This document shows, one piece after another, positions 1 to 64,000 of a DNA stretch of 64,000 bases. The position numbers and the translations under genes were made by a program. The stretch is from Vibrio crassostreae. Lineage in GTDB: Bacteria; Pseudomonadota; Gammaproteobacteria; Enterobacterales; Vibrionaceae. Numbering within the stretch: position 1 is the stretch's first letter; every line of letters starts with the position of its first letter. The stretch spans positions 79,129 to 143,128 of the forward strand of contig NZ_AP025479.1 of the NCBI RefSeq assembly GCF_024347415.1. Reading direction: 5' to 3'. The notes beneath the pieces are model-generated. The model saw only the letters and a list, made by a program, of their open reading frames with translations, did no database searches and had not been told where the DNA came from.

Positions 1-1042
1 TGTAGCTCATACCTTCACGTGCGAGATCGTGACACACTAAACTTACTTTACTCCCTTCTGGGCGCTTTAAATCTGGTTTAGGGTTGGTTTCAAGTACGTA
101 TAGGTTTCCTTCGTCATCCATACGTAAGTCAACTCTTACCAAGGTTTGTAGGCCCAGTTGTCGATAGATTTTCTGACCGATCTCTGCTAGCTCCGTACGC
201 AGCGTTTGATCGTTAACGGCAACTAAGCGGTCTTGAGTAATTGGCTTAACATCCATAGAAGTAAAGATGGGTTCATCCACTTTTAATACACGTTCTGTAA
301 CTGAAAATGCAAGCGGTAGGTTAGATTGAGTTAATGCGCCTTGCTTGAAAACGTATTCTCCTGCCACTGCAACAACAAACTCTCGTCCAGATAAGTAAGG
401 TTCTATCATGACAATATTGTTAGTCGCGTTACGAACTTTGTTCACTACAGCTTTAAGCTCAGAGCGTTCAAACACCGGGTAAACATGAATCGACGCGCGA
501 CCAGAAACAGGCTTAACGACAAACCCTTGTGGGAAGCCGCGAGCAATACCGTCTAACGCACTTTGGTTGCTTTCACTGTCAAAATCTTCATCTATACCTA
601 TGGTAATAAATGGCGCTGTCGGTAAGCCAGCCGCTTTGATTTCATGTTTAAACAAATGCTTGTTATCAAGAATACCCGCAGTCATCGGTGAGTGACCGAC
701 ATAGGGTACTCCAAGCATTTCAAGCGTTGAAGGAAGGTGACACATAGAATCAAAACCTTGTAACCCACCACTATTAGTAATCACAAGATCGATTTTTTTA
801 CTTTCTAGCTGTTTCGCTAGGTCAATATCTTCAGCCAACACATCAACCGATTCAAAACCAGACTCGCGCAATGCATTCGCAATATCATGCGCCACGGGTT
901 CGTAGGTTTTAGTCGAACGTGGGCTTAAATTTTCAAAAATATAGCTACCGACCTGCGACTTATCGCCGCCGTGGATCACCGCAATATTAACGTTATTGCG
1001 GATCCACTCGAGTTGAGCCAATGAAAATAGTTCGGTATTCAT
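1..1042 (-). CDS. ATP-grasp, D-alanine--D-alanine ligase-like protein (3' end outside window)
   Basis: My translation from the ATG at 1042 runs open to the window edge (347 codons). Near the N-terminus it has AVIHGGDKSQVGSY (a glycine-rich start like Ddl), then VPYVGHSPMTAGILDNKH, typical of the Ddl substrate and ATP region. VVKPVSGRASIHVYPV matches the ATP-grasp lysine loop, and the C-terminal part has RVDLRMDDEGNLYVLETNPKP, the metal-binding Asp/Glu/Asn segment. It is therefore probably an ATP-dependent carboxylate-amine ligase; whether it makes D-Ala-D-Ala or another dipeptide is not visible. It points the same way as the T6SS operon but lies about 200 bp beyond clpV, so co-transcription is unsupported. 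The start follows a weak AGGGAA ribosome site. Confidence 0.8.
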   Translation of the reverse strand, partial: MNTELFSLAQLEWIRNNVNIAVIHGGDKSQVGSYIFENLSPRSTKTYEPVAHDIANALRESGFESVDVLAEDIDLAKQLESKKIDLVITNSGGLQGFDSMCHLPSTLEMLGVPYVGHSPMTAGILDNKHLFKHEIKAAGLPTAPFITIGIDEDFDSESNQSALDGIARGFPQGFVVKPVSGRASIHVYPVFERSELKAVVNKVRNATNNIVMIEPYLSGREFVVAVAGEYVFKQGALTQSNLPLAFSVTERVLKVDEPIFTSMDVKPITQDRLVAVNDQTLRTELAEIGQKIYRQLGLQTLVRVDLRMDDEGNLYVLETNPKPDLKRPEGSKVSLVCHDLAREGMSY

Positions 1043-1135
1043 ATTTAATTCCCTGTAACACTGCTACACCCAAACTCACTGTCTACACAATGGACGGGTA
1101 GCAAATTGGTTTAACTCTATTGTTGTTATAAGCAG

Positions 1136-1153
1136 AAGGCCTCTGCGGGCCTT
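1136..1153. other. Short GC-rich hairpin between clpV and the ATP-grasp gene
   Basis: Perfect 6-bp stem AAGGCC / GGCCTT with a 6-nt loop. A T-rich stretch follows only on the plus strand, while both neighbouring genes lie on the minus strand, so a terminator for them is not well supported. Confidence 0.3.
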
Positions 1154-1238
1154 GCAAGTTGTTTATTTATTTCTGTATTTTAGTGCTCTTATTAAGGGTG
1201 AATTACACTGAGTAAGTTGCCACTTAAAAAAGTTCGAG

Positions 1239-3854
1239 CTATTGAATATCAATAGCAAATTGGGTATCCACCACCGACACACACACCGAATTGACTGGTT
1301 CCGCATTGCTCATCTTCACAATGCAATTATTGGCCAGTTCCGGCATCAATTTACGGTTAATCAACTGTTCAATAGCACGTGCACCAGTCTCTGGAGATTG
1401 GTTAAGCTGAACTAGAAGCTCAATAACTTGTGGCGAGTATTCAAAGCTAGCGCTGTAATGCTCACGAACACGCTTTTCAATACGGCGTAGAGACAATTTC
1501 GCGATCTGTGCCATTTCATTATCATTCAGTGGGAAATAAGGCACGATGGTTGCTCTCCCTAAAAACGCAGGTTTGAAAAACTTCTGCAGCTCAGGAAAGA
1601 TCGTTTGCGTTAATTCAGGAACAGCCGGGCGCTCTTGCGCACAAGCATTAACCACTGCACTGTCTGCCGCGTTTGATGTCATGATGATGATGGTATTGCG
1701 AAAATCGATATTGCGACCTTCGCTATCAGAAATAGATCCTTTATCAAAAATTTGATAGAAGATGTCATGCACGCCTGGGTGAGCTTTTTCCATTTCATCC
1801 AACAGTAAGACTGAGTACGGGTTCTTACGTACAGCCTCAGTTAATACCCCGCCCTTGCCATAACCAACATAGCCAGCAGGAGAACCAAGTAACATGGAGA
1901 CTTTATGCTCTTCTTTGAACTCCGTCATATTGATGGTGGTGACGTTACGTTCACCGCCGTACAGTAGATCCGTAAGTGCCAAAGCGGTTTCAGTTTTGCC
2001 AACGCCACTTGGCCCACACATTAAAAATACCCCCACAGGTTTGCGCGGGTCAGTCAAACCAGCACGAGACATGCGAATGGCTTGAGAGATCTCGGCAATA
2101 GGGGTTGTTTGGCCAATAACTCGTTCACCTATTTTGTCTTCTAGATGCATTAAGCAATCAACTTCTCCACTCAGCATGTTACCAACAGGTACCCCTGTCC
2201 ATAACGCAACCACTTCAGCGATTGTTTGATGACAAACTTGCGGCAATACTAACGGTTGCTCGCCTTGCAGCTCGCGAAGTTTATCCATCTCACTGGCAAG
2301 TTGAGTTTTACTCGCGTGGCTTGAGATGTCTTCACCTGCTACATACAAGGAATCAAGCTCAGTTTGCAGCTCAATAATCAGTTCGACGCTACTCTTTTCT
2401 TGCTCCCAGCGATCGGCAAGATCTTTACGATTCTGTTCCAATTCAAGTAAGGCTTCTTGGGCTTGGCCTAAGCGTTCGTCTTCAATCGACCACAGCGCAG
2501 ACTCGTGTAACAAAGTATCGATCTCGTTTCTGGTGTATTGAATTTTCTCTTCAGTAGCTTCGAGTTGACTTGGGGTCGCGCTTTGGCTTAAACCGATACG
2601 TGAACAAGCGGTATCCAGAAGACTGATCGCCTTATCCGGCAATTGGCGTTCAGGAAGGTAACGAATAGAAAGAGAGACCGCAGCATCGATCGCTTCTTGC
2701 ATTACCTTTACATTATGGTGTTTCTCTAGGCTTTTTTTCACCCCACGCAACATGTGCACCGCATCCGTTTCATTAGGCTCACCCACTGCCACGACTTGGA
2801 AACGACGCGTCAACGCCGCATCAGTTTCAAAATACTGTTTGTATTCGGCCCAAGTTGTTGCTGCGAGAGAGCGGAATTCACCTCGCGCCAGTGCAGGTTT
2901 AAGAATGTTAGCTGCATCATTTTGACCTGCAGCACCGCCAGCACCAATCAAGGTATGAGCTTCATCAATAAACATGATGATTGGTGTTTCAGATTGTTTG
3001 ATTTCATTAATCACATCTTTCAAGCGGTTTTCGAACTCGCCTTTAATGCTTGCACCTGCCTGTAATAAAGATAAGTCTAGGCTACGCAATTCAACATTTT
3101 TTAAAACTGGCGGTACGTTTCCATCGACGATTTGTTGTGCTAGTCCTTCGACAATCGCAGTTTTACCAACGCCAGGATCACCAACAAGGATTGGGCTATT
3201 TTGGCGACGGCGACAAAGGATATCGATCGATTTACGAATTTCATCACCACGGCCTGAAATCGGGTCTAGCTTTCCATCGCGAGCCGATTGAGTTAAATTT
3301 TGCGAGTATTTATCCAGCGCGGGCGTGCCTGCATCGTTGAAAGCTGGCTCCATGTTTTGGGCAAAGTTTGCTGCTTGACTACTGGGTTTTGAAGTAACCT
3401 GCGCTTGTGCTCGTAGCCATTCGGTTGAAAGGGCTTTTAGCCAAACACTTAATGGACCGTTATAAGCGCCTTGATCAAGGCGCTGTTTAAGCACCAGCAA
3501 GATATGGTACTCGTTTACAACAGATTGAGCGTGATTAAGAGAAGCAATCATCCACGCATCTTTAATCACTTCGACCAACTGAGGTGACAGCGAAGGCGAT
3601 GTATCATTGCCACGTGATAAAGTCGATAAACGATCTTTTAATTGCTCAACTAAGCTCTCTTTAGCAATGGACACTTTGTCTATCGCGGCGGACCAACCTT
3701 GAGCCGGCAGCTGAAGCATTTGAATAAACCAGTGTTCAAGCTCAATAGCATAATGCCCTTGGTTTACACAATCACCTGCTGCTTGCTCTAGCGAAGTTTT
3801 CACATTTGGAGCAAGTCGCTTAACTAAACTTTGTAATTCAATATTTATCATCAT
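1239..3854 (-). CDS. clpV: T6SS sheath-recycling AAA+ ATPase ClpV (TssH)
   Basis: At 871 aa this is normal ClpV length. ClpV unfolds contracted TssB/TssC sheath in the cytoplasm so it can be reused. Two AAA+ modules are visible: the first Walker A GDPGVGKT with Walker B IIMFIDEAH, and the second GPSGVGKT with LLLDEMEKAH, separated by a coiled-coil middle domain around residues 430-550. An N-terminal Clp-N-like segment occupies about the first 150 residues. It is the last gene of the leftward operon, 23 bp after tssG. The start is either of the two adjacent Met codons. It carries no frameshift or missing motif and is probably functional, although the window has no membrane-complex genes to pair with it. 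Confidence 0.95.
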   Translation of the reverse strand: MMINIELQSLVKRLAPNVKTSLEQAAGDCVNQGHYAIELEHWFIQMLQLPAQGWSAAIDKVSIAKESLVEQLKDRLSTLSRGNDTSPSLSPQLVEVIKDAWMIASLNHAQSVVNEYHILLVLKQRLDQGAYNGPLSVWLKALSTEWLRAQAQVTSKPSSQAANFAQNMEPAFNDAGTPALDKYSQNLTQSARDGKLDPISGRGDEIRKSIDILCRRRQNSPILVGDPGVGKTAIVEGLAQQIVDGNVPPVLKNVELRSLDLSLLQAGASIKGEFENRLKDVINEIKQSETPIIMFIDEAHTLIGAGGAAGQNDAANILKPALARGEFRSLAATTWAEYKQYFETDAALTRRFQVVAVGEPNETDAVHMLRGVKKSLEKHHNVKVMQEAIDAAVSLSIRYLPERQLPDKAISLLDTACSRIGLSQSATPSQLEATEEKIQYTRNEIDTLLHESALWSIEDERLGQAQEALLELEQNRKDLADRWEQEKSSVELIIELQTELDSLYVAGEDISSHASKTQLASEMDKLRELQGEQPLVLPQVCHQTIAEVVALWTGVPVGNMLSGEVDCLMHLEDKIGERVIGQTTPIAEISQAIRMSRAGLTDPRKPVGVFLMCGPSGVGKTETALALTDLLYGGERNVTTINMTEFKEEHKVSMLLGSPAGYVGYGKGGVLTEAVRKNPYSVLLLDEMEKAHPGVHDIFYQIFDKGSISDSEGRNIDFRNTIIIMTSNAADSAVVNACAQERPAVPELTQTIFPELQKFFKPAFLGRATIVPYFPLNDNEMAQIAKLSLRRIEKRVREHYSASFEYSPQVIELLVQLNQSPETGARAIEQLINRKLMPELANNCIVKMSNAEPVNSVCVSVVDTQFAIDIQ

Positions 3855-3877
3855 CTGTCCTGATTAAGGAATACGCC

Positions 3878-4843
3878 TTAGATAGTAAGTGGCATTTCTA
3901 CGTGTTTTTTATTGTTATCTCGGCTATTCATCCAAGCCGACTGACCAATTTTTACGCCTTGGTTAGGTTTACTCGTCAGCCTAACTCGCGGCAGGTACTG
4001 ACTGTTCACACTCATATACAGGTTGTATTTTATGTTCACGCCCATATAGCTACGTACAAGGTGTTCTATGGCTTTAACCATTTTCGAGTCTTGTCGAATC
4101 TCTAAGTAATGCCTGTAATCTCGGGGGCGAATTTTAATATTCAGTTTCTGGCCTAACATAGGCGTGGTTTTGCCAAGCAAAGTTCCCATACCCAGCTGAG
4201 TGTTTTGGCCTGAGCTGCCCAGTTTGGGTAATGAACATGGTGTTAACGTGTGATATTCAAGTTCACCATGTTCGATGTCGAACTCTGCTTCGAAGTAGTC
4301 TTCCAACAAACTTTTCAACGTGACAGAACACGTCAACTTCAAGCCCAACAGGCCGCTGTATTGAATCAAATTTTTCTTGGGCAGCGCAGAGTTATTCTCA
4401 ATTGCACCTGACAGACTCGCCAGCATCGTGGTCAATGCTTGCTTGTGACGATTCCAAGCGAAAGTCTCCTCCTCCATCTGACTGGCTAAATCGTGTTTTA
4501 AACGAGTTTGGCAATAAAGGCGAAAATAACGATTGTTAAACATGTCAAAAAACTCAACGGCAGACTCATTGCCTAAATCAAATTTTGCAGTAAGCGCTTG
4601 TTGATACATGGCTCGCGGCATACAGCCTTGACTGCCAGATAAACCAGGTAATGATGTTTTCACCACATAGCTATTTGAAGAGTTAGCATACACCTGCGTA
4701 ACTTGGCTTTGATAGTGGGCAGGCAAAGTCTCAACACTAAAACGAACACGAGGTCGTTGACCTAAAGTATCAGCCTTATGTTTAAACTGTTGCCACAAGC
4801 GCTCTAGCTCAGCATCGGGAACTGCGTTAGCCACCATCATCAC
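3878..4843 (-). CDS. tssG: T6SS baseplate subunit TssG
   Basis: 321 aa, close to the usual 320-340 aa of TssG (ImpH/VasB family). TssG forms the wedge of the T6SS baseplate with TssE and TssF. Recognised by the family pattern near residues 60-160, including LPGLSGSQGCMPRAMYQ and FFDMFNNRYFRLYCQ, and by its place directly after tssF, which it overlaps by 4 bp (translational coupling). Three tandem Met codons open the frame, so the exact start is uncertain by two residues. No catalytic residues are expected. Confidence 0.9.
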   Translation of the reverse strand: MMMVANAVPDAELERLWQQFKHKADTLGQRPRVRFSVETLPAHYQSQVTQVYANSSNSYVVKTSLPGLSGSQGCMPRAMYQQALTAKFDLGNESAVEFFDMFNNRYFRLYCQTRLKHDLASQMEEETFAWNRHKQALTTMLASLSGAIENNSALPKKNLIQYSGLLGLKLTCSVTLKSLLEDYFEAEFDIEHGELEYHTLTPCSLPKLGSSGQNTQLGMGTLLGKTTPMLGQKLNIKIRPRDYRHYLEIRQDSKMVKAIEHLVRSYMGVNIKYNLYMSVNSQYLPRVRLTSKPNQGVKIGQSAWMNSRDNNKKHVEMPLTI

Positions 4844-6642
4844 AGTAAACTCTTACACCCAGTGCGACGTGGAAAAGCCATATACACTCCGTCTTGACCT
4901 TCCAGTCGAATATCCACCTGAGTGAAACTATTAAAGCCAGCAAAAAAGGCAAAAAAACGATCCAACAAATGGCTAAACAAGGCGATACCACCGTTTACAT
5001 TGGCGTTATCCAGCGTCACTACAATTTTGGTTCCGTAAGCGAAACACGTGCGTCCAGAAACTCGAATTGGCGCGACCACTTGCTCTTGCTCAATAGACAC
5101 TAAAGATTCAATGTATTGCTGATTCTGCGAACTTTGATTGTGGTTGTATAATTCAAATACATTTTTCAATGTTGATTTAGGGTCTTCCGTACCTAGAATC
5201 GCATGGTAGTTAAAATGTAAATGGCACAGTAACGACCAAACGTTTTTGGCGTTATCTTTTTGGCGCAGCGGCTGAGAAGGTCGACGCAACAGGCTCATTT
5301 CAGCGGGAATCGTCAATGACTCCATGCAACTAATTTGGCTATTGATTGGCAACGAACCAACGTTATGACCGTTGCTCACAGTTGCATTAACAAGCCAAGT
5401 ACGACGTTCACCGCTGGCACTAGTATGGTTAAGATCAGCCACACTCAATGCACTTTCTAGCCCACCATTCTCATGCAGTTTTTGCATCAGTTGCCAACGT
5501 AGGCCCGACTCTGACCCCGTGTACTTTTCGCTATATATTTGCGGAACGATCTCAGGATCAATATCCGTCACATCGTTCACTTCATCAACAGAGAAAAGCT
5601 CAAGGTCATGCCCCTGGCTCGCATCTAACACGATTGGGTACTGCTTTTGCGCAAAATCCACTTCTACAGGTTCGGCAACCATTCGGTTCAAATTAACGAT
5701 AGGCGTTGAAAACAGAGAAAAATGTTCGTGGTTCAAGCTACGCGCTACATCAACACTGAGTTCATCAATATAAATTTGTAACGTAAACGTGTTACCTACG
5801 CCTTTTAACGCATCGCCAAGCTGTACTGTAAATCCGTTAAAACGTTCGGAAAATACAAAAAATTCCGTCAATAGTTTAAAGCCCCCAAAGCTTGCCGCTT
5901 GATATGGCAGAATCGTGTCATCAACGTCAAACCCCATGGGCTGCAACACCTTGTTACCCAGAGTTTGATAACAATCGATTGGTTCTTGGTTAGAGCCTTC
6001 GCGTTCAGTTTTGATGCACACTTGTGAGGTCCCTTGGGCCAACAAGTCAAACAACCTTAATACGTAGCTACTTTCACCTTTTAAGTTTAAGGTCAATTGT
6101 TCCAGCGCGAGCTGGCCAATTTCACCAGCTTCATCTACCGTACTGATTGTCAACTCTATTAAGGCTTTAGCGTGCTCTGCCCCAACAGGTTTAGCTGTTT
6201 CAAATGGCGCAAAAGTCACATCAACTTGATCGATTGTTATCGGGTAAAGCGTAATATCAGTTGTCGTCCGAAATTGTGCTTTATTGCTTTCGTTACCCAC
6301 TTCAAACCCGGTGTGTGCTGGAATTTTATGGGTCGCTGTTGCTTCGTCAGTTACCTCAAGATTCAATACGCTATAAGAAGGTACTGGGCGCAAAAAGTGG
6401 GGGAACAATAGACGAACTAAGCTATCGGTAAATTCTGGAAATGTTTCGTCTAAACGTTTTTGTAAGCGACCATTCATCAAGGCGACACTTTCAATCAAGC
6501 GCGCAACTTGTGGATCATCGACACCATCTTTACTAATGCCTAAAGCACTCGCAGAACTTGGGTGACGTTCCGCAAATTGCGTCGACTCCTCACGAATAAA
6601 GCTCAACTCTTGCTCAAAATATTGCAGTAGTGATTCAGACAA
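4840..6642 (-). CDS. tssF: T6SS baseplate subunit TssF
   Basis: 600 aa, full family length (ImpG/VasA). It begins MSESLLQYFEQELSFIRE, followed by FAERHPSSASALGIS and DPQVARLIESVALMNGRLQ, the conserved N-terminal signature of TssF. The protein is the central baseplate wedge scaffold and binds TssG and TssK. It overlaps tssE upstream by 8 bp and tssG downstream by 4 bp, so the three baseplate genes are tightly coupled. TssK, its usual bridge to the membrane complex, is missing from this window. Confidence 0.93.
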   Translation of the reverse strand: MSESLLQYFEQELSFIREESTQFAERHPSSASALGISKDGVDDPQVARLIESVALMNGRLQKRLDETFPEFTDSLVRLLFPHFLRPVPSYSVLNLEVTDEATATHKIPAHTGFEVGNESNKAQFRTTTDITLYPITIDQVDVTFAPFETAKPVGAEHAKALIELTISTVDEAGEIGQLALEQLTLNLKGESSYVLRLFDLLAQGTSQVCIKTEREGSNQEPIDCYQTLGNKVLQPMGFDVDDTILPYQAASFGGFKLLTEFFVFSERFNGFTVQLGDALKGVGNTFTLQIYIDELSVDVARSLNHEHFSLFSTPIVNLNRMVAEPVEVDFAQKQYPIVLDASQGHDLELFSVDEVNDVTDIDPEIVPQIYSEKYTGSESGLRWQLMQKLHENGGLESALSVADLNHTSASGERRTWLVNATVSNGHNVGSLPINSQISCMESLTIPAEMSLLRRPSQPLRQKDNAKNVWSLLCHLHFNYHAILGTEDPKSTLKNVFELYNHNQSSQNQQYIESLVSIEQEQVVAPIRVSGRTCFAYGTKIVVTLDNANVNGGIALFSHLLDRFFAFFAGFNSFTQVDIRLEGQDGVYMAFPRRTGCKSLL

Positions 6643-7057
6643 GGTTCGACTTCCTTACATCCAGTTTATTGCGGCTAAAATCTAAAAATGAGTCTAAAAC
6701 AATCTCTTCATCACCGAGCTCTGAGTGCATCACCGCAGAGATCCTGAATTGAAGTAGATTACTTTTGCCCGATTCTTCATTGAGCTCTATTTCAACTTCA
6801 GCTAAACGAGGTTCAAATAAACGAATTTGTTCGCTTATATCGTCAACTAATACATCGCTATTCGACTTGCTTTGTGAGCGAGCTGTATTTCCGAGGCCAA
6901 GGTGTGCAATCGTGCCCGTGAGTACCTGCTCTGACTGAACCCTGGCCCAGATAGGTGCACGGCTTGCAATAAGCGAACAAATATTGGTGACAATCGCGTC
7001 ACGGGTTGCATCGATATCGTTCTGCCAAGCTTTCGTGAGCTTTGCCATGATACTCAT
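6635..7057 (-). CDS. tssE: T6SS baseplate subunit TssE (gp25-like)
   Basis: 140 aa, the usual size for TssE, which resembles phage T4 gp25 and nucleates sheath assembly at the baseplate. The segment IRLFEPRLAEVEIELNEE, with the EPRL core, is the hallmark of the gp25 fold and contacts the sheath. It overlaps the upstream TssC-like gene by 4 bp and tssF by 8 bp. Two Met codons (residues 1 and 4) could be the start. The sequence is intact. Confidence 0.92.
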   Translation of the reverse strand: MSIMAKLTKAWQNDIDATRDAIVTNICSLIASRAPIWARVQSEQVLTGTIAHLGLGNTARSQSKSNSDVLVDDISEQIRLFEPRLAEVEIELNEESGKSNLLQFRISAVMHSELGDEEIVLDSFLDFSRNKLDVRKSNLV

Positions 7058-8415
7058 ACCGACTCCCCGACGTCTTGACCTGACACGGAAGTCGTCAGCA
7101 CGATTTGAGCATCCATCATTTCATATTGGTATTGAGGCTGAAGCATAATCTGACACTGATAACGGGTGCTATCACGTGGATCTTCTTCAATCGATACGCT
7201 ACATGCTTTCAATGGAAAACGAGCCATGACAGAATCTTCACCATAATCCACTTCACTAATATAACGCTTCAGCCAGCTTTCTAAGCTTCTACGGCAGTCT
7301 GCAGCACTGTCATAACAGCCCACTTGGTCACGAATTTGAGCCTTAATATAATGACCAAAACGACAAGCCATTAAATTCGTCTGTAACATACCGAGCATTC
7401 TCTCGGTATCATTAGATGCTTTCCAGACTGACTGGTTGCTAAAAAAGCCTTTTTGTTCCGTTAAATACAGGCTACTAAGCGGCACAAAACCTTGATCGGC
7501 CCAAAAGCCATCGTCTTCCGCAAACAAATTCACCTTGCAATGTAATGCTTGATCTGTTTGGACAATTGCTCCATCTAAGCCACTTTCGTTATAAGAACGT
7601 AAGAAGCCAAACCAACTAATACGGTCAAATTCACGAATGACATTTTGAGCCAACAGATAAGCGCTATTGCCCCACAAAGCATTTTCACGTGTATTTGGTT
7701 GCTTATAAATAAACCCGGCTAAACAACCTTGGTACGGATTACGCAACAGAAACTCTGGTAAGACTAAATGCAAAAATCGAGCGGCTGGCTTGCCTCTCAA
7801 CAACTGCCACGAGATAAAGTCACCACTATCTAAAATTCGTTTCGCGCGGGCACAATCATGAAGCTGGCGATTAACATCGTCGCCTAAGAATAATTCATCA
7901 ACGCCTAATACCACCGGACACAACGAACGCTCACCTAGTTCGGCCACTAGCTGCAATGTGTAGAGATCGTCAAAATCATTATCATCAACAAAGTCAAAGT
8001 TCACTCGGTGATCTACGACGACTAAACCAAAAGGCGTACCCCCGGCAGTATCAAGCTCATTGGAATAAAGCTTTTTAAACAACGCAGTATGTTTAATATC
8101 AAATGAACAATTAAGATCGCTCGAGAGCATCTTCCAGCTAAAGTCGAGCAATTTTATTTTTACTCGACGATTTGAGACTGGTAATTGCGTTAAGCTTTTT
8201 AAACCCAACCACGTCGACTCAAGCTGTTTAAAATGTGGGTGCACCATCACTTCATTCAATTGACAGCTTATTGAATCATCTATTCCTGCGATAACTTTCG
8301 TTAACAAAGCTTTGAATTGAACAGTCGCCTCCCCTTGGGATAGTTGTAACAACTCCTGCCAAGGTAAATCAGAAAGTAATTGGGGGATTACTGTTGCTTT
8401 AAGGTGAGAATTCAT
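7054..8415 (-). CDS. Second, divergent TssC/VipB-family sheath-like protein
   Basis: 453 aa protein clearly related to the TssC just upstream. Shared landmarks are HPHFKQLESTWLGLKSLTQ (TssC: SDFQKLEGTWLGLQKLVKN), LYSNELDTAGGTPFGLVVVD (TssC: YQEEFGTAGGQPYGALIGD), and RNPYQG and FGHYIKAQIRDQVG near the C-terminus. It is more diverged than a recent duplicate and also lacks the first 30 or so residues of TssC. It lies between tssC (49 bp spacing) and tssE (4 bp overlap), so it is part of the operon. It may form mixed sheath layers, cap the sheath or act at the baseplate; the sequence does not say which. Confidence 0.85.
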   Translation of the reverse strand: MNSHLKATVIPQLLSDLPWQELLQLSQGEATVQFKALLTKVIAGIDDSISCQLNEVMVHPHFKQLESTWLGLKSLTQLPVSNRRVKIKLLDFSWKMLSSDLNCSFDIKHTALFKKLYSNELDTAGGTPFGLVVVDHRVNFDFVDDNDFDDLYTLQLVAELGERSLCPVVLGVDELFLGDDVNRQLHDCARAKRILDSGDFISWQLLRGKPAARFLHLVLPEFLLRNPYQGCLAGFIYKQPNTRENALWGNSAYLLAQNVIREFDRISWFGFLRSYNESGLDGAIVQTDQALHCKVNLFAEDDGFWADQGFVPLSSLYLTEQKGFFSNQSVWKASNDTERMLGMLQTNLMACRFGHYIKAQIRDQVGCYDSAADCRRSLESWLKRYISEVDYGEDSVMARFPLKACSVSIEEDPRDSTRYQCQIMLQPQYQYEMMDAQIVLTTSVSGQDVGESV

Positions 8416-8463
8416 AGACTGTCCAATTCAAAGCTATCCGGGGACCTTCATCCCCGAATCGGG

Positions 8464-9942
8464 CTAACCCGGAATATTTGCAACCATGCGCAGTGAGGTT
8501 GACAACTCTTCCATTTGTAACCATGGACGTAGGTAAGCAACGGCAGAGTAAGCTCCTGGACGGCCAGCTTGCTCTTCAACAGTTACTTTTGCTTCAACAA
8601 GCGGATGTTTCGCTTTGGCATCATTACCGATTGCATTTGGGTTCACATATTGGTGAATCCAAGTATTCAGCTCGTTTTCAACATCATTTGGATCAAGGTT
8701 TGAACCGATGCGGTCTCGCCCCATCACTTTAAGATATTGAGCAACACGACTACTCGCCATTGTGTATGGCAAACGTGCAGAAATTGCCGCATTGGCTGTC
8801 GCGTCAGGATCAACGTATGTCTTAGGCTTATGAGCCGTTTGTGCGCCCATAAATACCGCGTAGTTAGTATTTTTGTAATGCACAAGCGGTAAGAAACCAA
8901 GATCACTTAGTTCTTTTTCGCGCTCATCAGTCAAGTTAACTTCTGTTGGACACTGCTGAATAAGATCGCCGGCGTTCGTGTAGTGAGTAAAATTAGGTAG
9001 GTTTTGAACTTTACCACCATTTTCGGTACCACGAATCGCTGTACACCAACCGTATTGAGTGTACGATTGAGTCAACAGCAAACCAAAATCGTAAGCTGCA
9101 TTACTCCATACAAAATCAGAATCGTTTTTTACGATCTGCTGACCATTATCACGAGTCTCAAGTTCTTCAAACTCAAACAATTTTACTGGTATCGTTGCTG
9201 CACCGTAAGGCTGACGAGCCATTGTTTTAGGTAGTGTTAACGCAACATAACGTGAATCATCGCTTTCACGGAATGCGTTCCAACTTGCGTATGCAGGAGA
9301 ATCGAAGCCGGCAGCCACGGGTTTACCATCAGCAAAGGTCGCAAAAGAATTGAAGTCAAACATATTTGCGTTTGCTGCTGCAATAAATGGGGCATGCGAT
9401 GCTGAAGCAACTTCACCCATGTAACGCAGTAATGCAACGTCTTCATCGCCATAGCCAAACTCATAGTCGCCGATTAAAGCTCCGTAAGGTTGACCACCTG
9501 CGGTTCCAAATTCTTCTTGGTAGACCATTGTAAAGAAGCGGCTACGATCAATCGCAGGTGCGTCTTCAAACTGTTCTAACAACTCATCTTTAGTGTAATC
9601 AGCCAGTTTGATCTTTAAATCGGGGCCAAGTTCGCTGTTTTTAACCAGCTTCTGTAGGCCAAGCCAAGTCCCTTCCAGCTTTTGGAAGTCACTGTTCTTC
9701 ATGACAGTTGATAGCTGTTTAGAAATCTTGCTATCAATCGCACTAATTGCTTTTTCAATGGTTAACGTCAGGTTGTTATCCCACGTTACCGTACCTTCAA
9801 GTACCTGCGAAGTTAAAATACCAAGCAGCTCTTTGGTTGTATCTACTGGCGTTTGGGCAGTTGCAGTAAGAGCTCGATCTAAAAAGCTAACCGTAGCCGC
9901 ATCAGCACTTGCTTGGTCGAGAGTTTGTTGTTCTGTAGACAT
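8464..9942 (-). CDS. tssC: T6SS contractile sheath large subunit TssC (VipB)
   Basis: 492 aa, normal length for TssC. Together with TssB it forms the contractile sheath whose shortening drives the Hcp tube. Conserved blocks are FQKLEGTWLGLQKLV (about residue 85), FGTAGGQPYGALIGDYEF (about 150), MARQPYGA, and the C-terminal VAYLRPWLQMEELSTSLRMV, which carries the strands that interlock with TssB. Its ATG overlaps the tssB stop codon, as is usual for this pair. It is complete and very likely functional. Confidence 0.96.
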   Translation of the reverse strand: MSTEQQTLDQASADAATVSFLDRALTATAQTPVDTTKELLGILTSQVLEGTVTWDNNLTLTIEKAISAIDSKISKQLSTVMKNSDFQKLEGTWLGLQKLVKNSELGPDLKIKLADYTKDELLEQFEDAPAIDRSRFFTMVYQEEFGTAGGQPYGALIGDYEFGYGDEDVALLRYMGEVASASHAPFIAAANANMFDFNSFATFADGKPVAAGFDSPAYASWNAFRESDDSRYVALTLPKTMARQPYGAATIPVKLFEFEELETRDNGQQIVKNDSDFVWSNAAYDFGLLLTQSYTQYGWCTAIRGTENGGKVQNLPNFTHYTNAGDLIQQCPTEVNLTDEREKELSDLGFLPLVHYKNTNYAVFMGAQTAHKPKTYVDPDATANAAISARLPYTMASSRVAQYLKVMGRDRIGSNLDPNDVENELNTWIHQYVNPNAIGNDAKAKHPLVEAKVTVEEQAGRPGAYSAVAYLRPWLQMEELSTSLRMVANIPG

Positions 9943-10451
9943 TATTCCGCTCCCTCTTTATTCAGACCTAGCTCTTCTGCTAACCCTTGAATAGCGTCAG
10001 TGCTTTGAAGAATTTCTTTCAGTAATTTCTCTAAATCACGAGAACGGTCTGCTTTACTCAGCAAGACCTTTAGTTGATTACGTGTTTCAACAAGCTGTTT
10101 CAACGGGGCGATTTGCTCAACCAGTTTTTCTGGGTGAAAATCTTTCATTGAACGGAAGTTCATGCTCACTTCAAACTGGTTGTTATCATTTGTAAGCTTG
10201 TTGTCAACCTTATATGAAAGCGTTGGATGAATTTGGTCCATTACTGTATCAAAGTTATCTTTATCGACTCCCGTAAACTCGCGTTCTTCCAGTTCAACTT
10301 TTTCCGATTCAGGTTTATGTCCTGAAAAATCGCCAATTACGCCGACAACAAAAGGTAATTCTTTTGTTTCAACTGCGCCATTTGTTTCAACATCATAAGT
10401 AATGCTGACACGGTTTTTGCTAACACGCTTGTGCTGTGAATTTAACGCCAT
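9942..10451 (-). CDS. tssB: T6SS contractile sheath small subunit TssB (VipA)
   Basis: 169 aa, typical for TssB. The N-terminal half shows VSITYDVETNGAVETKELPF and VVGVIGDFSGHKPE, the conserved TssB core. The C-terminal half is an alpha-helical extension of the kind that ClpV recognises in related systems. The last base of its stop codon is the first base of the tssC start, so the two are translationally coupled. It sits 74 bp after hcp. Confidence 0.96.
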   Translation of the reverse strand: MALNSQHKRVSKNRVSITYDVETNGAVETKELPFVVGVIGDFSGHKPESEKVELEEREFTGVDKDNFDTVMDQIHPTLSYKVDNKLTNDNNQFEVSMNFRSMKDFHPEKLVEQIAPLKQLVETRNQLKVLLSKADRSRDLEKLLKEILQSTDAIQGLAEELGLNKEGAE

Positions 10452-10525
10452 ATATTGGGTCCTAGTAGATCGATTAAATACTTACAATTAGGTGCCTTAC
10501 CTAAGGTAAAGCACCTTTCAGTAAA

Positions 10526-11059
10526 TTACTTCGCGCCTGAAGTCATTTTGCCTAGTGGGATGCTGTAGCTAACTAGACCACCAGAAACAAGCTCGCCACC
10601 ATCTTTCTCGTAGTGGTGCTTTTGAGATATCTCCACGTAAGAAAGTGACAGGCTTTCGTGTGGCTGAGAACCGTCAGACCCACTAACGTTGTAAGAAACT
10701 AAACGAGCTTTGTCTAACTTAACTTGGAAGTAAACGTCTGTTCCTTGACCATCACTTTTAGGTTTAGTAAAAGCGATTTCAACTGTCTTACCTTCCTTTC
10801 CTGGGCTGAACAAGTAAGACAACAAGTCTTCAGATGCACCGTCAACTTCTTTAGTTACGTTGACTTCGCTCATGGCTACCATGCCTGAATCAGAGTTATT
10901 TGCGTTACCGATATCCATAGACACGTTACGCACTGCGCCCCATGAATACGATGAAATCGCAAACCAACCATCTTTTTTACTTTCCAGACCTTCAACGTCT
11001 TCAGCTGTTGCGCCACCTGTAACACTTAGGCCTTCAACGCGCATGTAAATACTTGCCAT
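10526..11059 (-). CDS. hcp: T6SS tube protein Hcp (TssD)
   Basis: 177 aa Hcp-family protein. It starts MASIYMRVEGLSVTGGAT and contains GWFAISSYSWGAVR and VYFQVKLDKARLVSYNVSG, all matching the Hcp beta-barrel that stacks into the secreted inner tube. The ending PHESLSLSYVEISQKHHYE is the usual last strand. It is the second gene of the leftward operon, 31 bp after tssA. No fused toxin domain is present, so it is a structural Hcp. Confidence 0.95.
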   Translation of the reverse strand: MASIYMRVEGLSVTGGATAEDVEGLESKKDGWFAISSYSWGAVRNVSMDIGNANNSDSGMVAMSEVNVTKEVDGASEDLLSYLFSPGKEGKTVEIAFTKPKSDGQGTDVYFQVKLDKARLVSYNVSGSDGSQPHESLSLSYVEISQKHHYEKDGGELVSGGLVSYSIPLGKMTSGAK

Positions 11060-11090
11060 AATTTTTCTTTCCTTATTGGTGAAAGGGCCA

Positions 11091-12473
11091 TTACCACTCT
11101 AGAGATGTTTTACTAGAAGGGGCTGGTGCTTCACGCTTTTGTTGTAATTGAGTATCAGCAGGGGATGCCTCTGATACGAACTCTTCAGCTTTCGTTGGTT
11201 GAGCTACTTGCTTTACCGTCGTTGACACTAAAGGCTTTTTAATTGCAGCAATTGGGGCTTCTATGTCCGGCAACAATACCTGATCGAGATGGTTCAGCCC
11301 TACTGCATTAAAAATTTTGCTTTGGCTATCCCCGTCTTGCTCTTCCATCATTTCTTGAAGCAGTTTCGGTAGGGGCAAATATCCCCAGCGGATCGCCTTC
11401 TCCAATAAGAATGAGACTGGGCTATGAGGTTCACTCTGACGAAAATAGTTAGATAATTCACGTAGTTGATGAAACGCGAGGTCGCGATTCATGCGATTTT
11501 TATCGGTGATATCTGAAAGGTTATTAGTACTAATAAGTACATGGGTTTGTTCAGTTACTGTTTGAATTGACACGGGACTTGTCATATGTTGCAAGTCACT
11601 ATTCGCCTCCGAACCCTGCTCAGATGAGGCTATTTGTTGGTTGGGTATCACCGGCTTTTTAGCTTCGTGCTTAATATTGGTTAACTGTTGCAGTGCGTTG
11701 TTCAACTTAGTAAACAAATTTTTCGCAAAACCGAAATTCGGTGGCGTTATACGCGCTTCTTGGCTGTAAATTAACGTTTTTTTTCGGAGTTGCTCTAACG
11801 ACTCCAAACAACAGCTAATATTTGCTAGTTTATCGACAATACGATTATGCTCATGTACAGCAGACCCCGCGACAAGCTGTTTCAACTCACTCACAGTTCC
11901 TTTTTGCTCGGCACTTTGATAGTCAAAAAAAGTTATGTTTCCCACTAATGGCATAAGTAACAAAGGCGCATACAACAAGGTGCTTTGCTCACTGTCACCG
12001 CAAATTTGGAAAAAAGCTTTTACTTTAGCTTCCGTTTGCTCAGCAGCTTTAGCTTGCTCTGACTCTGCTTTCAATTTCGAGTCAGCCAAAACTGGATTTA
12101 ATGATACCCATTGTTGCTCTACCAGTTCAGTGAACCAAGCTAGCGTGTTGGCAGTACTATTAAGAGTAGTATCAAGCAACAGCTGTGAAACAAGAAACCA
12201 ACCTATTAGCTCTATATCACGCGTTGTCTCAATAAAGCAGTGATGTAAGCTCTTGGCCAACGTCGACCAATTCTGGTTATTCTCTTCTAAAAGTTGATCT
12301 AAATCGTCACTACTCGGATTTTGACTGAGCTTACGCAATGATGTTTGAGCAACATTAAATTCATTACGCAAAGGCCTAAACGCACTTTTGTCGTTTTTTA
12401 AGTAGACTCCACATGGCATGTCAGCATGAATTGGAGTGAGCAGTTCTTTATTGTCTTGTGTTAAAAGCAGCAT
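11091..12473 (-). CDS. tssA: TssA/VasJ-family T6SS protein with ImpA N-terminal domain
   Basis: About 460 aa from the preferred ATG at 12473 (MLLLTQDNKELLTPIHADMP). An upstream in-frame ATG at 12527 would add 18 residues that do not look like the family; neither start has a strong ribosome site. The N-terminal ImpA signature is ELLTPIHADMPCGVYLKND, followed by FNVAQTSLRKL. The family caps or primes sheath assembly. The middle (about residues 290-350) is low complexity and the C-terminal 60 residues are Ala/Pro/Lys-rich. The resemblance is to the short VasJ form rather than to TssA with a large C-terminal ring domain. It is the first gene of the leftward T6SS operon. Confidence 0.85.
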   Translation of the reverse strand: MLLLTQDNKELLTPIHADMPCGVYLKNDKSAFRPLRNEFNVAQTSLRKLSQNPSSDDLDQLLEENNQNWSTLAKSLHHCFIETTRDIELIGWFLVSQLLLDTTLNSTANTLAWFTELVEQQWVSLNPVLADSKLKAESEQAKAAEQTEAKVKAFFQICGDSEQSTLLYAPLLLMPLVGNITFFDYQSAEQKGTVSELKQLVAGSAVHEHNRIVDKLANISCCLESLEQLRKKTLIYSQEARITPPNFGFAKNLFTKLNNALQQLTNIKHEAKKPVIPNQQIASSEQGSEANSDLQHMTSPVSIQTVTEQTHVLISTNNLSDITDKNRMNRDLAFHQLRELSNYFRQSEPHSPVSFLLEKAIRWGYLPLPKLLQEMMEEQDGDSQSKIFNAVGLNHLDQVLLPDIEAPIAAIKKPLVSTTVKQVAQPTKAEEFVSEASPADTQLQQKREAPAPSSKTSLEW

Positions 12474-12527
12474 TTTTATCCCAAAGGAGCAAACACTCTC
12501 AAAAGGCCTGAGAGTAAACAAGGTCAT

Positions 12528-12959
12528 TAATTAATATTATTATTATTATTATTTTATTAACAATCGAAATACGAATTTAATTGAACAAACTACATAAAAT
12601 CTAAAACACAGTGAAATACATTCTGACTAGCTCTAACGTAGATTATATTTTAATTATTTAGGATATTTTATTGCAATTTATTCTTCTCATAATTGCCAAT
12701 CCCAATTGTATTCATTCTAATTATATCAATAAAAGGTAGATGATAAAGATGCATTTACGCCTTAAATGGTTGGCTTTTAGGACGAAAAGGTTTTTATAAT
12801 TAATATTTATGTTAATTAGATAACTCTAATATTGTCTGTTATAAAAATCGGAATATTATCGACATTAGATAAAATTTAAATTAATCTATCTTTATAATGC
12901 CTTACCCCAGATCGCCACCATAACCATTAAGTTGCACATTACTGACCAGGCAAATTTGA
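12528..12959. promoter_or_regulatory. AT-rich divergent promoter region between tssA and vgrG
   Basis: A gap of over 400 bp between the two divergently transcribed T6SS arms, with no plausible gene. It is strongly AT-rich and includes an ATT/TTA trinucleotide run at about 12535-12556. Both arms are presumably transcribed from here. AT-rich spacers of this kind are common H-NS targets, but no specific operator could be identified. Confidence 0.5.
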
Positions 12960-14975
12960 TTGAAAAATAGGAATAACACGACAATTATGTCTAATAGTGA
13001 ATTATCATATAGCAACCGTTCTATAGTAATGAAACTTGCTAATAATAAATATGTTGTTTCTAACCTTGAATCAAGCGATACCATTTCCCAAGGAAGCCTC
13101 AGTTTAGCCTCTATCGCCAGCCATAGAGAAATCGCGGCCAGCAACCTAGGCGAGGTGATGCATGTCAGTTACACAAACAACAATAACACTCAAACTTTTC
13201 TTGGTTTAGTGACCAGTATTGAGCTTATTGGTCATAGTGTCGAAAAATCTCTTTTCTACTATATGATAGAAGCACAAGACCCTTTGAGCCTGCTGGCATT
13301 TCGTTGTAATCGAAAAGTCTATCAAGAGATGACCAGTAAACAAATATTGAGTTCTCTATTCGGAGCATCTAGATTTTCTAACTATTTTAGGTTTTCTCTA
13401 AGTAGTTCAGGAAAGAAATATGATTACTGTGTTCAGCTCGATGAAACAGATCTTCAATTCGCTCAACGCTTATTGTCGCAAGAGGGTTGGCATTACCATT
13501 TTGATCACAGTGGAAGTAAACCGATTGTTGTTATAGCAGATTCAAATCAAGCATTTAAAACATGTAGTCAAGATGGGTTAGCTTTTCATCAGTCTGGGCA
13601 GCCCACAGATAACCAATTATCCAACTGGAAACTAAAATCTAAAGTAGGGACAGGGAAACTCACTCTAGCTGACCACTCACAAACGTTAGCAGAAGTTTTT
13701 AATAGCGGAGAGCGTAAAAGTACACATTCGAGTTCTGCATTAACACTCGATTCCTATCAATACGGCCTCGGCTTTGAAAGCAAAAGTGAAATTAGGGATG
13801 CCGCAAAAACCCAAATGGAGGCTCTTGATAGTGGCCGAAATGAAGCATCTGGTAGCACCGCTATTGCTAATCTTTACTGTGGTGGTAAGTTCAAACTCAA
13901 TCGACACCCGGTTTCAAGTTTTAATCAAGACTACGTGATTACTAGCATCACCCATATGGTCTCGGCAGATGAATCAGGCCGGAAAGCCAGTTATGAAAAC
14001 CAATTTTTATGTACCGATCTAAAAAAGGCTTATCGTCCAAGCTTAATAGCAGTATCAACTTGTCAGCACATCCATACTGCTACGGTTTGTGGCCCTAAGA
14101 ACGAAGAGATATATCGCGACAAATTGGGCAGAGTAAAAGTACAATTTCACTGGGATAAGGAAGGGGAAAAAGACGAGAATGCATCCTGTTGGCTACCTGT
14201 TTCACAAGGCTTAGCGAGCAAAGGGTTCGGTTCTCAATTTCTGCCTCGCGTAGGTGATGAAGTCCTGATTCAATATATTGAAGGAAACCCAAACCGGCCA
14301 GTAATTATCGGCTCAATCTACAATAAAGCTAACGCACCAGCCTACTCTTCTGCGACGCAAAGTGGAATCAAAACACGCTCTACGCCGAAAGGAAGCAGTA
14401 AACAAGGCAACGAACTGCGTTTTGAAGATCAAAAAGATAAAGAACACATCTACCTCCATGCAGAAAAAGACCTGCTAATCGATACCAACAATGACTTAAC
14501 GACCACGGTAAAAGGAAAAGTCACGTCTAAAGTCGAGAAAACCATTGATATTGAAGCAAAAGAAAACATCAAACTCGTCACTGAGAAACAGCTAGATGTA
14601 ACCAGTAAAGACAACTTATCCGCTAAAAGTGATAAAAATATCACGCTTGATTCAGGTTCTAATTTAGAAGCTGCGGCGAAGTCGTCGGTCAAAGTAGACG
14701 GCAGTAAAGTATCGATTACTGGCAAAAGCAAAATAGAGCTCAAAGTCGGTGCGAGTAAAATAGAGATCTCGGCTAGTGGTATTAAGATTGATGCGCCACA
14801 AGTTTCCATCTCCGGTAAAGGGAAAGCGGAAATGAAGGCAGCTATGGTTAGTATTGAAGGCCAAGGAAAAACAGATGTTAAAGGTGCACTTGTCACTTTG
14901 AATGGAAGCGCAATGACCCAAGTTAAAGCTGGGGCAATGGTACAAATCCAAGGGGCTATCGCCAAGGTGAACTAA
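12960..14975 (+). CDS. vgrG: T6SS spike protein VgrG (TssI)
   Basis: 671 aa. The N-terminal gp27-like part includes VSYTNNNNTQTFLGLVT and the long base region. The OB/gp5 part includes GRVKVQFHWDKEG, then CWLPVSQGLASKGFG and LPRVGDEVLIQYIEGNPNRP, which is the defining VgrG signature. From about residue 500 to the end is a repetitive Lys/Val/Ile beta-helix needle with no extra domain, so this is a non-evolved VgrG. It is divergent from tssA and its stop overlaps the next start (ATGA), coupling it to the DUF6931-like gene. The start could be the first Met or Met10. Confidence 0.95.
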   Translation: MKNRNNTTIMSNSELSYSNRSIVMKLANNKYVVSNLESSDTISQGSLSLASIASHREIAASNLGEVMHVSYTNNNNTQTFLGLVTSIELIGHSVEKSLFYYMIEAQDPLSLLAFRCNRKVYQEMTSKQILSSLFGASRFSNYFRFSLSSSGKKYDYCVQLDETDLQFAQRLLSQEGWHYHFDHSGSKPIVVIADSNQAFKTCSQDGLAFHQSGQPTDNQLSNWKLKSKVGTGKLTLADHSQTLAEVFNSGERKSTHSSSALTLDSYQYGLGFESKSEIRDAAKTQMEALDSGRNEASGSTAIANLYCGGKFKLNRHPVSSFNQDYVITSITHMVSADESGRKASYENQFLCTDLKKAYRPSLIAVSTCQHIHTATVCGPKNEEIYRDKLGRVKVQFHWDKEGEKDENASCWLPVSQGLASKGFGSQFLPRVGDEVLIQYIEGNPNRPVIIGSIYNKANAPAYSSATQSGIKTRSTPKGSSKQGNELRFEDQKDKEHIYLHAEKDLLIDTNNDLTTTVKGKVTSKVEKTIDIEAKENIKLVTEKQLDVTSKDNLSAKSDKNITLDSGSNLEAAAKSSVKVDGSKVSITGKSKIELKVGASKIEISASGIKIDAPQVSISGKGKAEMKAAMVSIEGQGKTDVKGALVTLNGSAMTQVKAGAMVQIQGAIAKVN

Positions 14976-15562
14976 TGAAATTATTAAAAGTACCGTATGA
15001 TGACGCAGCACAAATTTTATCACTCTTTGAGCCAAGCGCCGAGCTATCGGAGCTGGTCAAAACGCATACTTCTCCATTCGATTTAATTACACATGCCGTT
15101 GAGCAAGAGCTATTTTCTGATGCAGTCACATATCTTGCCCATGCCTTACCTGTCCGTGAATCGGTATGGTGGGCAACATGCTGCGCATCGGCTCGTTCTG
15201 ATTGGAACCCAGTTGAGAATGAAGCGATTCTGTCAGCGAAAGCTTGGGTTCATGTGCCCGATGAAACTAATCGTCGCCAAGCGGAAGACAGTGCAAACAA
15301 TACCGGACTTGATTCAGGTGCAGGCTGGGCAGCTCAAGCCGCTTTTTGGAGTGGTGGCAGTATAACAGCCCCCTCAGATCCAATCGTTCCCCCGCCTCAA
15401 TATTTGTATGCCCAAGCAGTGGCAGGTAGTATCAATCTCACCGCTGTTTTACCTGAAGGTAAACAAGCAAAACAGCGCTACAAACTATTTATCGAAATGG
15501 GTTTAAACATTGCCCAAGGTGGTAATGGGGCTCCTGTAGGTCTACAACCGTTGGAGGCCTAG
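14975..15562 (+). CDS. DUF6931-like protein between VgrG and PAAR
   Basis: 195 aa acidic soluble protein with no signal peptide or membrane segment. The segment VRESVWWATCCASARSDWNP resembles the family now called DUF6931, often found between vgrG and PAAR genes; this name is from memory and not checked. The WW..CC pattern and a Gly/Ala-rich middle (GAGWAAQAAFWSGGSI) are its clearest features. The tight spacing (1-bp overlap with vgrG, PAAR starting immediately after its stop) suggests a job in spike assembly or cargo loading, such as an adaptor. No toxin motif was seen. Confidence 0.65.
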   Translation: MKLLKVPYDDAAQILSLFEPSAELSELVKTHTSPFDLITHAVEQELFSDAVTYLAHALPVRESVWWATCCASARSDWNPVENEAILSAKAWVHVPDETNRRQAEDSANNTGLDSGAGWAAQAAFWSGGSITAPSDPIVPPPQYLYAQAVAGSINLTAVLPEGKQAKQRYKLFIEMGLNIAQGGNGAPVGLQPLEA

Positions 15563-15859
15563 ATGTTACCAGCAGCAAGAGCAACCGACATGCATATGTG
15601 CCCAATGCAGACACCAGCTATTGTCCCCATCCCTCATGTGGGCGGGCCATTACTTCCATTACCCACAACGGTGCTGATAGGTAATTTGCCAGCAGCAACG
15701 CTTGGTCAAATATGTATTTGTGTAGGGCCACCAGACATCGTGGTAAAAGGCAGTGGAACAGTATTAGTTAATAATAAACCAGCGGCAAGGATGGGGGATC
15801 TTACCGCACATGGTGGCACAATAATTATGGGAATGCCAACCGTCTTAATTGGCGGTTAA
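15563..15859 (+). CDS. PAAR-domain spike tip protein
   Basis: 98 aa, essentially a lone PAAR domain that sharpens the VgrG spike. It begins MLPAARATDMHMCPM and contains VGGPLLPLPTTVLIGNLPAA, IVVKGSGTVLVNNKPAARMG and DLTAHGGTIIMGMPTVLIGG, the usual three repeats with Cys/His zinc ligands. No C-terminal toxin is attached, and the DNA after it is IS material, so any linked effector-immunity pair is missing from this locus. It is the last T6SS gene on this arm. Confidence 0.95.
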   Translation: MLPAARATDMHMCPMQTPAIVPIPHVGGPLLPLPTTVLIGNLPAATLGQICICVGPPDIVVKGSGTVLVNNKPAARMGDLTAHGGTIIMGMPTVLIGG

Positions 15860-16232
15860 AATAACTTACTCAAAATTCGTACCTCCGTCAAGTGCCATAC
15901 TTTTTCACTTTCTACTAACCCCACCATAGATCAGGTTATTTCAGCGAGTTCAAATGCGTATTTCGGTGATTGCGAACGTAAGCGGCTTTGATGTTGCGTA
16001 ATTTAGTTTAGAGACAGAGCCGCCCGTTTCGTGTGTTTCTTAGTCAATATGACAAGTTTCAGGTATACCTAACCCAGTAAGCTTGTTCAACGCTTTTATC
16101 ATCGTGTAAGTTTCACCCACCTGCGCATTGTAATTTCTTAAGCTCAGTCGCCCTCCTAGCAACTGTTTAACACGATACATCGCTGTTTCTGACAGTGAAC
16201 GTCAGTGGTATCCATACCGCTTGAACCATATA

Positions 16233-16240
16233 ACTTCTGG
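16233..16240. repeat. 8-bp target site duplication, left copy
   Basis: ACTTCTGG, repeated exactly at 17745-17752 on the other side of the IS66-type element. An 8-bp duplication is the IS66-family norm. Confidence 0.9.
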
Positions 16241-17744
16241 GTAGCTCTTCACCCACGAGGCCTTGACACCAAAGTTCTGTGACCAGGTTAACTTGATCAC
16301 ACATTCGGCTTGAGTGATCTTTCTGAGGTGGCAATCTGGAGGTATGAATAAGAAAACATTACCTCCACCGCCAGATTTCGATTCGCCTGAAGAGGCGAAA
16401 AATATCATCCATTTTCTATGGCATAAGTTGGCAGAACTTGAAGACAGACTAAATCAAAATAGTCGAAACTCTTCTGTGCCGTCATCACAACAGCCTTTGC
16501 ATAACAAAGCCAAGAATACTTCACCTAATCGGAAGAAATCTGGAAAAAAGCAAGGAGCTCAACCAGGTCATAAAGGTCATCGCCGTCTGCCTCATCCAAT
16601 TGAAGACAATGCCTCGGTTGAGCAATACTTACCAAATAAAACATGCCACTGCGGTGGTTGTGTTATTCCAAATAGAAAGCCTTTTAAACGACATCAACTC
16701 TTTAAAGGCGAGTGCTCATGGTGCGGTGAGCAACATCAAGCCGAGCTTCCAGAACATGTACCTGATGTTCAGATGGGGCCAAATCTGCATAGCTTTCTCT
16801 CAGTCCAAGCAACGCAACACCATCAAAGCATAGGTAAAATACAATCGATGTTGAAAGATGTCTTTCAGCTTAACTTCTCTACAGGTGCGATATTAGCCGC
16901 TCAAGGGAGAGTGACAGAATACTTAGCGGATACCCACAAACAAATCCATGAAGCAGTCAAAGCCTCCCGACTAATTATGGCTGATGAAACCTCACATCAG
17001 CGTAATAATGATAAACGTTGGATGTGGGCTGCACTTAGTAATGACGTAGCCTTTTTCCAGATTAAGATTAACAGCGGTAGAAACCAACATGCGGCCAAGC
17101 GACTACTTGGCGAGGCTGTCTCACACCTTTTAGTCACCGACCAATACTCAGCCTACAAATATATTGATGAATCCAAGCGACAGTTATGTTGGGCCCACAT
17201 CTTAAGAAACGTGATAGCTATCGAGGATAGTGTTTGCTCTGAAAATCAAAAAATAGGAGAAAAACTCGCTTTAATCGCTCATAGCGTATTCAGGTGCCAC
17301 CATCGATATATCGAGAGTAAAACTACCGATAACCAATATTATCGTCGACTCAGGCGATTAAGAAAGAGCTGGCTTCAGTGGCTCAAACTCGGCAGTTATC
17401 AATGTTCAAAACGATATCGGGGTCGGTGCCGTAATCTCATCGCAGGTGATGCGATGGTCTGGCGCTTTATAGATGACTCCGAATGCCCGTTAACAAACAA
17501 GGCTGCAGAGCGAGTTCTCCGAAATTACATATTGATGAGAAAGTGCTGTTACGTAACTCGCTCATATCGAGGAGATCTATTCCGTGAGCGGATGTTCTCA
17601 CTTATCGAGACCGCTAAACTTCAACAGATCTCAGCTTATAAATGGCTGCGTGAAATCATCGATCATCATATGTTCAAAGTGGATTATCAAACACCAGCGT
17701 TCTTAGCATAAACCGACGTCAATAGCTCGTGGGTGAATAGTTAC
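16241..17744 (+). mobile_element. IS66-type element with a single transposase gene
   Basis: 1504 bp bounded by inverted repeats. The left end is GTAGCTCTTCACCCACGAGG and the right end, reverse-complemented, is GTAACTATTCACCCACGAGC (17 of 20 match). It is flanked by the exact 8-bp duplication ACTTCTGG. It carries one transposase ORF and no tnpA/tnpB, so it belongs to the compact branch of the family. It sits inside the IS5 transposase, which dates it as younger than that element. Confidence 0.9.
16344..17711 (+). CDS. IS66-family DDE transposase
   Basis: About 455 aa from the ATG at 16344; an in-frame GTG at 16314 would add 10 residues and is the alternative start because GGAGGT touches the ATG with no spacing. 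Domains: an N-terminal coiled-coil leader (LWHKLAELEDRLNQNSRNSS), a basic region with KKQGAQPGHKGHRR, a zinc-finger-like Cys cluster (CHCGGC, CSWCGEQH), and the DDE catalytic core with MADETSHQRNN, LLVTDQYSAYKYI and NKAAERVLRNYILMRK. No internal stops are present, so it is probably active. Confidence 0.92.
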   Translation: MNKKTLPPPPDFDSPEEAKNIIHFLWHKLAELEDRLNQNSRNSSVPSSQQPLHNKAKNTSPNRKKSGKKQGAQPGHKGHRRLPHPIEDNASVEQYLPNKTCHCGGCVIPNRKPFKRHQLFKGECSWCGEQHQAELPEHVPDVQMGPNLHSFLSVQATQHHQSIGKIQSMLKDVFQLNFSTGAILAAQGRVTEYLADTHKQIHEAVKASRLIMADETSHQRNNDKRWMWAALSNDVAFFQIKINSGRNQHAAKRLLGEAVSHLLVTDQYSAYKYIDESKRQLCWAHILRNVIAIEDSVCSENQKIGEKLALIAHSVFRCHHRYIESKTTDNQYYRRLRRLRKSWLQWLKLGSYQCSKRYRGRCRNLIAGDAMVWRFIDDSECPLTNKAAERVLRNYILMRKCCYVTRSYRGDLFRERMFSLIETAKLQQISAYKWLREIIDHHMFKVDYQTPAFLA

Positions 17745-17752
17745 ACTTCTGG
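17745..17752. repeat. 8-bp target site duplication, right copy
   Basis: ACTTCTGG, identical to the copy at 16233-16240. Confidence 0.9.
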
Positions 17753-18769
17753 CAACCCACGGCAAGATTTCGAGGGTGACCACGCTCCCAGAAGGCGACC
17801 CCTTCTCTTAGGGGAATAAGGGCAATGGCTCGCTTAATCTTAATAGCAGTGTGACAGGCTCTCGTGTCGTAAGCGCCATCACCAGACACCTCAAGGATAC
17901 TTCGGCGTGTTTGTTTTAGTAGTACTTCTCCATCTGTAACCGTTGATAAACTTAACTCGGCGGCAATGATCTCATGAGTGCTTGTCTAGACTGCAATATG
18001 AAGCTTTCGCCAGACTCTACGCTTGCCATCCGTCCCGTGTTTTTTGACTTTCAATTCACCTTCGCCATAAACCTTAAGGCCAGTAGCATCAATGGCTAGA
18101 TGCTGTATCGCTCCTCTCGTTTTAGTCTTAAATGAGACCTCAACCTGCTTGGCTCTACGACTGGTGCAGGTGTAATGCGGACAACTTAACGGTACATGGG
18201 CTAACCTAAATATCGAGTCGATAAATCCTTGCAACGCTCTCAGTGGCATAGAAAAAACTCGTTTCACCATGAGTACTGTAGTGATAGCTAAATCACTGAA
18301 CCTACGTGGCCTCCCACGCTTATTCTGTTTGCTTTGCCCCCCCCCTCCTATTGCCTCTTCATCAATCCAAAAGGTCAGAGAACTACGGTTAATCAGTGAT
18401 TGGTTGTAGGTTGTTTTGTAACGAGGTTTAGGCATGCCTTCATTTCCGTTTGAATTTACTTGCAAACGAGGGAGTGTCCAGACATGATCAGATCGTAGGT
18501 TCTGAATTTAGTTCCATTGAATTACGCAACATATATGGACGGACCTCAGGTACGGTCGCTAACATATATCCGACGTCTTTCTAGGTCATCTGTGCGACCT
18601 GCGCCATGATGTATTCCGCTCATTACTGTCTATTCAAAGCCACGGTTTCAATAAACCTGTTGCGTAATCAGAGTGTAGTAAGGATGATTCACCGTTTTTC
18701 ATCAGCTATTGCAAACTCAGTTGCTTATTCAATAATTTCCTTTTCAATTACATAGGCTTGAAAGCACGA

Positions 18770-19781
18770 TTAACGTCGTACTCACAATCAGTGACTAAAA
18801 CACGCCAGACTATACGCCCAAGCTTATTTGCTAAAGCCACGATAGCTTTAGCCTTACCACGTCGTTCAATTAAACCTCGTAACCAACTCCCATAGGATCC
18901 ATGCTTGAAGTTCTACAACGTAGTACAGCCCTAGCACCATGAATGAGTAATGTCCTTAGCTCTCGATTCCCACTCTTTGATAAGGCTCCAAGGCTATTCT
19001 TTCCACCTGTACTATTCTACTTAGGAACTAATCCACACCATGCAGAAAACTGTCTACTATTCTGAAATTGTTGACCAGAGCCAACTTCACTAACAATTGC
19101 AGCAGTTAAGATCGGGCCAAAGCCAGGGATATTCTTAATCACCTTGTAACGTGGACTCTGTTGACTCAGTGTAATTATGTCCTGAGTTACATCATCAATC
19201 TTGCCGCTAATGTTGATAAAGTCACAGTATAAGGTTTGCAGTAAGTTTCTCATTACATGGGATAACTCATTCTCTGCACCTTCAATGATGAGTGGTAAGT
19301 GGTTACGCAATGCCCTTATTGATGTCGGGAAAATAATCCCATATTCAGCCGTTAGACCCCTGATTTGGTTAGCAAGACCTGTTCTTTGTTCTACTAAACG
19401 AGAGCGAACGCTGCGCAAAGCTTTCAGGTCTTGTTGTTCAAGAGATTTAACAGGTACAAAATGAATATCAGGTCTCGAATAAGCTTCACAAATGGCTCTT
19501 GCATCATTAGCATCGTTCTTTTGCCGACCAACGAATGGCTTCACATGTTGTGCTGGTATGAGTGATACCTTAAAACCAAGCCCTAAAAAGACTCGTCCCC
19601 AATAATGTGATGATGCACATGACTCCATAGCCAGTGGGGCATTATCTGGAAGTTGACGGATTGTATGGAGCAATCTGTCTCGATGAACCTTACGGTTTGA
19701 CGAGATAGTTCCGTCAATATTCAATACGCATACTTGAAAGAAATTCTTGGCTAAATCGATACCGACAACTTTAATGGACAT
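18770..19781 (-). pseudogene. IS110-family transposase with premature amber stop
   Basis: Starts at the ATG at 19781, preceded by AGGAGTAAC (an upstream Met adds 17 unlikely residues). The N-terminus MSIKVVGIDLAKNFFQVCVL and GRQKNDANDARAI carry the DEDD-type catalytic residues of IS110, and VIKNIPGFGPILTAAIVSEV is the helix-hairpin-helix transposase_20 segment. The frame ends at a TAG right after WCGLVPK where Gln is expected. Downstream DNA continues in frame (NSTGGKNSLGALSKSGNREL) and then frameshifts. The C-terminal serine-containing part is lost from the protein, so it is a dead copy. Confidence 0.85.
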
Positions 19782-19883
19782 GGTTGTTACTCCTACTTTT
19801 AATGGCTGTACCTTTATAGTGTGGTACAACAATGCTAGAAGGGAGGTGCGTCCATCACATCAAAGCTGGGTTATAAAGCAAAA

Positions 19884-19911
19884 CCGCCTTCTAAGAAGGC
19901 GGATATTTTTT
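19884..19911. terminator. Rho-independent terminator, usable in both directions
   Basis: Stem CCGCCTT / AAGGCGG with a 5-nt loop, followed by a T run on the plus strand and a shorter T4 run on the minus strand. It lies 20 bp past the stop of the leftward DUF1304 gene, which it probably terminates. Confidence 0.8.
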
Positions 19912-19930
19912 GAAACCTTAAATACCTGTA

Positions 19931-20296
19931 TTAATCCATTAAAAAAACTAAAAAAATGGCTAAAAACGCAGGAAGTCCTTGAGTAATCAAAATTGATTTT
20001 TTTGCTGTAAAATAACCATAAATGGCGGCAACTAAAATACAGGACAATAAAAATACTTGTATTTGAAGCCCAAATGCCTCATTCGGGTGCAGCAATCCCA
20101 AAAACAAGCCTAGCGCAAGAAAACCATTATAAAGCCCTTGATTTGCAGCTAAAACTTTTGAACTCTCCGCAACCTCTTTCGTTAAACCAAAAGCCTTTAA
20201 CCCTCTAGGCTTAGTCCATAAAAACATTTCTAAAATCAGTATATAAACATGTTCAATGGCGACAATAAAAACCAAAATTTTGGCTAAGTACTCCAT
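19931..20296 (-). CDS. DUF1304 family inner-membrane protein
   Basis: 121 aa with four predicted membrane helices: residues about 4-24 (LAKILVFIVAIEHVYILILE), 47-67, 75-95 and 100-118. The opening with EHVYILILEMFLWTKP and the NQGLYNGFLALGL block fit the DUF1304 family. The family function is unknown. It stands alone between IS remnants, has its own terminator just downstream and appears intact, so it is probably a passenger gene stranded by IS insertions. Confidence 0.8.
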   Translation of the reverse strand: MEYLAKILVFIVAIEHVYILILEMFLWTKPRGLKAFGLTKEVAESSKVLAANQGLYNGFLALGLFLGLLHPNEAFGLQIQVFLLSCILVAAIYGYFTAKKSILITQGLPAFLAIFLVFLMD

Positions 20297-20633
20297 AATT
20301 AATTTCCCATCTCTTAACTAGAACGATTATGTATATTTAAAAATAAGGCCACCGTCTTTAACAGCCCAACCAGGGCGACCACATGAGTGATCAAATTTCA
20401 TCCTCATAACTAAAACCAACGCTTAAGACGGATTCTAACAGATGTATTCATCATGCACTCCAACAATCCTAATTTAATGAGAAATCAAGCATCTTCAATG
20501 ATCACGGGATAAATAAGAGATGAAAAATACCCTCTGCATCGTAAAGTTTAACCTTTGCCTCTAAGCCTATTAATTTTTCTGTACTTACTAATTAAGAACA
20601 ATGGCGTTATGTCTTATCTTTATGGTTTATTTC
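20297..20633. other. Gap with an isolated IS630-type end
   Basis: No gene seen. At about 20467-20512 there is a solitary copy of the left end of the IS630-type elements found at about 45.7 and 48.3 kb (core AATCAAGCATCTTCAATGAT). This suggests an old deletion that left one terminus behind. Confidence 0.55.
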
Positions 20634-20649
20634 ATGACAAATTTGTCAT
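20634..20649. promoter_or_regulatory. CusR/CopR-type operator, perfect palindrome
   Basis: ATGACAAATTTGTCAT is a perfect 16-bp palindrome matching the known CusR box pattern. Reading rightward, TATACT lies 33 nt past it (20683-20688), the same geometry as the other five boxes in this window. The presumed transcript is the short one ending at 20776. Confidence 0.75.
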
Positions 20650-20694
20650 TCTTTGGTCAGGAATAATTCATTATATTTTATTTATACTGGAATC

Positions 20695-20776
20695 CACTGC
20701 TTACTCATATGGGAACATTTGAGGTTTATTCTTTTTCTGTACCATTTATAGCTGAGCATTAGGCTCAGCTTTTTTA
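20695..20776 (+). ncRNA. Candidate copper-inducible small RNA (about 80 nt)
   Basis: A transcript starting about 7 nt after TATACT (20683-20688) would run into a strong intrinsic terminator within about 80 nt. The operator upstream is a perfect CusR-type palindrome. The only frame inside is 17 codons (MGTFEVYSFSVPFIAEH) without a ribosome site, so a noncoding RNA is more likely than a peptide. This is inferred from promoter and terminator geometry only; I know of no matching family. Confidence 0.4.
20750..20776 (+). terminator. Rho-independent terminator
   Basis: Stem AGCTGAGC / GCTCAGCT with a 5-nt loop, followed by a T5-T6 run. No annotated gene precedes it on the plus strand except the short transcript predicted from 20695. 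Confidence 0.85.
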
Positions 20777-20929
20777 TTACCACTACTTAATAAACATTAT
20801 TTCTATCTAATACGAAAAATCTGGTTCGCTCTTTTCACCAAAGAAACAAGTAGTACTGATATGAACTACTAGCAATAGACCTAAGGAAGAAGGCACCAAT
20901 TTTCATATTTGTTGATCTTCCTAGCTTTG

Positions 20930-21740
20930 TTGCAGAAATCGAATGAACTAAATCTTACGAGCAGATCCGGGATATTCATTCACTGACTTTGATTTCATGC
21001 AAAAACCTCGCTACCAAACCACTAACTGACCCAAGTACAATAACTCCTTAGTCAACTGAGGTTCACTCACGTTTTGGATTGACGAAGAGGCGATAACTGA
21101 GTGGAAACAACCTAAACAGGATAGACGTGGAAGACCACGTAGGTTTAGTGATTTAGCTATCACAACGACTCTCATGGTAAAGCGCACCTTTGCCTTACCC
21201 TTTAAGGCCGCTATTCAGCACCTAGCAATTGATGCAACTGGATTCCAAGTATACGTGAAGGCGAATGGAAAAAGTGAAAAAGCATGGAACCAATAGTAAG
21301 CGTCGAGCTTGGCGCAAACTCCATCTTACTGTTGATACCGATACTCATGAAATTATCGCAGCTGAGCTGACACTATCAGGCGTAACAGATGATGAGGTAC
21401 TACTAAAACAAACACGCCGAGCCATCAAGGAGATCTCTGGAAATGGCGCATACGATACAAGGGAGTGTCACAGGGCGATTAGAGTTAAGAAAGCTATCCC
21501 TTTAATCCCTCCACGTGAGGGAGCCGCCTTCTAGGAAAGGGCCATCCACACAATCTGGCGGTTAGCTGCCAGAAACTTAATGGATCGAACAAAAAGTGGA
21601 AACAGAAGTATGGTTATCACAGGCGTTCACTCTAAGAAACCGCAATGTATCGCGTGAAACAGCTACTTGGAGCCTCACTCACTCTTCATAATTACAATGC
21701 ACAAGTTGGGGAGACTTACGCTCTGGGCAAAGCCCTCAAC
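20930..21740 (+). pseudogene. Second decayed IS5-family transposase
   Basis: Rightward copy of the same IS5 group as at 16-18.4 kb. Recognisable stretches are LTFWIDEEAITEWKQPK, RRGRPRRFSDLAITTTLMVK, then an internal deletion, IQHLAIDATGFQVY, VKKHGTNSKRRAWRKLHLTV, EIIAAELTLSGVTDDEVLL and IPLIPPREGAAF. The C-terminus is MYRVKQLLGASLTLHNYNAQ. Several stops and deletions break the frame. It begins at an IS903-like end (GCTTTGTTGC, near 20931) and runs straight into the chemoreceptor remnant, which it probably disrupted. Confidence 0.8.
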
Positions 21741-21759
21741 AAGTTAACAGGGATAGGTA

Positions 21760-22238
21760 GGCACTCTCCAAATAATTTTCTGATTGATAAAGCTGATCTG
21801 CTTACTCAGTTGAATTGATAAACCACCAATAGCTGTTGTATTTCTACGAGCAATTTCACCAACGGATTCAAGATGTTCACAGACACGTTCCGCAACGACA
21901 CTTTTCTGACCAGAAGCACTAGCAATTTGAGTATTCATATCAGAAATAATCGACACAGACTCTTCAATCGCCGATAGTGCATCTCCCATAAATCGACCCT
22001 ATTCAACACTGGACAGGGTCTGATTTTTACCATCGTTCATTGTTTGAACAGCATCTTAAATTCCATGTTGTAGTTTTTCAATAATGGTATGTATTTGAGT
22101 TATTGACTCTCGAGTTCGCTGCGCAAGTAGCCTTACTTCATCGGCAACCCGCAGCCATGTCCCCCGCTCTTGCTACCTCAATAGCGGTATTTAAAGCAAG
22201 AAGATTCGTTTACTCTGCGACTTCATAGATAACATTTA
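21760..22238 (-). pseudogene. Remnant of a methyl-accepting chemotaxis protein signalling domain
   Basis: Leftward translation gives NLLALNTAIEVARAGDMAAG, then VADEVRLLAQRTRESITQIH, the highly conserved hairpin tip of MCP cytoplasmic domains. Further on it reads ALSAIEESVSIISDMNTQIA and GEIARRNTTAIGGLSIQLS. Stops lie between the pieces (for example after IEKLQHGI and SVE), and the ligand-binding and membrane parts are absent. The C-terminal end is cut by the IS5 remnant. Only about 160 codons survive, so it is non-functional. Confidence 0.85.
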
Positions 22239-22321
22239 ATTATACATGGAATCGGTAACTAGCTTTCTTTTTCCATCATATTTTTTTGCATTACTTTGTC
22301 GCAACCTTTCTCAGACATCAT

Positions 22322-22552
22322 CTAATGCATTTCAGTCATCATGGCATACATTTGCGGTATCATCTGCTGGTGATTTTCCATGTTCTGCATCATATCCATC
22401 ATCGGCATATCAGCAGATGAAGTCGCATTGCTGTCTGAACTGTGGTGTTGATTATGTGAACCTTCAGTAACGCTATCTTTTACCATATCCTGTGCAAATA
22501 TTGGTGTGGAAATAAGGCTAGCGCTCAGCATTGTTGTAAGAACAGTTTTCAT
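22322..22552 (-). CDS. Periplasmic Met/His-rich small protein, probably copper-binding
   Basis: 76 aa with a signal peptide (MKTVLTTMLSASLISTPIFA, cut before QD). The mature part is rich in His and Met: SHNQHHSSDS and ADMPMMDMMQNMENHQQMI, typical of periplasmic copper-binding proteins. The frame stops at TAG, but the same frame continues past it with MMSEKGCDKVMQKNMMEKES to a second stop at 22259, so the ancestral protein was probably about 20 residues longer and CAG mutated to TAG. It lies 98 bp after the DUF2933-like gene and probably shares its copper-responsive promoter. Confidence 0.7.
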   Translation of the reverse strand: MKTVLTTMLSASLISTPIFAQDMVKDSVTEGSHNQHHSSDSNATSSADMPMMDMMQNMENHQQMIPQMYAMMTEMH

Positions 22553-22650
22553 TATTCATTCTTATTCTCTTCTTTAAATTTAAAGTTATAGGCGTTATCA
22601 AAAGACTTAGGAATATTGGTTTCCTCATTCGTTGCTTTGAATGAGATAAA

Positions 22651-22974
22651 TCAAGCGCTAAATCGACCACCATCATTAGTTTTATGCTCTACCTTTTGCA
22701 CATCTTTCTTATGCTGCTGTTCTTGAGAATCATCCTGATCTGTTGTACTTCCTGGCATCATAAATTTCATCATCACCCCGTGCATGACCAGACATAAAAT
22801 CAGAGGCACAAGTGCGGTACCAAGCAAAGATGGACTAAACGAACTCATGGTTGAGGAGAGAACTAGGAACGGTATTCCGACCATCAGCAAAACACATAGA
22901 AGCATCACCCAACCATGGCCTTTGTGCTTACCGTGTCCCGAATGGCAACTGTGATTTTTATTGTTAGCTTTCAT
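22651..22974 (-). CDS. His-rich two-helix membrane protein (DUF2933-like)
   Basis: 107 aa from the ATG at 22974, chosen because GGAG sits 8 nt upstream; the longer frame begins with a TTG inside that ribosome site. The N-terminus NNKNHSCHSGHGKHKGHGW is a His/Cys-rich metal-binding tail. Two membrane helices follow (about 22-42 and 49-66), and HGVMMKFMMPG adds Met residues. The pattern resembles short DUF2933 proteins of copper-silver islands, not verified. A near-perfect CusR-type box at 23050 lies in its promoter. Confidence 0.65.
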   Translation of the reverse strand: MKANNKNHSCHSGHGKHKGHGWVMLLCVLLMVGIPFLVLSSTMSSFSPSLLGTALVPLILCLVMHGVMMKFMMPGSTTDQDDSQEQQHKKDVQKVEHKTNDGGRFSA

Positions 22975-23049
22975 AACTTTCTCCAAATTACTTACTCTAT
23001 CTAGTGCTGATCTTAGCCTACAGGACCTGTCAGTAATCGGACGGTAATG

Positions 23050-23065
23050 ATGACAATATTGTCAT
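23050..23065. promoter_or_regulatory. CusR/CopR-type operator upstream of the His-rich membrane protein
   Basis: ATGACAATATTGTCAT, a perfect 16-bp palindrome almost identical to the E. coli CusR box. On the minus strand TAAGAT follows after 34 nt. It overlaps the stop codon of the 26-aa microprotein at 23062-23142. Confidence 0.8.
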
Positions 23066-23142
23066 TTTCTGCCGAGTTGTTTCCCCCAAAACCACCAGAT
23101 GATCAGTACAATGGCTGTAATACCTATTACGTTCACCCACAT
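23062..23142 (-). CDS. 26-aa single-helix microprotein downstream of copA
   Basis: MWVNVIGITAIVLIIWWFWG plus KQLGRK, preceded by a strong AGGAGG ribosome site and starting 10 bp after the copA stop. One hydrophobic helix fills residues 2-20 and a basic tail follows, so a membrane microprotein with the tail in the cytoplasm is likely. Its start resembles the anchor of some cupredoxin-like proteins, so it could be a truncated relative of those or a true P-type ATPase accessory peptide. The stop codon lies within the CusR-type box of the next gene. Confidence 0.6.
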   Translation of the reverse strand: MWVNVIGITAIVLIIWWFWGKQLGRK

Positions 23143-23151
23143 ATCAACCTC

Positions 23152-25872
23152 CTATTTATTACCGATAGAACGGCCAGGCTTGTATAAGCGCAAGCGGTTT
23201 GCGTTAGTGACGACCGTAACAGATGACAACGACATTGCTGCGCCTGCAATGATTGGGCTTAGAAGCCAACCCGTAAATGGAAATAGTAATCCTGCTGCGA
23301 CTGGTATACCCAGGGAGTTATAAATGAACGCCCCCCAGAGGTTCTGTTTGATATTCGTCATCGTTGCACTGCTGATCCCTATAACATCTGAAATACCATG
23401 TAGAGAGCTTCGCATCAAAGTGATATCCGCACTCTCAATGGCAACATCAGTGCCACTTCCGATAGCAAACCCAACGTCGGACTGAGCAAGTGCCGGAGCA
23501 TCATTGATCCCATCGCCCACCATGCCGACAACTTTTCCCTGTGCCTGAAACTCTTTAATCCAACGAAGCTTATCCTCTGGCATTAGCCCTGCGTAAAACT
23601 CGTCAACATTTGACAAGCTCGCAACCGCCCTAGCCGTATTTTCGTTATCTCCGGTCAGCATGACTACATGAATACCTTGTTTGTGAAAACGATCAATCGC
23701 ACTTCGGGCATCTTCTCTTATAGGATCGCTGATACCAAAAAGAGCCTGAATATCGTTATCTACAGCGAAGTACACCACAGTATTTGCATCTTGCTCCCAC
23801 AGAATGGCGTATTCACTCACAGTCTCTGTTTTCAGTCCAAATCGATTCATCAGCTTATCGTTACCAAGGAGCAACCTTTTCCCGTTGTAGTGAGCCTGCA
23901 CTCCCATACCGGTTAAGGACTCAAACTCGGATACTTGTGGTAACTCTTCAGATTGAACGTGGTGTTGCGCATAACTGATTAATGCCTGCGCCAATGGGTG
24001 ATTAGAGCCTTTTTCCAAAGACTCAACCAGCGACAAAATATTTTCTTCACCCGAAAAGACACGGAAGTTTGTGACCTCAGGTTTACCCTGTGTGATGGTC
24101 CCGGTTTTATCCAGTACGACAACATCCAATTCACTTGCCCGCTGTAAGGCTTCTCCGTTGCGGATCAAACCACCAAACTCTGCCGCCTTCCCAACTCCAA
24201 TCATGGTAGATATTGGTGTCGCCAGTCCGAGAGCGCAAGGACAAGCTATAATAAGTACTGAGGTTGCGGCAACAATCATATAGGCCAGCGTTGGCTGCGG
24301 ACCAACGTTGTACCATATCAAAGCAGTAATAATGGATAAGATCATAACTGTTGGTACAAAAACGGCAGAAACCTTGTCGGCTAAGTGACTAATAGGAGGT
24401 TTCGAGTTCTGCGCATTGGAGACCATGCTGATAATCTGAGCAAGAACAGTGTCACTACCTACCTTTTTCGCTTCAAACACAAAACTTCCCTGACCGTTTA
24501 TGGTACCTGCGGATACCTGACTGCCCTGTTGCTTCTCTATAGGAATCGGTTCACCGGTTAACATAGACTCATCTATCGTCGTACACCCATCAGTGACCAC
24601 ACCGTCCACAGGAATATTCTCACCTGCTCTTACTCGGATCTTGTCACCTCGCATTACCTGTTCGACAGGAACGGATACATCTTGTCCGTCTCGAATCACC
24701 ACCGCTTTTTTTACTCTCAGATCAAGTAACCGTCTGATAGCCTGAGACGTTCTGCCCCTGGCCCGAACCTCAAGCGCTTGCCCAAGGTTAATCAAACCGA
24801 TTATCATTGCGGTCGCCTCAAAATAGAGGTGTCTGGCACTTTCAGGTAACCATTGAGGTCCTAAAACTACCACCATTGAATAGAGCCAAGCCGTCCCTGT
24901 GCCGAGTGCAATAAGGGTATCCATGTTGGCGTTACGATTTAAGAAAGCTTTCCAGGCACCCTTAAAAAAATGTCTGCCAGCTCGCCACAAAATAACCAAT
25001 GTCAACAAACCTATACCAAGCCAGAGAGCTTGCTCTGAGAGGGTATTTACGTTCATAGGGCCACCCAGCAGACCATACCCCATCAATGGAACACCCAATC
25101 CCAGACCGATAATACTTTGCCTGATTTTAAACTGATACTCTTGGGCTTCCTGCTCTGCTTTAATATCTTCCGTCTCATCAGCATCAACGATTTCACTGGC
25201 ATCGTAACCAACCGCCTGAATCGCCTGAATAAGTGAAAGTGTTGATTGATGATACTGAACGGTCGCTGTACGGTTGGCAAAGTTGACATCCACCGATTCA
25301 ACGCCTTCCAGATTTGTCAGAGCTACCTCAATGGTATTGACACAACTGGCGCATGTCACTCCCACTAAAGCCAGATTCACCGTCTGTTTTTGAGCAAATA
25401 AATCCATATAAACACTGGTCGTATTAGCTTCAACCACATCGGAAACAGCGGTATTCCGCTCTTCGTTTAGGCCACTGTATCCTAACTCTAGTAAAATACG
25501 TTCCACCTCTGAATCATTGACATGGCTATTGACAACTAACCGCTGAGCAAAAATGTCCACTGACACATCAGCGTTGTTATCAACATATCTAATGCCAGAC
25601 GTGATTTTTTTAACGCAGTTTTGGCAAGAAACGTTAGCCAATGTTGTTTCGTATTGGTGAATTACGGGCAAAGTAACAGCATACCCAGTACTGGAAATAA
25701 TTTGTATGGCGGTTTCTGGTTCCAATGTGGTAATAAGATCTACTTCATCGTTACTATTATTAATAACTAGCGAGATATCAGGATCGCTTTCCCTTAAAGC
25801 AGAAATGATCTTTGTAACACAATTGCCGCAACTGACACCTGATAACGCAAGAGAATATTGTTTAACCTTCAT
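23152..25872 (-). CDS. copA: Copper-exporting P1B-type ATPase with three metal-binding domains
   Basis: 906 aa from the ATG at 25872 (MKVKQYSLALSGVSCGNCV). It pumps Cu(I) from cytoplasm to periplasm. Three N-terminal HMA domains carry GVSCGNC, NVSCQNC and GVTCASC (about residues 13, 83 and 170). The core has the CPC transport motif in IACPCALGLATP, the phosphorylated Asp in DKTGTIT, the nucleotide-binding SNHPLAQAL, then GDNENTARA and GDGINDAPAL. All catalytic residues are intact. Its start overlaps the MerR gene stop by 11 bp, so the two are coupled. The 26-aa microprotein follows. Confidence 0.95.
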   Translation of the reverse strand: MKVKQYSLALSGVSCGNCVTKIISALRESDPDISLVINNSNDEVDLITTLEPETAIQIISSTGYAVTLPVIHQYETTLANVSCQNCVKKITSGIRYVDNNADVSVDIFAQRLVVNSHVNDSEVERILLELGYSGLNEERNTAVSDVVEANTTSVYMDLFAQKQTVNLALVGVTCASCVNTIEVALTNLEGVESVDVNFANRTATVQYHQSTLSLIQAIQAVGYDASEIVDADETEDIKAEQEAQEYQFKIRQSIIGLGLGVPLMGYGLLGGPMNVNTLSEQALWLGIGLLTLVILWRAGRHFFKGAWKAFLNRNANMDTLIALGTGTAWLYSMVVVLGPQWLPESARHLYFEATAMIIGLINLGQALEVRARGRTSQAIRRLLDLRVKKAVVIRDGQDVSVPVEQVMRGDKIRVRAGENIPVDGVVTDGCTTIDESMLTGEPIPIEKQQGSQVSAGTINGQGSFVFEAKKVGSDTVLAQIISMVSNAQNSKPPISHLADKVSAVFVPTVMILSIITALIWYNVGPQPTLAYMIVAATSVLIIACPCALGLATPISTMIGVGKAAEFGGLIRNGEALQRASELDVVVLDKTGTITQGKPEVTNFRVFSGEENILSLVESLEKGSNHPLAQALISYAQHHVQSEELPQVSEFESLTGMGVQAHYNGKRLLLGNDKLMNRFGLKTETVSEYAILWEQDANTVVYFAVDNDIQALFGISDPIREDARSAIDRFHKQGIHVVMLTGDNENTARAVASLSNVDEFYAGLMPEDKLRWIKEFQAQGKVVGMVGDGINDAPALAQSDVGFAIGSGTDVAIESADITLMRSSLHGISDVIGISSATMTNIKQNLWGAFIYNSLGIPVAAGLLFPFTGWLLSPIIAGAAMSLSSVTVVTNANRLRLYKPGRSIGNK

Positions 25873-26308
25873 TTTTTTCCTCCTGAGAGGTAATCGATGG
25901 ATGTTTATCTGACCAGTCTTCAATCAGGCAGCATATAGCCTTCCCGTCAGGAGTCATGTCTGGTTCATGTACCCACTCGGAATAAGTTTCTTCCATAACA
26001 GCCAGGTGAATCTGATATTCTTTAATTTTTTGTTGTGTCTCAAAAATTATATCACTCAGCATTTTCCGTACTTTTGGACAGGGAGAATTTCCTTGCTGAG
26101 AATATTCTATGATCTCTTCAATCTGGCTTAAGCTAAAGCCAATACTTCGTGCATGACTAATAAACCGCAATCTATCCACAGCACTCGGTGGGTAAACCTT
26201 ATAGCCGTTACTTGGGTCTTTTGTCGCAGAGATAAGTCCTTTTCTGGTATAAAAGCGAACCGTTTCCGCTGTAACTCCGACTGTCCGGGCAATTTCAGTT
26301 GTCAGCAT
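25862..26308 (-). CDS. MerR-family metal-responsive regulator
   Basis: 148 aa from the internal ATG at 26308 (MLTTEIARTVGVTAETVRFY), which matches the family start; the upstream Met adds 14 non-homologous residues. The winged helix-turn-helix fills residues 1-70 (YTRKGLISATKDPSNGYKVY), a dimerisation helix follows, and metal-binding Cys occur in NSPCPKVRK and AICCLIEDW. This Cys arrangement differs from CueR (C-x7-C), so the inducing metal is inferred, not seen. It lies in one leftward unit with a Cys-Cys microprotein upstream and copA downstream, and probably controls the promoter at 26519-26549. Confidence 0.85.
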   Translation of the reverse strand: MLTTEIARTVGVTAETVRFYTRKGLISATKDPSNGYKVYPPSAVDRLRFISHARSIGFSLSQIEEIIEYSQQGNSPCPKVRKMLSDIIFETQQKIKEYQIHLAVMEETYSEWVHEPDMTPDGKAICCLIEDWSDKHPSITSQEEKNEG

Positions 26309-26365
26309 ACTTAACCCTCCGAATGGCAAAGAAATAATGAGATAACACAAAATTTCTATAGATAA

Positions 26366-26479
26366 TCAACCAAATAAAAAAACTAACAACACAATGACCG
26401 CTAACATGCCTAAAGTCACTTTCAACAATAATTTAGGGTCACTGGTTCCGCCATTAGGCGCTTTATTACAACAACTCAT
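26366..26479 (-). CDS. 37-aa CCN-motif membrane microprotein upstream of the MerR-copA genes
   Basis: MSCCNKAPNGGTSDPKLLLK, then one hydrophobic helix ending LLVFLFG. A strong AAGGAG ribosome site precedes the ATG. The N-terminal Cys-Cys-Asn followed by a Pro/Gly turn suggests a metal-binding tail on a single membrane anchor. It is the first gene after the MerR-type promoter and lies 57 bp before merR. A clear relative is encoded at 26881-26985, so this is a small local family. I do not recognise a named family. Confidence 0.65.
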   Translation of the reverse strand: MSCCNKAPNGGTSDPKLLLKVTLGMLAVIVLLVFLFG

Positions 26480-26518
26480 AACGAACTCCTTACATATTTA
26501 TCTATATTTCCATTCTGA

Positions 26519-26549
26519 GTTTAAAACCTGTGTGCGACACATATGTCAA
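26519..26549 (-). promoter_or_regulatory. MerR-type promoter with 19-bp spacer
   Basis: On the minus strand TTGACA and TTAAAC are separated by 19 bp, the over-long spacing typical of MerR-activated promoters. A short dyad (TGTG TCG CACA) fills the spacer. It drives the microprotein, merR and copA unit. Confidence 0.6.
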
Positions 26550-26579
26550 GAGAATATCGTCAATTTTTTCGGTGCTCAT

Positions 26580-26880
26580 TAGGGTCTAACCCTATACAAT
26601 ACAAGAAGAGAACATGAAGATGAGTAACTTAGAATAAATTGATTATTAATCGCCAAGTTACATTCCCTATAGATTTTACATAATCACCGACCTCTTCGTA
26701 TTTTTAAACCCAGCTTATAGAAACCTGATAGACCTACGTATCCATATTATTGCGCTGCCCCGATGCGTTAACGGCACATGTACTAAAAACCTTGTATATT
26801 GAACAGAAATAATTATTATTTGATATAATACAGCTACTGAAAGGAATAGCCGGAATGACTATTTGGCAGCAAAATGCTCG
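26580..26880. other. Gap without a recognised gene
   Basis: AT-rich, with no ORF carrying a convincing ribosome site. At 26580-26594 there is a short palindrome (TAGGGT CTA ACCCTA) next to the MerR-type promoter. Confidence 0.4.
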
Positions 26881-26985
26881 TTAGCCAAAGAAATAAGCCA
26901 ATACTAAAAACACACCTAACCCTTTAAGGATGGTACCCATTTTATTACTATTGGGACCTCCAGCTGGAGGCCGATTACAACAAAT
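26881..26985 (-). CDS. 34-aa CCN-motif microprotein with a possible ATT start
   Basis: CCNRPPAGGPNSNKMGTILK, then a hydrophobic helix GLGVFLVLAYFFG. It parallels the 37-aa microprotein at 26366-26479 (CCNKAPNGG ... FG). No ATG, GTG or TTG is in frame before the Cys-Cys pair. The best candidate is ATT at 26985, 8 nt after GGAG, a rare but known start codon; otherwise the gene has lost its start. It follows the DUF411 gene in the same direction. Confidence 0.5.
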   Translation of the reverse strand: MCCNRPPAGGPNSNKMGTILKGLGVFLVLAYFFG

Positions 26986-27062
26986 AATATTTTCTCCATA
27001 TCATTTGTTGAATATTGCGCCGTACTGAGGCTCTAAAACATCAGCATTACCGTTATCGAGTA

Positions 27063-27503
27063 CTAGTATTTTTTAAACAGACTGGGTTTACCTTCACTAT
27101 CAAAAGCTACAACATTAAATCCTTGATATTTTTCTTCATCTCGGGCCATACCCGGCGAATAGCGAGGCATTCCCGGGACTGACAAACCTGATATATCCTG
27201 AGGTCGTTCTTTTAATAAACGAGCAATATCTGCTTCAGGAACGTGGCCTTCAATCATATAGCCATCGATAAGCGCCGTATGACATGAAGCGAGCTGTCTA
27301 GGCATATTGAATGGGACCTTTACTGAATCCCAATTTTCTTGTTTGTGAATATTGACGTGATATCCCGCCTTCTCCATTGTGGACGCCCATTGACTGCAAC
27401 AGCCACATGTCGGTGACTTATAAAGCTCCACGACAGGCTTAGCGAAAGTGCTTGCACTAAAAATAAGAGCTGAAATAGCGGTAATATTAAGATACTTATT
27501 CAT
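27063..27503 (-). CDS. DUF411 family periplasmic protein of copper islands
   Basis: 146 aa with a signal peptide (cut after about residue 21, STFA|KPVVEL). The thioredoxin-like motif YKSPTCGCCSQWASTMEKAG and the later MPRQLASCHTALIDGYMIEG and GLSVPGMPRYSPGM are the DUF411 signature. The family is repeatedly found in copper- and silver-resistance clusters and is thought to bind metal in the periplasm through its Cys residues. It follows the cytochrome c gene by 17 bp, suggesting one transcript with the cytochrome and perhaps the microprotein at 26881-26985. Confidence 0.88.
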   Translation of the reverse strand: MNKYLNITAISALIFSASTFAKPVVELYKSPTCGCCSQWASTMEKAGYHVNIHKQENWDSVKVPFNMPRQLASCHTALIDGYMIEGHVPEADIARLLKERPQDISGLSVPGMPRYSPGMARDEEKYQGFNVVAFDSEGKPSLFKKY

Positions 27504-27520
27504 TATAATTTTCCTTTTAT

Positions 27521-28162
27521 TCAGAACCTGAAGGACATATCAAGAACATGCTGGTTGTATTGCAATCTGTATTCATCGGGTTGTGCTTTCCACGTATACG
27601 ATTCTGTTGCATAGGGTTCGATTGAAAGTGTGTAACCATCACCAATCGGCATCAAAGACAAATCGATAGAGTCAAAAGTTTTGTTGAAGATAACCAGTTG
27701 ATTATCTGATTCTTTATCAATTTCCACCTTGGTGTATGAAGCCTCTCCATCAATCGTCCACTCAATGATTTCCAATTTACCCAAAGCTTTGAGATATCCA
27801 GCCAGAGCATATTTATCTCCATCGCTAAGCGCATTATTCAGTAGCTTCATTGTTGGCTCATTCTGAAGGGCATAATTTATCTGGCTTAGTGAATGATCTC
27901 TTATATTTCCCCCCACGTTACCGCCCCCTTGAGCAAACAGCCCGTGGCATGCGGTGCATCCATAGCCACCAACCGTACGAAAAAGGTTTTGGGCTTGTTT
28001 AAATTCAGCAGAATCCAGTGCTAATGCTGGTACGTCTTGGTTCACTTCTTTCAAACCAGAGTCCCTCTCTGAGTCATGCATCCCCTCATGAGCGAATGCT
28101 GTGATCGAATTCAATACAAGTAGCAAGGCAGCAAAGCAAACTAAAGGTTTTCGAATACCCAC
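27521..28162 (-). CDS. Periplasmic c-type cytochrome (single haem)
   Basis: 213 aa with an N-terminal signal peptide (VCFAALLLVLNSITAFA|HEG). One haem c motif is present, CTACH within GGYGCTACHGLFAQGGG, with a possible Met ligand further on. The N-terminal half of the mature protein is the cytochrome; the C-terminal 90 residues (WTIDGEASYTKVEIDKESDN onward) look like an extra beta domain that I do not recognise. It lies directly before the DUF411 gene. An electron-transfer role in copper oxidation is a reasonable inference but is not shown. Confidence 0.8.
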   Translation of the reverse strand: MGIRKPLVCFAALLLVLNSITAFAHEGMHDSERDSGLKEVNQDVPALALDSAEFKQAQNLFRTVGGYGCTACHGLFAQGGGNVGGNIRDHSLSQINYALQNEPTMKLLNNALSDGDKYALAGYLKALGKLEIIEWTIDGEASYTKVEIDKESDNQLVIFNKTFDSIDLSLMPIGDGYTLSIEPYATESYTWKAQPDEYRLQYNQHVLDMSFRF

Positions 28163-28307
28163 TGATGATTCCCCTTTTCGAGTTGATAGACACTACAAAA
28201 ATAATCGTTAGTTAATAACGAAATTGAGCAGGTTATACAGACAAACTTCATGTAAGATAAACATGTCAAAGTCAATGTTAACGAGGATATTAGCCCTTTA
28301 GAAGAAA

Positions 28308-28700
28308 TCAGACTATTGGAGGGTGATTCAAAGTGCCTGTTACCGAGTTAACATACTCAGAAGTTTCCTTGAAGAAAGGGATACGTTGGGGGATTCGATA
28401 GTTTGTAATGATGACTTGAGAAATGAGCAGAGCGCTAGCTGCACAGCTCGAAGAGTAGCACGGATGCTCTGGATTCATATCATTGGTTGAATCATGACAA
28501 TCTGTTTCGGTCGTTATTGATTCTAGTTGTGATGACAAACACTTTAAATGCTCATAATGTGAAAGAAACGATACAGTTAAAGAGTCGCCCCTGTTTTTGA
28601 GCGGTATATTAAAAGAGGCACTGGCAGATACACTAGAGAACAATAAAGCAAACAGTGTGAGTCCAGTTAACCAAATTGTGTACAACGATTTTAGCATCAC
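28308..28700 (-). CDS. Small exported or membrane-anchored Cys protein, first gene after a CueR-like promoter
   Basis: 130 aa with an N-terminal hydrophobic segment (LTGLTLFALLFSSVSASAS). The mature part carries several Cys and His (LKCLSSQ, ETDCHDS, EHPCYSSSCAAS), then a second hydrophobic stretch and a C-terminus ending NHPPIV. It shares its layout (C...CA..A near residue 85-90, PP close to the C-terminus) with the protein at 39174-39569. Both resemble small proteins of the CzcI/DUF2946 kind that precede metal-efflux operons, which is a guess. A perfect MerR-type promoter lies 50 bp upstream. Confidence 0.6.
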   Translation of the reverse strand: MMLKSLYTIWLTGLTLFALLFSSVSASASFNIPLKNRGDSLTVSFLSHYEHLKCLSSQLESITTETDCHDSTNDMNPEHPCYSSSCAASALLISQVIITNYRIPQRIPFFKETSEYVNSVTGTLNHPPIV

Positions 28701-28751
28701 AACCTCTCAGAAATCCTTACAAAATTGTGTTTATGACACAACCTAAAAGAA

Positions 28752-28782
28752 ATTATAAACCCTTCCCTTAGGGGAAGGTCAA
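28752..28782 (-). promoter_or_regulatory. CueR-like promoter with 19-bp spacer
   Basis: On the minus strand TTGACC and TATAAT are separated by exactly 19 bp. The inverted repeat ACCTTCCC ctaa GGGAAGGGT spans the -35 and spacer, as in CueR-regulated copA promoters. The dyad differs from the one in front of the local merR, so a CueR encoded elsewhere may be the activator. Confidence 0.8.
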
Positions 28783-28866
28783 TAGTATTAATACTTCGCT
28801 TCACAATCATGCTCCATCACGTCTGGTTAACCCATTAAATCCGAGTTAATTTCCATACTATGCTGC

Positions 28867-29070
28867 ATAGGTATACCGAATCAACTTGAAGATGCAAGCT
28901 TGAGAATCTGAAAATTATCATTAATTCGAGATGTCAAAGAGCCTGCGTTCTCTGGAAGAGTCACTGCAAAAAATTGGTCTATTGCTGCCTTGAAGTCCCG
29001 TTTTCTTTTGAAGTAAACGTTGTTCCTCGACTTCTCATTCATTACTTTCCATAGCTCTGGACTTGCAACA
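28867..29070 (-). pseudogene. IS630-family transposase C-terminal fragment
   Basis: Encodes LWKVMNEKSRNNVYFKRKRD and PENAGSLTSRINDNFQ, nearly identical to the C-terminus of the IS630 copy at 50.9-51.07 kb. It ends at the same IS630 terminus (TATACCGAATCAACTTGAAG at 28869). The 5' two thirds are gone. Confidence 0.85.
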
Positions 29071-29207
29071 GCAATTGTATCCTTGTGCACATCAAGCCCG
29101 ATATAAGCAGAATAGTTGACGGATTCCATATTGATGACCTCCAAAAACACACCAGTAGGTAAGTCTAAGTATATAAGGTCATACCATCTGGTTATTCTCC
29201 AATACAC
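28881..29207 (-). pseudogene. Chimeric ORF built from two IS fragments
   Basis: One 108-codon frame in which a short IS110/IS1111-type start (MESVNYSAYIGLDVHKDTIA) is fused in frame to an IS630 transposase tail (LWKVMNEKSRNNVYFK onward). The first 25 codons come from neither. It is an accidental junction of two insertion sequences; there is no reason to think it makes a useful protein. Confidence 0.75.
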
Positions 29208-29412
29208 CCAATGGTGCTGATACGAGCGCGATGCTTTACAGCATCGTCGAGACAGCGGAAGCCAACGGCCTTATCCTCTATGACTACATGGTCAATTGTA
29301 TAAAAGAGCTAGCGAAAGCTGAGCCAGGTATCGATGGACTCCTACCTTGGACTTCAAGCACTAGCACTCTCGCCCCGTTAGTTCATGGGGCGGATGCTTT
29401 ATTTGAGCGTTA
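29190..29412 (+). pseudogene. IS66 tnpC C-terminal remnant with IS end
   Basis: Encodes NGADTSAMLYSIVETAEANG and LILYDYMVNCIKELAKAEPG, matching the last 55 residues of the complete tnpC at 62160-63689. It then has the GGGGCG hairpin seen after that gene (CGCCCCGTTAGTTCATGGGG). Confidence 0.85.
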
Positions 29413-29473
29413 AGTTACATTATATAATCTGTAACCACATTTTAGTGAGCAATTTTATCCGCAGGCACCTCAT

Positions 29474-29489
29474 ATGATGGTTTTGTCAT
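29474..29489. promoter_or_regulatory. Degenerate CusR-type operator upstream of the LamB-like porin
   Basis: ATGATGGTTTTGTCAT: the right half is perfect and the left half weak. TTTTCTGACAG follows, as in known CusR promoters, and TAGTCT lies 32 nt past the box. Confidence 0.5.
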
Positions 29490-29571
29490 TTTTCTGACAG
29501 ATTCTCGTCACTTTCAAAAACTTAGTCTGACACCAATTAGTAAATAAAACGTCAATAAAGAGGTGTTAATA

Positions 29572-30801
29572 ATGAAACTCAAAAAGACAATATTAGTGGT
29601 GTCCGTATTTAGTGCTTTTAATGCGTTAGCTGATTCTGATACTTCCTATTTTGGGTATATTCGTAGTGGTATTGGTATGAGTGGAAACAATGGACAGGAT
29701 GTTCAGTTCCACAAGAACCAATTAGGTCGCTTAGGTAATGAGAATGATACCTATGGCGAATGGGGCATTAAGAATGAGGTATACAATCAAAATGGTGTAT
29801 CTTTCGACGTTGAGTCGATGGCTGCTATTTATACCGATGGTTCTACGGGATGGGAAACCAGCAATGATAAAGATTTCACCGTTGTTCTTCCTCAAATTAA
29901 TGTTCAGGCGAAGGGGATAATCAAGTCCGATCCTGAAGCAACGCTTTGGGCTGGGAAACGTTATTATCAAAGACATAATGTCGATTTGGCGGACTTTTAC
30001 TATTGGAATATTTCTGGAGCAGGTGCTGGTGTTGAAGGCATCCAAACTGAATCAGGCAAACTCTCAGTTGCCTGGATAAGAACAGACCGTGATAAAGTCA
30101 TCGACGAAGGAAGCAAGAGCGGAGTCTTGAACGTCAATGTCTTGGATGCTCGATTGGCAGATATCCCACTTTGGAGAAATGCGTCTTTAGAGGTGGGGGG
30201 AGATTATGCAATCGCTAATGAAAGTAGTAGTTATAAAGGGGATGTGAGAAATGGTTTCTTATTCAATGTAGAGCTAACGCAAAATTTTAGTTTTGGTAAC
30301 AACAAAACGGTTTTCCAGTACGGTACAGAAGGCTACGGTAAAACAATAGCTGACTATGGTGACGGTTCCTGGTATGGGGCTGAAGCTGAGAGCGGAGCAG
30401 CAGCGTACAGAATTATTAACTGGGGGGTTATCCAAATTGCAGATCAATGGGAAATGGGGCATCAGCTAGTCTGGTCATCTTCAACCGATGATATTGATGT
30501 TGGTCAGACAAAAGATATCTCTTATTTTTCTTCCGTTGTGCGCCCGGTTTACAAATGGGACGAGAATATGAAGACCTTGTTTGAAGTAGGATATTTTAAT
30601 AGAAATGTAGGCGACGGCTCCGCAGAGTCAGGGAGTAAAATTACAGTGGCTCAAGCTTGGACCGCGGGTTTAAGTTATTGGGCAAGACCAGAAATCCGTT
30701 TGTATGCCAGTCATTTTACCGACTTCGATAATACGGATGCTTTAGGACCAGGAAAAGACAGTGAATTTAATTTAGGTGTACAAGCTGAGGTTTGGTGGTA
30801 A
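29572..30801 (+). CDS. LamB-like outer-membrane carbohydrate porin
   Basis: About 409 aa from the ATG at 29572, preceded by AGAGGTG. A signal peptide (KTILVVSVFSAFNALA|DSD) is followed by FGYIRSGIGMSGNNGQDVQF, the usual maltoporin N-terminal strand with its early loop. Later come DATLWAGKRYYQRHNVDLAD-type residues (here EATLWAGKRYYQRHN) and a C-terminus ending LGVQAEVWW with the terminal aromatic that outer-membrane proteins need. The family forms 18-stranded sugar channels. Finding it here, behind a CusR-type site and a strong terminator, is unusual; a role in copper or ligand traffic is speculative. Confidence 0.88.
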   Translation: MKLKKTILVVSVFSAFNALADSDTSYFGYIRSGIGMSGNNGQDVQFHKNQLGRLGNENDTYGEWGIKNEVYNQNGVSFDVESMAAIYTDGSTGWETSNDKDFTVVLPQINVQAKGIIKSDPEATLWAGKRYYQRHNVDLADFYYWNISGAGAGVEGIQTESGKLSVAWIRTDRDKVIDEGSKSGVLNVNVLDARLADIPLWRNASLEVGGDYAIANESSSYKGDVRNGFLFNVELTQNFSFGNNKTVFQYGTEGYGKTIADYGDGSWYGAEAESGAAAYRIINWGVIQIADQWEMGHQLVWSSSTDDIDVGQTKDISYFSSVVRPVYKWDENMKTLFEVGYFNRNVGDGSAESGSKITVAQAWTAGLSYWARPEIRLYASHFTDFDNTDALGPGKDSEFNLGVQAEVWW

Positions 30802-30833
30802 TCAGATAAAACATCATTTTATAGAAAACCATA

Positions 30834-30865
30834 ATCCGAGTGGTATTCAGTCACTCGGATTTTTA
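30834..30865 (+). terminator. Rho-independent terminator of the LamB-like gene
   Basis: Stem ATCCGAGTG / CACTCGGAT with a 9-nt loop and a following T run, 32 bp after the stop codon. Confidence 0.9.
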
Positions 30866-30969
30866 TGTATGAAATTTATGAGCAGCACTATTAATTATAT
30901 ATGATTGAACTTTTTCATTTTAGATGTAATGATGTCTATTGGGGTTCATCGAAAAAGTAAAATACTTTT

Positions 30970-30985
30970 ATGGCATTATTGTCAT
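30970..30985. promoter_or_regulatory. CusR-type operator of a lost gene
   Basis: ATGGCATTATTGTCAT, followed by TTTTTTTGGTCAGG and TATACT at 31020-31025. The stretch TTGTCAT-(Y)TTTGGTCAGG and the final TTTATACTG are shared with the site at 20634. Its downstream gene is cut off by the MITE-like insertion at 31093. Confidence 0.6.
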
Positions 30986-31092
30986 TTTTTTGGTCAGGCG
31001 AAGTTCAGGTGTGGCTCTTTATACTGACACTGTTCCTAGTTTACTGATGATAAAAAAGTACATCGACGTAATCGTATTTTTCATTCACTCTT

Positions 31093-31245
31093 GGGCTTTG
31101 TTGCGTAAAAGAATCATCTACTTCAACAGTTGCCTATCAAACAGTGAAAGGCTTATTGCTTGGAAGATAACTGAAGCGTCATTAGAGTTTTATTCTGAAT
31201 CCACATGTGGTTTCTGCGTAAACTCACTATATACGCAACAAGGCC
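31093..31245. mobile_element. MITE-like 153-bp element with IS903-type ends
   Basis: Starts GGGCTTTGTTGCGTAA and ends with the reverse complement of GGCCTTGTTGCGTATA. The termini match IS903-like IS5 elements but there is no transposase between them. It lies just after the orphan CusR-type promoter. Confidence 0.6.
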
Positions 31246-31320
31246 GCTTGATGGGTAAAAGTTACTTTTATTATAGCTTAGTGTTCTAAATAGAGCCCGT
31301 CATGGCTAAGGATAAGCAAT

Positions 31321-32517
31321 ATGGATAAGAAAGCTTTAGAAGCCTTCGCTCGCGAAGCTGCTAATTCAATTAAGACTCCTTTGATGACTTCAGGAAAATG
31401 TTAACCAAGGTGACTGTTGAGACAGCTTTAAATGCTGAACTTGAGCTCACCTTGGCTACGAAAAACACTCACCGACCAACGATAGTAACAGTCGAAATGG
31501 CTACTATTCTAAACGCCTAATTACTGACGATGGTGAGCTCCAGCTAGGAATCCCTCGTGACCGTGACGCGTCCTTTGAACCCAAGCTCGTTCGTAAGCAT
31601 CAAACTCGATTCCAATCGATGGACGACAAGATCTTAAGCTTGTATGCCAAAGGAATGACTACCCGAGAAATCGTCGCAACCTTCAAAGAAATGTACGATG
31701 CTGATATATCCGCCAGTCGAATATCTAAAGTCACTGATGCTGTTTTAGAACAAGTTGTGGAGTGATAATCTCACCCTCTTGATTCGGTTTATCCCATCGT
31801 TTATCTGGACTGCATTGTTGTGAAGGTGCGCCAAAATAAGCAAGTCATTAACAAAGCCATTTACCTTGCTCTCGGCGTCAATATGGAAGGTCAGAAAGAA
31901 CTTCTTGGGATGTGGACGTCCGAGACTGAAGGGGCGAGGTTCTGGCTTAGCGTACTCACCGAGCTTCAAAATCGAGGTGTGAATGATCTCCTCATCGCGT
32001 GTGTTGATGGCCTCAAGGGCTTTCCTGATGCCATCAATACCGTTTAAAAACTCAAATCCAGCTCTGTATCGTACACATGGTACGAAACTCAATGAAATAC
32101 GTTCCGTGGAAAGACTACAAAACCATTACCGCAGACTTAAAGGAAATCTATCAAGCTACGACTGAAGATGAAGCTCTGTTGGCGCTAGAGCACTTTGGTG
32201 ATAAATGGGATGAAAAGTACCCTCAAATCAGTCGCTCATGGACGGCTCATTGGGATAATCTCAATACTCTGTTCAGCTACCCTCAAGATATCCGTAGAGC
32301 TATCTATACAACGAATGCGATTGAATCTCTGAACAGCGTGATCAGAAAAGCGACCAAGAAACGTAAACTATTCCCGACAGATGAATCGGCTAGAAAGGTG
32401 GTGTACCTAGCGATAATGAATGCTTCCAAGAGGTGGACAATGCCAATCCATCACTGGAAGCAAGCTCTAAACCGTTTTATGATTATGTTCGAAGAGCAAC
32501 TAACTGAATACTTGTAA
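31321..32517 (+). pseudogene. IS256-family (Mutator) transposase, frameshifted
   Basis: Starts MDKKALEAFAREAANSIKTP at 31321. It includes the core blocks [79 protein letters not shown] and the C-terminal IRRAIYTTNAIESLNSVIRK. Catalytic Asp and Glu blocks are visible, but stops and small deletions split it into at least four frames (for example near 31400, 31763 and 32044). Not functional. Confidence 0.88.
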
Positions 32518-32556
32518 CCAAGAGCAGTTACACAGAATTATTTACAGGGTCTAGAA

Positions 32557-32578
32557 CCCCAAAAGATAGCTCTTGGGG
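32557..32578 (-). terminator. Weak hairpin after the cupredoxin gene
   Basis: Stem CCCCAA / TTGGGG with a 10-nt loop and only a short TT after it on the minus strand, about 10 bp past the cupredoxin stop. A plausible but weak terminator for the Cus operon. Confidence 0.45.
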
Positions 32579-32588
32579 CTCATCGGGG

Positions 32589-33092
32589 TTAAAGTTTTAT
32601 GTCTTTAGTCATCCCCGCTTCAGCGTGTCCCGGAATGTTGCATGCAAGCTCTACATTTTTATCACCGTGGAAACTCCAGATTAGTTGTTCCGCTTTACCT
32701 GGCTCGACGGTGATAGAATTGCCTGAACTGCCTGAATGATGCATTTGCTGGCTGCTCATCTTTCTCATCATTTCTCTGTGTTCTAATTGCTCTTTTTCAG
32801 AACCAATCGAAAATTCGTGGTTGATTTTTCCGGTATTCATAACCACAAACTGAACAACATCGTTTGGTTCAATCTTTATTTCTTCTTTAAAGGTGATTTT
32901 CATATCGTCTGAGAGCATGACGTAAGCGATTTTAGTCGGTTTTAAACTAGGCGCAGGCATGCCGACATCAGACATCCCTTCTGAATTTATCGTATTACCA
33001 TGATCCATTGATCCTTGGTTAGTCATTGTCATATCCGCTAGTGCAATAGAAGAACTTATCGTCAGGGCAATAGCTAGTGCGAGTTTTTTCAT
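32589..33092 (-). CDS. Periplasmic cupredoxin (CopI/plastocyanin-like)
   Basis: 167 aa with a signal peptide (KKLALAIALTISSSIALA|DMT). The N-terminal 35 residues of the mature protein are Met/His-rich and disordered. The cupredoxin fold follows, with type 1 copper ligands visible: His in TGKINHEFSIG, then Cys, His and Met in ELACNIPGHAEAGM. A second His/Met patch (MRKMSSQQMHHSGSS) lies between. Such proteins bind or oxidise Cu in the periplasm and pass it to efflux pumps. It is the last gene of the leftward Cus operon, 30 bp after cusA. Confidence 0.9.
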   Translation of the reverse strand: MKKLALAIALTISSSIALADMTMTNQGSMDHGNTINSEGMSDVGMPAPSLKPTKIAYVMLSDDMKITFKEEIKIEPNDVVQFVVMNTGKINHEFSIGSEKEQLEHREMMRKMSSQQMHHSGSSGNSITVEPGKAEQLIWSFHGDKNVELACNIPGHAEAGMTKDIKL

Positions 33093-33122
33093 GTATATAT
33101 TCCTTAATATTGGAGCTGATAT

Positions 33123-36100
33123 TTACTTTGTTTCGCGCTGTTTCCACAGCTTAAACATTGCTGGGATAACGAGCAGAGTCAGTAGCAGGGCCGAGGCCAT
33201 ACCACCAATCATAGGAGCGGCAATTCGCTGCATAATTTGGGAGCCGGCGCCTTCTCCATACATAATGGGGATCAAGCCAATAATAACGGTGACGACAGTC
33301 ATCATTACTGGACGGACACGCAATCCTGCGCCTTCACGAATGGCGTTGTTGAGGTCATCAGGCAGTATGGGAACTTTTTTATCCTGAGCTTTCAGCTTGG
33401 TGAAATGCCAGGCCTGATTGAGATAAACCAGCATGATCACTCCAATCTCTACGGCCACACCTGACAGAGCAATAAAACCGACCCCTACTGCGATAGACAT
33501 GTTGTAGTTGAGAACGTACATCAGCCACAGCCCGCCAACCATCGCGAGTGGTAATGTCGTCATTATGATCAGTACTTCTCCCACACGACCAAAGCTGAAA
33601 AACAGCAGTAGCGTAATAATTGTGAGGGTAATTGGAATAACAATGCTGAGACGTTGTTTAGCACGCTCCATATATTCATACTGACCAGACCAGGCAAGTG
33701 AATAACCTGCTGGGAGTTTCAGCTCGTCTGCCACACGCTTTTGAGCCTCACTAACGTAAGAGCCGAGGTCACGGTCTTCAATGTCGACAAACACCCAGCC
33801 ATTAGGACGAGCATTTTCGGTTTTAATCACAGGAGGACCATCTTCATAGCGAACATCTGCGACATCTGCCAATGCTATTCGAGCACCGTTTGGCGTAACT
33901 AATGTTAAGTTTTGCAGTTTATCGACAGAGTCGCGGTAGTCTTGTGGATAGCGAACATTGATAGGATAACGCTCAAGCCCTTCAATGGTTTCACCCACAT
34001 TCATTCCGCCAACAGCCGTTGATACCACTTGCTGAACATCTTTAATACTCAACCCATAGCGTGCGGCGGCGCGACGCTTGATATCCACAGTCACATAGCG
34101 CCCACCGGCAACACGTTCTGCGTAGACAGAAGCGGTACCGCTAACACCATTTAAGATAGGTTCAAGCTCCGAGCCAATACGTTCAATCGTTTTTAGCTCC
34201 GGACCGACAATTTTAATACCAATAGGCGTTTTGATCCCAGTAGATAGCATGTCTATACGGGTTTTGATAGGCATTACCCAAGCATTGGTGACACCGGGGA
34301 ACTGGATCAGACTATTGAATTCCTTACGCAGAGATTCTGTTGTTACTCCTTTTCGCCATTCTTCGTGAGGTTTCAATTGAATAACTGTTTCGATCATCGT
34401 CAGTGGCGCCGGATCAGTTGCTGTATCAGCGCGTCCAACTTTACCCCACACCGATTTTACTTCCGGAACGGTTTTTATTAGCTTATCCATTTGTTGCAAT
34501 AATTCACGGGCTTTACCAATGGAAATACCAGGGAAAGTAGTTGGCATATACATCAAATCGCCCTCATCCAGAGGTGGAATAAATTCACTGCCAAGTTTGC
34601 TGGTTGGATAGTAAGCGGAAGCCATTAGTGCAATCGCAATTACTATCATAGATTTTGGATAATTAAGGCTAATATTTAGCAACGGACGATACAGCCCAAC
34701 CAGTATTCTGTTTACTGGGTTCTTATGCTCAGGGAGAATTTTACCGCGGATAAAATAACCCATTAACACAGGGACTAATGTCACCGACAAGCCCGCCGAT
34801 GCAGCCATTGCATAGGATTTCGTGAATGCCAAAGGTGAAAACATCTTTCCTTCCTGCCCTTCTAGGGCAAACACAGGGACAAAGCTTAGCGTAATGATAA
34901 GTAGTGAGAAAAATAACGGAGGACCCACTTCCTGAGCTGCATCTCCGATCACTTGCCAACGGTTTTCATCGGTAAGAGGCGTTCGTTCGATGTGCTTATG
35001 CACATTTTCTATCATTACGATGGCACCATCCACCATAGCGCCTATCGCAATGGCAATACCACCCAGTGACATGATATTGGCGTTGATACCTTGCAAGTGC
35101 ATAACGATAAATGCGGACAGGATCCCGACAGGCAGGCTCAGCGCGATAACTAAAGATGAACGAATATGGAACAGGAACAGTGCGCAGACAATCGCCACTA
35201 CAATGAACTCTTCCGCCAGTTTTTTCCATAGGTTATCTACGGCTGCATTAATAAGCGTTGAACGGTCATAAGTCGGAACAATCTCAACACCTTCTGGCAG
35301 GCCATGTTTCAACTCCTCCAGTTTGGCTTTGACATTACTGATTACCTTGCTCGCATTCTCGCCAAAGCGCATCACAATAACGCCACCCACGGCTTCACCT
35401 TCTCCGTTGAGTTCGGAAATACCACGGCGCATTTGCGGGCCGACTGAGATATCAGCGAGATCACCCAGCATCAAAGGAGTCCCTTCTTTCGTTACTTTGA
35501 GTGGTAACGCCTGGATGTCCTCTATACTTGTCAGATAACCAGTGGTACGGACCATATGCTCTGCTTCAGCAACTTCAATAACGGATGCCCCGGCCTCCTG
35601 GTTACCGCTTTTAATGGCCATATTCACTTGTTGAAGCGTTAGGTCATAGGCTCGCAGTTTTGCCGGATCAATCTGGATTTGATACTGTTTAACCATGCCG
35701 CCAACGGTAGCCACTTCCGATACACCATCGACGGTTTGCAGTTCATATTTTAAGAACCAGTCCTGCAAACTGCGCAGCTGAGCTAAGTCATGCTGCCCGG
35801 TTTTATCCTGCAATACGTAACTGAACACCCAACCGACACCAGTCGCATCTGGCCCAAGTGTGGGTTTGGCATTCTCAGGCAGTTTAGGCGCAACTTGACT
35901 TAAATATTCCAACACCCGGGAGCGAGCCCAGTACATATCAGTTTTATCATTAAAAATGATATAAACGTAGGAGTCACCGAAGAAGGAGTAGCCACGAACG
36001 GTTTCCGCCCCAGGTACAGCCAGCATTGCTGTCGTGAGTGGGTAGGTGACTTGATCTTCTACAACCTGTGGTGCCTGTCCCGGATAGCTGGTTTTTATGA

Positions 36101-36242
36101 TGACCTGCACATCGGAAAGATCCGGAATAGCGTCGACGGGAGTATTTTTAACACTAAACAGGCCCGCAGCAACCAGAGCAACCGTTGCCAGTAGCACGAT
36201 AAGGCGATTGCTCAGGGACCAGCGAATAATGGTATTGATCAT
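33123..36242 (-). CDS. cusA: CusA-type RND heavy-metal efflux pump
   Basis: 1039 aa, full length for the HME-RND class that exports Cu(I)/Ag(I) with proton uptake at the inner membrane. It starts MINTIIRWSLSNRLIVLLAT. TM4 shows GGIAIAIGAMVDGAIVMIEN with the proton-relay Asp. The periplasmic signature GRADTATDPAPLTMIET places it with CusA/SilA rather than CzcA, and the Met residues needed for the Cu path (LSTGIKTPIG region and others) are present. It overlaps cusB by 4 bp (ATGA). Intact. Confidence 0.95.
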   Translation of the reverse strand: MINTIIRWSLSNRLIVLLATVALVAAGLFSVKNTPVDAIPDLSDVQVIIKTSYPGQAPQVVEDQVTYPLTTAMLAVPGAETVRGYSFFGDSYVYIIFNDKTDMYWARSRVLEYLSQVAPKLPENAKPTLGPDATGVGWVFSYVLQDKTGQHDLAQLRSLQDWFLKYELQTVDGVSEVATVGGMVKQYQIQIDPAKLRAYDLTLQQVNMAIKSGNQEAGASVIEVAEAEHMVRTTGYLTSIEDIQALPLKVTKEGTPLMLGDLADISVGPQMRRGISELNGEGEAVGGVIVMRFGENASKVISNVKAKLEELKHGLPEGVEIVPTYDRSTLINAAVDNLWKKLAEEFIVVAIVCALFLFHIRSSLVIALSLPVGILSAFIVMHLQGINANIMSLGGIAIAIGAMVDGAIVMIENVHKHIERTPLTDENRWQVIGDAAQEVGPPLFFSLLIITLSFVPVFALEGQEGKMFSPLAFTKSYAMAASAGLSVTLVPVLMGYFIRGKILPEHKNPVNRILVGLYRPLLNISLNYPKSMIVIAIALMASAYYPTSKLGSEFIPPLDEGDLMYMPTTFPGISIGKARELLQQMDKLIKTVPEVKSVWGKVGRADTATDPAPLTMIETVIQLKPHEEWRKGVTTESLRKEFNSLIQFPGVTNAWVMPIKTRIDMLSTGIKTPIGIKIVGPELKTIERIGSELEPILNGVSGTASVYAERVAGGRYVTVDIKRRAAARYGLSIKDVQQVVSTAVGGMNVGETIEGLERYPINVRYPQDYRDSVDKLQNLTLVTPNGARIALADVADVRYEDGPPVIKTENARPNGWVFVDIEDRDLGSYVSEAQKRVADELKLPAGYSLAWSGQYEYMERAKQRLSIVIPITLTIITLLLFFSFGRVGEVLIIMTTLPLAMVGGLWLMYVLNYNMSIAVGVGFIALSGVAVEIGVIMLVYLNQAWHFTKLKAQDKKVPILPDDLNNAIREGAGLRVRPVMMTVVTVIIGLIPIMYGEGAGSQIMQRIAAPMIGGMASALLLTLLVIPAMFKLWKQRETK

Positions 36243-37711
36243 TGTTCGTCTCCTAGAGGCTCAATCTCTTTTAATGAAAAACTACCCTTATCTTTTTCAA
36301 CTAGAAACCTAACACGGTAACCTTCCTTAAGATCAGATAACTCAATACCTGAATCAACTTTGAAATTCATCTTTCCCGCATCCCAGTCCCATTCGGTTAC
36401 CGGTAAATGTTGAAGGGTAAGCAAGCCAAAATCTGCCATCAGCATGGTGATGTTGCCTTCTATCCATATACTTTCGCTGGTGCTAAGACCCTCAATACGC
36501 GACAAATCTGCGGATTGACTGGACTCTGAATCCAGCAAGAATTGAGCAGAAGATACGACGTTACTTTTATCGGTCAGTCCTTCAAGAACTTCGACCTTAT
36601 CTCCTGCTTCACGTCCAATACGGATACGCGCAGAGCGGAACTTACCTTCCCCTTCGGACAGCACAACACGCGTCATGCCACCTGAACGAATGACCGCCGA
36701 TTTTGGAATGGTCAGTACGGATTCATCGGTGATAGGCTGTAAGGTGATGTTGGCAAACATGTTAGGTTTCAGATCGCCTTGTGGATTAGGGAATTTAAGG
36801 CGTAGTCTGAGAGTTCGGGTTTGCGGATCTAAGATAGGATAGACGTAGTCAATTTCACTATCCCATTCCTGACCTGGAAGTGCATCCAGCGTCATTTTCG
36901 CTTTGCTGCCCGTTTTAACCCATTGCGATTGACGTTCAAAGACTTCGGCATCAACCCACACGTTATCAAGTGGGCCTGCACTTATCACGGTTTGAGCCGG
37001 TGACAAATACCCGCCTTCACGAACATTTAAGCTGGCAACGACACCGCCTGCTTTTGCTTTGATGTCTATGGCTTGAGACGCTCTGCCACGTTTTACGATG
37101 GACTGGATTTGGGGGCGGTCTACGCCCAATGTGATGAGGCGCTCGGTTGCGCCTTTGATTAAACCATCACGACCTGTACGATATGCATTGAGAAGTTCTT
37201 CCTGCGCCTTAACCAGTTCAGGTGAGTAAAGGGTAAACAAGATATCACCCTGATTCACTTTATCACCGATAGCGTTGACGTTAAGCTTTTCTATCCATCC
37301 GGCAACACGCACGTTAATTTGCCATAAACGGCTTTCATCGAACGCAATATAACCTACAGTGTCAATGCTTGGAGACAGCGGTGTAAGCTGTGCCTGGACC
37401 ACTTTAACACCCAAATTGTTTTCAACGGAAGGATCAATGGTAACCGTTCCAGGTTTACTTTCTCCGGCGCCATCGTCGGCATAAACAGGAATTAAGTCCA
37501 TACCCATTGGGGATTTGCCCGGCTTATCGCGTTTGTAACTTGGGTCCATGGGTGCACCCCAGTAAAGAGGCTCATTTTTGGCTTTAGCATTACTTGCGGT
37601 ATTGCTGGTTGCCTCATTACCCAAAGCCGAATGCGTAAATACCGTTTGCACGCCAAAACCCAGTGTCGCGCCAATAATGAGCGCAATAGTTGTTACGTGA
37701 ATAGTTTTCAT
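36239..37711 (-). CDS. cusB: CusB-type membrane-fusion protein with a C-terminal CusF-like domain
   Basis: 490 aa. A hydrophobic anchor (about residues 7-25) is followed by a heavy-metal-binding YHS-like segment (YWGAPMDPSYKRDKPGKSPM), then the barrel-sandwich and hairpin domains of an HlyD-type adaptor (VRVAGWIEKLNVNAIGDKVN). The last 85 residues resemble CusF, a Cu chaperone normally made separately: LQHLPVTEWDWDAGKMNF aligns with CusF, keeping His, Trp and the second Met but with Gly where the first ligand Met should be. It joins cusA and the outer-membrane CusC. It starts 16 bp after cusC. Confidence 0.92.
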   Translation of the reverse strand: MKTIHVTTIALIIGATLGFGVQTVFTHSALGNEATSNTASNAKAKNEPLYWGAPMDPSYKRDKPGKSPMGMDLIPVYADDGAGESKPGTVTIDPSVENNLGVKVVQAQLTPLSPSIDTVGYIAFDESRLWQINVRVAGWIEKLNVNAIGDKVNQGDILFTLYSPELVKAQEELLNAYRTGRDGLIKGATERLITLGVDRPQIQSIVKRGRASQAIDIKAKAGGVVASLNVREGGYLSPAQTVISAGPLDNVWVDAEVFERQSQWVKTGSKAKMTLDALPGQEWDSEIDYVYPILDPQTRTLRLRLKFPNPQGDLKPNMFANITLQPITDESVLTIPKSAVIRSGGMTRVVLSEGEGKFRSARIRIGREAGDKVEVLEGLTDKSNVVSSAQFLLDSESSQSADLSRIEGLSTSESIWIEGNITMLMADFGLLTLQHLPVTEWDWDAGKMNFKVDSGIELSDLKEGYRVRFLVEKDKGSFSLKEIEPLGDEQ

Positions 37712-37726
37712 TAGTTGACCTCGTTA

Positions 37727-39091
37727 TTACTGCACTGACGATGTAGCGAGTTGTGGCGTATCTACCTGATATTGGTAGCTATTGAGTAGCGCTGACAGAT
37801 TGTTATTCGTCAGATTTAAATCGGTAATAAGGCGTTGATATTCGAGTTTTAGAGCGAGCTCGTCTCGAGTGGCGAGGATCACATCATTGAATTGTGCTAT
37901 GTTGTTCTGGTAACCGCGTTCAGTAGCTTTTACTTGAGAAATAGCCTGGAGAATCAGTGTTGATTCAAAACGTTCAATGCGTTGTGCCAGGTTATTTTTA
38001 TCAACAAATAACGAGTTGACCTTCGCATTAAGCTGTTTGAGTAAGGTATCTTTTTGAGATTGAGCAGCGCCTACCTGATATTGAGCCGCGGCTAAGTTTC
38101 GGTCCTGACGGTTTCCTGTGAATAACGGTATATCCATGGTGATGAAGACACTGACCACATCCGATGCCTGTTCACCTTTTATGTTGTTGGTCTGACGATA
38201 GCCATACGCCATTTCTACACCAAATTGTGGTGCGTAGGACTCTTTTGCAATATCGACCTGAGTTCGACTGGCTTCAATGGAAGTATCGACCATACGCACT
38301 GTTGGGTACTGGTTAAGTCGCGAGTAATAGTTACCGTTATTCGTGGTCTTTTCCAACGCCTGCAAAACGGACCAGTCCAGAGTATTTGAAGCTTGTAACT
38401 GATTTGCACTGAGTAACCAATCAGATCCAAGCCACTCGGATAATTGAGCAGTCAGTCTTTGCTGTGTCTGTGCATTGGCTTGAAGTTTCTCCTCAAGCTT
38501 AGTCACCTGGAGCTGGGCGTTAATCAGATCCTGAGCTTCACTTTTACCGATGGCATAGTTGGTTTGAATAAAAGTTTCCAGTTCTTCCAGCAGTTGTTTG
38601 TTTTCTAATAGAATGTTATGCGCTACCTGTTGATAACCTAATTCTAGCCAGATTTTTGTGATCGAGCTGATAATTTCCAGCCCTCTAGCGAGAACTTTTA
38701 ATTCTATACCACTAGCTTGCTGGTTGGCTTTTACACTATTTAGTTCAAGGGTGTCTCCACGACCAAATTGCTGTGAGATACCAGCAGATATATTGGTCAT
38801 TGCATCTTCATCGAATGCGAAGCTGTCTAACGGCAGACCTGATACCCCAAATTTAAGTTTTGGATCTTGCAGAGTAGACCTGGCTTTCCCTATGGCTCGC
38901 ATAGCCTGTGCTTGTGCATAGAATTGACGGCGAGAATCGTCATTCGTCAGTGCTGTCGCGATAATTTGAGACAGCTGATTGGCGGCCAGAGACTCTGCGT
39001 TACCTGGTTTTTGCTCACCAGCGTATAAAAACGTAGTCGTCCATGCCGCTGCGCTGATAGACAGCGCCAAAAGGCAATGTTTAAGTTTCAC
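37727..39091 (-). CDS. cusC: CusC/TolC-family outer-membrane efflux protein
   Basis: 454 aa with a GTG start and a signal peptide (LLALSISAAAWTTTFLYA). Two OEP repeats are recognisable by long amphipathic helices (QLEQLSQIIATALTNDDSRR-like start; TSIEASRTQVDIAKESYAPQ and PLFTGNRQDRNLAAAQYQVG in the second half). TolC-family proteins form the outer-membrane exit duct of the pump. No lipobox Cys was seen, unlike E. coli CusC. It lies between the small Cys protein at 39174 and cusB. Confidence 0.88.
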   Translation of the reverse strand: MKLKHCLLALSISAAAWTTTFLYAGEQKPGNAESLAANQLSQIIATALTNDDSRRQFYAQAQAMRAIGKARSTLQDPKLKFGVSGLPLDSFAFDEDAMTNISAGISQQFGRGDTLELNSVKANQQASGIELKVLARGLEIISSITKIWLELGYQQVAHNILLENKQLLEELETFIQTNYAIGKSEAQDLINAQLQVTKLEEKLQANAQTQQRLTAQLSEWLGSDWLLSANQLQASNTLDWSVLQALEKTTNNGNYYSRLNQYPTVRMVDTSIEASRTQVDIAKESYAPQFGVEMAYGYRQTNNIKGEQASDVVSVFITMDIPLFTGNRQDRNLAAAQYQVGAAQSQKDTLLKQLNAKVNSLFVDKNNLAQRIERFESTLILQAISQVKATERGYQNNIAQFNDVILATRDELALKLEYQRLITDLNLTNNNLSALLNSYQYQVDTPQLATSSVQ

Positions 39092-39173
39092 TTTTTTTAT
39101 CCATTACAGAGCGCGTGACACGCACGGGAGTTTTTCCGTCTGAAATTACGGAACCTAAATATGTGAGATGGAA

Positions 39174-39569
39174 TTAAGCGAGCGGAGGTCGATAGAGGTT
39201 TTCTGTCCTAAGGATAACATCACCAGAGATTGGAGATGTTATCAAGGCGAGTGAGGTACTAGCAGTGATTAAGATATGAGGTGTGGCTAGAGTCGCTACA
39301 AAGGCTACACAGGTGGTGTCACAGCAACGTTGGACTGTATTAGGGGCAACTTTACAGAACCCTTTAGTGCTTACAGTGTCTTTTTCATCAATATTTTGAT
39401 GATGAAATAACATATTCTGTGTCTGATAATAACTCTTTAAGGAGATCGTTTGTAAATCGTGCGAATTTAAGCTGTCCATTACGGTTGAGCCTGATGAAAA
39501 TCCAGACACAAGCAAAGCTGCTAATGTCCAGAGAGTGACCCAAGTTGTCGGAATGAAGTTTAAGCGCAT
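39174..39569 (-). CDS. Small Cys-containing protein upstream of cusCBA
   Basis: 131 aa with a hydrophobic N-terminus (WVTLWTLAALLVSGFSS), a Cys-rich segment (GFCKVAPNTVQRCCDTTC), a second hydrophobic stretch and a C-terminus ENLYRPPLA. Layout and the CC/CA pattern match the protein at 28308-28700. Small proteins ending in YRPP often precede CzcCBA/CusCBA-type operons and are thought to act in regulation or periplasmic metal handling. It starts the Cus operon 82 bp before cusC. Function unknown. Confidence 0.6.
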   Translation of the reverse strand: MRLNFIPTTWVTLWTLAALLVSGFSSGSTVMDSLNSHDLQTISLKSYYQTQNMLFHHQNIDEKDTVSTKGFCKVAPNTVQRCCDTTCVAFVATLATPHILITASTSLALITSPISGDVILRTENLYRPPLA

Positions 39570-39602
39570 ACTCTACATCTATTCTTGAATGATAGTATTA
39601 AG

Positions 39603-39692
39603 TAAATCGATACGGCCTTATATATGTTCCAATATCATCGATTTAAATTACTGCAAACTAAAAAGTGACCCTACTTATTTATTTGCAGTAAT
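39603..39692. promoter_or_regulatory. Two inverted repeats in the Cus operon promoter region
   Basis: TAAATCGAT / ATCGATTTA (about 39603-39645) and a perfect 11-bp pair ATTACTGCAAA (39647-39657) / TTTGCAGTAAT (39682-39692). They do not match the CusR-type boxes, so the operon may use another regulator or these may be unrelated hairpins. Confidence 0.35.
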
Positions 39693-39766
39693 ACAAACAA
39701 AACTCGATAATGGGCAGGGTTAAGCATAAATAAGTTTATATTACACATTCACTTTTTCACAAAGAT

Positions 39767-40144
39767 TTATCGATTACTATCACGCTCCGTGTAGTGTACT
39801 TTAATATTAACCTTACCCACGTATTCCAATTCACCATTTTCATTCATTTGCTCTTGTACTGTTACAAAGCCGGCATCCTCTAAATGTGTGCTTTTTGAAT
39901 ACGTGTTAAACATTAAAATGCGGAGTCCATTATTGAGTTCTTGCGCTGACATAGTTTTTAGGCGCTGCAGCTCAGATAATCCTAGTTGATAGGCTTCATC
40001 TGACGTAGTCGCTGGAGCCACAGGGACAGTTTTTGAATCTACGCGGCTGATATAATTACCACCATTATACGACGGTTGTGCGAATACAGGTACAGATGCC
40101 AGTGAGATTATAGAAGCAATAAGAGCTATTTTGATTGTATTCAT
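39767..40144 (-). CDS. DUF3316 family secreted protein
   Basis: 125 aa from the ATG at 40144, chosen because it begins a clean signal peptide (MNTIKIALIASIISLASVPV, cut near FAQ|PSY); the longer frame adds a hydrophilic leader. The mature part (LQRLKTMSAQELNNGLRILM and TYSKSTHLEDAGFVTVQEQ) fits DUF3316, a family mainly found in Vibrionaceae and of unknown function. It has a CusR-type box upstream (40220), so it is probably induced by copper. Confidence 0.8.
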   Translation of the reverse strand: MNTIKIALIASIISLASVPVFAQPSYNGGNYISRVDSKTVPVAPATTSDEAYQLGLSELQRLKTMSAQELNNGLRILMFNTYSKSTHLEDAGFVTVQEQMNENGELEYVGKVNIKVHYTERDSNR

Positions 40145-40219
40145 ATTTTTATCCTCAGAGTCATGATTTTCAACATTGCTATTATTGAACACTCCTGCTG
40201 ACATTCTTCTTTCTGAACA

Positions 40220-40235
40220 ATGACTTTTTTGTCAT
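40220..40235. promoter_or_regulatory. CusR-type operator upstream of the DUF3316 gene
   Basis: ATGACTTTTTTGTCAT with one imperfect centre; on the minus strand AATAAT lies 33 nt past it. Confidence 0.65.
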
Positions 40236-40349
40236 AAACGTGGCTTTGTAAAATAATCATTGGTTTATCTCAAAGCCTTTGAGAGCAAAAAACTGAGTTT
40301 ATATTCAGCATAAAATGAATAAGAAACGAAAAAACCTGACCAAGCCCGT

Positions 40350-41690
40350 TTATGCCTCACCCTTTTTCATTGTCAGAGTAAACTCAGTGACTCTTTCACT
40401 GGAAGACACCGTGATTTCACCACCATGCATCTGAACAATAGAGCGGGTAATGGCTAACCCAAGCCCCGCGCCAATACTTCTGCTATGTTTCCTAGACTTG
40501 TCGGCTCGATAGAAGCGGTCAAACAGGTAGGCTAAAGCACTTTCTGGGATTGTCTCCCCAATATTTTTTATCTTGATAGAATTGTATTCTTCACCTTCTT
40601 CTGCAATCTGTATGGATACCACAGAACCAACATCACAATGCCTCAGCGCATTAGAAACAATATTACCAACGGCACGTTGCAGCATCTGTTTATCACAAAA
40701 CTGCTCACCATCTCCACGTAACTCTAAACAAACTTCCTTTTCGTCAGCCATAAATTCATAGAATTCAAGCAGTGGCCTAATAACTTCTGCTAATTGAAGC
40801 ATATCTTTATTAGTGTGAAGTAAATGATTTTCTGACTTAGCCAGGTAAAGTGTATCTTGAATAGTCTTGTTCAGCCTTTCCAACTCCTCCACATTGGAAA
40901 GGAGTATTTCCTCATATTCCTCCGCTGTTCTTTTGGAAGATAAAGAGACATGAGTCTGGGTCATAATGTTAGTCAAGGGAGTTCGGATTTCGTGTGCAAT
41001 ATCGGAAGAAAACTCACTCAACCGACTAAATCCATGCTGTAAGCGACCGAACATTTCATTTTGTGTTTCAACAAGTTGTATCAAATCTATAGGCAGTTTA
41101 TCAACCGGGATTCTGATATCCAACCGATTAGGGCTAACTTTATTCATATACTGCTGTAAAACGCGCAGAGGCTTTAGGCCTTTGTGAACAATAAATACTG
41201 CATAGCCCCCTGATATCACGCTCGCAATGACAAATGTCCACAAAAGAACAATATTAAATTGACTAATAAATAAGAGATGGAGGTCGATATTGAGCCCAAG
41301 CACAATAGCGTCGTATTGTGGATGTTTTAACTGAAACCGGAAAGCGCGATATGTTTGTCCATCGACCGTCCATTCCATCGAGTTTAGCTTTTTTGCACTC
41401 TCGGGCAGAGAGAACGTCGTGTTTGTTAACACAGGCATGCCATCCCGATCTAATACCCAAAGGTAAGCTGATTCAGCCTTTAACGCTGTAATAGCGTTAT
41501 CATTTAAACTATCAAACGAAGAAAAAATCGTCTGGTAATAATTATCGAGGCGTTTGTAATCTTGCTGATAAAAATGTTGTTTAATTGAATACTGAACAAT
41601 TAAGGCAAATGAAGCAAGGACGATAAATGAAGACGCCATGTACATGACAATAAGCTTAGTTGCCATTGAATTTTTAAGTTTCAGCTTCAT
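40350..41690 (-). CDS. cusS: CusS-like sensor histidine kinase
   Basis: 446 aa inner-membrane kinase. TM1 about residues 13-33, a short periplasmic sensor loop of roughly 100 residues, TM2 at about 142-165 ([16 protein letters not shown]), a HAMP linker, HisKA with [20 protein letters not shown] containing the phosphorylated His, and HATPase with NALRHCD, ENIGE-type N box and GAGLGLAI. The sensor loop is short on Met and His compared with CusS, so the inducer is inferred from the regulon. It overlaps the response regulator gene by 4 bp. Confidence 0.88.
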
Positions 41691-42370
41691 TCTAGAGAAT
41701 CATCGAGTTTATAGCCCATCCCACGCACCGTATGAATTAATTTAACCTCATAGGGTTTATCAATTTTAGCTCGCAATCTTTTGACCGCCACATCAATAAC
41801 ATTAGTGTCACTATCAAAATTCATGTCCCATATCAAAGAGGAGATAAGTGAACGCGATAGAACTTCGCCACGTCTTTGTAGAAAGAGTTCTAACAAAGAG
41901 AACTCTTTGGCGGTCAGGACGATCGCGTCACCGCCTCTGTGACCTGTTCGTTTCAAAAGATCCAGAGATAAATCAGCGACAACTAAGGTCGCATCATTCT
42001 TCACCTGCCCGTTTTGGTGTCTTAACGCATTTTTGACCCGAGCAAGCAATTCAACAAAAGCAAAAGGTTTAACGACATAATCATTCGCTCCCAACTCCAG
42101 TCCCTTAACCCTGTCTTCAACCTGATCTTTCGCAGAAAGCATAATGATTGGCGTATCTAATTGGCTACTTCGCATTGTTTGTAGCACTTGCCAACCATTT
42201 AACTTTGGAAGCATGATATCTAATATGATGAGATCATAATGATTGGTGGTCGCCTGATAGAGTCCATCGACGCCGTCATAAGCAAGATCAACAACGTAGC
42301 CTGATTCTGTAAATCCCTTTTTTAAGTAACTGCCTGTTTTAGGCTCATCTTCAACAATTAATAACTTCAT
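41687..42370 (-). CDS. cusR: CusR-like OmpR-family response regulator
   Basis: 227 aa. The receiver domain has [18 protein letters not shown], the phospho-acceptor Asp in [20 protein letters not shown] and the conserved Lys in YVVKPFAF. The C-terminal winged helix ends [20 protein letters not shown], the OmpR/PhoB signature. Sequence style ([14 protein letters not shown]) is close to CusR/CopR. It is the likely protein binding the ATGACA-TGTCAT boxes in this window, an inference from known CusR sites. Confidence 0.88.
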
Positions 42371-43144
42371 TTTTAATAAATATCATGGTGTTATATAGAG
42401 CTTTAATGTACATACTAGCTCATAAGATTCCCCCGGACATACCTAGGGCATTCATCCACGGATAAACCCGTGGTTTTCTGTACTCACAAAATAAATTGGA
42501 TATTGCCGAATGAATGTTCAGCCAGTATCATTTAGCGAAAAAACAACAAACCCATAACGCTAGAGCATCAAGTCATTGTATCTTAATCGTGTGAATTGTC
42601 ACGATGCTCTGCATAGTTATAACTGACGTTAAATTCACCTTTGTACAATATATGACCAGAACCGTTCATGAATTCCTATTCAGCTACATAACCGTTTTTA
42701 TTCAAATGAATATCATTATTACTGTTGCTAGTGACCCCAAATTTATGATTGAGCTCTTGTCTATTTCATGTAGTTGCTGTACCCCAATTTATAGCCTTCT
42801 TTTTTTGAAGAGACCGCTTCGGAATATCCGTTCTTTCCTCAAAATTTCCATAAATATTAATATACTGGCCTACCAGGACGTTTCCACTTAGTAAAATCCG
42901 TTTTCATTGGATTTCCTTTTATTGCGTTGCTCTTTGAAACTTGATGACATCTTAATAGCACCATAGTGTTTTACTCTGGTATTTTAGGTGACAATTTTTC
43001 CATCTTTCCTTAAAATTTAATAAGTTGAAATCATTTCTTTATACCGGCGCTATACACTGTAAGATAATCAATAGAAATGGTCCGAATGGCTTTGATTAAA
43101 AATCATAAGAATAACATCATAATCTTGCATGATTTGGTAAAGCA
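42371..43144. other. Non-coding gap with two hairpins
   Basis: No convincing gene. A small stem CCACGG / CCGTGG followed by TTTT (42456-42477, plus strand) looks like a weak terminator. A longer inverted repeat AGAGCATC (42562) / GATGCTCT (42603) contains a second overlapping stem ATCGTG / CACGAT, so two alternative folds are possible. Confidence 0.4.
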
Positions 43145-43175
43145 GAAAAACGGTCAAGCGGCTGCTTGACCGTCA
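43145..43175 (-). terminator. Rho-independent terminator of the outer-membrane porin gene
   Basis: Perfect stem ACGGTCAAGC / GCTTGACCGT with a 4-nt loop, followed on the minus strand by TTTTT. It is 23 bp past the porin stop. Confidence 0.93.
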
Positions 43176-43197
43176 TAATAAAATTAATTGTATTTAA

Positions 43198-44538
43198 TTA
43201 AAATCCGACATTGAGCATAGCAACAATTTTGTATGTATCCTCGGAACTTTCTTGATAGAAATCCCCCATAAAACCGTATGAACCTCGTAAACTCAAGTCA
43301 TATATACCAACAAATTTTTTGCCAAACTGTGCGGACAATTCAGCACCAAGACTCGAACCATTCGCCTGTGAAACACTCTGAGGGTCGTCGTCAGCCACTC
43401 TGAAGTAACCAGCCCCATACTTAATATAGTAGTCATTTTCTAGCATCTGATCACCAGAGAGCATCAACCCCAACAAGCCGTACCCTTGGTAAGCGGCATC
43501 ATAAACTGCCTTACCGCCTTGCGAGCCATTGTTGTAGTAAGAATCGGTTCCAAATATCATCAAGTTACTACTGTAGAGCTCATACCCTGAATTATTTTCA
43601 GCAAAACGATCTGTACCATTCCTGCTGTCGTCTGCAGGAATATAGATACCGTGTAATTTAATATTACCGTCATTCCAATGTTTTTTAGCATAGAGATTTA
43701 ACATGAATGCTTCGCCATCAGAAGCATTCGAGTCCATTCCCGACGCAATCTTATAGAAAACAGAACCGCTATAATCCATGTCACCATAAGAGAAGTCGAT
43801 GTAGGACCCGAGATAAATATCATCCGTTCGAGCAGCTGTGCCATTAAGGGCATCTTCGTTCCTGTTGTTGATTGAGCCTCCAGTAAAACCGTAACTGAGA
43901 TCATCGTTAGGGTTTAACTCACTATTCAACACATAAAAGTCTACGTCATCTGATGAATCTCTTTCTCCTTCATCCCATTTAAACCAACCCCCGCTCAGGC
44001 TGAGCATGCCTATACTGCCCAAAAACGATATGCCATTCATGTCATCATCAGTAACAAAACTCTCATATTTGCTAAAACCATACCCTTGAATGCCTGTTCG
44101 CACTTTCCAGTCCGTATTCGGTAGTCTAAAATCAACGTAAGCGTTTTTTGTTTCAATACCAACGCCGTCAGAACTGAGTTTGCCACCTGAACCAGCAACA
44201 GTCTTACTCCCTTTTTCACCAAAGGGAGCATCGTACTCACCGTACCAAACCACAGTAACATTTTCATGTAGGTTGCCGGTGACCTTCACGCGCAGACGTT
44301 GATCAACCCAAGTGCTACTATCATCGTCAGTTTCATCGAGGCTTTCCGCCGTGCTTTGCATGCGATAATAACCATTAAGCCTGATAGCAGATTGGTCATT
44401 TTTTAGTTTAGCTACTTCTGCGGTCAGATGTTCAATTTCTCCCTTCAAACCATCTACAGATGGTGAAGCGACATCAGCTAGTGCCGGTGCTGTAATTAGT
44501 AGCACTACCAAAGGGACTGTCATTTTTTTTTCAATCAT
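43198..44538 (-). CDS. Outer-membrane beta-barrel porin-like protein
   Basis: 446 aa with a signal peptide (MTVPLVVLLITAPALA|DVA), a short coiled coil (LKGEIEHLTAEVAKLKND), then alternating beta strands rich in Asp, Gly and aromatic residues, ending with a terminal Phe (AMLNVGF), as outer-membrane barrels do. I do not recognise the exact family. It stands alone with its own strong terminator. A CusR-type site lies about 360 bp upstream in the right orientation, which would give a 5' leader of about 300 nt. Confidence 0.75.
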   Translation of the reverse strand: MIEKKMTVPLVVLLITAPALADVASPSVDGLKGEIEHLTAEVAKLKNDQSAIRLNGYYRMQSTAESLDETDDDSSTWVDQRLRVKVTGNLHENVTVVWYGEYDAPFGEKGSKTVAGSGGKLSSDGVGIETKNAYVDFRLPNTDWKVRTGIQGYGFSKYESFVTDDDMNGISFLGSIGMLSLSGGWFKWDEGERDSSDDVDFYVLNSELNPNDDLSYGFTGGSINNRNEDALNGTAARTDDIYLGSYIDFSYGDMDYSGSVFYKIASGMDSNASDGEAFMLNLYAKKHWNDGNIKLHGIYIPADDSRNGTDRFAENNSGYELYSSNLMIFGTDSYYNNGSQGGKAVYDAAYQGYGLLGLMLSGDQMLENDYYIKYGAGYFRVADDDPQSVSQANGSSLGAELSAQFGKKFVGIYDLSLRGSYGFMGDFYQESSEDTYKIVAMLNVGF

Positions 44539-45036
44539 TTATGCAATTTCCTTATGTCGCCGAAACTTGAAAAAAAACTATTGATTTTCATATGATTTTC
44601 GACATTCCTCCCCCCCTCTCTGCTATAGAAATAGAGGGATCATTTAATTGCATGCCAGTACTAACAGAGCCACGAATAAGACAAAGAAAAATACACCATA
44701 TAATATTATGGTATCGCCCCAGTCAACAGAGTTAAAATACTGGCAAAGCAATATCACGTTGCTTTCTACTCAAAAATAATTAATCAGACAAGGCTTCTTA
44801 ATTTTTCTAACTATGCATGTTTTTTAATAGGTAATCGTTCATCTAATTTATATAAAGGAGATAATAATAATTCACCCATGTCATAAAAATGACTTAAAAA
44901 TGACATTTATGTCATTTATGTTTTCAGAACAGGGATAAATATAGAAAATAGTGATACAAGCATTTCATTGCGGTAGGAGAATATTTATAAATTTGATATT
45001 AATAAAAGCAATGTTAGGGTTAAAAATTAAAAGGTT
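44539..45036. other. Upstream region of the porin; AT-rich
   Basis: No gene seen. It holds the CusR-type box at 44900-44915 and its -10-like TATTAT, and a long untranslated stretch before the porin start. The right part borders the IS630 remnant. Confidence 0.5.
44900..44915. promoter_or_regulatory. CusR-type operator upstream of the porin
   Basis: ATGACATTTATGTCAT, nearly palindromic. On the minus strand TATTAT lies 33 nt past it. A second half-site pair (ATGTCAT AAAA ATGACTT) is adjacent at about 44878-44895. Confidence 0.65.
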
Positions 45037-45760
45037 ATATACCCATGCAATTTCATGACTTTCCAAAGCCGCTCTATCGAATTTAAGTTTGGACTATATG
45101 AAGGAAGTAATGAAGCTCTATATTGAGCACTTTTGCCGCATTTATTACCATTTTTGACCGATGATAGGCCGCGCCATCAAGCACAGTTTGCTCCAGTGGA
45201 TGCCCTTTATTGAGCTTCCAAAAGAAGCGAACAATGCTCTCGCTATCTACCGTATCATAAGTTTCTGTAATCGTTGCGCTAATATCTTTTAGTGGCAGAG
45301 CACCGATTAGATTAACTCTCGACTACCTGTCGTTTCAATAAACTTATCCTGTCCCTTGTGGAGCCAACCATAGCTGAGATTTGTTGATTAAGTAGGATGA
45401 ACGGTATCCATGAAAAGCACAAGCGCCTCATTGGACTTAAACTTCTCGTTATAATCCTCGATAAATGCTTGCTGCTCTTCAGGTTTTAGCTTGTGTGGTA
45501 CACCTTTAGGCTTTTTGTATGAAAAATCGTGGTGATGTAACCACTTGTTTATGTCTGTAACAGTGTAGCTCACACCGAATTCCGTTTCGACGTAATTAAT
45601 GATTTGACGCGTATGGAAGTAGGTTTTCTCAGTTAAATGCTCGATGAGCTGCATTGTCTGAGTTGCTGTTTTTGCTCAGAAGTCAGTACAATTTTCATGG
45701 TACATAGCATGATCCTGATTTAATGATAAATCAAGCATCTTCAACGATCACGGGGATAGA
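45037..45760 (-). pseudogene. IS630-family transposase remnant with its ends
   Basis: Leftward copy. The start MKIVLTSEQKQQLRQ is followed by a deletion, then IEHLTEKTYFHTRQIINYVE, YKKPKGVPHKLKPEEQQAF and a stop after LVLFMDTVHPT, with traces beyond (SYGWLHKGQDKFIETTG). The right terminus (CCCCGTGATCGTTGAAGATG when read leftward) matches those at 20.5 and 48.3 kb; the left terminus is TATACCCATGCAATTTC at 45041. Dead element. Confidence 0.8.
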
Positions 45761-45849
45761 AGCTCGTTAACCGTAGTATAAAAATAGATAAAAAATTGCT
45801 AGGAGTATGTATTATCAATTCTGAAGAGAAATTATTGCATTATTTAGCC

Positions 45850-46271
45850 TTCCATGTGGTGATAGTGGCTAAGAAAGCTCGTGTTTTATACTCATAATAG
45901 TTCCCTTTTTGATGATGTGCCTCAGAGTTTTAAAGAGACGTGTACTTTTGAGTCTTCAACGAATGATATGACTAAACTTACAGCAGCAGTGTTTAAAATG
46001 GCTGAACGATTATACCGCTTCGGTGTGATAGGGGTAGGGGCTCTGAGTTATGGGCTTGTGTTTGATCCAACGTCAGATTGACTTGTTCTCTGAACCCAAT
46101 AATCTCGCATTGATGCAAACATTAGACGCCCTTAATACCAAGTTCGGCCGTTCTGCCATTTTTTTCGGTGCAAGAGGGACTACTCAGAAGTGGCAGATGA
46201 ATCGTAACTCTCTGTGGGATCAGTACTTACGGAGATTGGAAGTTTATGATAAGAAATTCGAAAAGTATTGA
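45850..46271 (+). pseudogene. UmuC (DNA polymerase V) C-terminal remnant
   Basis: Two overlapping frames together encode the end of a UmuC-like protein: LFDDVPQSFKETCTFESSTN and KLTAAVFKMAERLYRFGV in frame one, then RQIDLFSEPNNLALMQTLDA and TTQKWQMNRNSLWDQYL in frame two, matching the DUF4113 end of UmuC. A frameshift near 46060 separates them. The catalytic part is missing. Plasmid-borne umuDC genes are common near replication regions, in line with the origin that follows. Confidence 0.75.
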
Positions 46272-46312
46272 GCAATAAACGTTAGATTAGTTTTGTAACA
46301 TTCTTTATTTTA

Positions 46313-46366
46313 TGTGGATAAGTAGTTCTTTTATTTAATAAATTGAGTTTATCCACATTATCCACA
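46313..46366. repeat. Cluster of three DnaA boxes
   Basis: TTATCCACA at 46313-46321 (minus strand), 46349-46357 and 46358-46366 (plus strand, touching). Confidence 0.9.
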
Positions 46367-46464
46367 ATCTTTATAACAGTATATAACATATATATGATCT
46401 ATAAATTATATAAGATCTATAGGTGATAAAAAACACTTTAAAATCATAATGATATTGAGGTTTC

Positions 46465-46743
46465 GGTAACATATTATTAGTGTTATTGATCTTATAGTTA
46501 GTCTTGTTGATCTTTGAATTAGTCTACCGGTAACAATAAATTAGTGTTATTGATCGAATTTTTAGTGTGAGGGTTACATTTTTTTAGTGTCTAAACAGAC
46601 TTTATCCCATAAATCTTGATATTGAGTATTTCATTTTAGTATTTCTATTAAGGTTACAGGAATTTAGTCTAATATTGTAATTTACGCTCTTGAGGTTACT
46701 GAAATTTAGTATTATCCTTGTACTACACTAATAATCTGTTACC
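46465..46743. repeat. Iteron array of the Rep protein
   Basis: Two best copies share GGTAACA and ATTAGTGTTATTGATC. Further degenerate copies keep GGTTAC followed about 6-7 nt later by TTTAGT. The inverted copy nearest the gene is ACACTAATAATCTGTTACC. Confidence 0.8.
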
Positions 46744-46757
46744 TGAAACTAATTACT

Positions 46758-47804
46758 ATGACTGACCATCGACAGTTGATCACAACTGAAGACTACCGTG
46801 AATTGCCTAATGACTTTTTTAAGAAAAGTCATGCTTTAGTTTTTAGCCAGTTGGGACTGACGGCGAGAGAGCATGATACATTTGCACTCTTCCTCTCTCG
46901 ACTACACGAAGACCATTGGGTTGCGTATCAGGAAGGTCGACATGTATACGCACCTGAATATACATTTCAATCTGAAGTGTTAAAGGAGTGGTTTGGTCTT
47001 TCAGCAAAGCAGCTTTATCCAACATTAAAGCCTATGGCTAAAAGGCTCTCATCGCGCAAAGTAGGCTTAATGAACGATGCTGATCAAGAATTTGATTTTA
47101 TGCCTCTTTTTAGTCGAGTTGCGTATAAAAAAGGGGCGCTAATTATGGTGCCTAACGCTGAATTGATGGATGCATATCTTGCTCAGTCAGCTGGCCACGC
47201 TCAAATTAACCATTTATCTTTTCGTAGTTTGAAATCAGAACATTCTAAGCGTCTTTACACAATTTTATCTCGTTTTAAAAAGCCTGGAATGAAGTTGCAT
47301 GAGCAATCCATAGCGCAATTACATGGTTTATTCGGTCTTTTAGATGAGCAAGGGAAGTTAACCAAATCCAGTTATACCAACAACAAGGTCTTCATGGAAC
47401 GATGTATTCGTAAGCCAATAGAAGAGCTTGCTTCTAACGAGGAAGTGAGAAAAGAGCTAGGATTTTTGGTTGATGAAGAGTCTGGATCGTATGGCTATAA
47501 AGCTCGTTATCGAGGAAAGAGTATTGTTGCGCTTGAGTTCCTTTTCCAATGGAAGCAAAAAAGTGACAATAAAGGCGAGGCATTGGAAAGAGCAAAGTTA
47601 GCTGAAGAGCTAGCACCAGATAACCCCATGTTAAAACTCGCAAAAGAAGCCTTTAATATTGTACTTTCATACCCTGTCAATGGTGAGTTAAGTAAACACC
47701 ATAAACTCGCCATTGAAAGTGTGAGGATGGGTATTATCGTAATGCCTGCAGACATGCAGTTTGATTCTATTTTTTATCACAGGTTAGAGTTAATGGAATT
47801 ATGA
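46758..47804 (+). CDS. RepB/Rep_3-type plasmid replication initiator
   Basis: 348 aa. It begins MTDHRQLITTEDYRELPNDF; the segment FSQLGLTAREHDTFALFLSR is typical of iteron-plasmid initiators, and LSFRSLKSEHSKRLYTILSR is the first winged-helix DNA-binding region. A second winged helix follows (YGYKARYRGKSIVALEFLF). Such proteins bind iterons as monomers to open the origin and repress their own gene as dimers. Iterons flank it on both sides. The last 90 residues are unlike any domain I know. Intact. Confidence 0.85.
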   Translation: MTDHRQLITTEDYRELPNDFFKKSHALVFSQLGLTAREHDTFALFLSRLHEDHWVAYQEGRHVYAPEYTFQSEVLKEWFGLSAKQLYPTLKPMAKRLSSRKVGLMNDADQEFDFMPLFSRVAYKKGALIMVPNAELMDAYLAQSAGHAQINHLSFRSLKSEHSKRLYTILSRFKKPGMKLHEQSIAQLHGLFGLLDEQGKLTKSSYTNNKVFMERCIRKPIEELASNEEVRKELGFLVDEESGSYGYKARYRGKSIVALEFLFQWKQKSDNKGEALERAKLAEELAPDNPMLKLAKEAFNIVLSYPVNGELSKHHKLAIESVRMGIIVMPADMQFDSIFYHRLELMEL

Positions 47805-47810
47805 TTTTCT

Positions 47811-47858
47811 GGTAACAGATTTTTAGTGTTTTGTGGATAACACTAAAAATCTGTTACC
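47811..47858. repeat. Perfect 20-bp inverted repeat of the iteron with a DnaA box across its loop
   Basis: Left arm GGTAACAGATTTTTAGTGTT (47811-47830), 8-nt loop TTGTGGAT, right arm 47839-47858 exactly complementary. The DnaA box TGTGGATAA covers 47832-47840. It lies 6 bp after the rep stop. Confidence 0.9.
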
Positions 47859-47934
47859 TTCAGTGATACTGATCTCAAGTTTTATGTTCATCAACTTTGT
47901 TATGACGTCTAAGGTAATCTACCAAGGAGTATTC

Positions 47935-48183
47935 ATGACAACCTACGCCTCCTCTCGCATCTCTTCGGATACTCAAAATCAAAAGAACGGAAGTCTCGAT
48001 GTCGCTAATCAAATGATATCACCGTAAATTGGGTCGTTTATTGCGAAACAAACTATGAGTATCGATGGCACCAGACAAATCACAATCAATGCTAAGGTTG
48101 CAGAAATTGAATTTTCCATTATTTCAGAAGCTTTTGATGCTGGGTGTAAGATGGAAAGCATTGATGATCGACTAAAAGTATAA
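47935..48183 (+). pseudogene. Small gene with an in-frame TAA
   Basis: ATG at 47935 follows AAGGAG. It reads MTTYASSRISSDTQNQKNGS and stops at TAA (48025-48027). The same frame then continues as IGSFIAKQTMSIDGTRQITI and AKVAEIEFSIISEAFDAGCK to a TAA at 48181. Either one 82-codon gene carries a nonsense codon or two short peptides are made (the second could start at ATG 48055). The C-terminal part looks like a small regulator helix, but I recognise no family. Confidence 0.4.
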
Positions 48184-48445
48184 ATAGTGGGTTATTGCCT
48201 ATAGGGTTAAGCCTCTTGATGTTTCAGAAAGTATTTTTAGTGATTATATTCGTTTAAAGCCAAAATAAGCGTAGATAATGAAAATAGATTGGAGAGCAGA
48301 TAGATTGGTATGTGTATAAATGTATATACCCGTGATCATTGAAGATGCTTGATTTTCAATAAAATCAGGATCATTGTCAGCGCCGATGTAAAAATGACTC
48401 ACCTGAGGCAAACTATCCGTTCGTAAATGGACAAAGCGGCGGATT

Positions 48446-49959
<1,514 letters not shown>

Positions 49960-50044
49960 TTACGTGGGTGGGTCAGTTTTACTTCGGCGATAACGTCGAT
50001 AAGTGGGTCAATTTTAAACTGGCGTTGACATTATGCTATAAACC

Positions 50045-51071
50045 ATGAAAATTACACTGACTCCTCAACAGAAACTACAACTCGAACAAATGTATGGCAT
50101 AGAGCGTGATAGCCGAGTTTGCGACCGTATTAAGGCTGTTTTGCTGGTTTCTGAAGGCTGGGGTAATACTATGATTTCACAAGCTCTTCGTATTCATGAA
50201 TCGACCGTTGCACGTCACCTCAGTGACTACGTGCTTTCTGAAAAACTTAAGCCTGAAAATGGCGGAAGCCAAAGCTAGCTTTCTGCTACTCAAACCATGC
50301 ACCTAATCGAGCATTTGACTGAGAAAACCTATTCTCATACTCATCAAATTGTCGCCTACGTTAAAGAGACATTTGGACTTGCTTACACGGTTTCTGGTAT
50401 GAACAAATAGCTTCACCACAATGGTTTTAGCTACAAGCAGCCGAAAGGTGTTCCACACAAGTTTGATGAAGCAAAACAGCTAGCATTCATAGAGGCTTAT
50501 GAAGCTCTAAAGGCAAGCTGTAGCAAGGATGAATCGATATTCTTACCCAACATTATCAACAAAAATATCTCATGGCTGGATACGTACTGGTCAAGATAAA
50601 GTGATTGAAACAACGGGCAATCGTAGCCGATTGAACATTATTGGCGCACTGAACCTGTCGGATATCGGGGCTACTATTGTTCATGATTATGAGAGCATTA
50701 ACAGTGAAACGATTGTTCGCTTTTTCTTTAAGTTAAGAGAGAGTTATCCGTTAACTCATAAGCTTCATATTATCTTAGATGGTGCGGGATATCACCGCAG
50801 TGACTTAGTCAGAGATGCGGCGTTTGTCCTTAATATTGAATTGCATTATCTTCCACCTTATAGCCCAAACCTCAACCCAATAGAGCGGCTATGGAAAGTA
50901 ATGAATGAGAAGTCGAGGAACAACGTTTACTTCAAAAGAAAACGGGACTTCAAGGCAGCAATAGACCAATTTTTTGCAGTGACTCTTCCAGAGAACGCAG
51001 GCTCTTTGACATCTCGAATTAATGATAATTTTCAGGTACTCAGCCTGTATCTTCAAGTTAATTCGGTATAG
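50045..51071 (+). pseudogene. IS630-family transposase, broken
   Basis: Starts MKITLTPQQKLQLEQMYGIE with the HTH ALRIHESTVARHLSDYVLSE, stops at 50278, continues through FSYKQPKGVPHK with further stops, and reopens from about 50529 with HGWIRTGQDKVIETTGNRSR. The catalytic LILDGAGYHRSD-type block (LHIILDGAGYHRSDLVRDAA) and LPPYSPNLNPIERLWKVMNE, with the last catalytic Glu, are intact. The first catalytic Asp region appears deleted. Confidence 0.85.
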
Positions 51072-51358
51072 ATGTGTGAATTTTCACAACTACAATAAAA
51101 ACGTGCGGTAAGGCATCCAAGCTAGCTATTATCTGCCTTGCCCTAACTCCCCTCTCCCGCCTTACGCAGCGCGTAAGGCTTTGAAACTGGCGGTTGAATG
51201 CTGTTACATCATCGGTGGGATGAACATTGTCATTCGTTGGGTATTGACGCTGCTGCGGTCGTGTCGTAGTTGCATATTTCGGCTTTTTAAATGCATTCAA
51301 ACAACTCCGAGTATTAACTATCACTCTAAGTAATGTAGTTGTTCGTCGTTCATAGGGC
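51071..51358. other. Gap between IS630 and parB; nothing recognised
   Basis: No gene with a ribosome site. A hairpin-forming stretch near 51160-51180 (CTTACGCAGCGCGTAAG) is present. Confidence 0.4.
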
Positions 51359-51382
51359 AAAACAACCCCCATTGTCCCCATT
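51359..51382. repeat. 24-bp inverted repeat flanking parAB, left copy
   Basis: Exact reverse complement of 53729-53752. Its minus-strand core is GGGGACAATGGGGGTTG. It lies just past the parB terminator. Confidence 0.9.
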
Positions 51383-51407
51383 AAAAACCCCGCTCATTGG
51401 CGGGGTT
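51383..51407 (-). terminator. Rho-independent terminator of parB
   Basis: Stem AACCCCGC / GCGGGGTT with a 6-nt loop and a T run on the minus strand, directly after the parB stop. Confidence 0.93.
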
Positions 51408-51412
51408 GTGAT

Positions 51413-52366
51413 TCACTTATTTTGAACTTTTTCAGAAATAAACTGAATGATCTCGTCATACACATCAACGGGTAATCGACTCAATTCAATCTTAAGCCCC
51501 CGCCTATCACTGCTGTGAGAGACCTTTGCATACTTGTTCTTGTCATCGAACAGCGCTAATGGTTTTGTCTCCCAGATTACTTTATATTTACCCTTTAAAA
51601 GCTTCGCCTCTATTTGAGCAAGAATTTGCTTTTGTTTGTCTTCTACAGAAACTAAATCATCTACATCCACCTTAAGTGAACTGATGAAGGTGGATGTATT
51701 AGTACCTTCTTTATCTAACTGCTTTTCCACTTTAGCCAACTTAGCGTAGTAACCATTTGGGATCCCTTCGCAATCAGGAAATACCTCAATCAAACGCTGA
51801 TCAACTGATGCTGCAGCAAAACGCTTACGACAAGTTTCACGTCCAATATTAAGATATTCAGCTAGTTCATCAATCTTCGTAAATCCTTGTGCTTGCATCA
51901 CGCTTTTGTAATCAGCCCCCAATTCTCGGTAAGACAAGCGCTTTACCGATTGAGTAGTTTGAATGTAAGCGACCAAATCAGCTTGGTCGATATCCCCTTC
52001 AATCACCCATAGAGGCAAATCTTTTTTAGCATGGATACAAGTGAAACGGCGACGAGAGCTATCAAGTAACTGGTAAGTACCCTGCTCGTCTTTGGTCGCG
52101 ACACCTTCAGTATGTACGCCCTCTTCCTGAATGCTTGGCAATATATCACGCACAGCATCAAGCGTAAGCGATTCTTGGCGACGTGGGTTTAAAGGGTGAA
52201 TCGCAGTTCTAACTTCAAGTTCATCTGCTTTAACCACAACTCTTTCTGCTGTGGCTGTTTTACCGCTAGCAAACGTGAATGTTTTTTTAGAGGTTTCAGC
52301 TTTAGCTCGTTTTCCTAATTGATTACCTTGGTTAAAGCCGGTGCGCTTATCTTGAGGTCTTAACAT
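51413..52366 (-). CDS. parB: ParB-type partition protein
   Basis: 317 aa. An N-terminal basic region is followed by a ParB/Srx-like nuclease-fold domain with LLDSSRRRFTCIHAKKDLPL (the ExxRR-type region), then an HTH (FTKIDELAEYLNIGRETCRK) and a C-terminal dimer domain. It resembles ParB of plasmid P1 and of Vibrio secondary chromosomes more than chromosomal Spo0J. It binds a centromere (parS) and works with ParA to move plasmid copies apart. It follows parA after 1 bp. Confidence 0.88.
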   Translation of the reverse strand: MLRPQDKRTGFNQGNQLGKRAKAETSKKTFTFASGKTATAERVVVKADELEVRTAIHPLNPRRQESLTLDAVRDILPSIQEEGVHTEGVATKDEQGTYQLLDSSRRRFTCIHAKKDLPLWVIEGDIDQADLVAYIQTTQSVKRLSYRELGADYKSVMQAQGFTKIDELAEYLNIGRETCRKRFAAASVDQRLIEVFPDCEGIPNGYYAKLAKVEKQLDKEGTNTSTFISSLKVDVDDLVSVEDKQKQILAQIEAKLLKGKYKVIWETKPLALFDDKNKYAKVSHSSDRRGLKIELSRLPVDVYDEIIQFISEKVQNK

Positions 52367-52367
52367 G

Positions 52368-53615
52368 TTATAGCCCTTTCGTTGCTAGCTGCTTAATTTC
52401 AGTGATGAATTGGTGGTACACGGCATTCACCGATGTCATGGCTAAATCAAATTGTTTACCACTACAAATCTGCTCTGACTTTCGAATGTCCAGTACTGTT
52501 CGGTTACTTTCCGCAGCTGCAACAAACGCTTCAGAGTGACGGATCGCTGTTGATAATAAATGCCCTTGTGCCGCACGCAGTAATTTATCAAATACTTTAA
52601 CTTCATGTGCGCTCTTTTCATCGAAGTTCACTGGAAGCAATTTAGCCCACTTTAAATTTTTGCCTTGTGATGGCAACGCTCTAAATGTGCCTGGCATTGT
52701 GGCCATGTAGTTACTCGTTGAGGCAAAATCAAACTCTCGTGGTGTGACTGGAATCAAGACCGCATCAGCGGCCTCATTCACTGCCCAAAGAATAGGAGAG
52801 TTTTGTGGGGGCGTATCGATGAAGATTAAGTCGTATTCTTCTTTTAGGATGGGTAAAATTTTTTCACGCAACACACTCAGCAAATTCCGTTGGCCTATTT
52901 CATCTTGCCCCCAGTAAGAATCGACAAAGCGTTCGTCTGATGGGAAGGCAGGAATCACATCTAAGTTCGGGAGGTGAGTCTTAAACGGAATTGCTTTAAC
53001 TAACTCGTCATAACAGTAGTCATTAAGGTATTGAGAAAAATCACCTTCGGGCTCTTGGCCTGCTAGCGCGATATCAACAGCCGTCATGTAGACTGATTCA
53101 TCGTCGGCTTGATGAATCAGGTTTTGGCCTGTTGAGCCTTGGGGATCTAAATCTATCACTAGGCAGCGTGCATTAAGATTAAGATCAAGCGCAGCAGCAG
53201 TCGCTAGTGTCACTGTCGTGGTGGATTTGCCAGTGCCCCCTTTATGGTTTTCCACTACAACGGTTGTCGGTTCGAAGCGCTGGTTGTACTTAGGAAAGTT
53301 CATGAACTCCATCATATTGGCGACATCGAAGCGATTATATAGATGAGTGCGTCCTTGGATAATGGGAGAGCCAACGACGCCCTGCTCTGTCGCTTCATCT
53401 ATTCTAGAATTGAAGGTAACACGAGATAAGCCAAACAGTTCTTGAAGCTCTTTCTTCTTCAAGGAGTGATTATAGATAAGCCTATCTACACTCCCCTCAA
53501 TTTCTGTATCCGTTACTTTGATCTGCATACGCTCTTTGATAACGGCTTTCAGATCTGATTGCTCTTGCTGCATACGTTCACAAACAAGTTCTAATGAATT
53601 TATGATGGTGGTCAT
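52368..53615 (-). CDS. parA: Type Ia ParA partition ATPase
   Basis: 415 aa, long because of an N-terminal DNA-binding domain (about residues 1-105, with HTH ELFGLSRVTFNSRIDEAT) that lets it repress its own promoter. The ATPase part has a deviant Walker A KGGTGKSTTTVTLATAAAL, Walker A' LVIDLDPQGSTG and Walker B YDLIFIDTPPQNSP. Type Ia ParAs belong to P1-like plasmids and secondary chromosomes. Promoter and operator probably lie at 53616-53728, where an inverted pair AATTAAACC / GGTTTAAATT is found. Confidence 0.93.
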   Translation of the reverse strand: MTTIINSLELVCERMQQEQSDLKAVIKERMQIKVTDTEIEGSVDRLIYNHSLKKKELQELFGLSRVTFNSRIDEATEQGVVGSPIIQGRTHLYNRFDVANMMEFMNFPKYNQRFEPTTVVVENHKGGTGKSTTTVTLATAAALDLNLNARCLVIDLDPQGSTGQNLIHQADDESVYMTAVDIALAGQEPEGDFSQYLNDYCYDELVKAIPFKTHLPNLDVIPAFPSDERFVDSYWGQDEIGQRNLLSVLREKILPILKEEYDLIFIDTPPQNSPILWAVNEAADAVLIPVTPREFDFASTSNYMATMPGTFRALPSQGKNLKWAKLLPVNFDEKSAHEVKVFDKLLRAAQGHLLSTAIRHSEAFVAAAESNRTVLDIRKSEQICSGKQFDLAMTSVNAVYHQFITEIKQLATKGL

Positions 53616-53670
53616 TGGGTGCCCTTAATGCCTTAATCTTATGTAACCAATATAAAGCACTATAGATAGG

Positions 53671-53715
53671 AATTAAACCTTTAATGAATATTTATAATTA
53701 AAAATGGTTTAAATT
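53671..53715. promoter_or_regulatory. Candidate ParA operator
   Basis: Inverted repeat AATTAAACC (53671-53679) / GGTTTAAATT (53706-53715) upstream of parA in an AT-rich segment. Type Ia ParA proteins bind inverted repeats in this place. Confidence 0.4.
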
Positions 53716-53728
53716 TAATGGATTTCTA

Positions 53729-53752
53729 AATGGGGACAATGGGGGTTGTTTT
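53729..53752. repeat. 24-bp inverted repeat flanking parAB, right copy
   Basis: Core GGGGACAATGGGGGTTG in plus orientation; exact inverted partner of 51359-51382. Confidence 0.9.
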
Positions 53753-54403
53753 CAAAAAATACTTATCAAATCACCCTGAAGTTTCTAATAACAGCAGGTT
53801 TAATAGTGGTGGTGCACGATGCTTAATCTGGGGTCAAAAAGTACGTATATGGGATAATACTAGACGTAATTTAAAAAGAGCGATCTGCGTATCGGCGTGG
53901 AACTTTTATGCAGGGCCGCTTTTAATAGCGGTCTACCAGTAATAGTCGGTATTCTATTTACGGCTGAATTCGAAGAATTCTTCAAAATAATTAATAAACT
54001 TAAAAAACGAGATTAACCTTGTTATCCTTTGCGTGTTCAAGTCACGCCTTAATCGTTAATTATCTTTGGGTTGAGGCGCGGTTGTATCACCTTTTACTAC
54101 ATTGAGCCCGGGCTATTTGGGCGTTCTTCCACCGAATTATAAGAGTTAGCGACCATTCATGAGCCTTAACTTAAAATACTGTCAAGCAATAGACTAAACC
54201 ATTTCAAACGCCCTACTTTCTCTTTACTCTTCAATTGACCAAAGCCAAACCTATTGGCCTGTAAAAAAATAAATGAGTTTTTGGTACAGTTCATAAAGCC
54301 AAAGATAAAACAGCCTCAGTATTCTAAATGTAAGAAAGAGCTGAAGACCATGATGAGTATTGGCAGGAATACCAAGGGCAACTTAGAGCAAAAGTTATAG
54401 CAA
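53753..54403. other. Gap between the partition locus and a small-ORF cluster
   Basis: No gene with convincing start signals. A GAATTC palindromic pair is at about 53967. An ORF of 16 codons near 54350 has no ribosome site. Confidence 0.4.
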
Positions 54404-54538
54404 ATGAACGAAATCAACCTCAGTTATAAAGCCCAATTCACTCATTCGGATGAGCTCTACATCATGTTAACTGATCTCTTTGAGCAGCATCGGTTTGCCT
54501 CAATGTTAGAAAATGAAACCTTTGTCTATGAAGGTTAA
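54404..54538 (+). CDS. 44-aa hypothetical protein, possibly the front half of a frameshifted gene
   Basis: MNEINLSYKAQFTHSDELYI followed by MLTDLFEQHRFASMLENETF and VYEG. It overlaps the next frame by 11 bp. Mostly helical and acidic, with no family recognised. Confidence 0.45.
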   Translation: MNEINLSYKAQFTHSDELYIMLTDLFEQHRFASMLENETFVYEG

Positions 54539-54659
54539 AACTCATCGATTAAATAGGTTGATTGATAAAGTCCAAGGTATGGGGGCCTATCGAGTTGAAG
54601 TGGATCATATTGATGACCATGATGTGATTCATCTGCACCTGCACAGGACTAAAAAGTAA
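54528..54659 (+). CDS. 43-aa hypothetical protein, possibly the rear half of a frameshifted gene
   Basis: MKVKTHRLNRLIDKVQGMGA, then YRVEVDHIDDHDVIHLHLHR and TKK. The His/Asp-rich tail looks like a beta hairpin. The stop touches the start of the next gene, so the three frames form one unit. Reading across one base shift would join it to the frame before. Confidence 0.45.
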   Translation: MKVKTHRLNRLIDKVQGMGAYRVEVDHIDDHDVIHLHLHRTKK

Positions 54660-54896
54660 ATGCTAATCGACCAGTCAAAAGTTCGAGAATGTATTGCTGC
54701 CCTATTGTTGGATTCTGTCAATCCTAATAGGAATCCTGATATGAGTGTGGTGATGAAAACGGTAGAGTGGGTGCTGTTGGATGAGTGCATGATTCATTCC
54801 CGAGGAAACTATACTTATGCTGCAAAGGTATTGGGACTCGATCGTGGCACAGTAAAAAGGAGGTATGAACGCTTTCTCAAAGAGAAGTCGAGATGA
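54660..54896 (+). CDS. Fis-type helix-turn-helix protein
   Basis: 78 aa. The C-terminal 45 residues (VEWVLLDECMIHSRGNYTYA and AKVLGLDRGTVKRRYERFL) are a Fis/HTH_8 DNA-binding domain like that of Fis or NtrC tails. It starts immediately after the stop of the small frame at 54528-54659. Such small proteins on plasmids tend to be nucleoid-associated or local regulators. Confidence 0.7.
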   Translation: MLIDQSKVRECIAALLLDSVNPNRNPDMSVVMKTVEWVLLDECMIHSRGNYTYAAKVLGLDRGTVKRRYERFLKEKSR

Positions 54897-55407
54897 ATTT
54901 TATAAGGATATAGGAACATAGGGCCTGGATTATTTATTTGGTAGTTATCACTTGATTTTTATCATTCGAGCTTTGTTTTTTCTCTAAGAGAGTGGTTTTG
55001 TTGTTGATGCTTCTGCGCTGGGGCATTCTCGCTCCGCTCGGTTAATCCCGTCGCTTCGCTCCTCTCTCTATATATTGAGTCACTTTATCGAGCACGCACG
55101 ATGTGCTTCTACGTTCCTGAGAACAATCACCCAACGCGCTTCTCTCTCTTCGTTCGATGCGTCTCGTCGTCTCTCCTCGTTGATTTCTCTGTCTTTGAAT
55201 AAGTTCGAATAAGGGCTTGTTTTCTTGTGCGCCGATTTATTTCACTCGCCTCATTTTCGGGCTCGCAGGCTGTTAACCGTCTCTCCCCACAACCTGTTTT
55301 TCAAGGGAGGCTTCGCCGCTGCGCGCCCTTGCAAAGCAGAACGATGTTGAGAGAGCGGACAGCCAAGCGGCTCCGAAAAGTGATACTCAAACAGAAAGGA
55401 AACTCTC
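54897..55407. other. Pyrimidine-rich non-coding stretch
   Basis: No gene seen. The plus strand is rich in CTC/TCT runs between about 55010 and 55200 and richer in G+C than the replication region, so it probably has a different origin. A possible small ORF just before 55408 was not accepted. Confidence 0.4.
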
Positions 55408-55917
55408 ATGGCGCAACAAAACTCAACCCCAACTCTCTCTAATTCAAATTCATCGACCAGCGTTTCGCCGCTGGGGCACGAAAGCTCACCAAAAAATGAT
55501 ATCTCTAGTCCTTTGGCAGTATTGAAGTTGCGCTATCAAGTCAAAAAGTGTCGTGATGAGGTGAAAAGAAAGTCTGATTTTGTTTCCAAAATCCAGCGTT
55601 TGAAAATGTTCAGTCGTCGTCAGTCGCCAGAGCAACTGGCTGATATCGCCGCGTTAAAAGACCAAGGGTTCGTTGACGCTATCAAGCAGCAGTTTCCGCA
55701 ATTGGTGTCGCGTCGTTTTGCTTTCCATGAAATCCGTGACTTTTTCATCGAACTAAATGGCGCTGGCTTTGGTGAATGGTTTCTTCACGAGCGAGTGGAT
55801 CACATCATTATGTACACCACTTACGGGTCTGTGTTTCCAGCGTTGCGCTTTGTGACAACGGGGGAGGGAACGTTTAAGTGCTCAGGATTTTGTTTCGATG
55901 TGCGTTTTGGCGCTTAG
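55408..55917 (+). CDS. Hypothetical plasmid protein, 169 aa
   Basis: Ser/Asn-rich N-terminus (first 35 residues), a basic helical segment (LRYQVKKCRDEVKRKSDFVS), then a compact domain with EIRDFFIELNGAGFGEWFLH and HIIMYTTYGSVFPALRFVTT. AAAGGAAA precedes the ATG. No family recognised. It lies upstream of radC in the same direction, a position often held by anti-restriction or transfer-associated genes. Confidence 0.6.
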   Translation: MAQQNSTPTLSNSNSSTSVSPLGHESSPKNDISSPLAVLKLRYQVKKCRDEVKRKSDFVSKIQRLKMFSRRQSPEQLADIAALKDQGFVDAIKQQFPQLVSRRFAFHEIRDFFIELNGAGFGEWFLHERVDHIIMYTTYGSVFPALRFVTTGEGTFKCSGFCFDVRFGA

Positions 55918-56708
55918 GGGGTCACATGACAGTTCGTTCTACGGTATCCGCTGTGGGTGAATTCAACCGACTTTTACTCCACCGTAAAGGCCGTCAAGGT
56001 TCATGAGATTTTGGTGAATGAGTTTGGGTATACCGACTCTTTAATACTAGAGGAAGGCAACCGAGGGAAGGGGGTGAGTATCAGTGTGTGATAACACTAC
56101 CACCATTAAGCAGATGTGAGAAGACTACGCCTACGCGAAGAAAATGGAAAGGACGATAGAAACCACCTCCGAGTATCGCGAGTCTGCAAAGGCTTTACTC
56201 TTTTCTCTGTATGACGACTGAAGTCTGCTTATTGTGTAACGTCACAAACACTCATAAGAGAAGGTCGTTAGTGTGTCTGGATTTTGTTTCGATATTCTAG
56301 CCGTTCGCGGCATTCAAACGGGTTATGTTTTTCGACGAGCAACGCCTTGTTCGGTCTTGTCTTAAGTGACCAAGGTTATCGGGTGTGCGTGTTGAGGCCC
56401 TTTTATGAAAAATATGATCGCGTCGTCGGAGGGGGAGTCCTTGGTTGAGGGGGATGCGAACATTCGGTGTGTTATCACCCAGTCAAGTAAACCGGGAAAA
56501 AGGCTCGTAACGAGCAGGGCGCCCTCTTGGTGGGGAAGGGACCTTTCTAACTGGGCGACGTGCTTTGGGTTGAGGTACTGGCTTAGGCTGTCCTTTTGGC
56601 TTGTTGTCGCGACTTCCTTTAAACCGTCCCATTTGAGAGCCCTCGCGCTACAGAACCTGCAACTGGGTACGGACAGTCAGACGCTCACCAAGACCGAAAG
56701 GAAATACC
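55918..56708. other. Decayed coding DNA without an intact gene
   Basis: Contains a fragment EDYAYAKKMERTIETTSEYR (about 56128-56187) that looks like former protein but has stops just before it. I cannot name it. Confidence 0.4.
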
Positions 56709-57311
56709 ATGTCAGCACTTGTTCAATACTCAAATGTTTCGTTATTCACATCAGAAGAAAAGGGCATCCTTGACCAGGCCGCAAGCATTCTCAAATCCAA
56801 ACTGTTTATTTCAGAACAAACGCCATTAACCTCGCCTGAATTGGTGAAATCGTTCTGCCAAACGTCCTTGGCCGCTTGTGAGTCTGAAGTGTTTGGGATT
56901 ATCTTCCTCGATAATCAACATTGAGTGTTGCGCACCAAAGAGATGTTCTACGGTACCGTTAATGCCGCTTCGGTCTATCCGCGTGAAGTCGTGAAAGCGT
57001 CGCTGGCCACGAACGCGAGTGCGGTTATTCTCTATCATAACCACCCAAGTGGTGCGCCAAGAAGCGCATATGTAAAACGCAATGTAATTGCTTGATTTCA
57101 AGGAGTAATCAATGATTAGAAACGCATGCAACTTCCATTAGGCTGGCTGTTGTGTGAAGCCGTTTTGATAATGTGGCTGACATTTCCCCTACGAAATGGA
57201 GAGCTGCTAATCAGAGTCTTGCTAAGACTACGAAAGAAATTGATGTTTGACGCCTCGAAGGTTGGACTGTCTGTTATGAAGGTAGGGACAAGACAGAGTC
57301 ACTGGATCTCC

Positions 57312-57320
57312 ACCTATGAC
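57312..57320. repeat. 9-bp target duplication of the IS4 element, left
   Basis: ACCTATGAC, repeated at 58814-58822. Confidence 0.9.
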
Positions 57321-58813
57321 CTGTCTCTTGATCACAAGTTACATCTCAAGAGATTTGGCGAGTAGGTAGCCTTCAAGGATGATTTGCAACTTGAACCATC
57401 CTTCCCAGAGCCTTTCCCAGCCAACTCGCCCATTTCGCTTAGAGTCGTGCCAACCAGCAAGCTTTCCAAGATTAATGTACGCCCAGTAGATACTTGGTGC
57501 TTGGCGAGGCGGCTTTGTCTTTTCTTGCTTTGACCATAGTAGTTTCCACGCAAGAGGACTTAACAACTTCTCACAGCTTTGCTTCTCAGCTTCTGGTCGA
57601 TTTAAGCCAACGTATCGTAGTTGGTGCACTCTTACCGCTATGAAAGCCAGTATTACGACCATCTTTTCGAGGTTGTCTTTACTTTGCATACGAAGGTCTT
57701 CCACATGAGTTCCTCCCGTCTTCCATGCTTTGTGGAACTCTTCTATCAGCCAACGTTTTTCATAATAATCCAAGATTTGTTCTGCATCTTTCGCATTGAG
57801 AATAGGTTCAGATGTCAGTATGTGCCAACATAGTGGCTTGTCGTGGTTTAGCTCTTTGCAACCAACGTAATATAAGGAAATAGGCTCCCCTTCTTTATTA
57901 GAAGGTACCTTGAGAGTGACCGGGGCATACTTCACAGGTAGCTTCACGCGCCTTTCGTCCACCACGCTGCTTCACCTCGACGACTCTATTTCCAGCTGAC
58001 TTTAGAGCACTGCTGAACGTATAAAGAGAGTCTGTACTTTGCTCTATACCTCGGTTATGCGTGGAACGAACAACAAAGCGCTGTTGATGAGTAGTCTTAT
58101 ATGTAAGGTACTCGATGATATCCGCTTCTCGGTCACAAACGGAAATCACATTGTCGAGTACACCACCAAGGCGCTGTGCCATATGCCTTGATGCACGCTC
58201 CCATTTGAAGCTTTCTTTCGTCTCATAAGCGCGCGTCTTCCGCTTGGATTTTTGTCCATACTGGTTAATATCTCTTACCCAGCGCTCTTGTTCTATGAGA
58301 CCAACCACGTGTTTCTCTTGAGGAGCGAACAGCAAGACCGAGTGGACTTGCATCCCTCTAGGGGACTTTGTAGAGCTCGTATGTCCCATCTCATCTCTAA
58401 CGGTCTGATGAGTAAACTCCAGAGAAGTCGTATCCTCTAAGGCGAGCAGACAAGAATAGGTGCGGGCAGCTTTAGCCGTTGCATTAAATCCAGCCTCAGC
58501 AATAGCTTGTGCGTCAATGGCGTCGTTCCGACTAAAGCGGTAAGCTGCTTCAATATCTGCAGCTGATTCAAGAGACTGCACAATAGACTGACCGATATGG
58601 TTAGCAAGGGATGCAGTCAGTTTAACGAGTCGCTTGGTTCGCCTTAGGTCCCCCAACTCAGCGTCCGAAAATGTATCTGTTGCCCATTGTTCTGCATTGA
58701 CTGAAAACATCATACCTACCTTCAACTGTTTATTTATAGTTGAGATCGGAAGTATGCAAAAAGGTTCAAAAAATCCTGCGATGAAAATCGCAGGATTTGT
58801 GTATGAAAGACAG
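57321..58813 (-). mobile_element. IS4-family (Tn5/IS50-like) element inserted in the intron
   Basis: 1493 bp. Left end CTGTCTCTTGATCACAAGT, right end (reverse complement) CTGTCTTTCATACACAAAT, both like the IS50 outside end. A 9-bp duplication ACCTATGAC flanks it exactly. Confidence 0.93.
57339..58725 (-). pseudogene. Tn5-like IS4 transposase with one frameshift
   Basis: First frame (58725-57898): WATDTFSDAELGDLRRTKRL and AADIEAAYRFSRNDAIDAQA like the Tn5 N-terminus, then LLALEDTTSLEF with the first catalytic Asp, and CDREADIIEYL with the second. The frame is lost near 57950 and continues in a second frame (57965-57339) with YEKRWLIEEFHKAWKTG, the YREK-type block holding the catalytic Glu. 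A single shift joins them, so inactivation is recent. Confidence 0.9.
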
Positions 58814-58822
58814 ACCTATGAC
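58814..58822. repeat. 9-bp target duplication of the IS4 element, right
   Basis: ACCTATGAC, identical to 57312-57320. Confidence 0.9.
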
Positions 58823-59139
58823 GGGGGGAGAAATCTCGCTTGGATAGAGACTGAACGCTCCTACAGAAATAAGAGTTCAAGTCTCCCAGTGACGAGCACG
58901 GCGACGAGCCGTGCAAGGGGTACAGTCAGAGTCTAAGGCAAGATGGTGACGTTACATATGTGAACTTGGGAACTTTCTATTGTTATCTTGGCAACAAGAT
59001 CTGGGAGCCTGAACCTACATGCAATTAGAAAGGGCGGAGCCTTCGTAGTAGTCCGAGGTTAGGAAAGCTAATCACATGGCGAAGGGAGGCAGTTTGACAA
59101 AAAGTTTGTAAAAGTGAATTAAGCAGGAGAACAACGGTA

Positions 59140-60891
59140 ATGTTGCTTTCAACGATCGCCAAAAAACAAACACTTGCAAAGAAAGCAACTGAGAATCCAG
59201 AGTATAAATTTAATCGTTTATACGATCTTCTTCATTGGGAGACATGGATACATTAGGCTGCTATTAATGTGTTATCTAGGCCAGGAAGTAGGACAGATGG
59301 CGTAGATGGTAAAACTCGCGACTACTTTAAACAAACCTATGAAAGATAACTGTCTTTGATCATAGAACAGTTAAAGTCAGGGAATTACCGTCCACTACCT
59401 GTAAAGAGGGTCTATATACCAAAGCCGAATGGAACCAAACGTCCTCTCGGTATTCCGGCTTTACGAGATCGTATTGTTCAGGAAGGTATAAGAATGGCAC
59501 TCGATCCTATATACGAAACGGATTTTCATCCCTATTCCTTTGGGTTTAGGAAAAGTCGATGCACTATGGATGCGATTGCAGTGTTGATGCCCTTAGCTAA
59601 CTCCATATCAAAACATTTCTATGTTATTGAGGGGGACTTAAAAAGCTACTTCGACACTGTTAATCATCGAATATTACTCGAATTGTTAAAAAAGCGGATA
59701 GCAGATAGGAAACTCATCTCTCTGCTCCATCGCTTTCTTCGTGTCGGTGTCATGGAAAAGCAGCTATTTGCTCAAACTCGTGAAGGGGTACCGGAAGGGG
59801 GGATCATTTCCCCACTGCTAGCAAATCTATACTTGAACGAATTTGAGCAATGGGCAGCGAAGAAATGGCAGCTATCTCAATCAGAAAGACAAAATACGAG
59901 GAAAGCGGGTCGCGGTAATTATACCATGGTTCGCTATGCCGATGATTTTGTTGTCGTATCAAATGATGGGATAGCTGGAGTAAGGCAAGCTAAAGCTGAA
60001 ATTAAGGAATTTCTGGAGGAAGAGCTAAAACTTACTCTTTCTGAGGAGAAAACTTTAATTACACACGTTAACAAAGGATACGACTTCTTGGGGTTCTATA
60101 TTAAACGGAACTACTCGGAAGGACGATGGGTGGTACACTTGCGCCCCTCAATGAAAAGTGTGAAGCGTGTGAAAGCTAAGCTTAAAAGTCTTACTACACG
60201 AAACCAAACTTTATATGATGAAGTTACGAAGATGAAACAAATAAATCAAGTAGTTAGAGGGTGGTGTGAATATTATAAACATACATCTTTACTCAGTGAT
60301 TTAGAAGCGATCAGTCGCTATGCGTGGCACAGATACCACAAGTGGTTACTGGCAAAATACAAAGGAAGTAGAAAGGTGCAACTCATCAAGGACAAAACAT
60401 GCACAATCATGAAACGTCAACGATGGGTAGCGAATACATTCGGTATTCAAGTACATCAATGGCTGCCATCAGCAAAAGAGCTCAATCGTTCTCGTTATTG
60501 GAATCGTGGCAGAAATGGATTTGAACATCCCTATCTAGTCACGTCCAGTAACGAAATCCAACCACCACTAGGACTCAAAGGTCCAGAGCCTTCGATATAT
60601 CTAACAGCACGGATGAGCCGTGAAGATAATAGAGAGTATCCAAAGGACTGGCACTATAGACGACTAAAGGTACTAAAGCGAGATAGCTTTGCATGTGTGA
60701 TATGCAAAGAACAAAATGACATCCAAGTTCATCACCGTAGAGGCGTTAAATCGTGGGCGGTAAAAGACTTAGTAACATTATGTCGAAAGCATCACATGAT
60801 GGAACACAAGAAACTGCGAGTTGATGATTGTCAAATGGAGAGCCGGATGCGGGGAAACTCGCACGTCCGGTTCGGAGAGAGGAGTGAGTAA
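59140..60891 (+). pseudogene. Group II intron-encoded reverse transcriptase/maturase with HNH endonuclease, two internal stops
   Basis: 584 codons in one frame from the ATG at 59140, broken by TAG at codon 39 (59254) and TAA at codon 70 (59347); the intact remainder is 511 codons from 59356. RT motifs: IPKPNGTKRPLGIPALRDRI, IEGDLKSYFDTVNHRILLEL, EGVPEGGIISPLLANLYLNE and MVRYADDFVVVSND with the catalytic YADD. The maturase (X) region follows, then an HNH domain (CVICKEQ...VHHRRG...LCRKHHMMEH). Both stops lie before the RT core. The frame runs on through domain V, as annotated for many such introns. Confidence 0.9.
60840..60873 (+). ncRNA. Group II intron domain V
   Basis: 34-nt hairpin with GAGCCGG / CCGGTTC base stem and a GAAA tetraloop (GGGGAAACTC), the catalytic core of the ribozyme. 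Confidence 0.9.
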
Positions 60892-61081
60892 AACCGCCAG
60901 CTGTGAAGCTGGTATGGCGTACTTGCCCCTACTCTACGCGACGCCACCCCAAGTCAAGCTGACCGACGCATTACCCGTCAACTGACGGATGCGTTGGCCT
61001 TGGTTGATATCCGAGTACTGGACCACTTTGTGGTGTCTTTTGAAGATGTGGTGTCGTTTGCGGAGCGTGGTTGGATATAAC

Positions 61082-61860
61082 GGTTCTGTCGCAAATCTAG
61101 TTAGAGGTGTGACAGACCAACCCTACAGATACAGTTATACAGCGAGTGCGTAGAATCGCTCAAAGGCCGTTTGGCTTTCAATATCTATCTGTTCTTGTTT
61201 CAACATCGTCCACACTTCTCGTCCATGCAAATTTGCCAAGGCTCCTTCCATTGACTTCCAACCCAGCGCTTGACGTGTTTTCTGCTTCATCCAACGGTGA
61301 CTCAGTTCAACGATATTGTTCAGATATTTAATGTCTAATATCTCTACCAGTGAGAGCATAAAGTAACCCGTCAACTAGAGTTGAACTTTCATAGAATCAA
61401 TGGCCGCGTAGTTACTCTTGCTTCCATCTATGACGACTTTGATTGGTAAACCATTTTGTGCAATGGCCTTATTAAGAAAGGCTTTGGCAGCTGCCTCATC
61501 ACGGTTCGGGCTAAGATAGTAATCGTTCACGTTTCCAAATGTATCGCGGCTCGAGAGTAGTAGACCTACTTACCTTTTACTTTGATGATGTAGGTTTCAT
61601 CCATTCGCCACGAGTATGATATGGGCTTTTTTCTACGTCGCGTTCTGTGCTCTAACATTGGTGCAAATTTGAGAACCCAACGATTAATAGTGGCGTGCTC
61701 TACAACAACTTCACACTCAAGCTGTATCTCTTCAATTTTACGATAACTGAGTTTATAGGCGAGATAATAACTCCTAAGCAGACCAATACAGGTAAGCTTA
61801 GGAGGACGTTTTAAAATGGCTCTAACATTTTTTGATCATATTATCGATCATATGTTAAAT
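61082..61860 (-). pseudogene. IS6-family transposase remnant
   Basis: The right end of the gene (61374-61135) encodes KYLNNIVELSHRWMKQKTRQ and ALGWKSMEGALANLHGREVW, close to the IS6/IS26 C-terminus. Further upstream the leftward frames give YYLAYKLSYRKIEEIQLECE, VVVEHATINRWVLKFAPMLE and YYLSPNRDEAAAKAFLNKAI with stops between (for example after KVQL). A terminus GGTTCTGTCGCAAATCT sits at 61082, one base after the radC stop. Confidence 0.85.
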
Positions 61861-62159
61861 TGACAAAATTAGGCTGGCTTTTGCGCGGTAGGGGACGACT
61901 CTAGCTACAACCGCTCGAAAGTCAGCCTCTTCTATTTCCATACCCTCGATTTCCCTTCTGAAAGTTAATTACAGTTTTCTGCTATATGTTAAACACTTGT
62001 GATGCGTTTTTATTTCGACTCGATTTCGCCCTCTAAGTCTCAAAACTAGAGCTTTTTGATTTCAATCTAACTGACCGCTATCAGACTTTCTTTAAAAATT
62101 GATCCTGATGCGGGATCTTTTGTTAGGTATGCGCCCCATGAACTCACGGGGCGATGTTG
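61861..62159. other. Gap between IS6 and IS66 remnants
   Basis: No gene recognised. A minus-strand frame MEIEEADFRAVVARVVPYRA is too short to name. A hairpin GATCC TGATGC GGGATC with TTTTG follows at about 62101. Confidence 0.35.
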
Positions 62160-63689
62160 TTAATGTTTGAAGTTCCAAGGTAGGAGCGCATCGATATCAG
62201 GCTCAGCTTTCGCGAGCTCTTTCATGCACTTGACTATGTAGTCGTAGAGGATAAGGCCGTTGGCTTTCGCAGTCTCGACGATGCTGTAAAGCATCGCGCT
62301 CGCATCAGCACCATTTGGTGTGTTCGAGAAGAGCCAATTTTTTCTGCCAATGACTAGCGGTTTAATTGCGCGTTCAGCACGATTATTATCGATAGATAAA
62401 TGACCGTCATCGATATAGCGGATAAGTTTCGGCCATTGGCCGAGCGTGTATTTTATCGCCTTGCCCAGCGAGCTAGACGCTAGCACTTGTTGAGTCGTCA
62501 TCCACTCGTACAGCTCATCCAGTATCGGCTTGGCATGCAGTTGACGTTCTGCTTTTCGTGTTTCGACAGTCGCACCTTTTAAGCGCGATTCTATCCCATA
62601 GAGCTTCTGGATTTTGGCTAGCGCTTTATCTGCTTTGCCTGACTTACCTTTACCTTGAAGCTTCTTAGCATCCATGAACTTACGCCGTGCATGTGCCAAG
62701 CAACCAACATTGGTTACGTGATGAAGACCATCATAGGCACCATAGCCATCGGTTTGCAGATAACCACTGTAATCCCCCAAGAAGGCAACAGGGCATGCCC
62801 TCGCGCGACTGTTTTGATAGTCGTACAAGGCGATATTCTTCACATTAGGCAGTGCAGCGTCGGGCGAGTCTGCGCCCGAGCAGTAGAGCCACATATAACA
62901 CTGTTTATCTTCTTTGAGGACATTGAGCGGCGTTTCATCCGCCTGAACCACCACTTGTTGGAGTAGATGCTCTTTCAAGGCCGCATACAGCGGTGTGAAC
63001 TTCTCACTGACTTGGATAACCCACCTTGCCATAGTAGTTCGCGATAGCTCAATACCCGACTGAGTAAACAGCGACTCTTGGCGGTAAAGTGGCATTGCGT
63101 ATTGATATTTACCAAGGATGATATTGGCCAGCAAGCTTTCTGTCGCGAAGCTTTTAGGGATGATGCTCTGGAGCGCTGGCTTTTGAACGATGTGGCTTTT
63201 GTCTTCAGTTTGCTCGCACTGACGACAAGCATACTTAGGACGAACATATTCCAGCACTTTGAGCACGGCTGGTGAGAACTCAAGTTTCTCACTGCGGTCT
63301 TCACCGATTTTATGCAGACTATGTTGGCAGCATGCACACTGTTTTTCATGGTCGTCTAAATCGAGTTCGATAACCTCACGAGGCAAAGTCTTTGGAAGTG
63401 GCTTGCGTTTACCACGCTTCTTCGTTGTGGTCGTCGTCGTTACCTCAACCTCTTCTTCCTTAGCGGCTTCACATTCCACTTCGTTGAAGAGGTCACCTTG
63501 AGATTCATCGTAAGGCTTTAACGCCTCCGAGCGTTTTGCGAACTGGCGGTCGAAAGCAAGTTTGAGTTGCTCAAGCAGAGATTGACGCTCTTGTTTCCAT
63601 TGGTTTTCTGACGCTATCAGCGCTTTCACCATCGCTTGTAGCTCGGCAATATCTTGGCTTTCTGGGTTGATATCTGGCGTCTTTTTCAT
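62160..63689 (-). CDS. tnpC: IS66-family transposase TnpC
   Basis: 509 aa, complete. An N-terminal coiled coil (LIASENQWKQERQSLLEQLK), an acidic/basic low-complexity linker (a Thr run near residue 85, then KKRGKRKPLP), a zinc-binding Cys set (CACCQHSL, YACRQCEQ), and the DDE core with VVVQADETPLNVLKE, YLQTDGYGAYDGL and SIDNNRAERAIKPLVIGRKN. It belongs to the classic IS66 layout with tnpB just upstream, unlike the single-gene element at 16241. Fragments of a near-identical tnpC are at 29190-29412. Confidence 0.95.
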   Translation of the reverse strand: MKKTPDINPESQDIAELQAMVKALIASENQWKQERQSLLEQLKLAFDRQFAKRSEALKPYDESQGDLFNEVECEAAKEEEVEVTTTTTTKKRGKRKPLPKTLPREVIELDLDDHEKQCACCQHSLHKIGEDRSEKLEFSPAVLKVLEYVRPKYACRQCEQTEDKSHIVQKPALQSIIPKSFATESLLANIILGKYQYAMPLYRQESLFTQSGIELSRTTMARWVIQVSEKFTPLYAALKEHLLQQVVVQADETPLNVLKEDKQCYMWLYCSGADSPDAALPNVKNIALYDYQNSRARACPVAFLGDYSGYLQTDGYGAYDGLHHVTNVGCLAHARRKFMDAKKLQGKGKSGKADKALAKIQKLYGIESRLKGATVETRKAERQLHAKPILDELYEWMTTQQVLASSSLGKAIKYTLGQWPKLIRYIDDGHLSIDNNRAERAIKPLVIGRKNWLFSNTPNGADASAMLYSIVETAKANGLILYDYIVKCMKELAKAEPDIDALLPWNFKH

Positions 63690-63748
63690 GGCATTTATTA
63701 TACTAAAATCATGCCATTTACGCTTGGTAGATAAGGCTTTACTATCGA

Positions 63749-64000
63749 TTAAGTCATTGTAAAATAGTTTATTTTAACGGGTTTATGGCCGATAATCGTG
63801 AAGCCAGAAAGCAGTCTATCAAGCTCGAGTTGAGTCAGGGTAAACACTTCATTTTGCTCTTTTGTAGGCCATTTATACTTGGCTTTTTCAAGGCGTTTAT
63901 ACCAAAGCGCAAAGCCAGTTTTATCCCAGTACAGCACTTTGATTTTGTCGCGCTGTTTATTGGTGAACAGGAACAGTGCGCCGCTTCCCAAGGGTAAATC
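63749..64000 (-). CDS. tnpB: IS66-family TnpB (start outside window)
   Basis: 84 codons visible, reading off the edge. GALFLFTNKQRDKIKVLYWD and GFALWYKRLEKAKYKWPTK are the IS66 Orf2 signature; the normal protein is about 115 aa, so the N-terminal third is missing here. It precedes tnpC by about 60 bp in the same element. Its role in IS66 transposition is required but poorly defined. Confidence 0.93.
   Translation of the reverse strand, partial: DLPLGSGALFLFTNKQRDKIKVLYWDKTGFALWYKRLEKAKYKWPTKEQNEVFTLTQLELDRLLSGFTIIGHKPVKINYFTMT

Follow-up and report, generated by a model that had tools for sequence, protein, structure and literature searches.

What would a copper-responsive promoter specify when the next element downstream is a terminator and no gene lies between them? 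The 64,000-nucleotide stretch of Vibrio DNA analysed here (the window) contains a copper island with a candidate for such a locus at positions 20634-20776, referred to below as unit 1. The initial annotation proposed a candidate copper-inducible small RNA (sRNA) on the basis of a perfect CusR-type palindrome, the hexamer TATACT 33 nt from it, a strong intrinsic terminator, all within 143 bp, and a 17-codon frame as the only reading frame, lacking a ribosome site; all of these are present. This observation is correct and understated; in intact islands the unit is one of three. The sRNA interpretation of unit 1 is well supported at the level of sequence. We consider it probable that 20634-20776 specifies an sRNA that is activated by CusR and acts by base pairing, probably with Hfq, and that a mobile island carries three such RNAs. 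Analysis of the sequence establishes the parts of the unit, its promoter geometry, its conservation, the lack of a conserved frame and the existence of sibling units. The parts of unit 1 are:

20634..20649, plus strand: CusR box ATGACAAATTTGTCAT, a perfect palindrome, the same one as in the E. coli K-12 cusR-cusC box ATGACAATTTTGTCAT
20650..20661, plus strand: conserved motif TCTTTGGTCAGG, directly 3' of the box
20683..20688, plus strand: -10 hexamer TATACT, with 33 nt between box and hexamer
20695..20776, plus strand: predicted small RNA of about 80 nt, its start placed from the -10 and its end from the terminator
20704..20723, plus strand: hairpin CUCA-U-AUG-GGAA-CAU-U-UGAG with a GNAA loop, from predicted folds
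20725..20749, plus strand: U-rich linker, the least conserved part (19/25 identical)
20750..20776, plus strand: intrinsic terminator, from sequence and terminator scan

The arrangement of box and -10 was compared across 41 perfect boxes: 3 from the window, 5 from the related island of Vibrio sp. dhg, 5 from that of a Vibrio genome designated G230 (both described below), 1 from E. coli K-12 and 27 from 20 further Vibrio cusR loci in 19 genomes, one of these loci being a second one in G230, so that the box samples are not independent. TA-type hexamers (at least 4/6 matches, with A at position 2 and T at position 6), counted on both sides of each box at offsets 15 to 59, occur 7, 24 and 16 times at offsets 32, 33 and 34 (47 over the 41 boxes), against a mean of 1.9 and a largest count of 7 at the other offsets. 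A looser rule (4/6, better side and offset), which some boxes would satisfy by chance, finds a -10-like hexamer at 32-34 nt for 41/41 boxes; E. coli cusC has TAAAGT at 33 nt. A -10-like hexamer 32-34 nt off the box is the usual layout of a CusR promoter, and the TATACT of unit 1, at 33 nt, fits it. A sigma-70 promoter scan of the window listed none at unit 1, as expected for a promoter without a -35. The motif behind the box is TTTGGTCAGG or TTTCAGTCAG in the units; TCTTTGGTCAGG of unit 1 resembles TTTTCTGTCACCGG behind the E. coli box and is possibly a third CusR half-site.

In the 5.8-Mb genome the palindrome core ATGACANNNNTGTCAT is found 3 times, always within the copper island on a 143-kb contig (C4), and its reversed control once; the box followed by N5 and GGTCAGG, with no mismatch, occurs 3 times in 227 Vibrio genomes (1 in the window, 2 in G230). 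A cusR homologue (E <= 1e-60) is present in 53 of the 227 genomes (56 matches), and 20 of these loci, mostly the closest ones, were compared. Intergenic boxes with at most one mismatch at the 20 loci mostly have a protein frame about 45-120 nt off on the promoter side; a few one-mismatch boxes sit within genes, and two are ambiguous (L165 1407, with one mismatch, and L159 11042). A box with a -10 at 32-34 nt and a terminator but no gene was found at none of these 20 loci, and in a genome whose CusR is 87% identical (G068) there are two boxes, both gene-bearing, while units 1, 2 and 3 are all absent.

Unit 1 has the palindrome ATGACANNNNTGTCAT, the -10 distance and CusR/CusS in the same island as marks of a CusR promoter. 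The regulatory genes, and a further perfect box, are:

41687..42370, minus strand: CusR response regulator, the presumed activator, 137/226 residues identical to E. coli CusR
40350..41690, minus strand: CusS sensor kinase, with the CusS sensor domain PF21085
23050..23065, minus strand: perfect CusR box, gene-bearing, in front of an ORF at 22651-22986

CusR of the island is 60.6% identical to its E. coli homologue (62/99 residues in the DNA-binding part), and a 22-residue C-terminal stretch, which we take to hold the recognition helix of OmpR-type regulators, is nearly unchanged. Other products of the island are a CusCBA-type pump that includes a CusF domain, a P-type ATPase carrying HMA domains, a MerR regulator, and a LamB-type, maltoporin-like porin (29563-30801), whose gene is flanked in dhg and G230 by unit 3 on one side and unit 2 on the other. 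Several boxes are associated with genes. The ORF at 22651-22986 (minus strand; 111 aa, TTG start, His-rich start, membrane-spanning by look, no Pfam match) has a counterpart at the same place in dhg and G230, and a clearly similar ORF, compared by eye, lies behind a box at L171. A DUF3316 protein gene (39767-40204) has a CusR-type box at 40220 with one mismatch, perfect in dhg and G230, and a 446-aa porin-like gene without Pfam match has one about 360 nt upstream, perfect in the window and with one mismatch in dhg and G230. The long 5' leader of the latter gene is strongly conserved (window 44525-44920, minus strand; L031 9400-9790; L054 10998-11390) and is possibly a regulated leader; a fourth unit considered before this gene was dropped, as the window does not preserve the terminator-like stem of that unit. 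To the left of the island, and separated from it by transposase genes, are type VI secretion genes (9942-15859; VipA, Hcp, ImpA, VgrG-like, PAAR), and a group II intron (RF00029, E 2.2e-11) is located at 60838-60937.

The initial annotation had suggested looking for homologues beside copper islands, and these exist. A blastn search of 72,556 plasmids returned one nearly full-length relative of unit 1 (98% of the query), on plasmid NZ_CP028945.1 of Vibrio sp. dhg, and a search of the 227 Vibrio genomes, in which 3 first-look candidates per genome were scored, found full-length unit 1 in the window's own genome and G230 only, in the latter on a chromosome-sized contig, within a copper island. 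Each of the two islands carries three units. In both, unit 1 is intergenic, with a porin-like gene on one side and a convergent gene for a chemoreceptor on the other, and the neighbour genes are open.

This setting bears on the possibility that the locus is an orphaned CusR promoter that lost its gene by deletion and met a terminator by chance. The window does contain IS remnants around unit 1, as well as a chemoreceptor gene with a large internal deletion; only two blocks of the chemoreceptor remnant (21759-22315, minus strand) match G230 (L054 10214-9681 and 8078-8001), so that about 1.6 kb of the region is missing, and IS-like sequence (by look) separates the unit 1 block (20509-20922) from the remnant, which starts at 21759. 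However, the same layout, with hairpin and RNA 5' end conserved, is found in two islands with intact neighbours, and two further units share it. The same unit is thus intergenic between intact neighbours in dhg and G230 and is not the stump of a deleted gene, the outcome that the initial annotation had named as the refutation of its proposal; we regard an orphaned promoter as very unlikely. The retention of intergenic position, box, -10, hairpin and terminator in both islands, where the frame is not kept, supports the sRNA reading instead. A 59-nt stretch 3' of the unit (20822-20880) matches an IS30 transposase annotation in many plasmids and is also found at the same place in dhg and G230; matches to this flank in Vibrio, Photobacterium and Shewanella were rejected as copies of the unit, since they overlap IS30 transposase annotations in most records.

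The transcript predicted for unit 1 would start at about 20694-20696, as judged from the -10, and with the position of the terminator would be about 80 nt long. The terminator has the stem-loop AGCTGAGC-ATTAG-GCTCAGCT at 20750-20770, with a T run that reaches 20775. The fold z score is -2.7 for the window RNA and -3.1 for the dhg orthologue, and the same two hairpins are predicted in all three copies (window, dhg and G230), with G, A or U as the N of the GNAA loop. Centroid folds predicted for the window and dhg RNAs leave the 5' end unpaired, and the sequence of this end is identical in 3/3 copies, a sample of three sequences. The U-rich linker is a possible Hfq site, and the linker and U tail together suggest Hfq dependence. 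With its own promoter, an intrinsic terminator and no gene, unit 1 has, at the level of sequence, the features of an sRNA.

The 5' end, hairpin and terminator (20695-20724 and 20750-20776) are identical at 56/57 positions between the window and either dhg or G230, and the sole change is the N of the GNAA tetraloop; the figure given above for the linker also holds against either relative. Identity (dhg and G230, respectively) is 28/33 and 29/33 in the stretch from box to -10, 65/74 and 64/74 in the 74 nt upstream of the box, and 32/35 and 30/35 in the 35 nt 3' of the terminator. At four-fold sites, identity is 89% in copA, 68-75% in lamB and 79% in the 446-aa gene; for cusR (72%) and cusS (63%) the comparison is with dhg only. 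The RNA of unit 1 is the best conserved part, with the flanks close behind, so its excess conservation is modest; shortly before the presumed RNA start there is a 1-nt indel. Three orthologues of unit 1 are known, and because dhg and G230 are close (316/327 identical) they provide at most about two independent comparisons.

Could the conserved RNA encode a copper-induced micropeptide? There is a 17-codon ATG frame in unit 1 (MGTFEVYSFSVPFIAEH, its longest) and a 20-codon ATG frame in unit 3 of dhg. Against this, the unit 1 frame has 17, 13 and 13 codons in window, dhg and G230, respectively, with differing C-termini and no ribosome site; a 1-nt indel accounts for the shorter frame and other C-terminus in both relatives. 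In the window the frame extends into the terminator stem, no Shine-Dalgarno was found in the 15 nt upstream of it, and no ORF of at least 60 aa lies between 20296 and 21265. The unit 3 frame has only 6 codons in G230, and no listed ATG frame of unit 2 is common to G230 and dhg. By sequence comparison the reading frame of unit 1 is not conserved, and we think a micropeptide highly improbable.

In the intact islands of dhg and G230, unit 2, recognized among the other boxes, follows lamB, and unit 3, revealed by covariance models, is located between cusS and lamB. Both combine a perfect box and a GTCAG motif with a -10 at 33 nt, and both contain a U-rich stretch as well as a terminator. The terminators of the dhg and G230 units have the form GCYGAG..CUCRGC, at 99-120 nt behind the box; over 7 aligned unit copies, 3/8 stem pairs change on both sides and 56/56 cells pair. 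For units 2 and 3, the 5' hairpins predicted in dhg are not those predicted in G230, so the terminator is the only shared covarying structure. Cross-unit comparisons (6 pairs, 300 shuffles each) found the promoter behind the box to be related in 6/6 pairs (0 shuffles as good) and the terminator in 4/6 (0-1 shuffles as good), the two pairs with the shortened dhg unit 2 giving 19 and 60. The bodies of units 2 and 3 are related to each other (2 and 0 shuffles as good), and these units have in common a second kind of 5' end, unlike that of unit 1. The body of unit 1 has no detectable relation to those of units 2 and 3 (36, 113, 104 and 68 of 300 shuffles as good); unit 1 therefore shares only promoter and terminator type with them. 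Only unit 1 is whole in the window, where its siblings are represented by:

30970..31093, plus strand: unit 2, truncated, with one mismatch in the 12-base core of the box, and the 5' part of the RNA
40278..40334, minus strand: remains of unit 3 behind cusS, linker and decayed terminator only

Unit 2 of the window has TATACT at 31020-31025, a -10 at 34 nt; homology to G230 ends at 31093, before the terminator, with IS-like sequence beyond, and the truncated unit has no fold signal (z 0.6). Unit 3 of the window lacks promoter and hairpin through a deletion between two T6 tracts.

The positions of the units raise another explanation, namely that each makes a short transcript that is mainly cis-acting: the transcript, or its read-through, would oppose a convergent gene (the chemoreceptor gene at unit 1, a small convergent ORF at unit 2), or, in unit 3, be a prematurely terminated lamB leader. 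In dhg and G230 the chemoreceptor gene does have its 3' end towards unit 1, and at unit 2 there is an overlap between the terminator and the 3' end of the convergent ORF; unit 3 is upstream of lamB and in the same direction. However, unit 1 has a strong terminator and stops about 385-390 nt short of the chemoreceptor gene, it is retained in the window though most of that gene is deleted, and the RNA 5' end and hairpin are conserved. We regard cis action as unlikely, if the most plausible of the alternatives. It is also conceivable that the boxes are decoys that titrate CusR, with the transcripts as by-products, as six boxes (at most one mismatch) are found per 20-kb stretch of the dhg and G230 islands. 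A decoy would not need a conserved -10, a hairpin, a GNAA loop or a covarying terminator, and of all the explanations considered we give this one the least credence. Free-standing sRNA units are our preferred reading.

Covariance models R1 and R3 found no further convincing member in 329 Vibrionaceae genomes (13 genera), nor did R3 in 355 genomes sampled from the order (110 genera), a sample that includes some of the same Vibrio genomes; these wide searches used stricter filters and scored, in each genome, only the top 8 or 9 first-look candidates, and may therefore overlook diverged members. With R3, 55/329 genomes had matches at E <= 0.05, the best outside the window's genome (G000) and G230 having E 6.1e-4. 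Seven inspected R3 loci (L103, 104, 105, 106, 108, 111 and 113) were rejected, with no box of fewer than 3 mismatches nearby; several are porin gene 3' ends. An R1 match in G172 (E 0.0024) was likewise set aside, since it corresponds to a porin gene 3' end whose terminator is similar. No exact 31-mer of the unit was found in viral contigs and no exact 19-mer in a genome contig collection, phages gave only a 43-nt match at E 2e-3, and a search of E. coli for the unit found none; some collections may leave out records close to the window's own genome. A gapped promoter signature had 8 matches in the genome contig collection, all in MAGs of other phyla or classes. Unit 1 has no Rfam match, and units 2 and 3 of G230 matched only SorY (E 0.4, 20.1 bits against a gathering score of 111).

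A mechanism can be proposed from this organization. CusR, phosphorylated via the island's own cusRS in response to periplasmic copper, would bind the palindrome of unit 1 and activate its promoter, which lacks a -35. The free-standing transcription unit 20634-20776 would then yield an untranslated RNA of about 80 nt. This RNA would begin with an unpaired 5' end, AUCCACUGCUUACU, continue through a hairpin with a GNAA loop and a U-rich linker, and finish in a terminator with U tail, an arrangement that sRNAs of the Hfq-dependent, base-pairing kind have. This RNA would most likely act in trans, its conserved 5' end pairing with mRNAs during copper stress; mRNAs for envelope proteins are a first guess as targets, and repression under copper is likewise a guess. 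We infer the transcription of unit 1, its dependence on copper and CusR, Hfq binding, action in trans and targets from these features.

Searches for pairing partners yielded no reliable target. The 12-nt wobble complement of the 5' end was found 24 times in G000 and 12 times in G230, counting the unit itself once in each genome, and the reversed control of the pattern 41 and 45 times (86 against 36). Among the 30 of the 36 places examined by eye, none is a start-codon site in both genomes. G000 has two perfect non-self sites: the first falls within a 233-aa frame (L205), and the second is intergenic (L176) and precedes an ABC transporter ATPase by about 140-255 nt, a distance that varies with the start assumed for the gene. 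No such site is present in G230. Duplex energies were calculated for 70 pairs, with the starts of 10 island genes from each host; 12 mononucleotide shuffles per pair give rough z scores. The best duplex, of unit 3 with a 107-aa ORF in G230 (z -5.0), falls outside the best 22 in dhg, and that of unit 1 with lamB (z -3.3 in G230, -3.0 in dhg) falls outside the best 22 for the window. Such scores with island genes are weak or not repeated, and we find them unconvincing.

OmrA/OmrB and MicF are enterobacterial envelope sRNAs activated by the response regulator OmpR. The units resemble them in that a stress-responsive two-component system would control short sRNAs with a terminator, sometimes as siblings; they differ in that the regulator would be CusR, the genes lie on a copper island (on a plasmid and on a chromosome-sized contig) and there is no Rfam match. 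The E. coli CusR promoter has the same box and promoter geometry as the units. As far as the excerpted text goes, the table of E. coli CusR targets gives cusRS/cusCFBA, and in the presence of acetyl phosphate CusR had over 10 targets (a legend gives nine high peaks), none described there as an sRNA (PMC8249747); excerpts of two other papers describe CusR sites in front of genes (PMC10920338, PMC11195947). Knockdown of the sRNA SabS of Acinetobacter baumannii is reported in excerpt to raise copper sensitivity, a similar link to copper tolerance, but SabS is driven by the ECF sigma factor SigAb and not by a copper-sensing two-component system (PMC12153292). Caulobacter has copper-responsive sRNAs, among them ChvR under ChvGI and one sRNA in the regulon of UzcRS, a metal-responsive two-component system (PMC8224329), and Cupriavidus metallidurans has candidate sRNAs (PMC7563307); sRNA levels or start sites under copper are reported for these organisms, and the excerpts describe neither the Caulobacter nor the Cupriavidus sRNAs as CusR-box units (PMC8224329, PMC7563307). 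The initial annotation knew of no CusR-controlled sRNA in the literature, and none is described among the matches listed from open-access literature, a source in which subscription journals are mostly not covered.

Copper islands are usually studied for their pumps and chaperones. A three-member copper sRNA set on a mobile island, which promoter statistics, conservation and layout together suggest, is the bolder reading of our data; it would comprise two sRNAs with related 5' ends and one that is different. That mobile Vibrio copper islands carry such a CusR-activated set of their own, and with it reprogram host chromosomal, probably envelope, mRNAs each time copper is encountered, is a proposal that in our estimate could equally well hold or fail. 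The three sequences and the one promoter type are ready probes for a direct test. A CusR-driven sRNA set on a copper island would add a post-transcriptional arm to copper resistance; it would also suggest that resistance elements moved horizontally can include RNA regulators that act in trans on the host, so that, if the proposal is true, a metal-resistance element would bring a post-transcriptional regulon together with its pumps.
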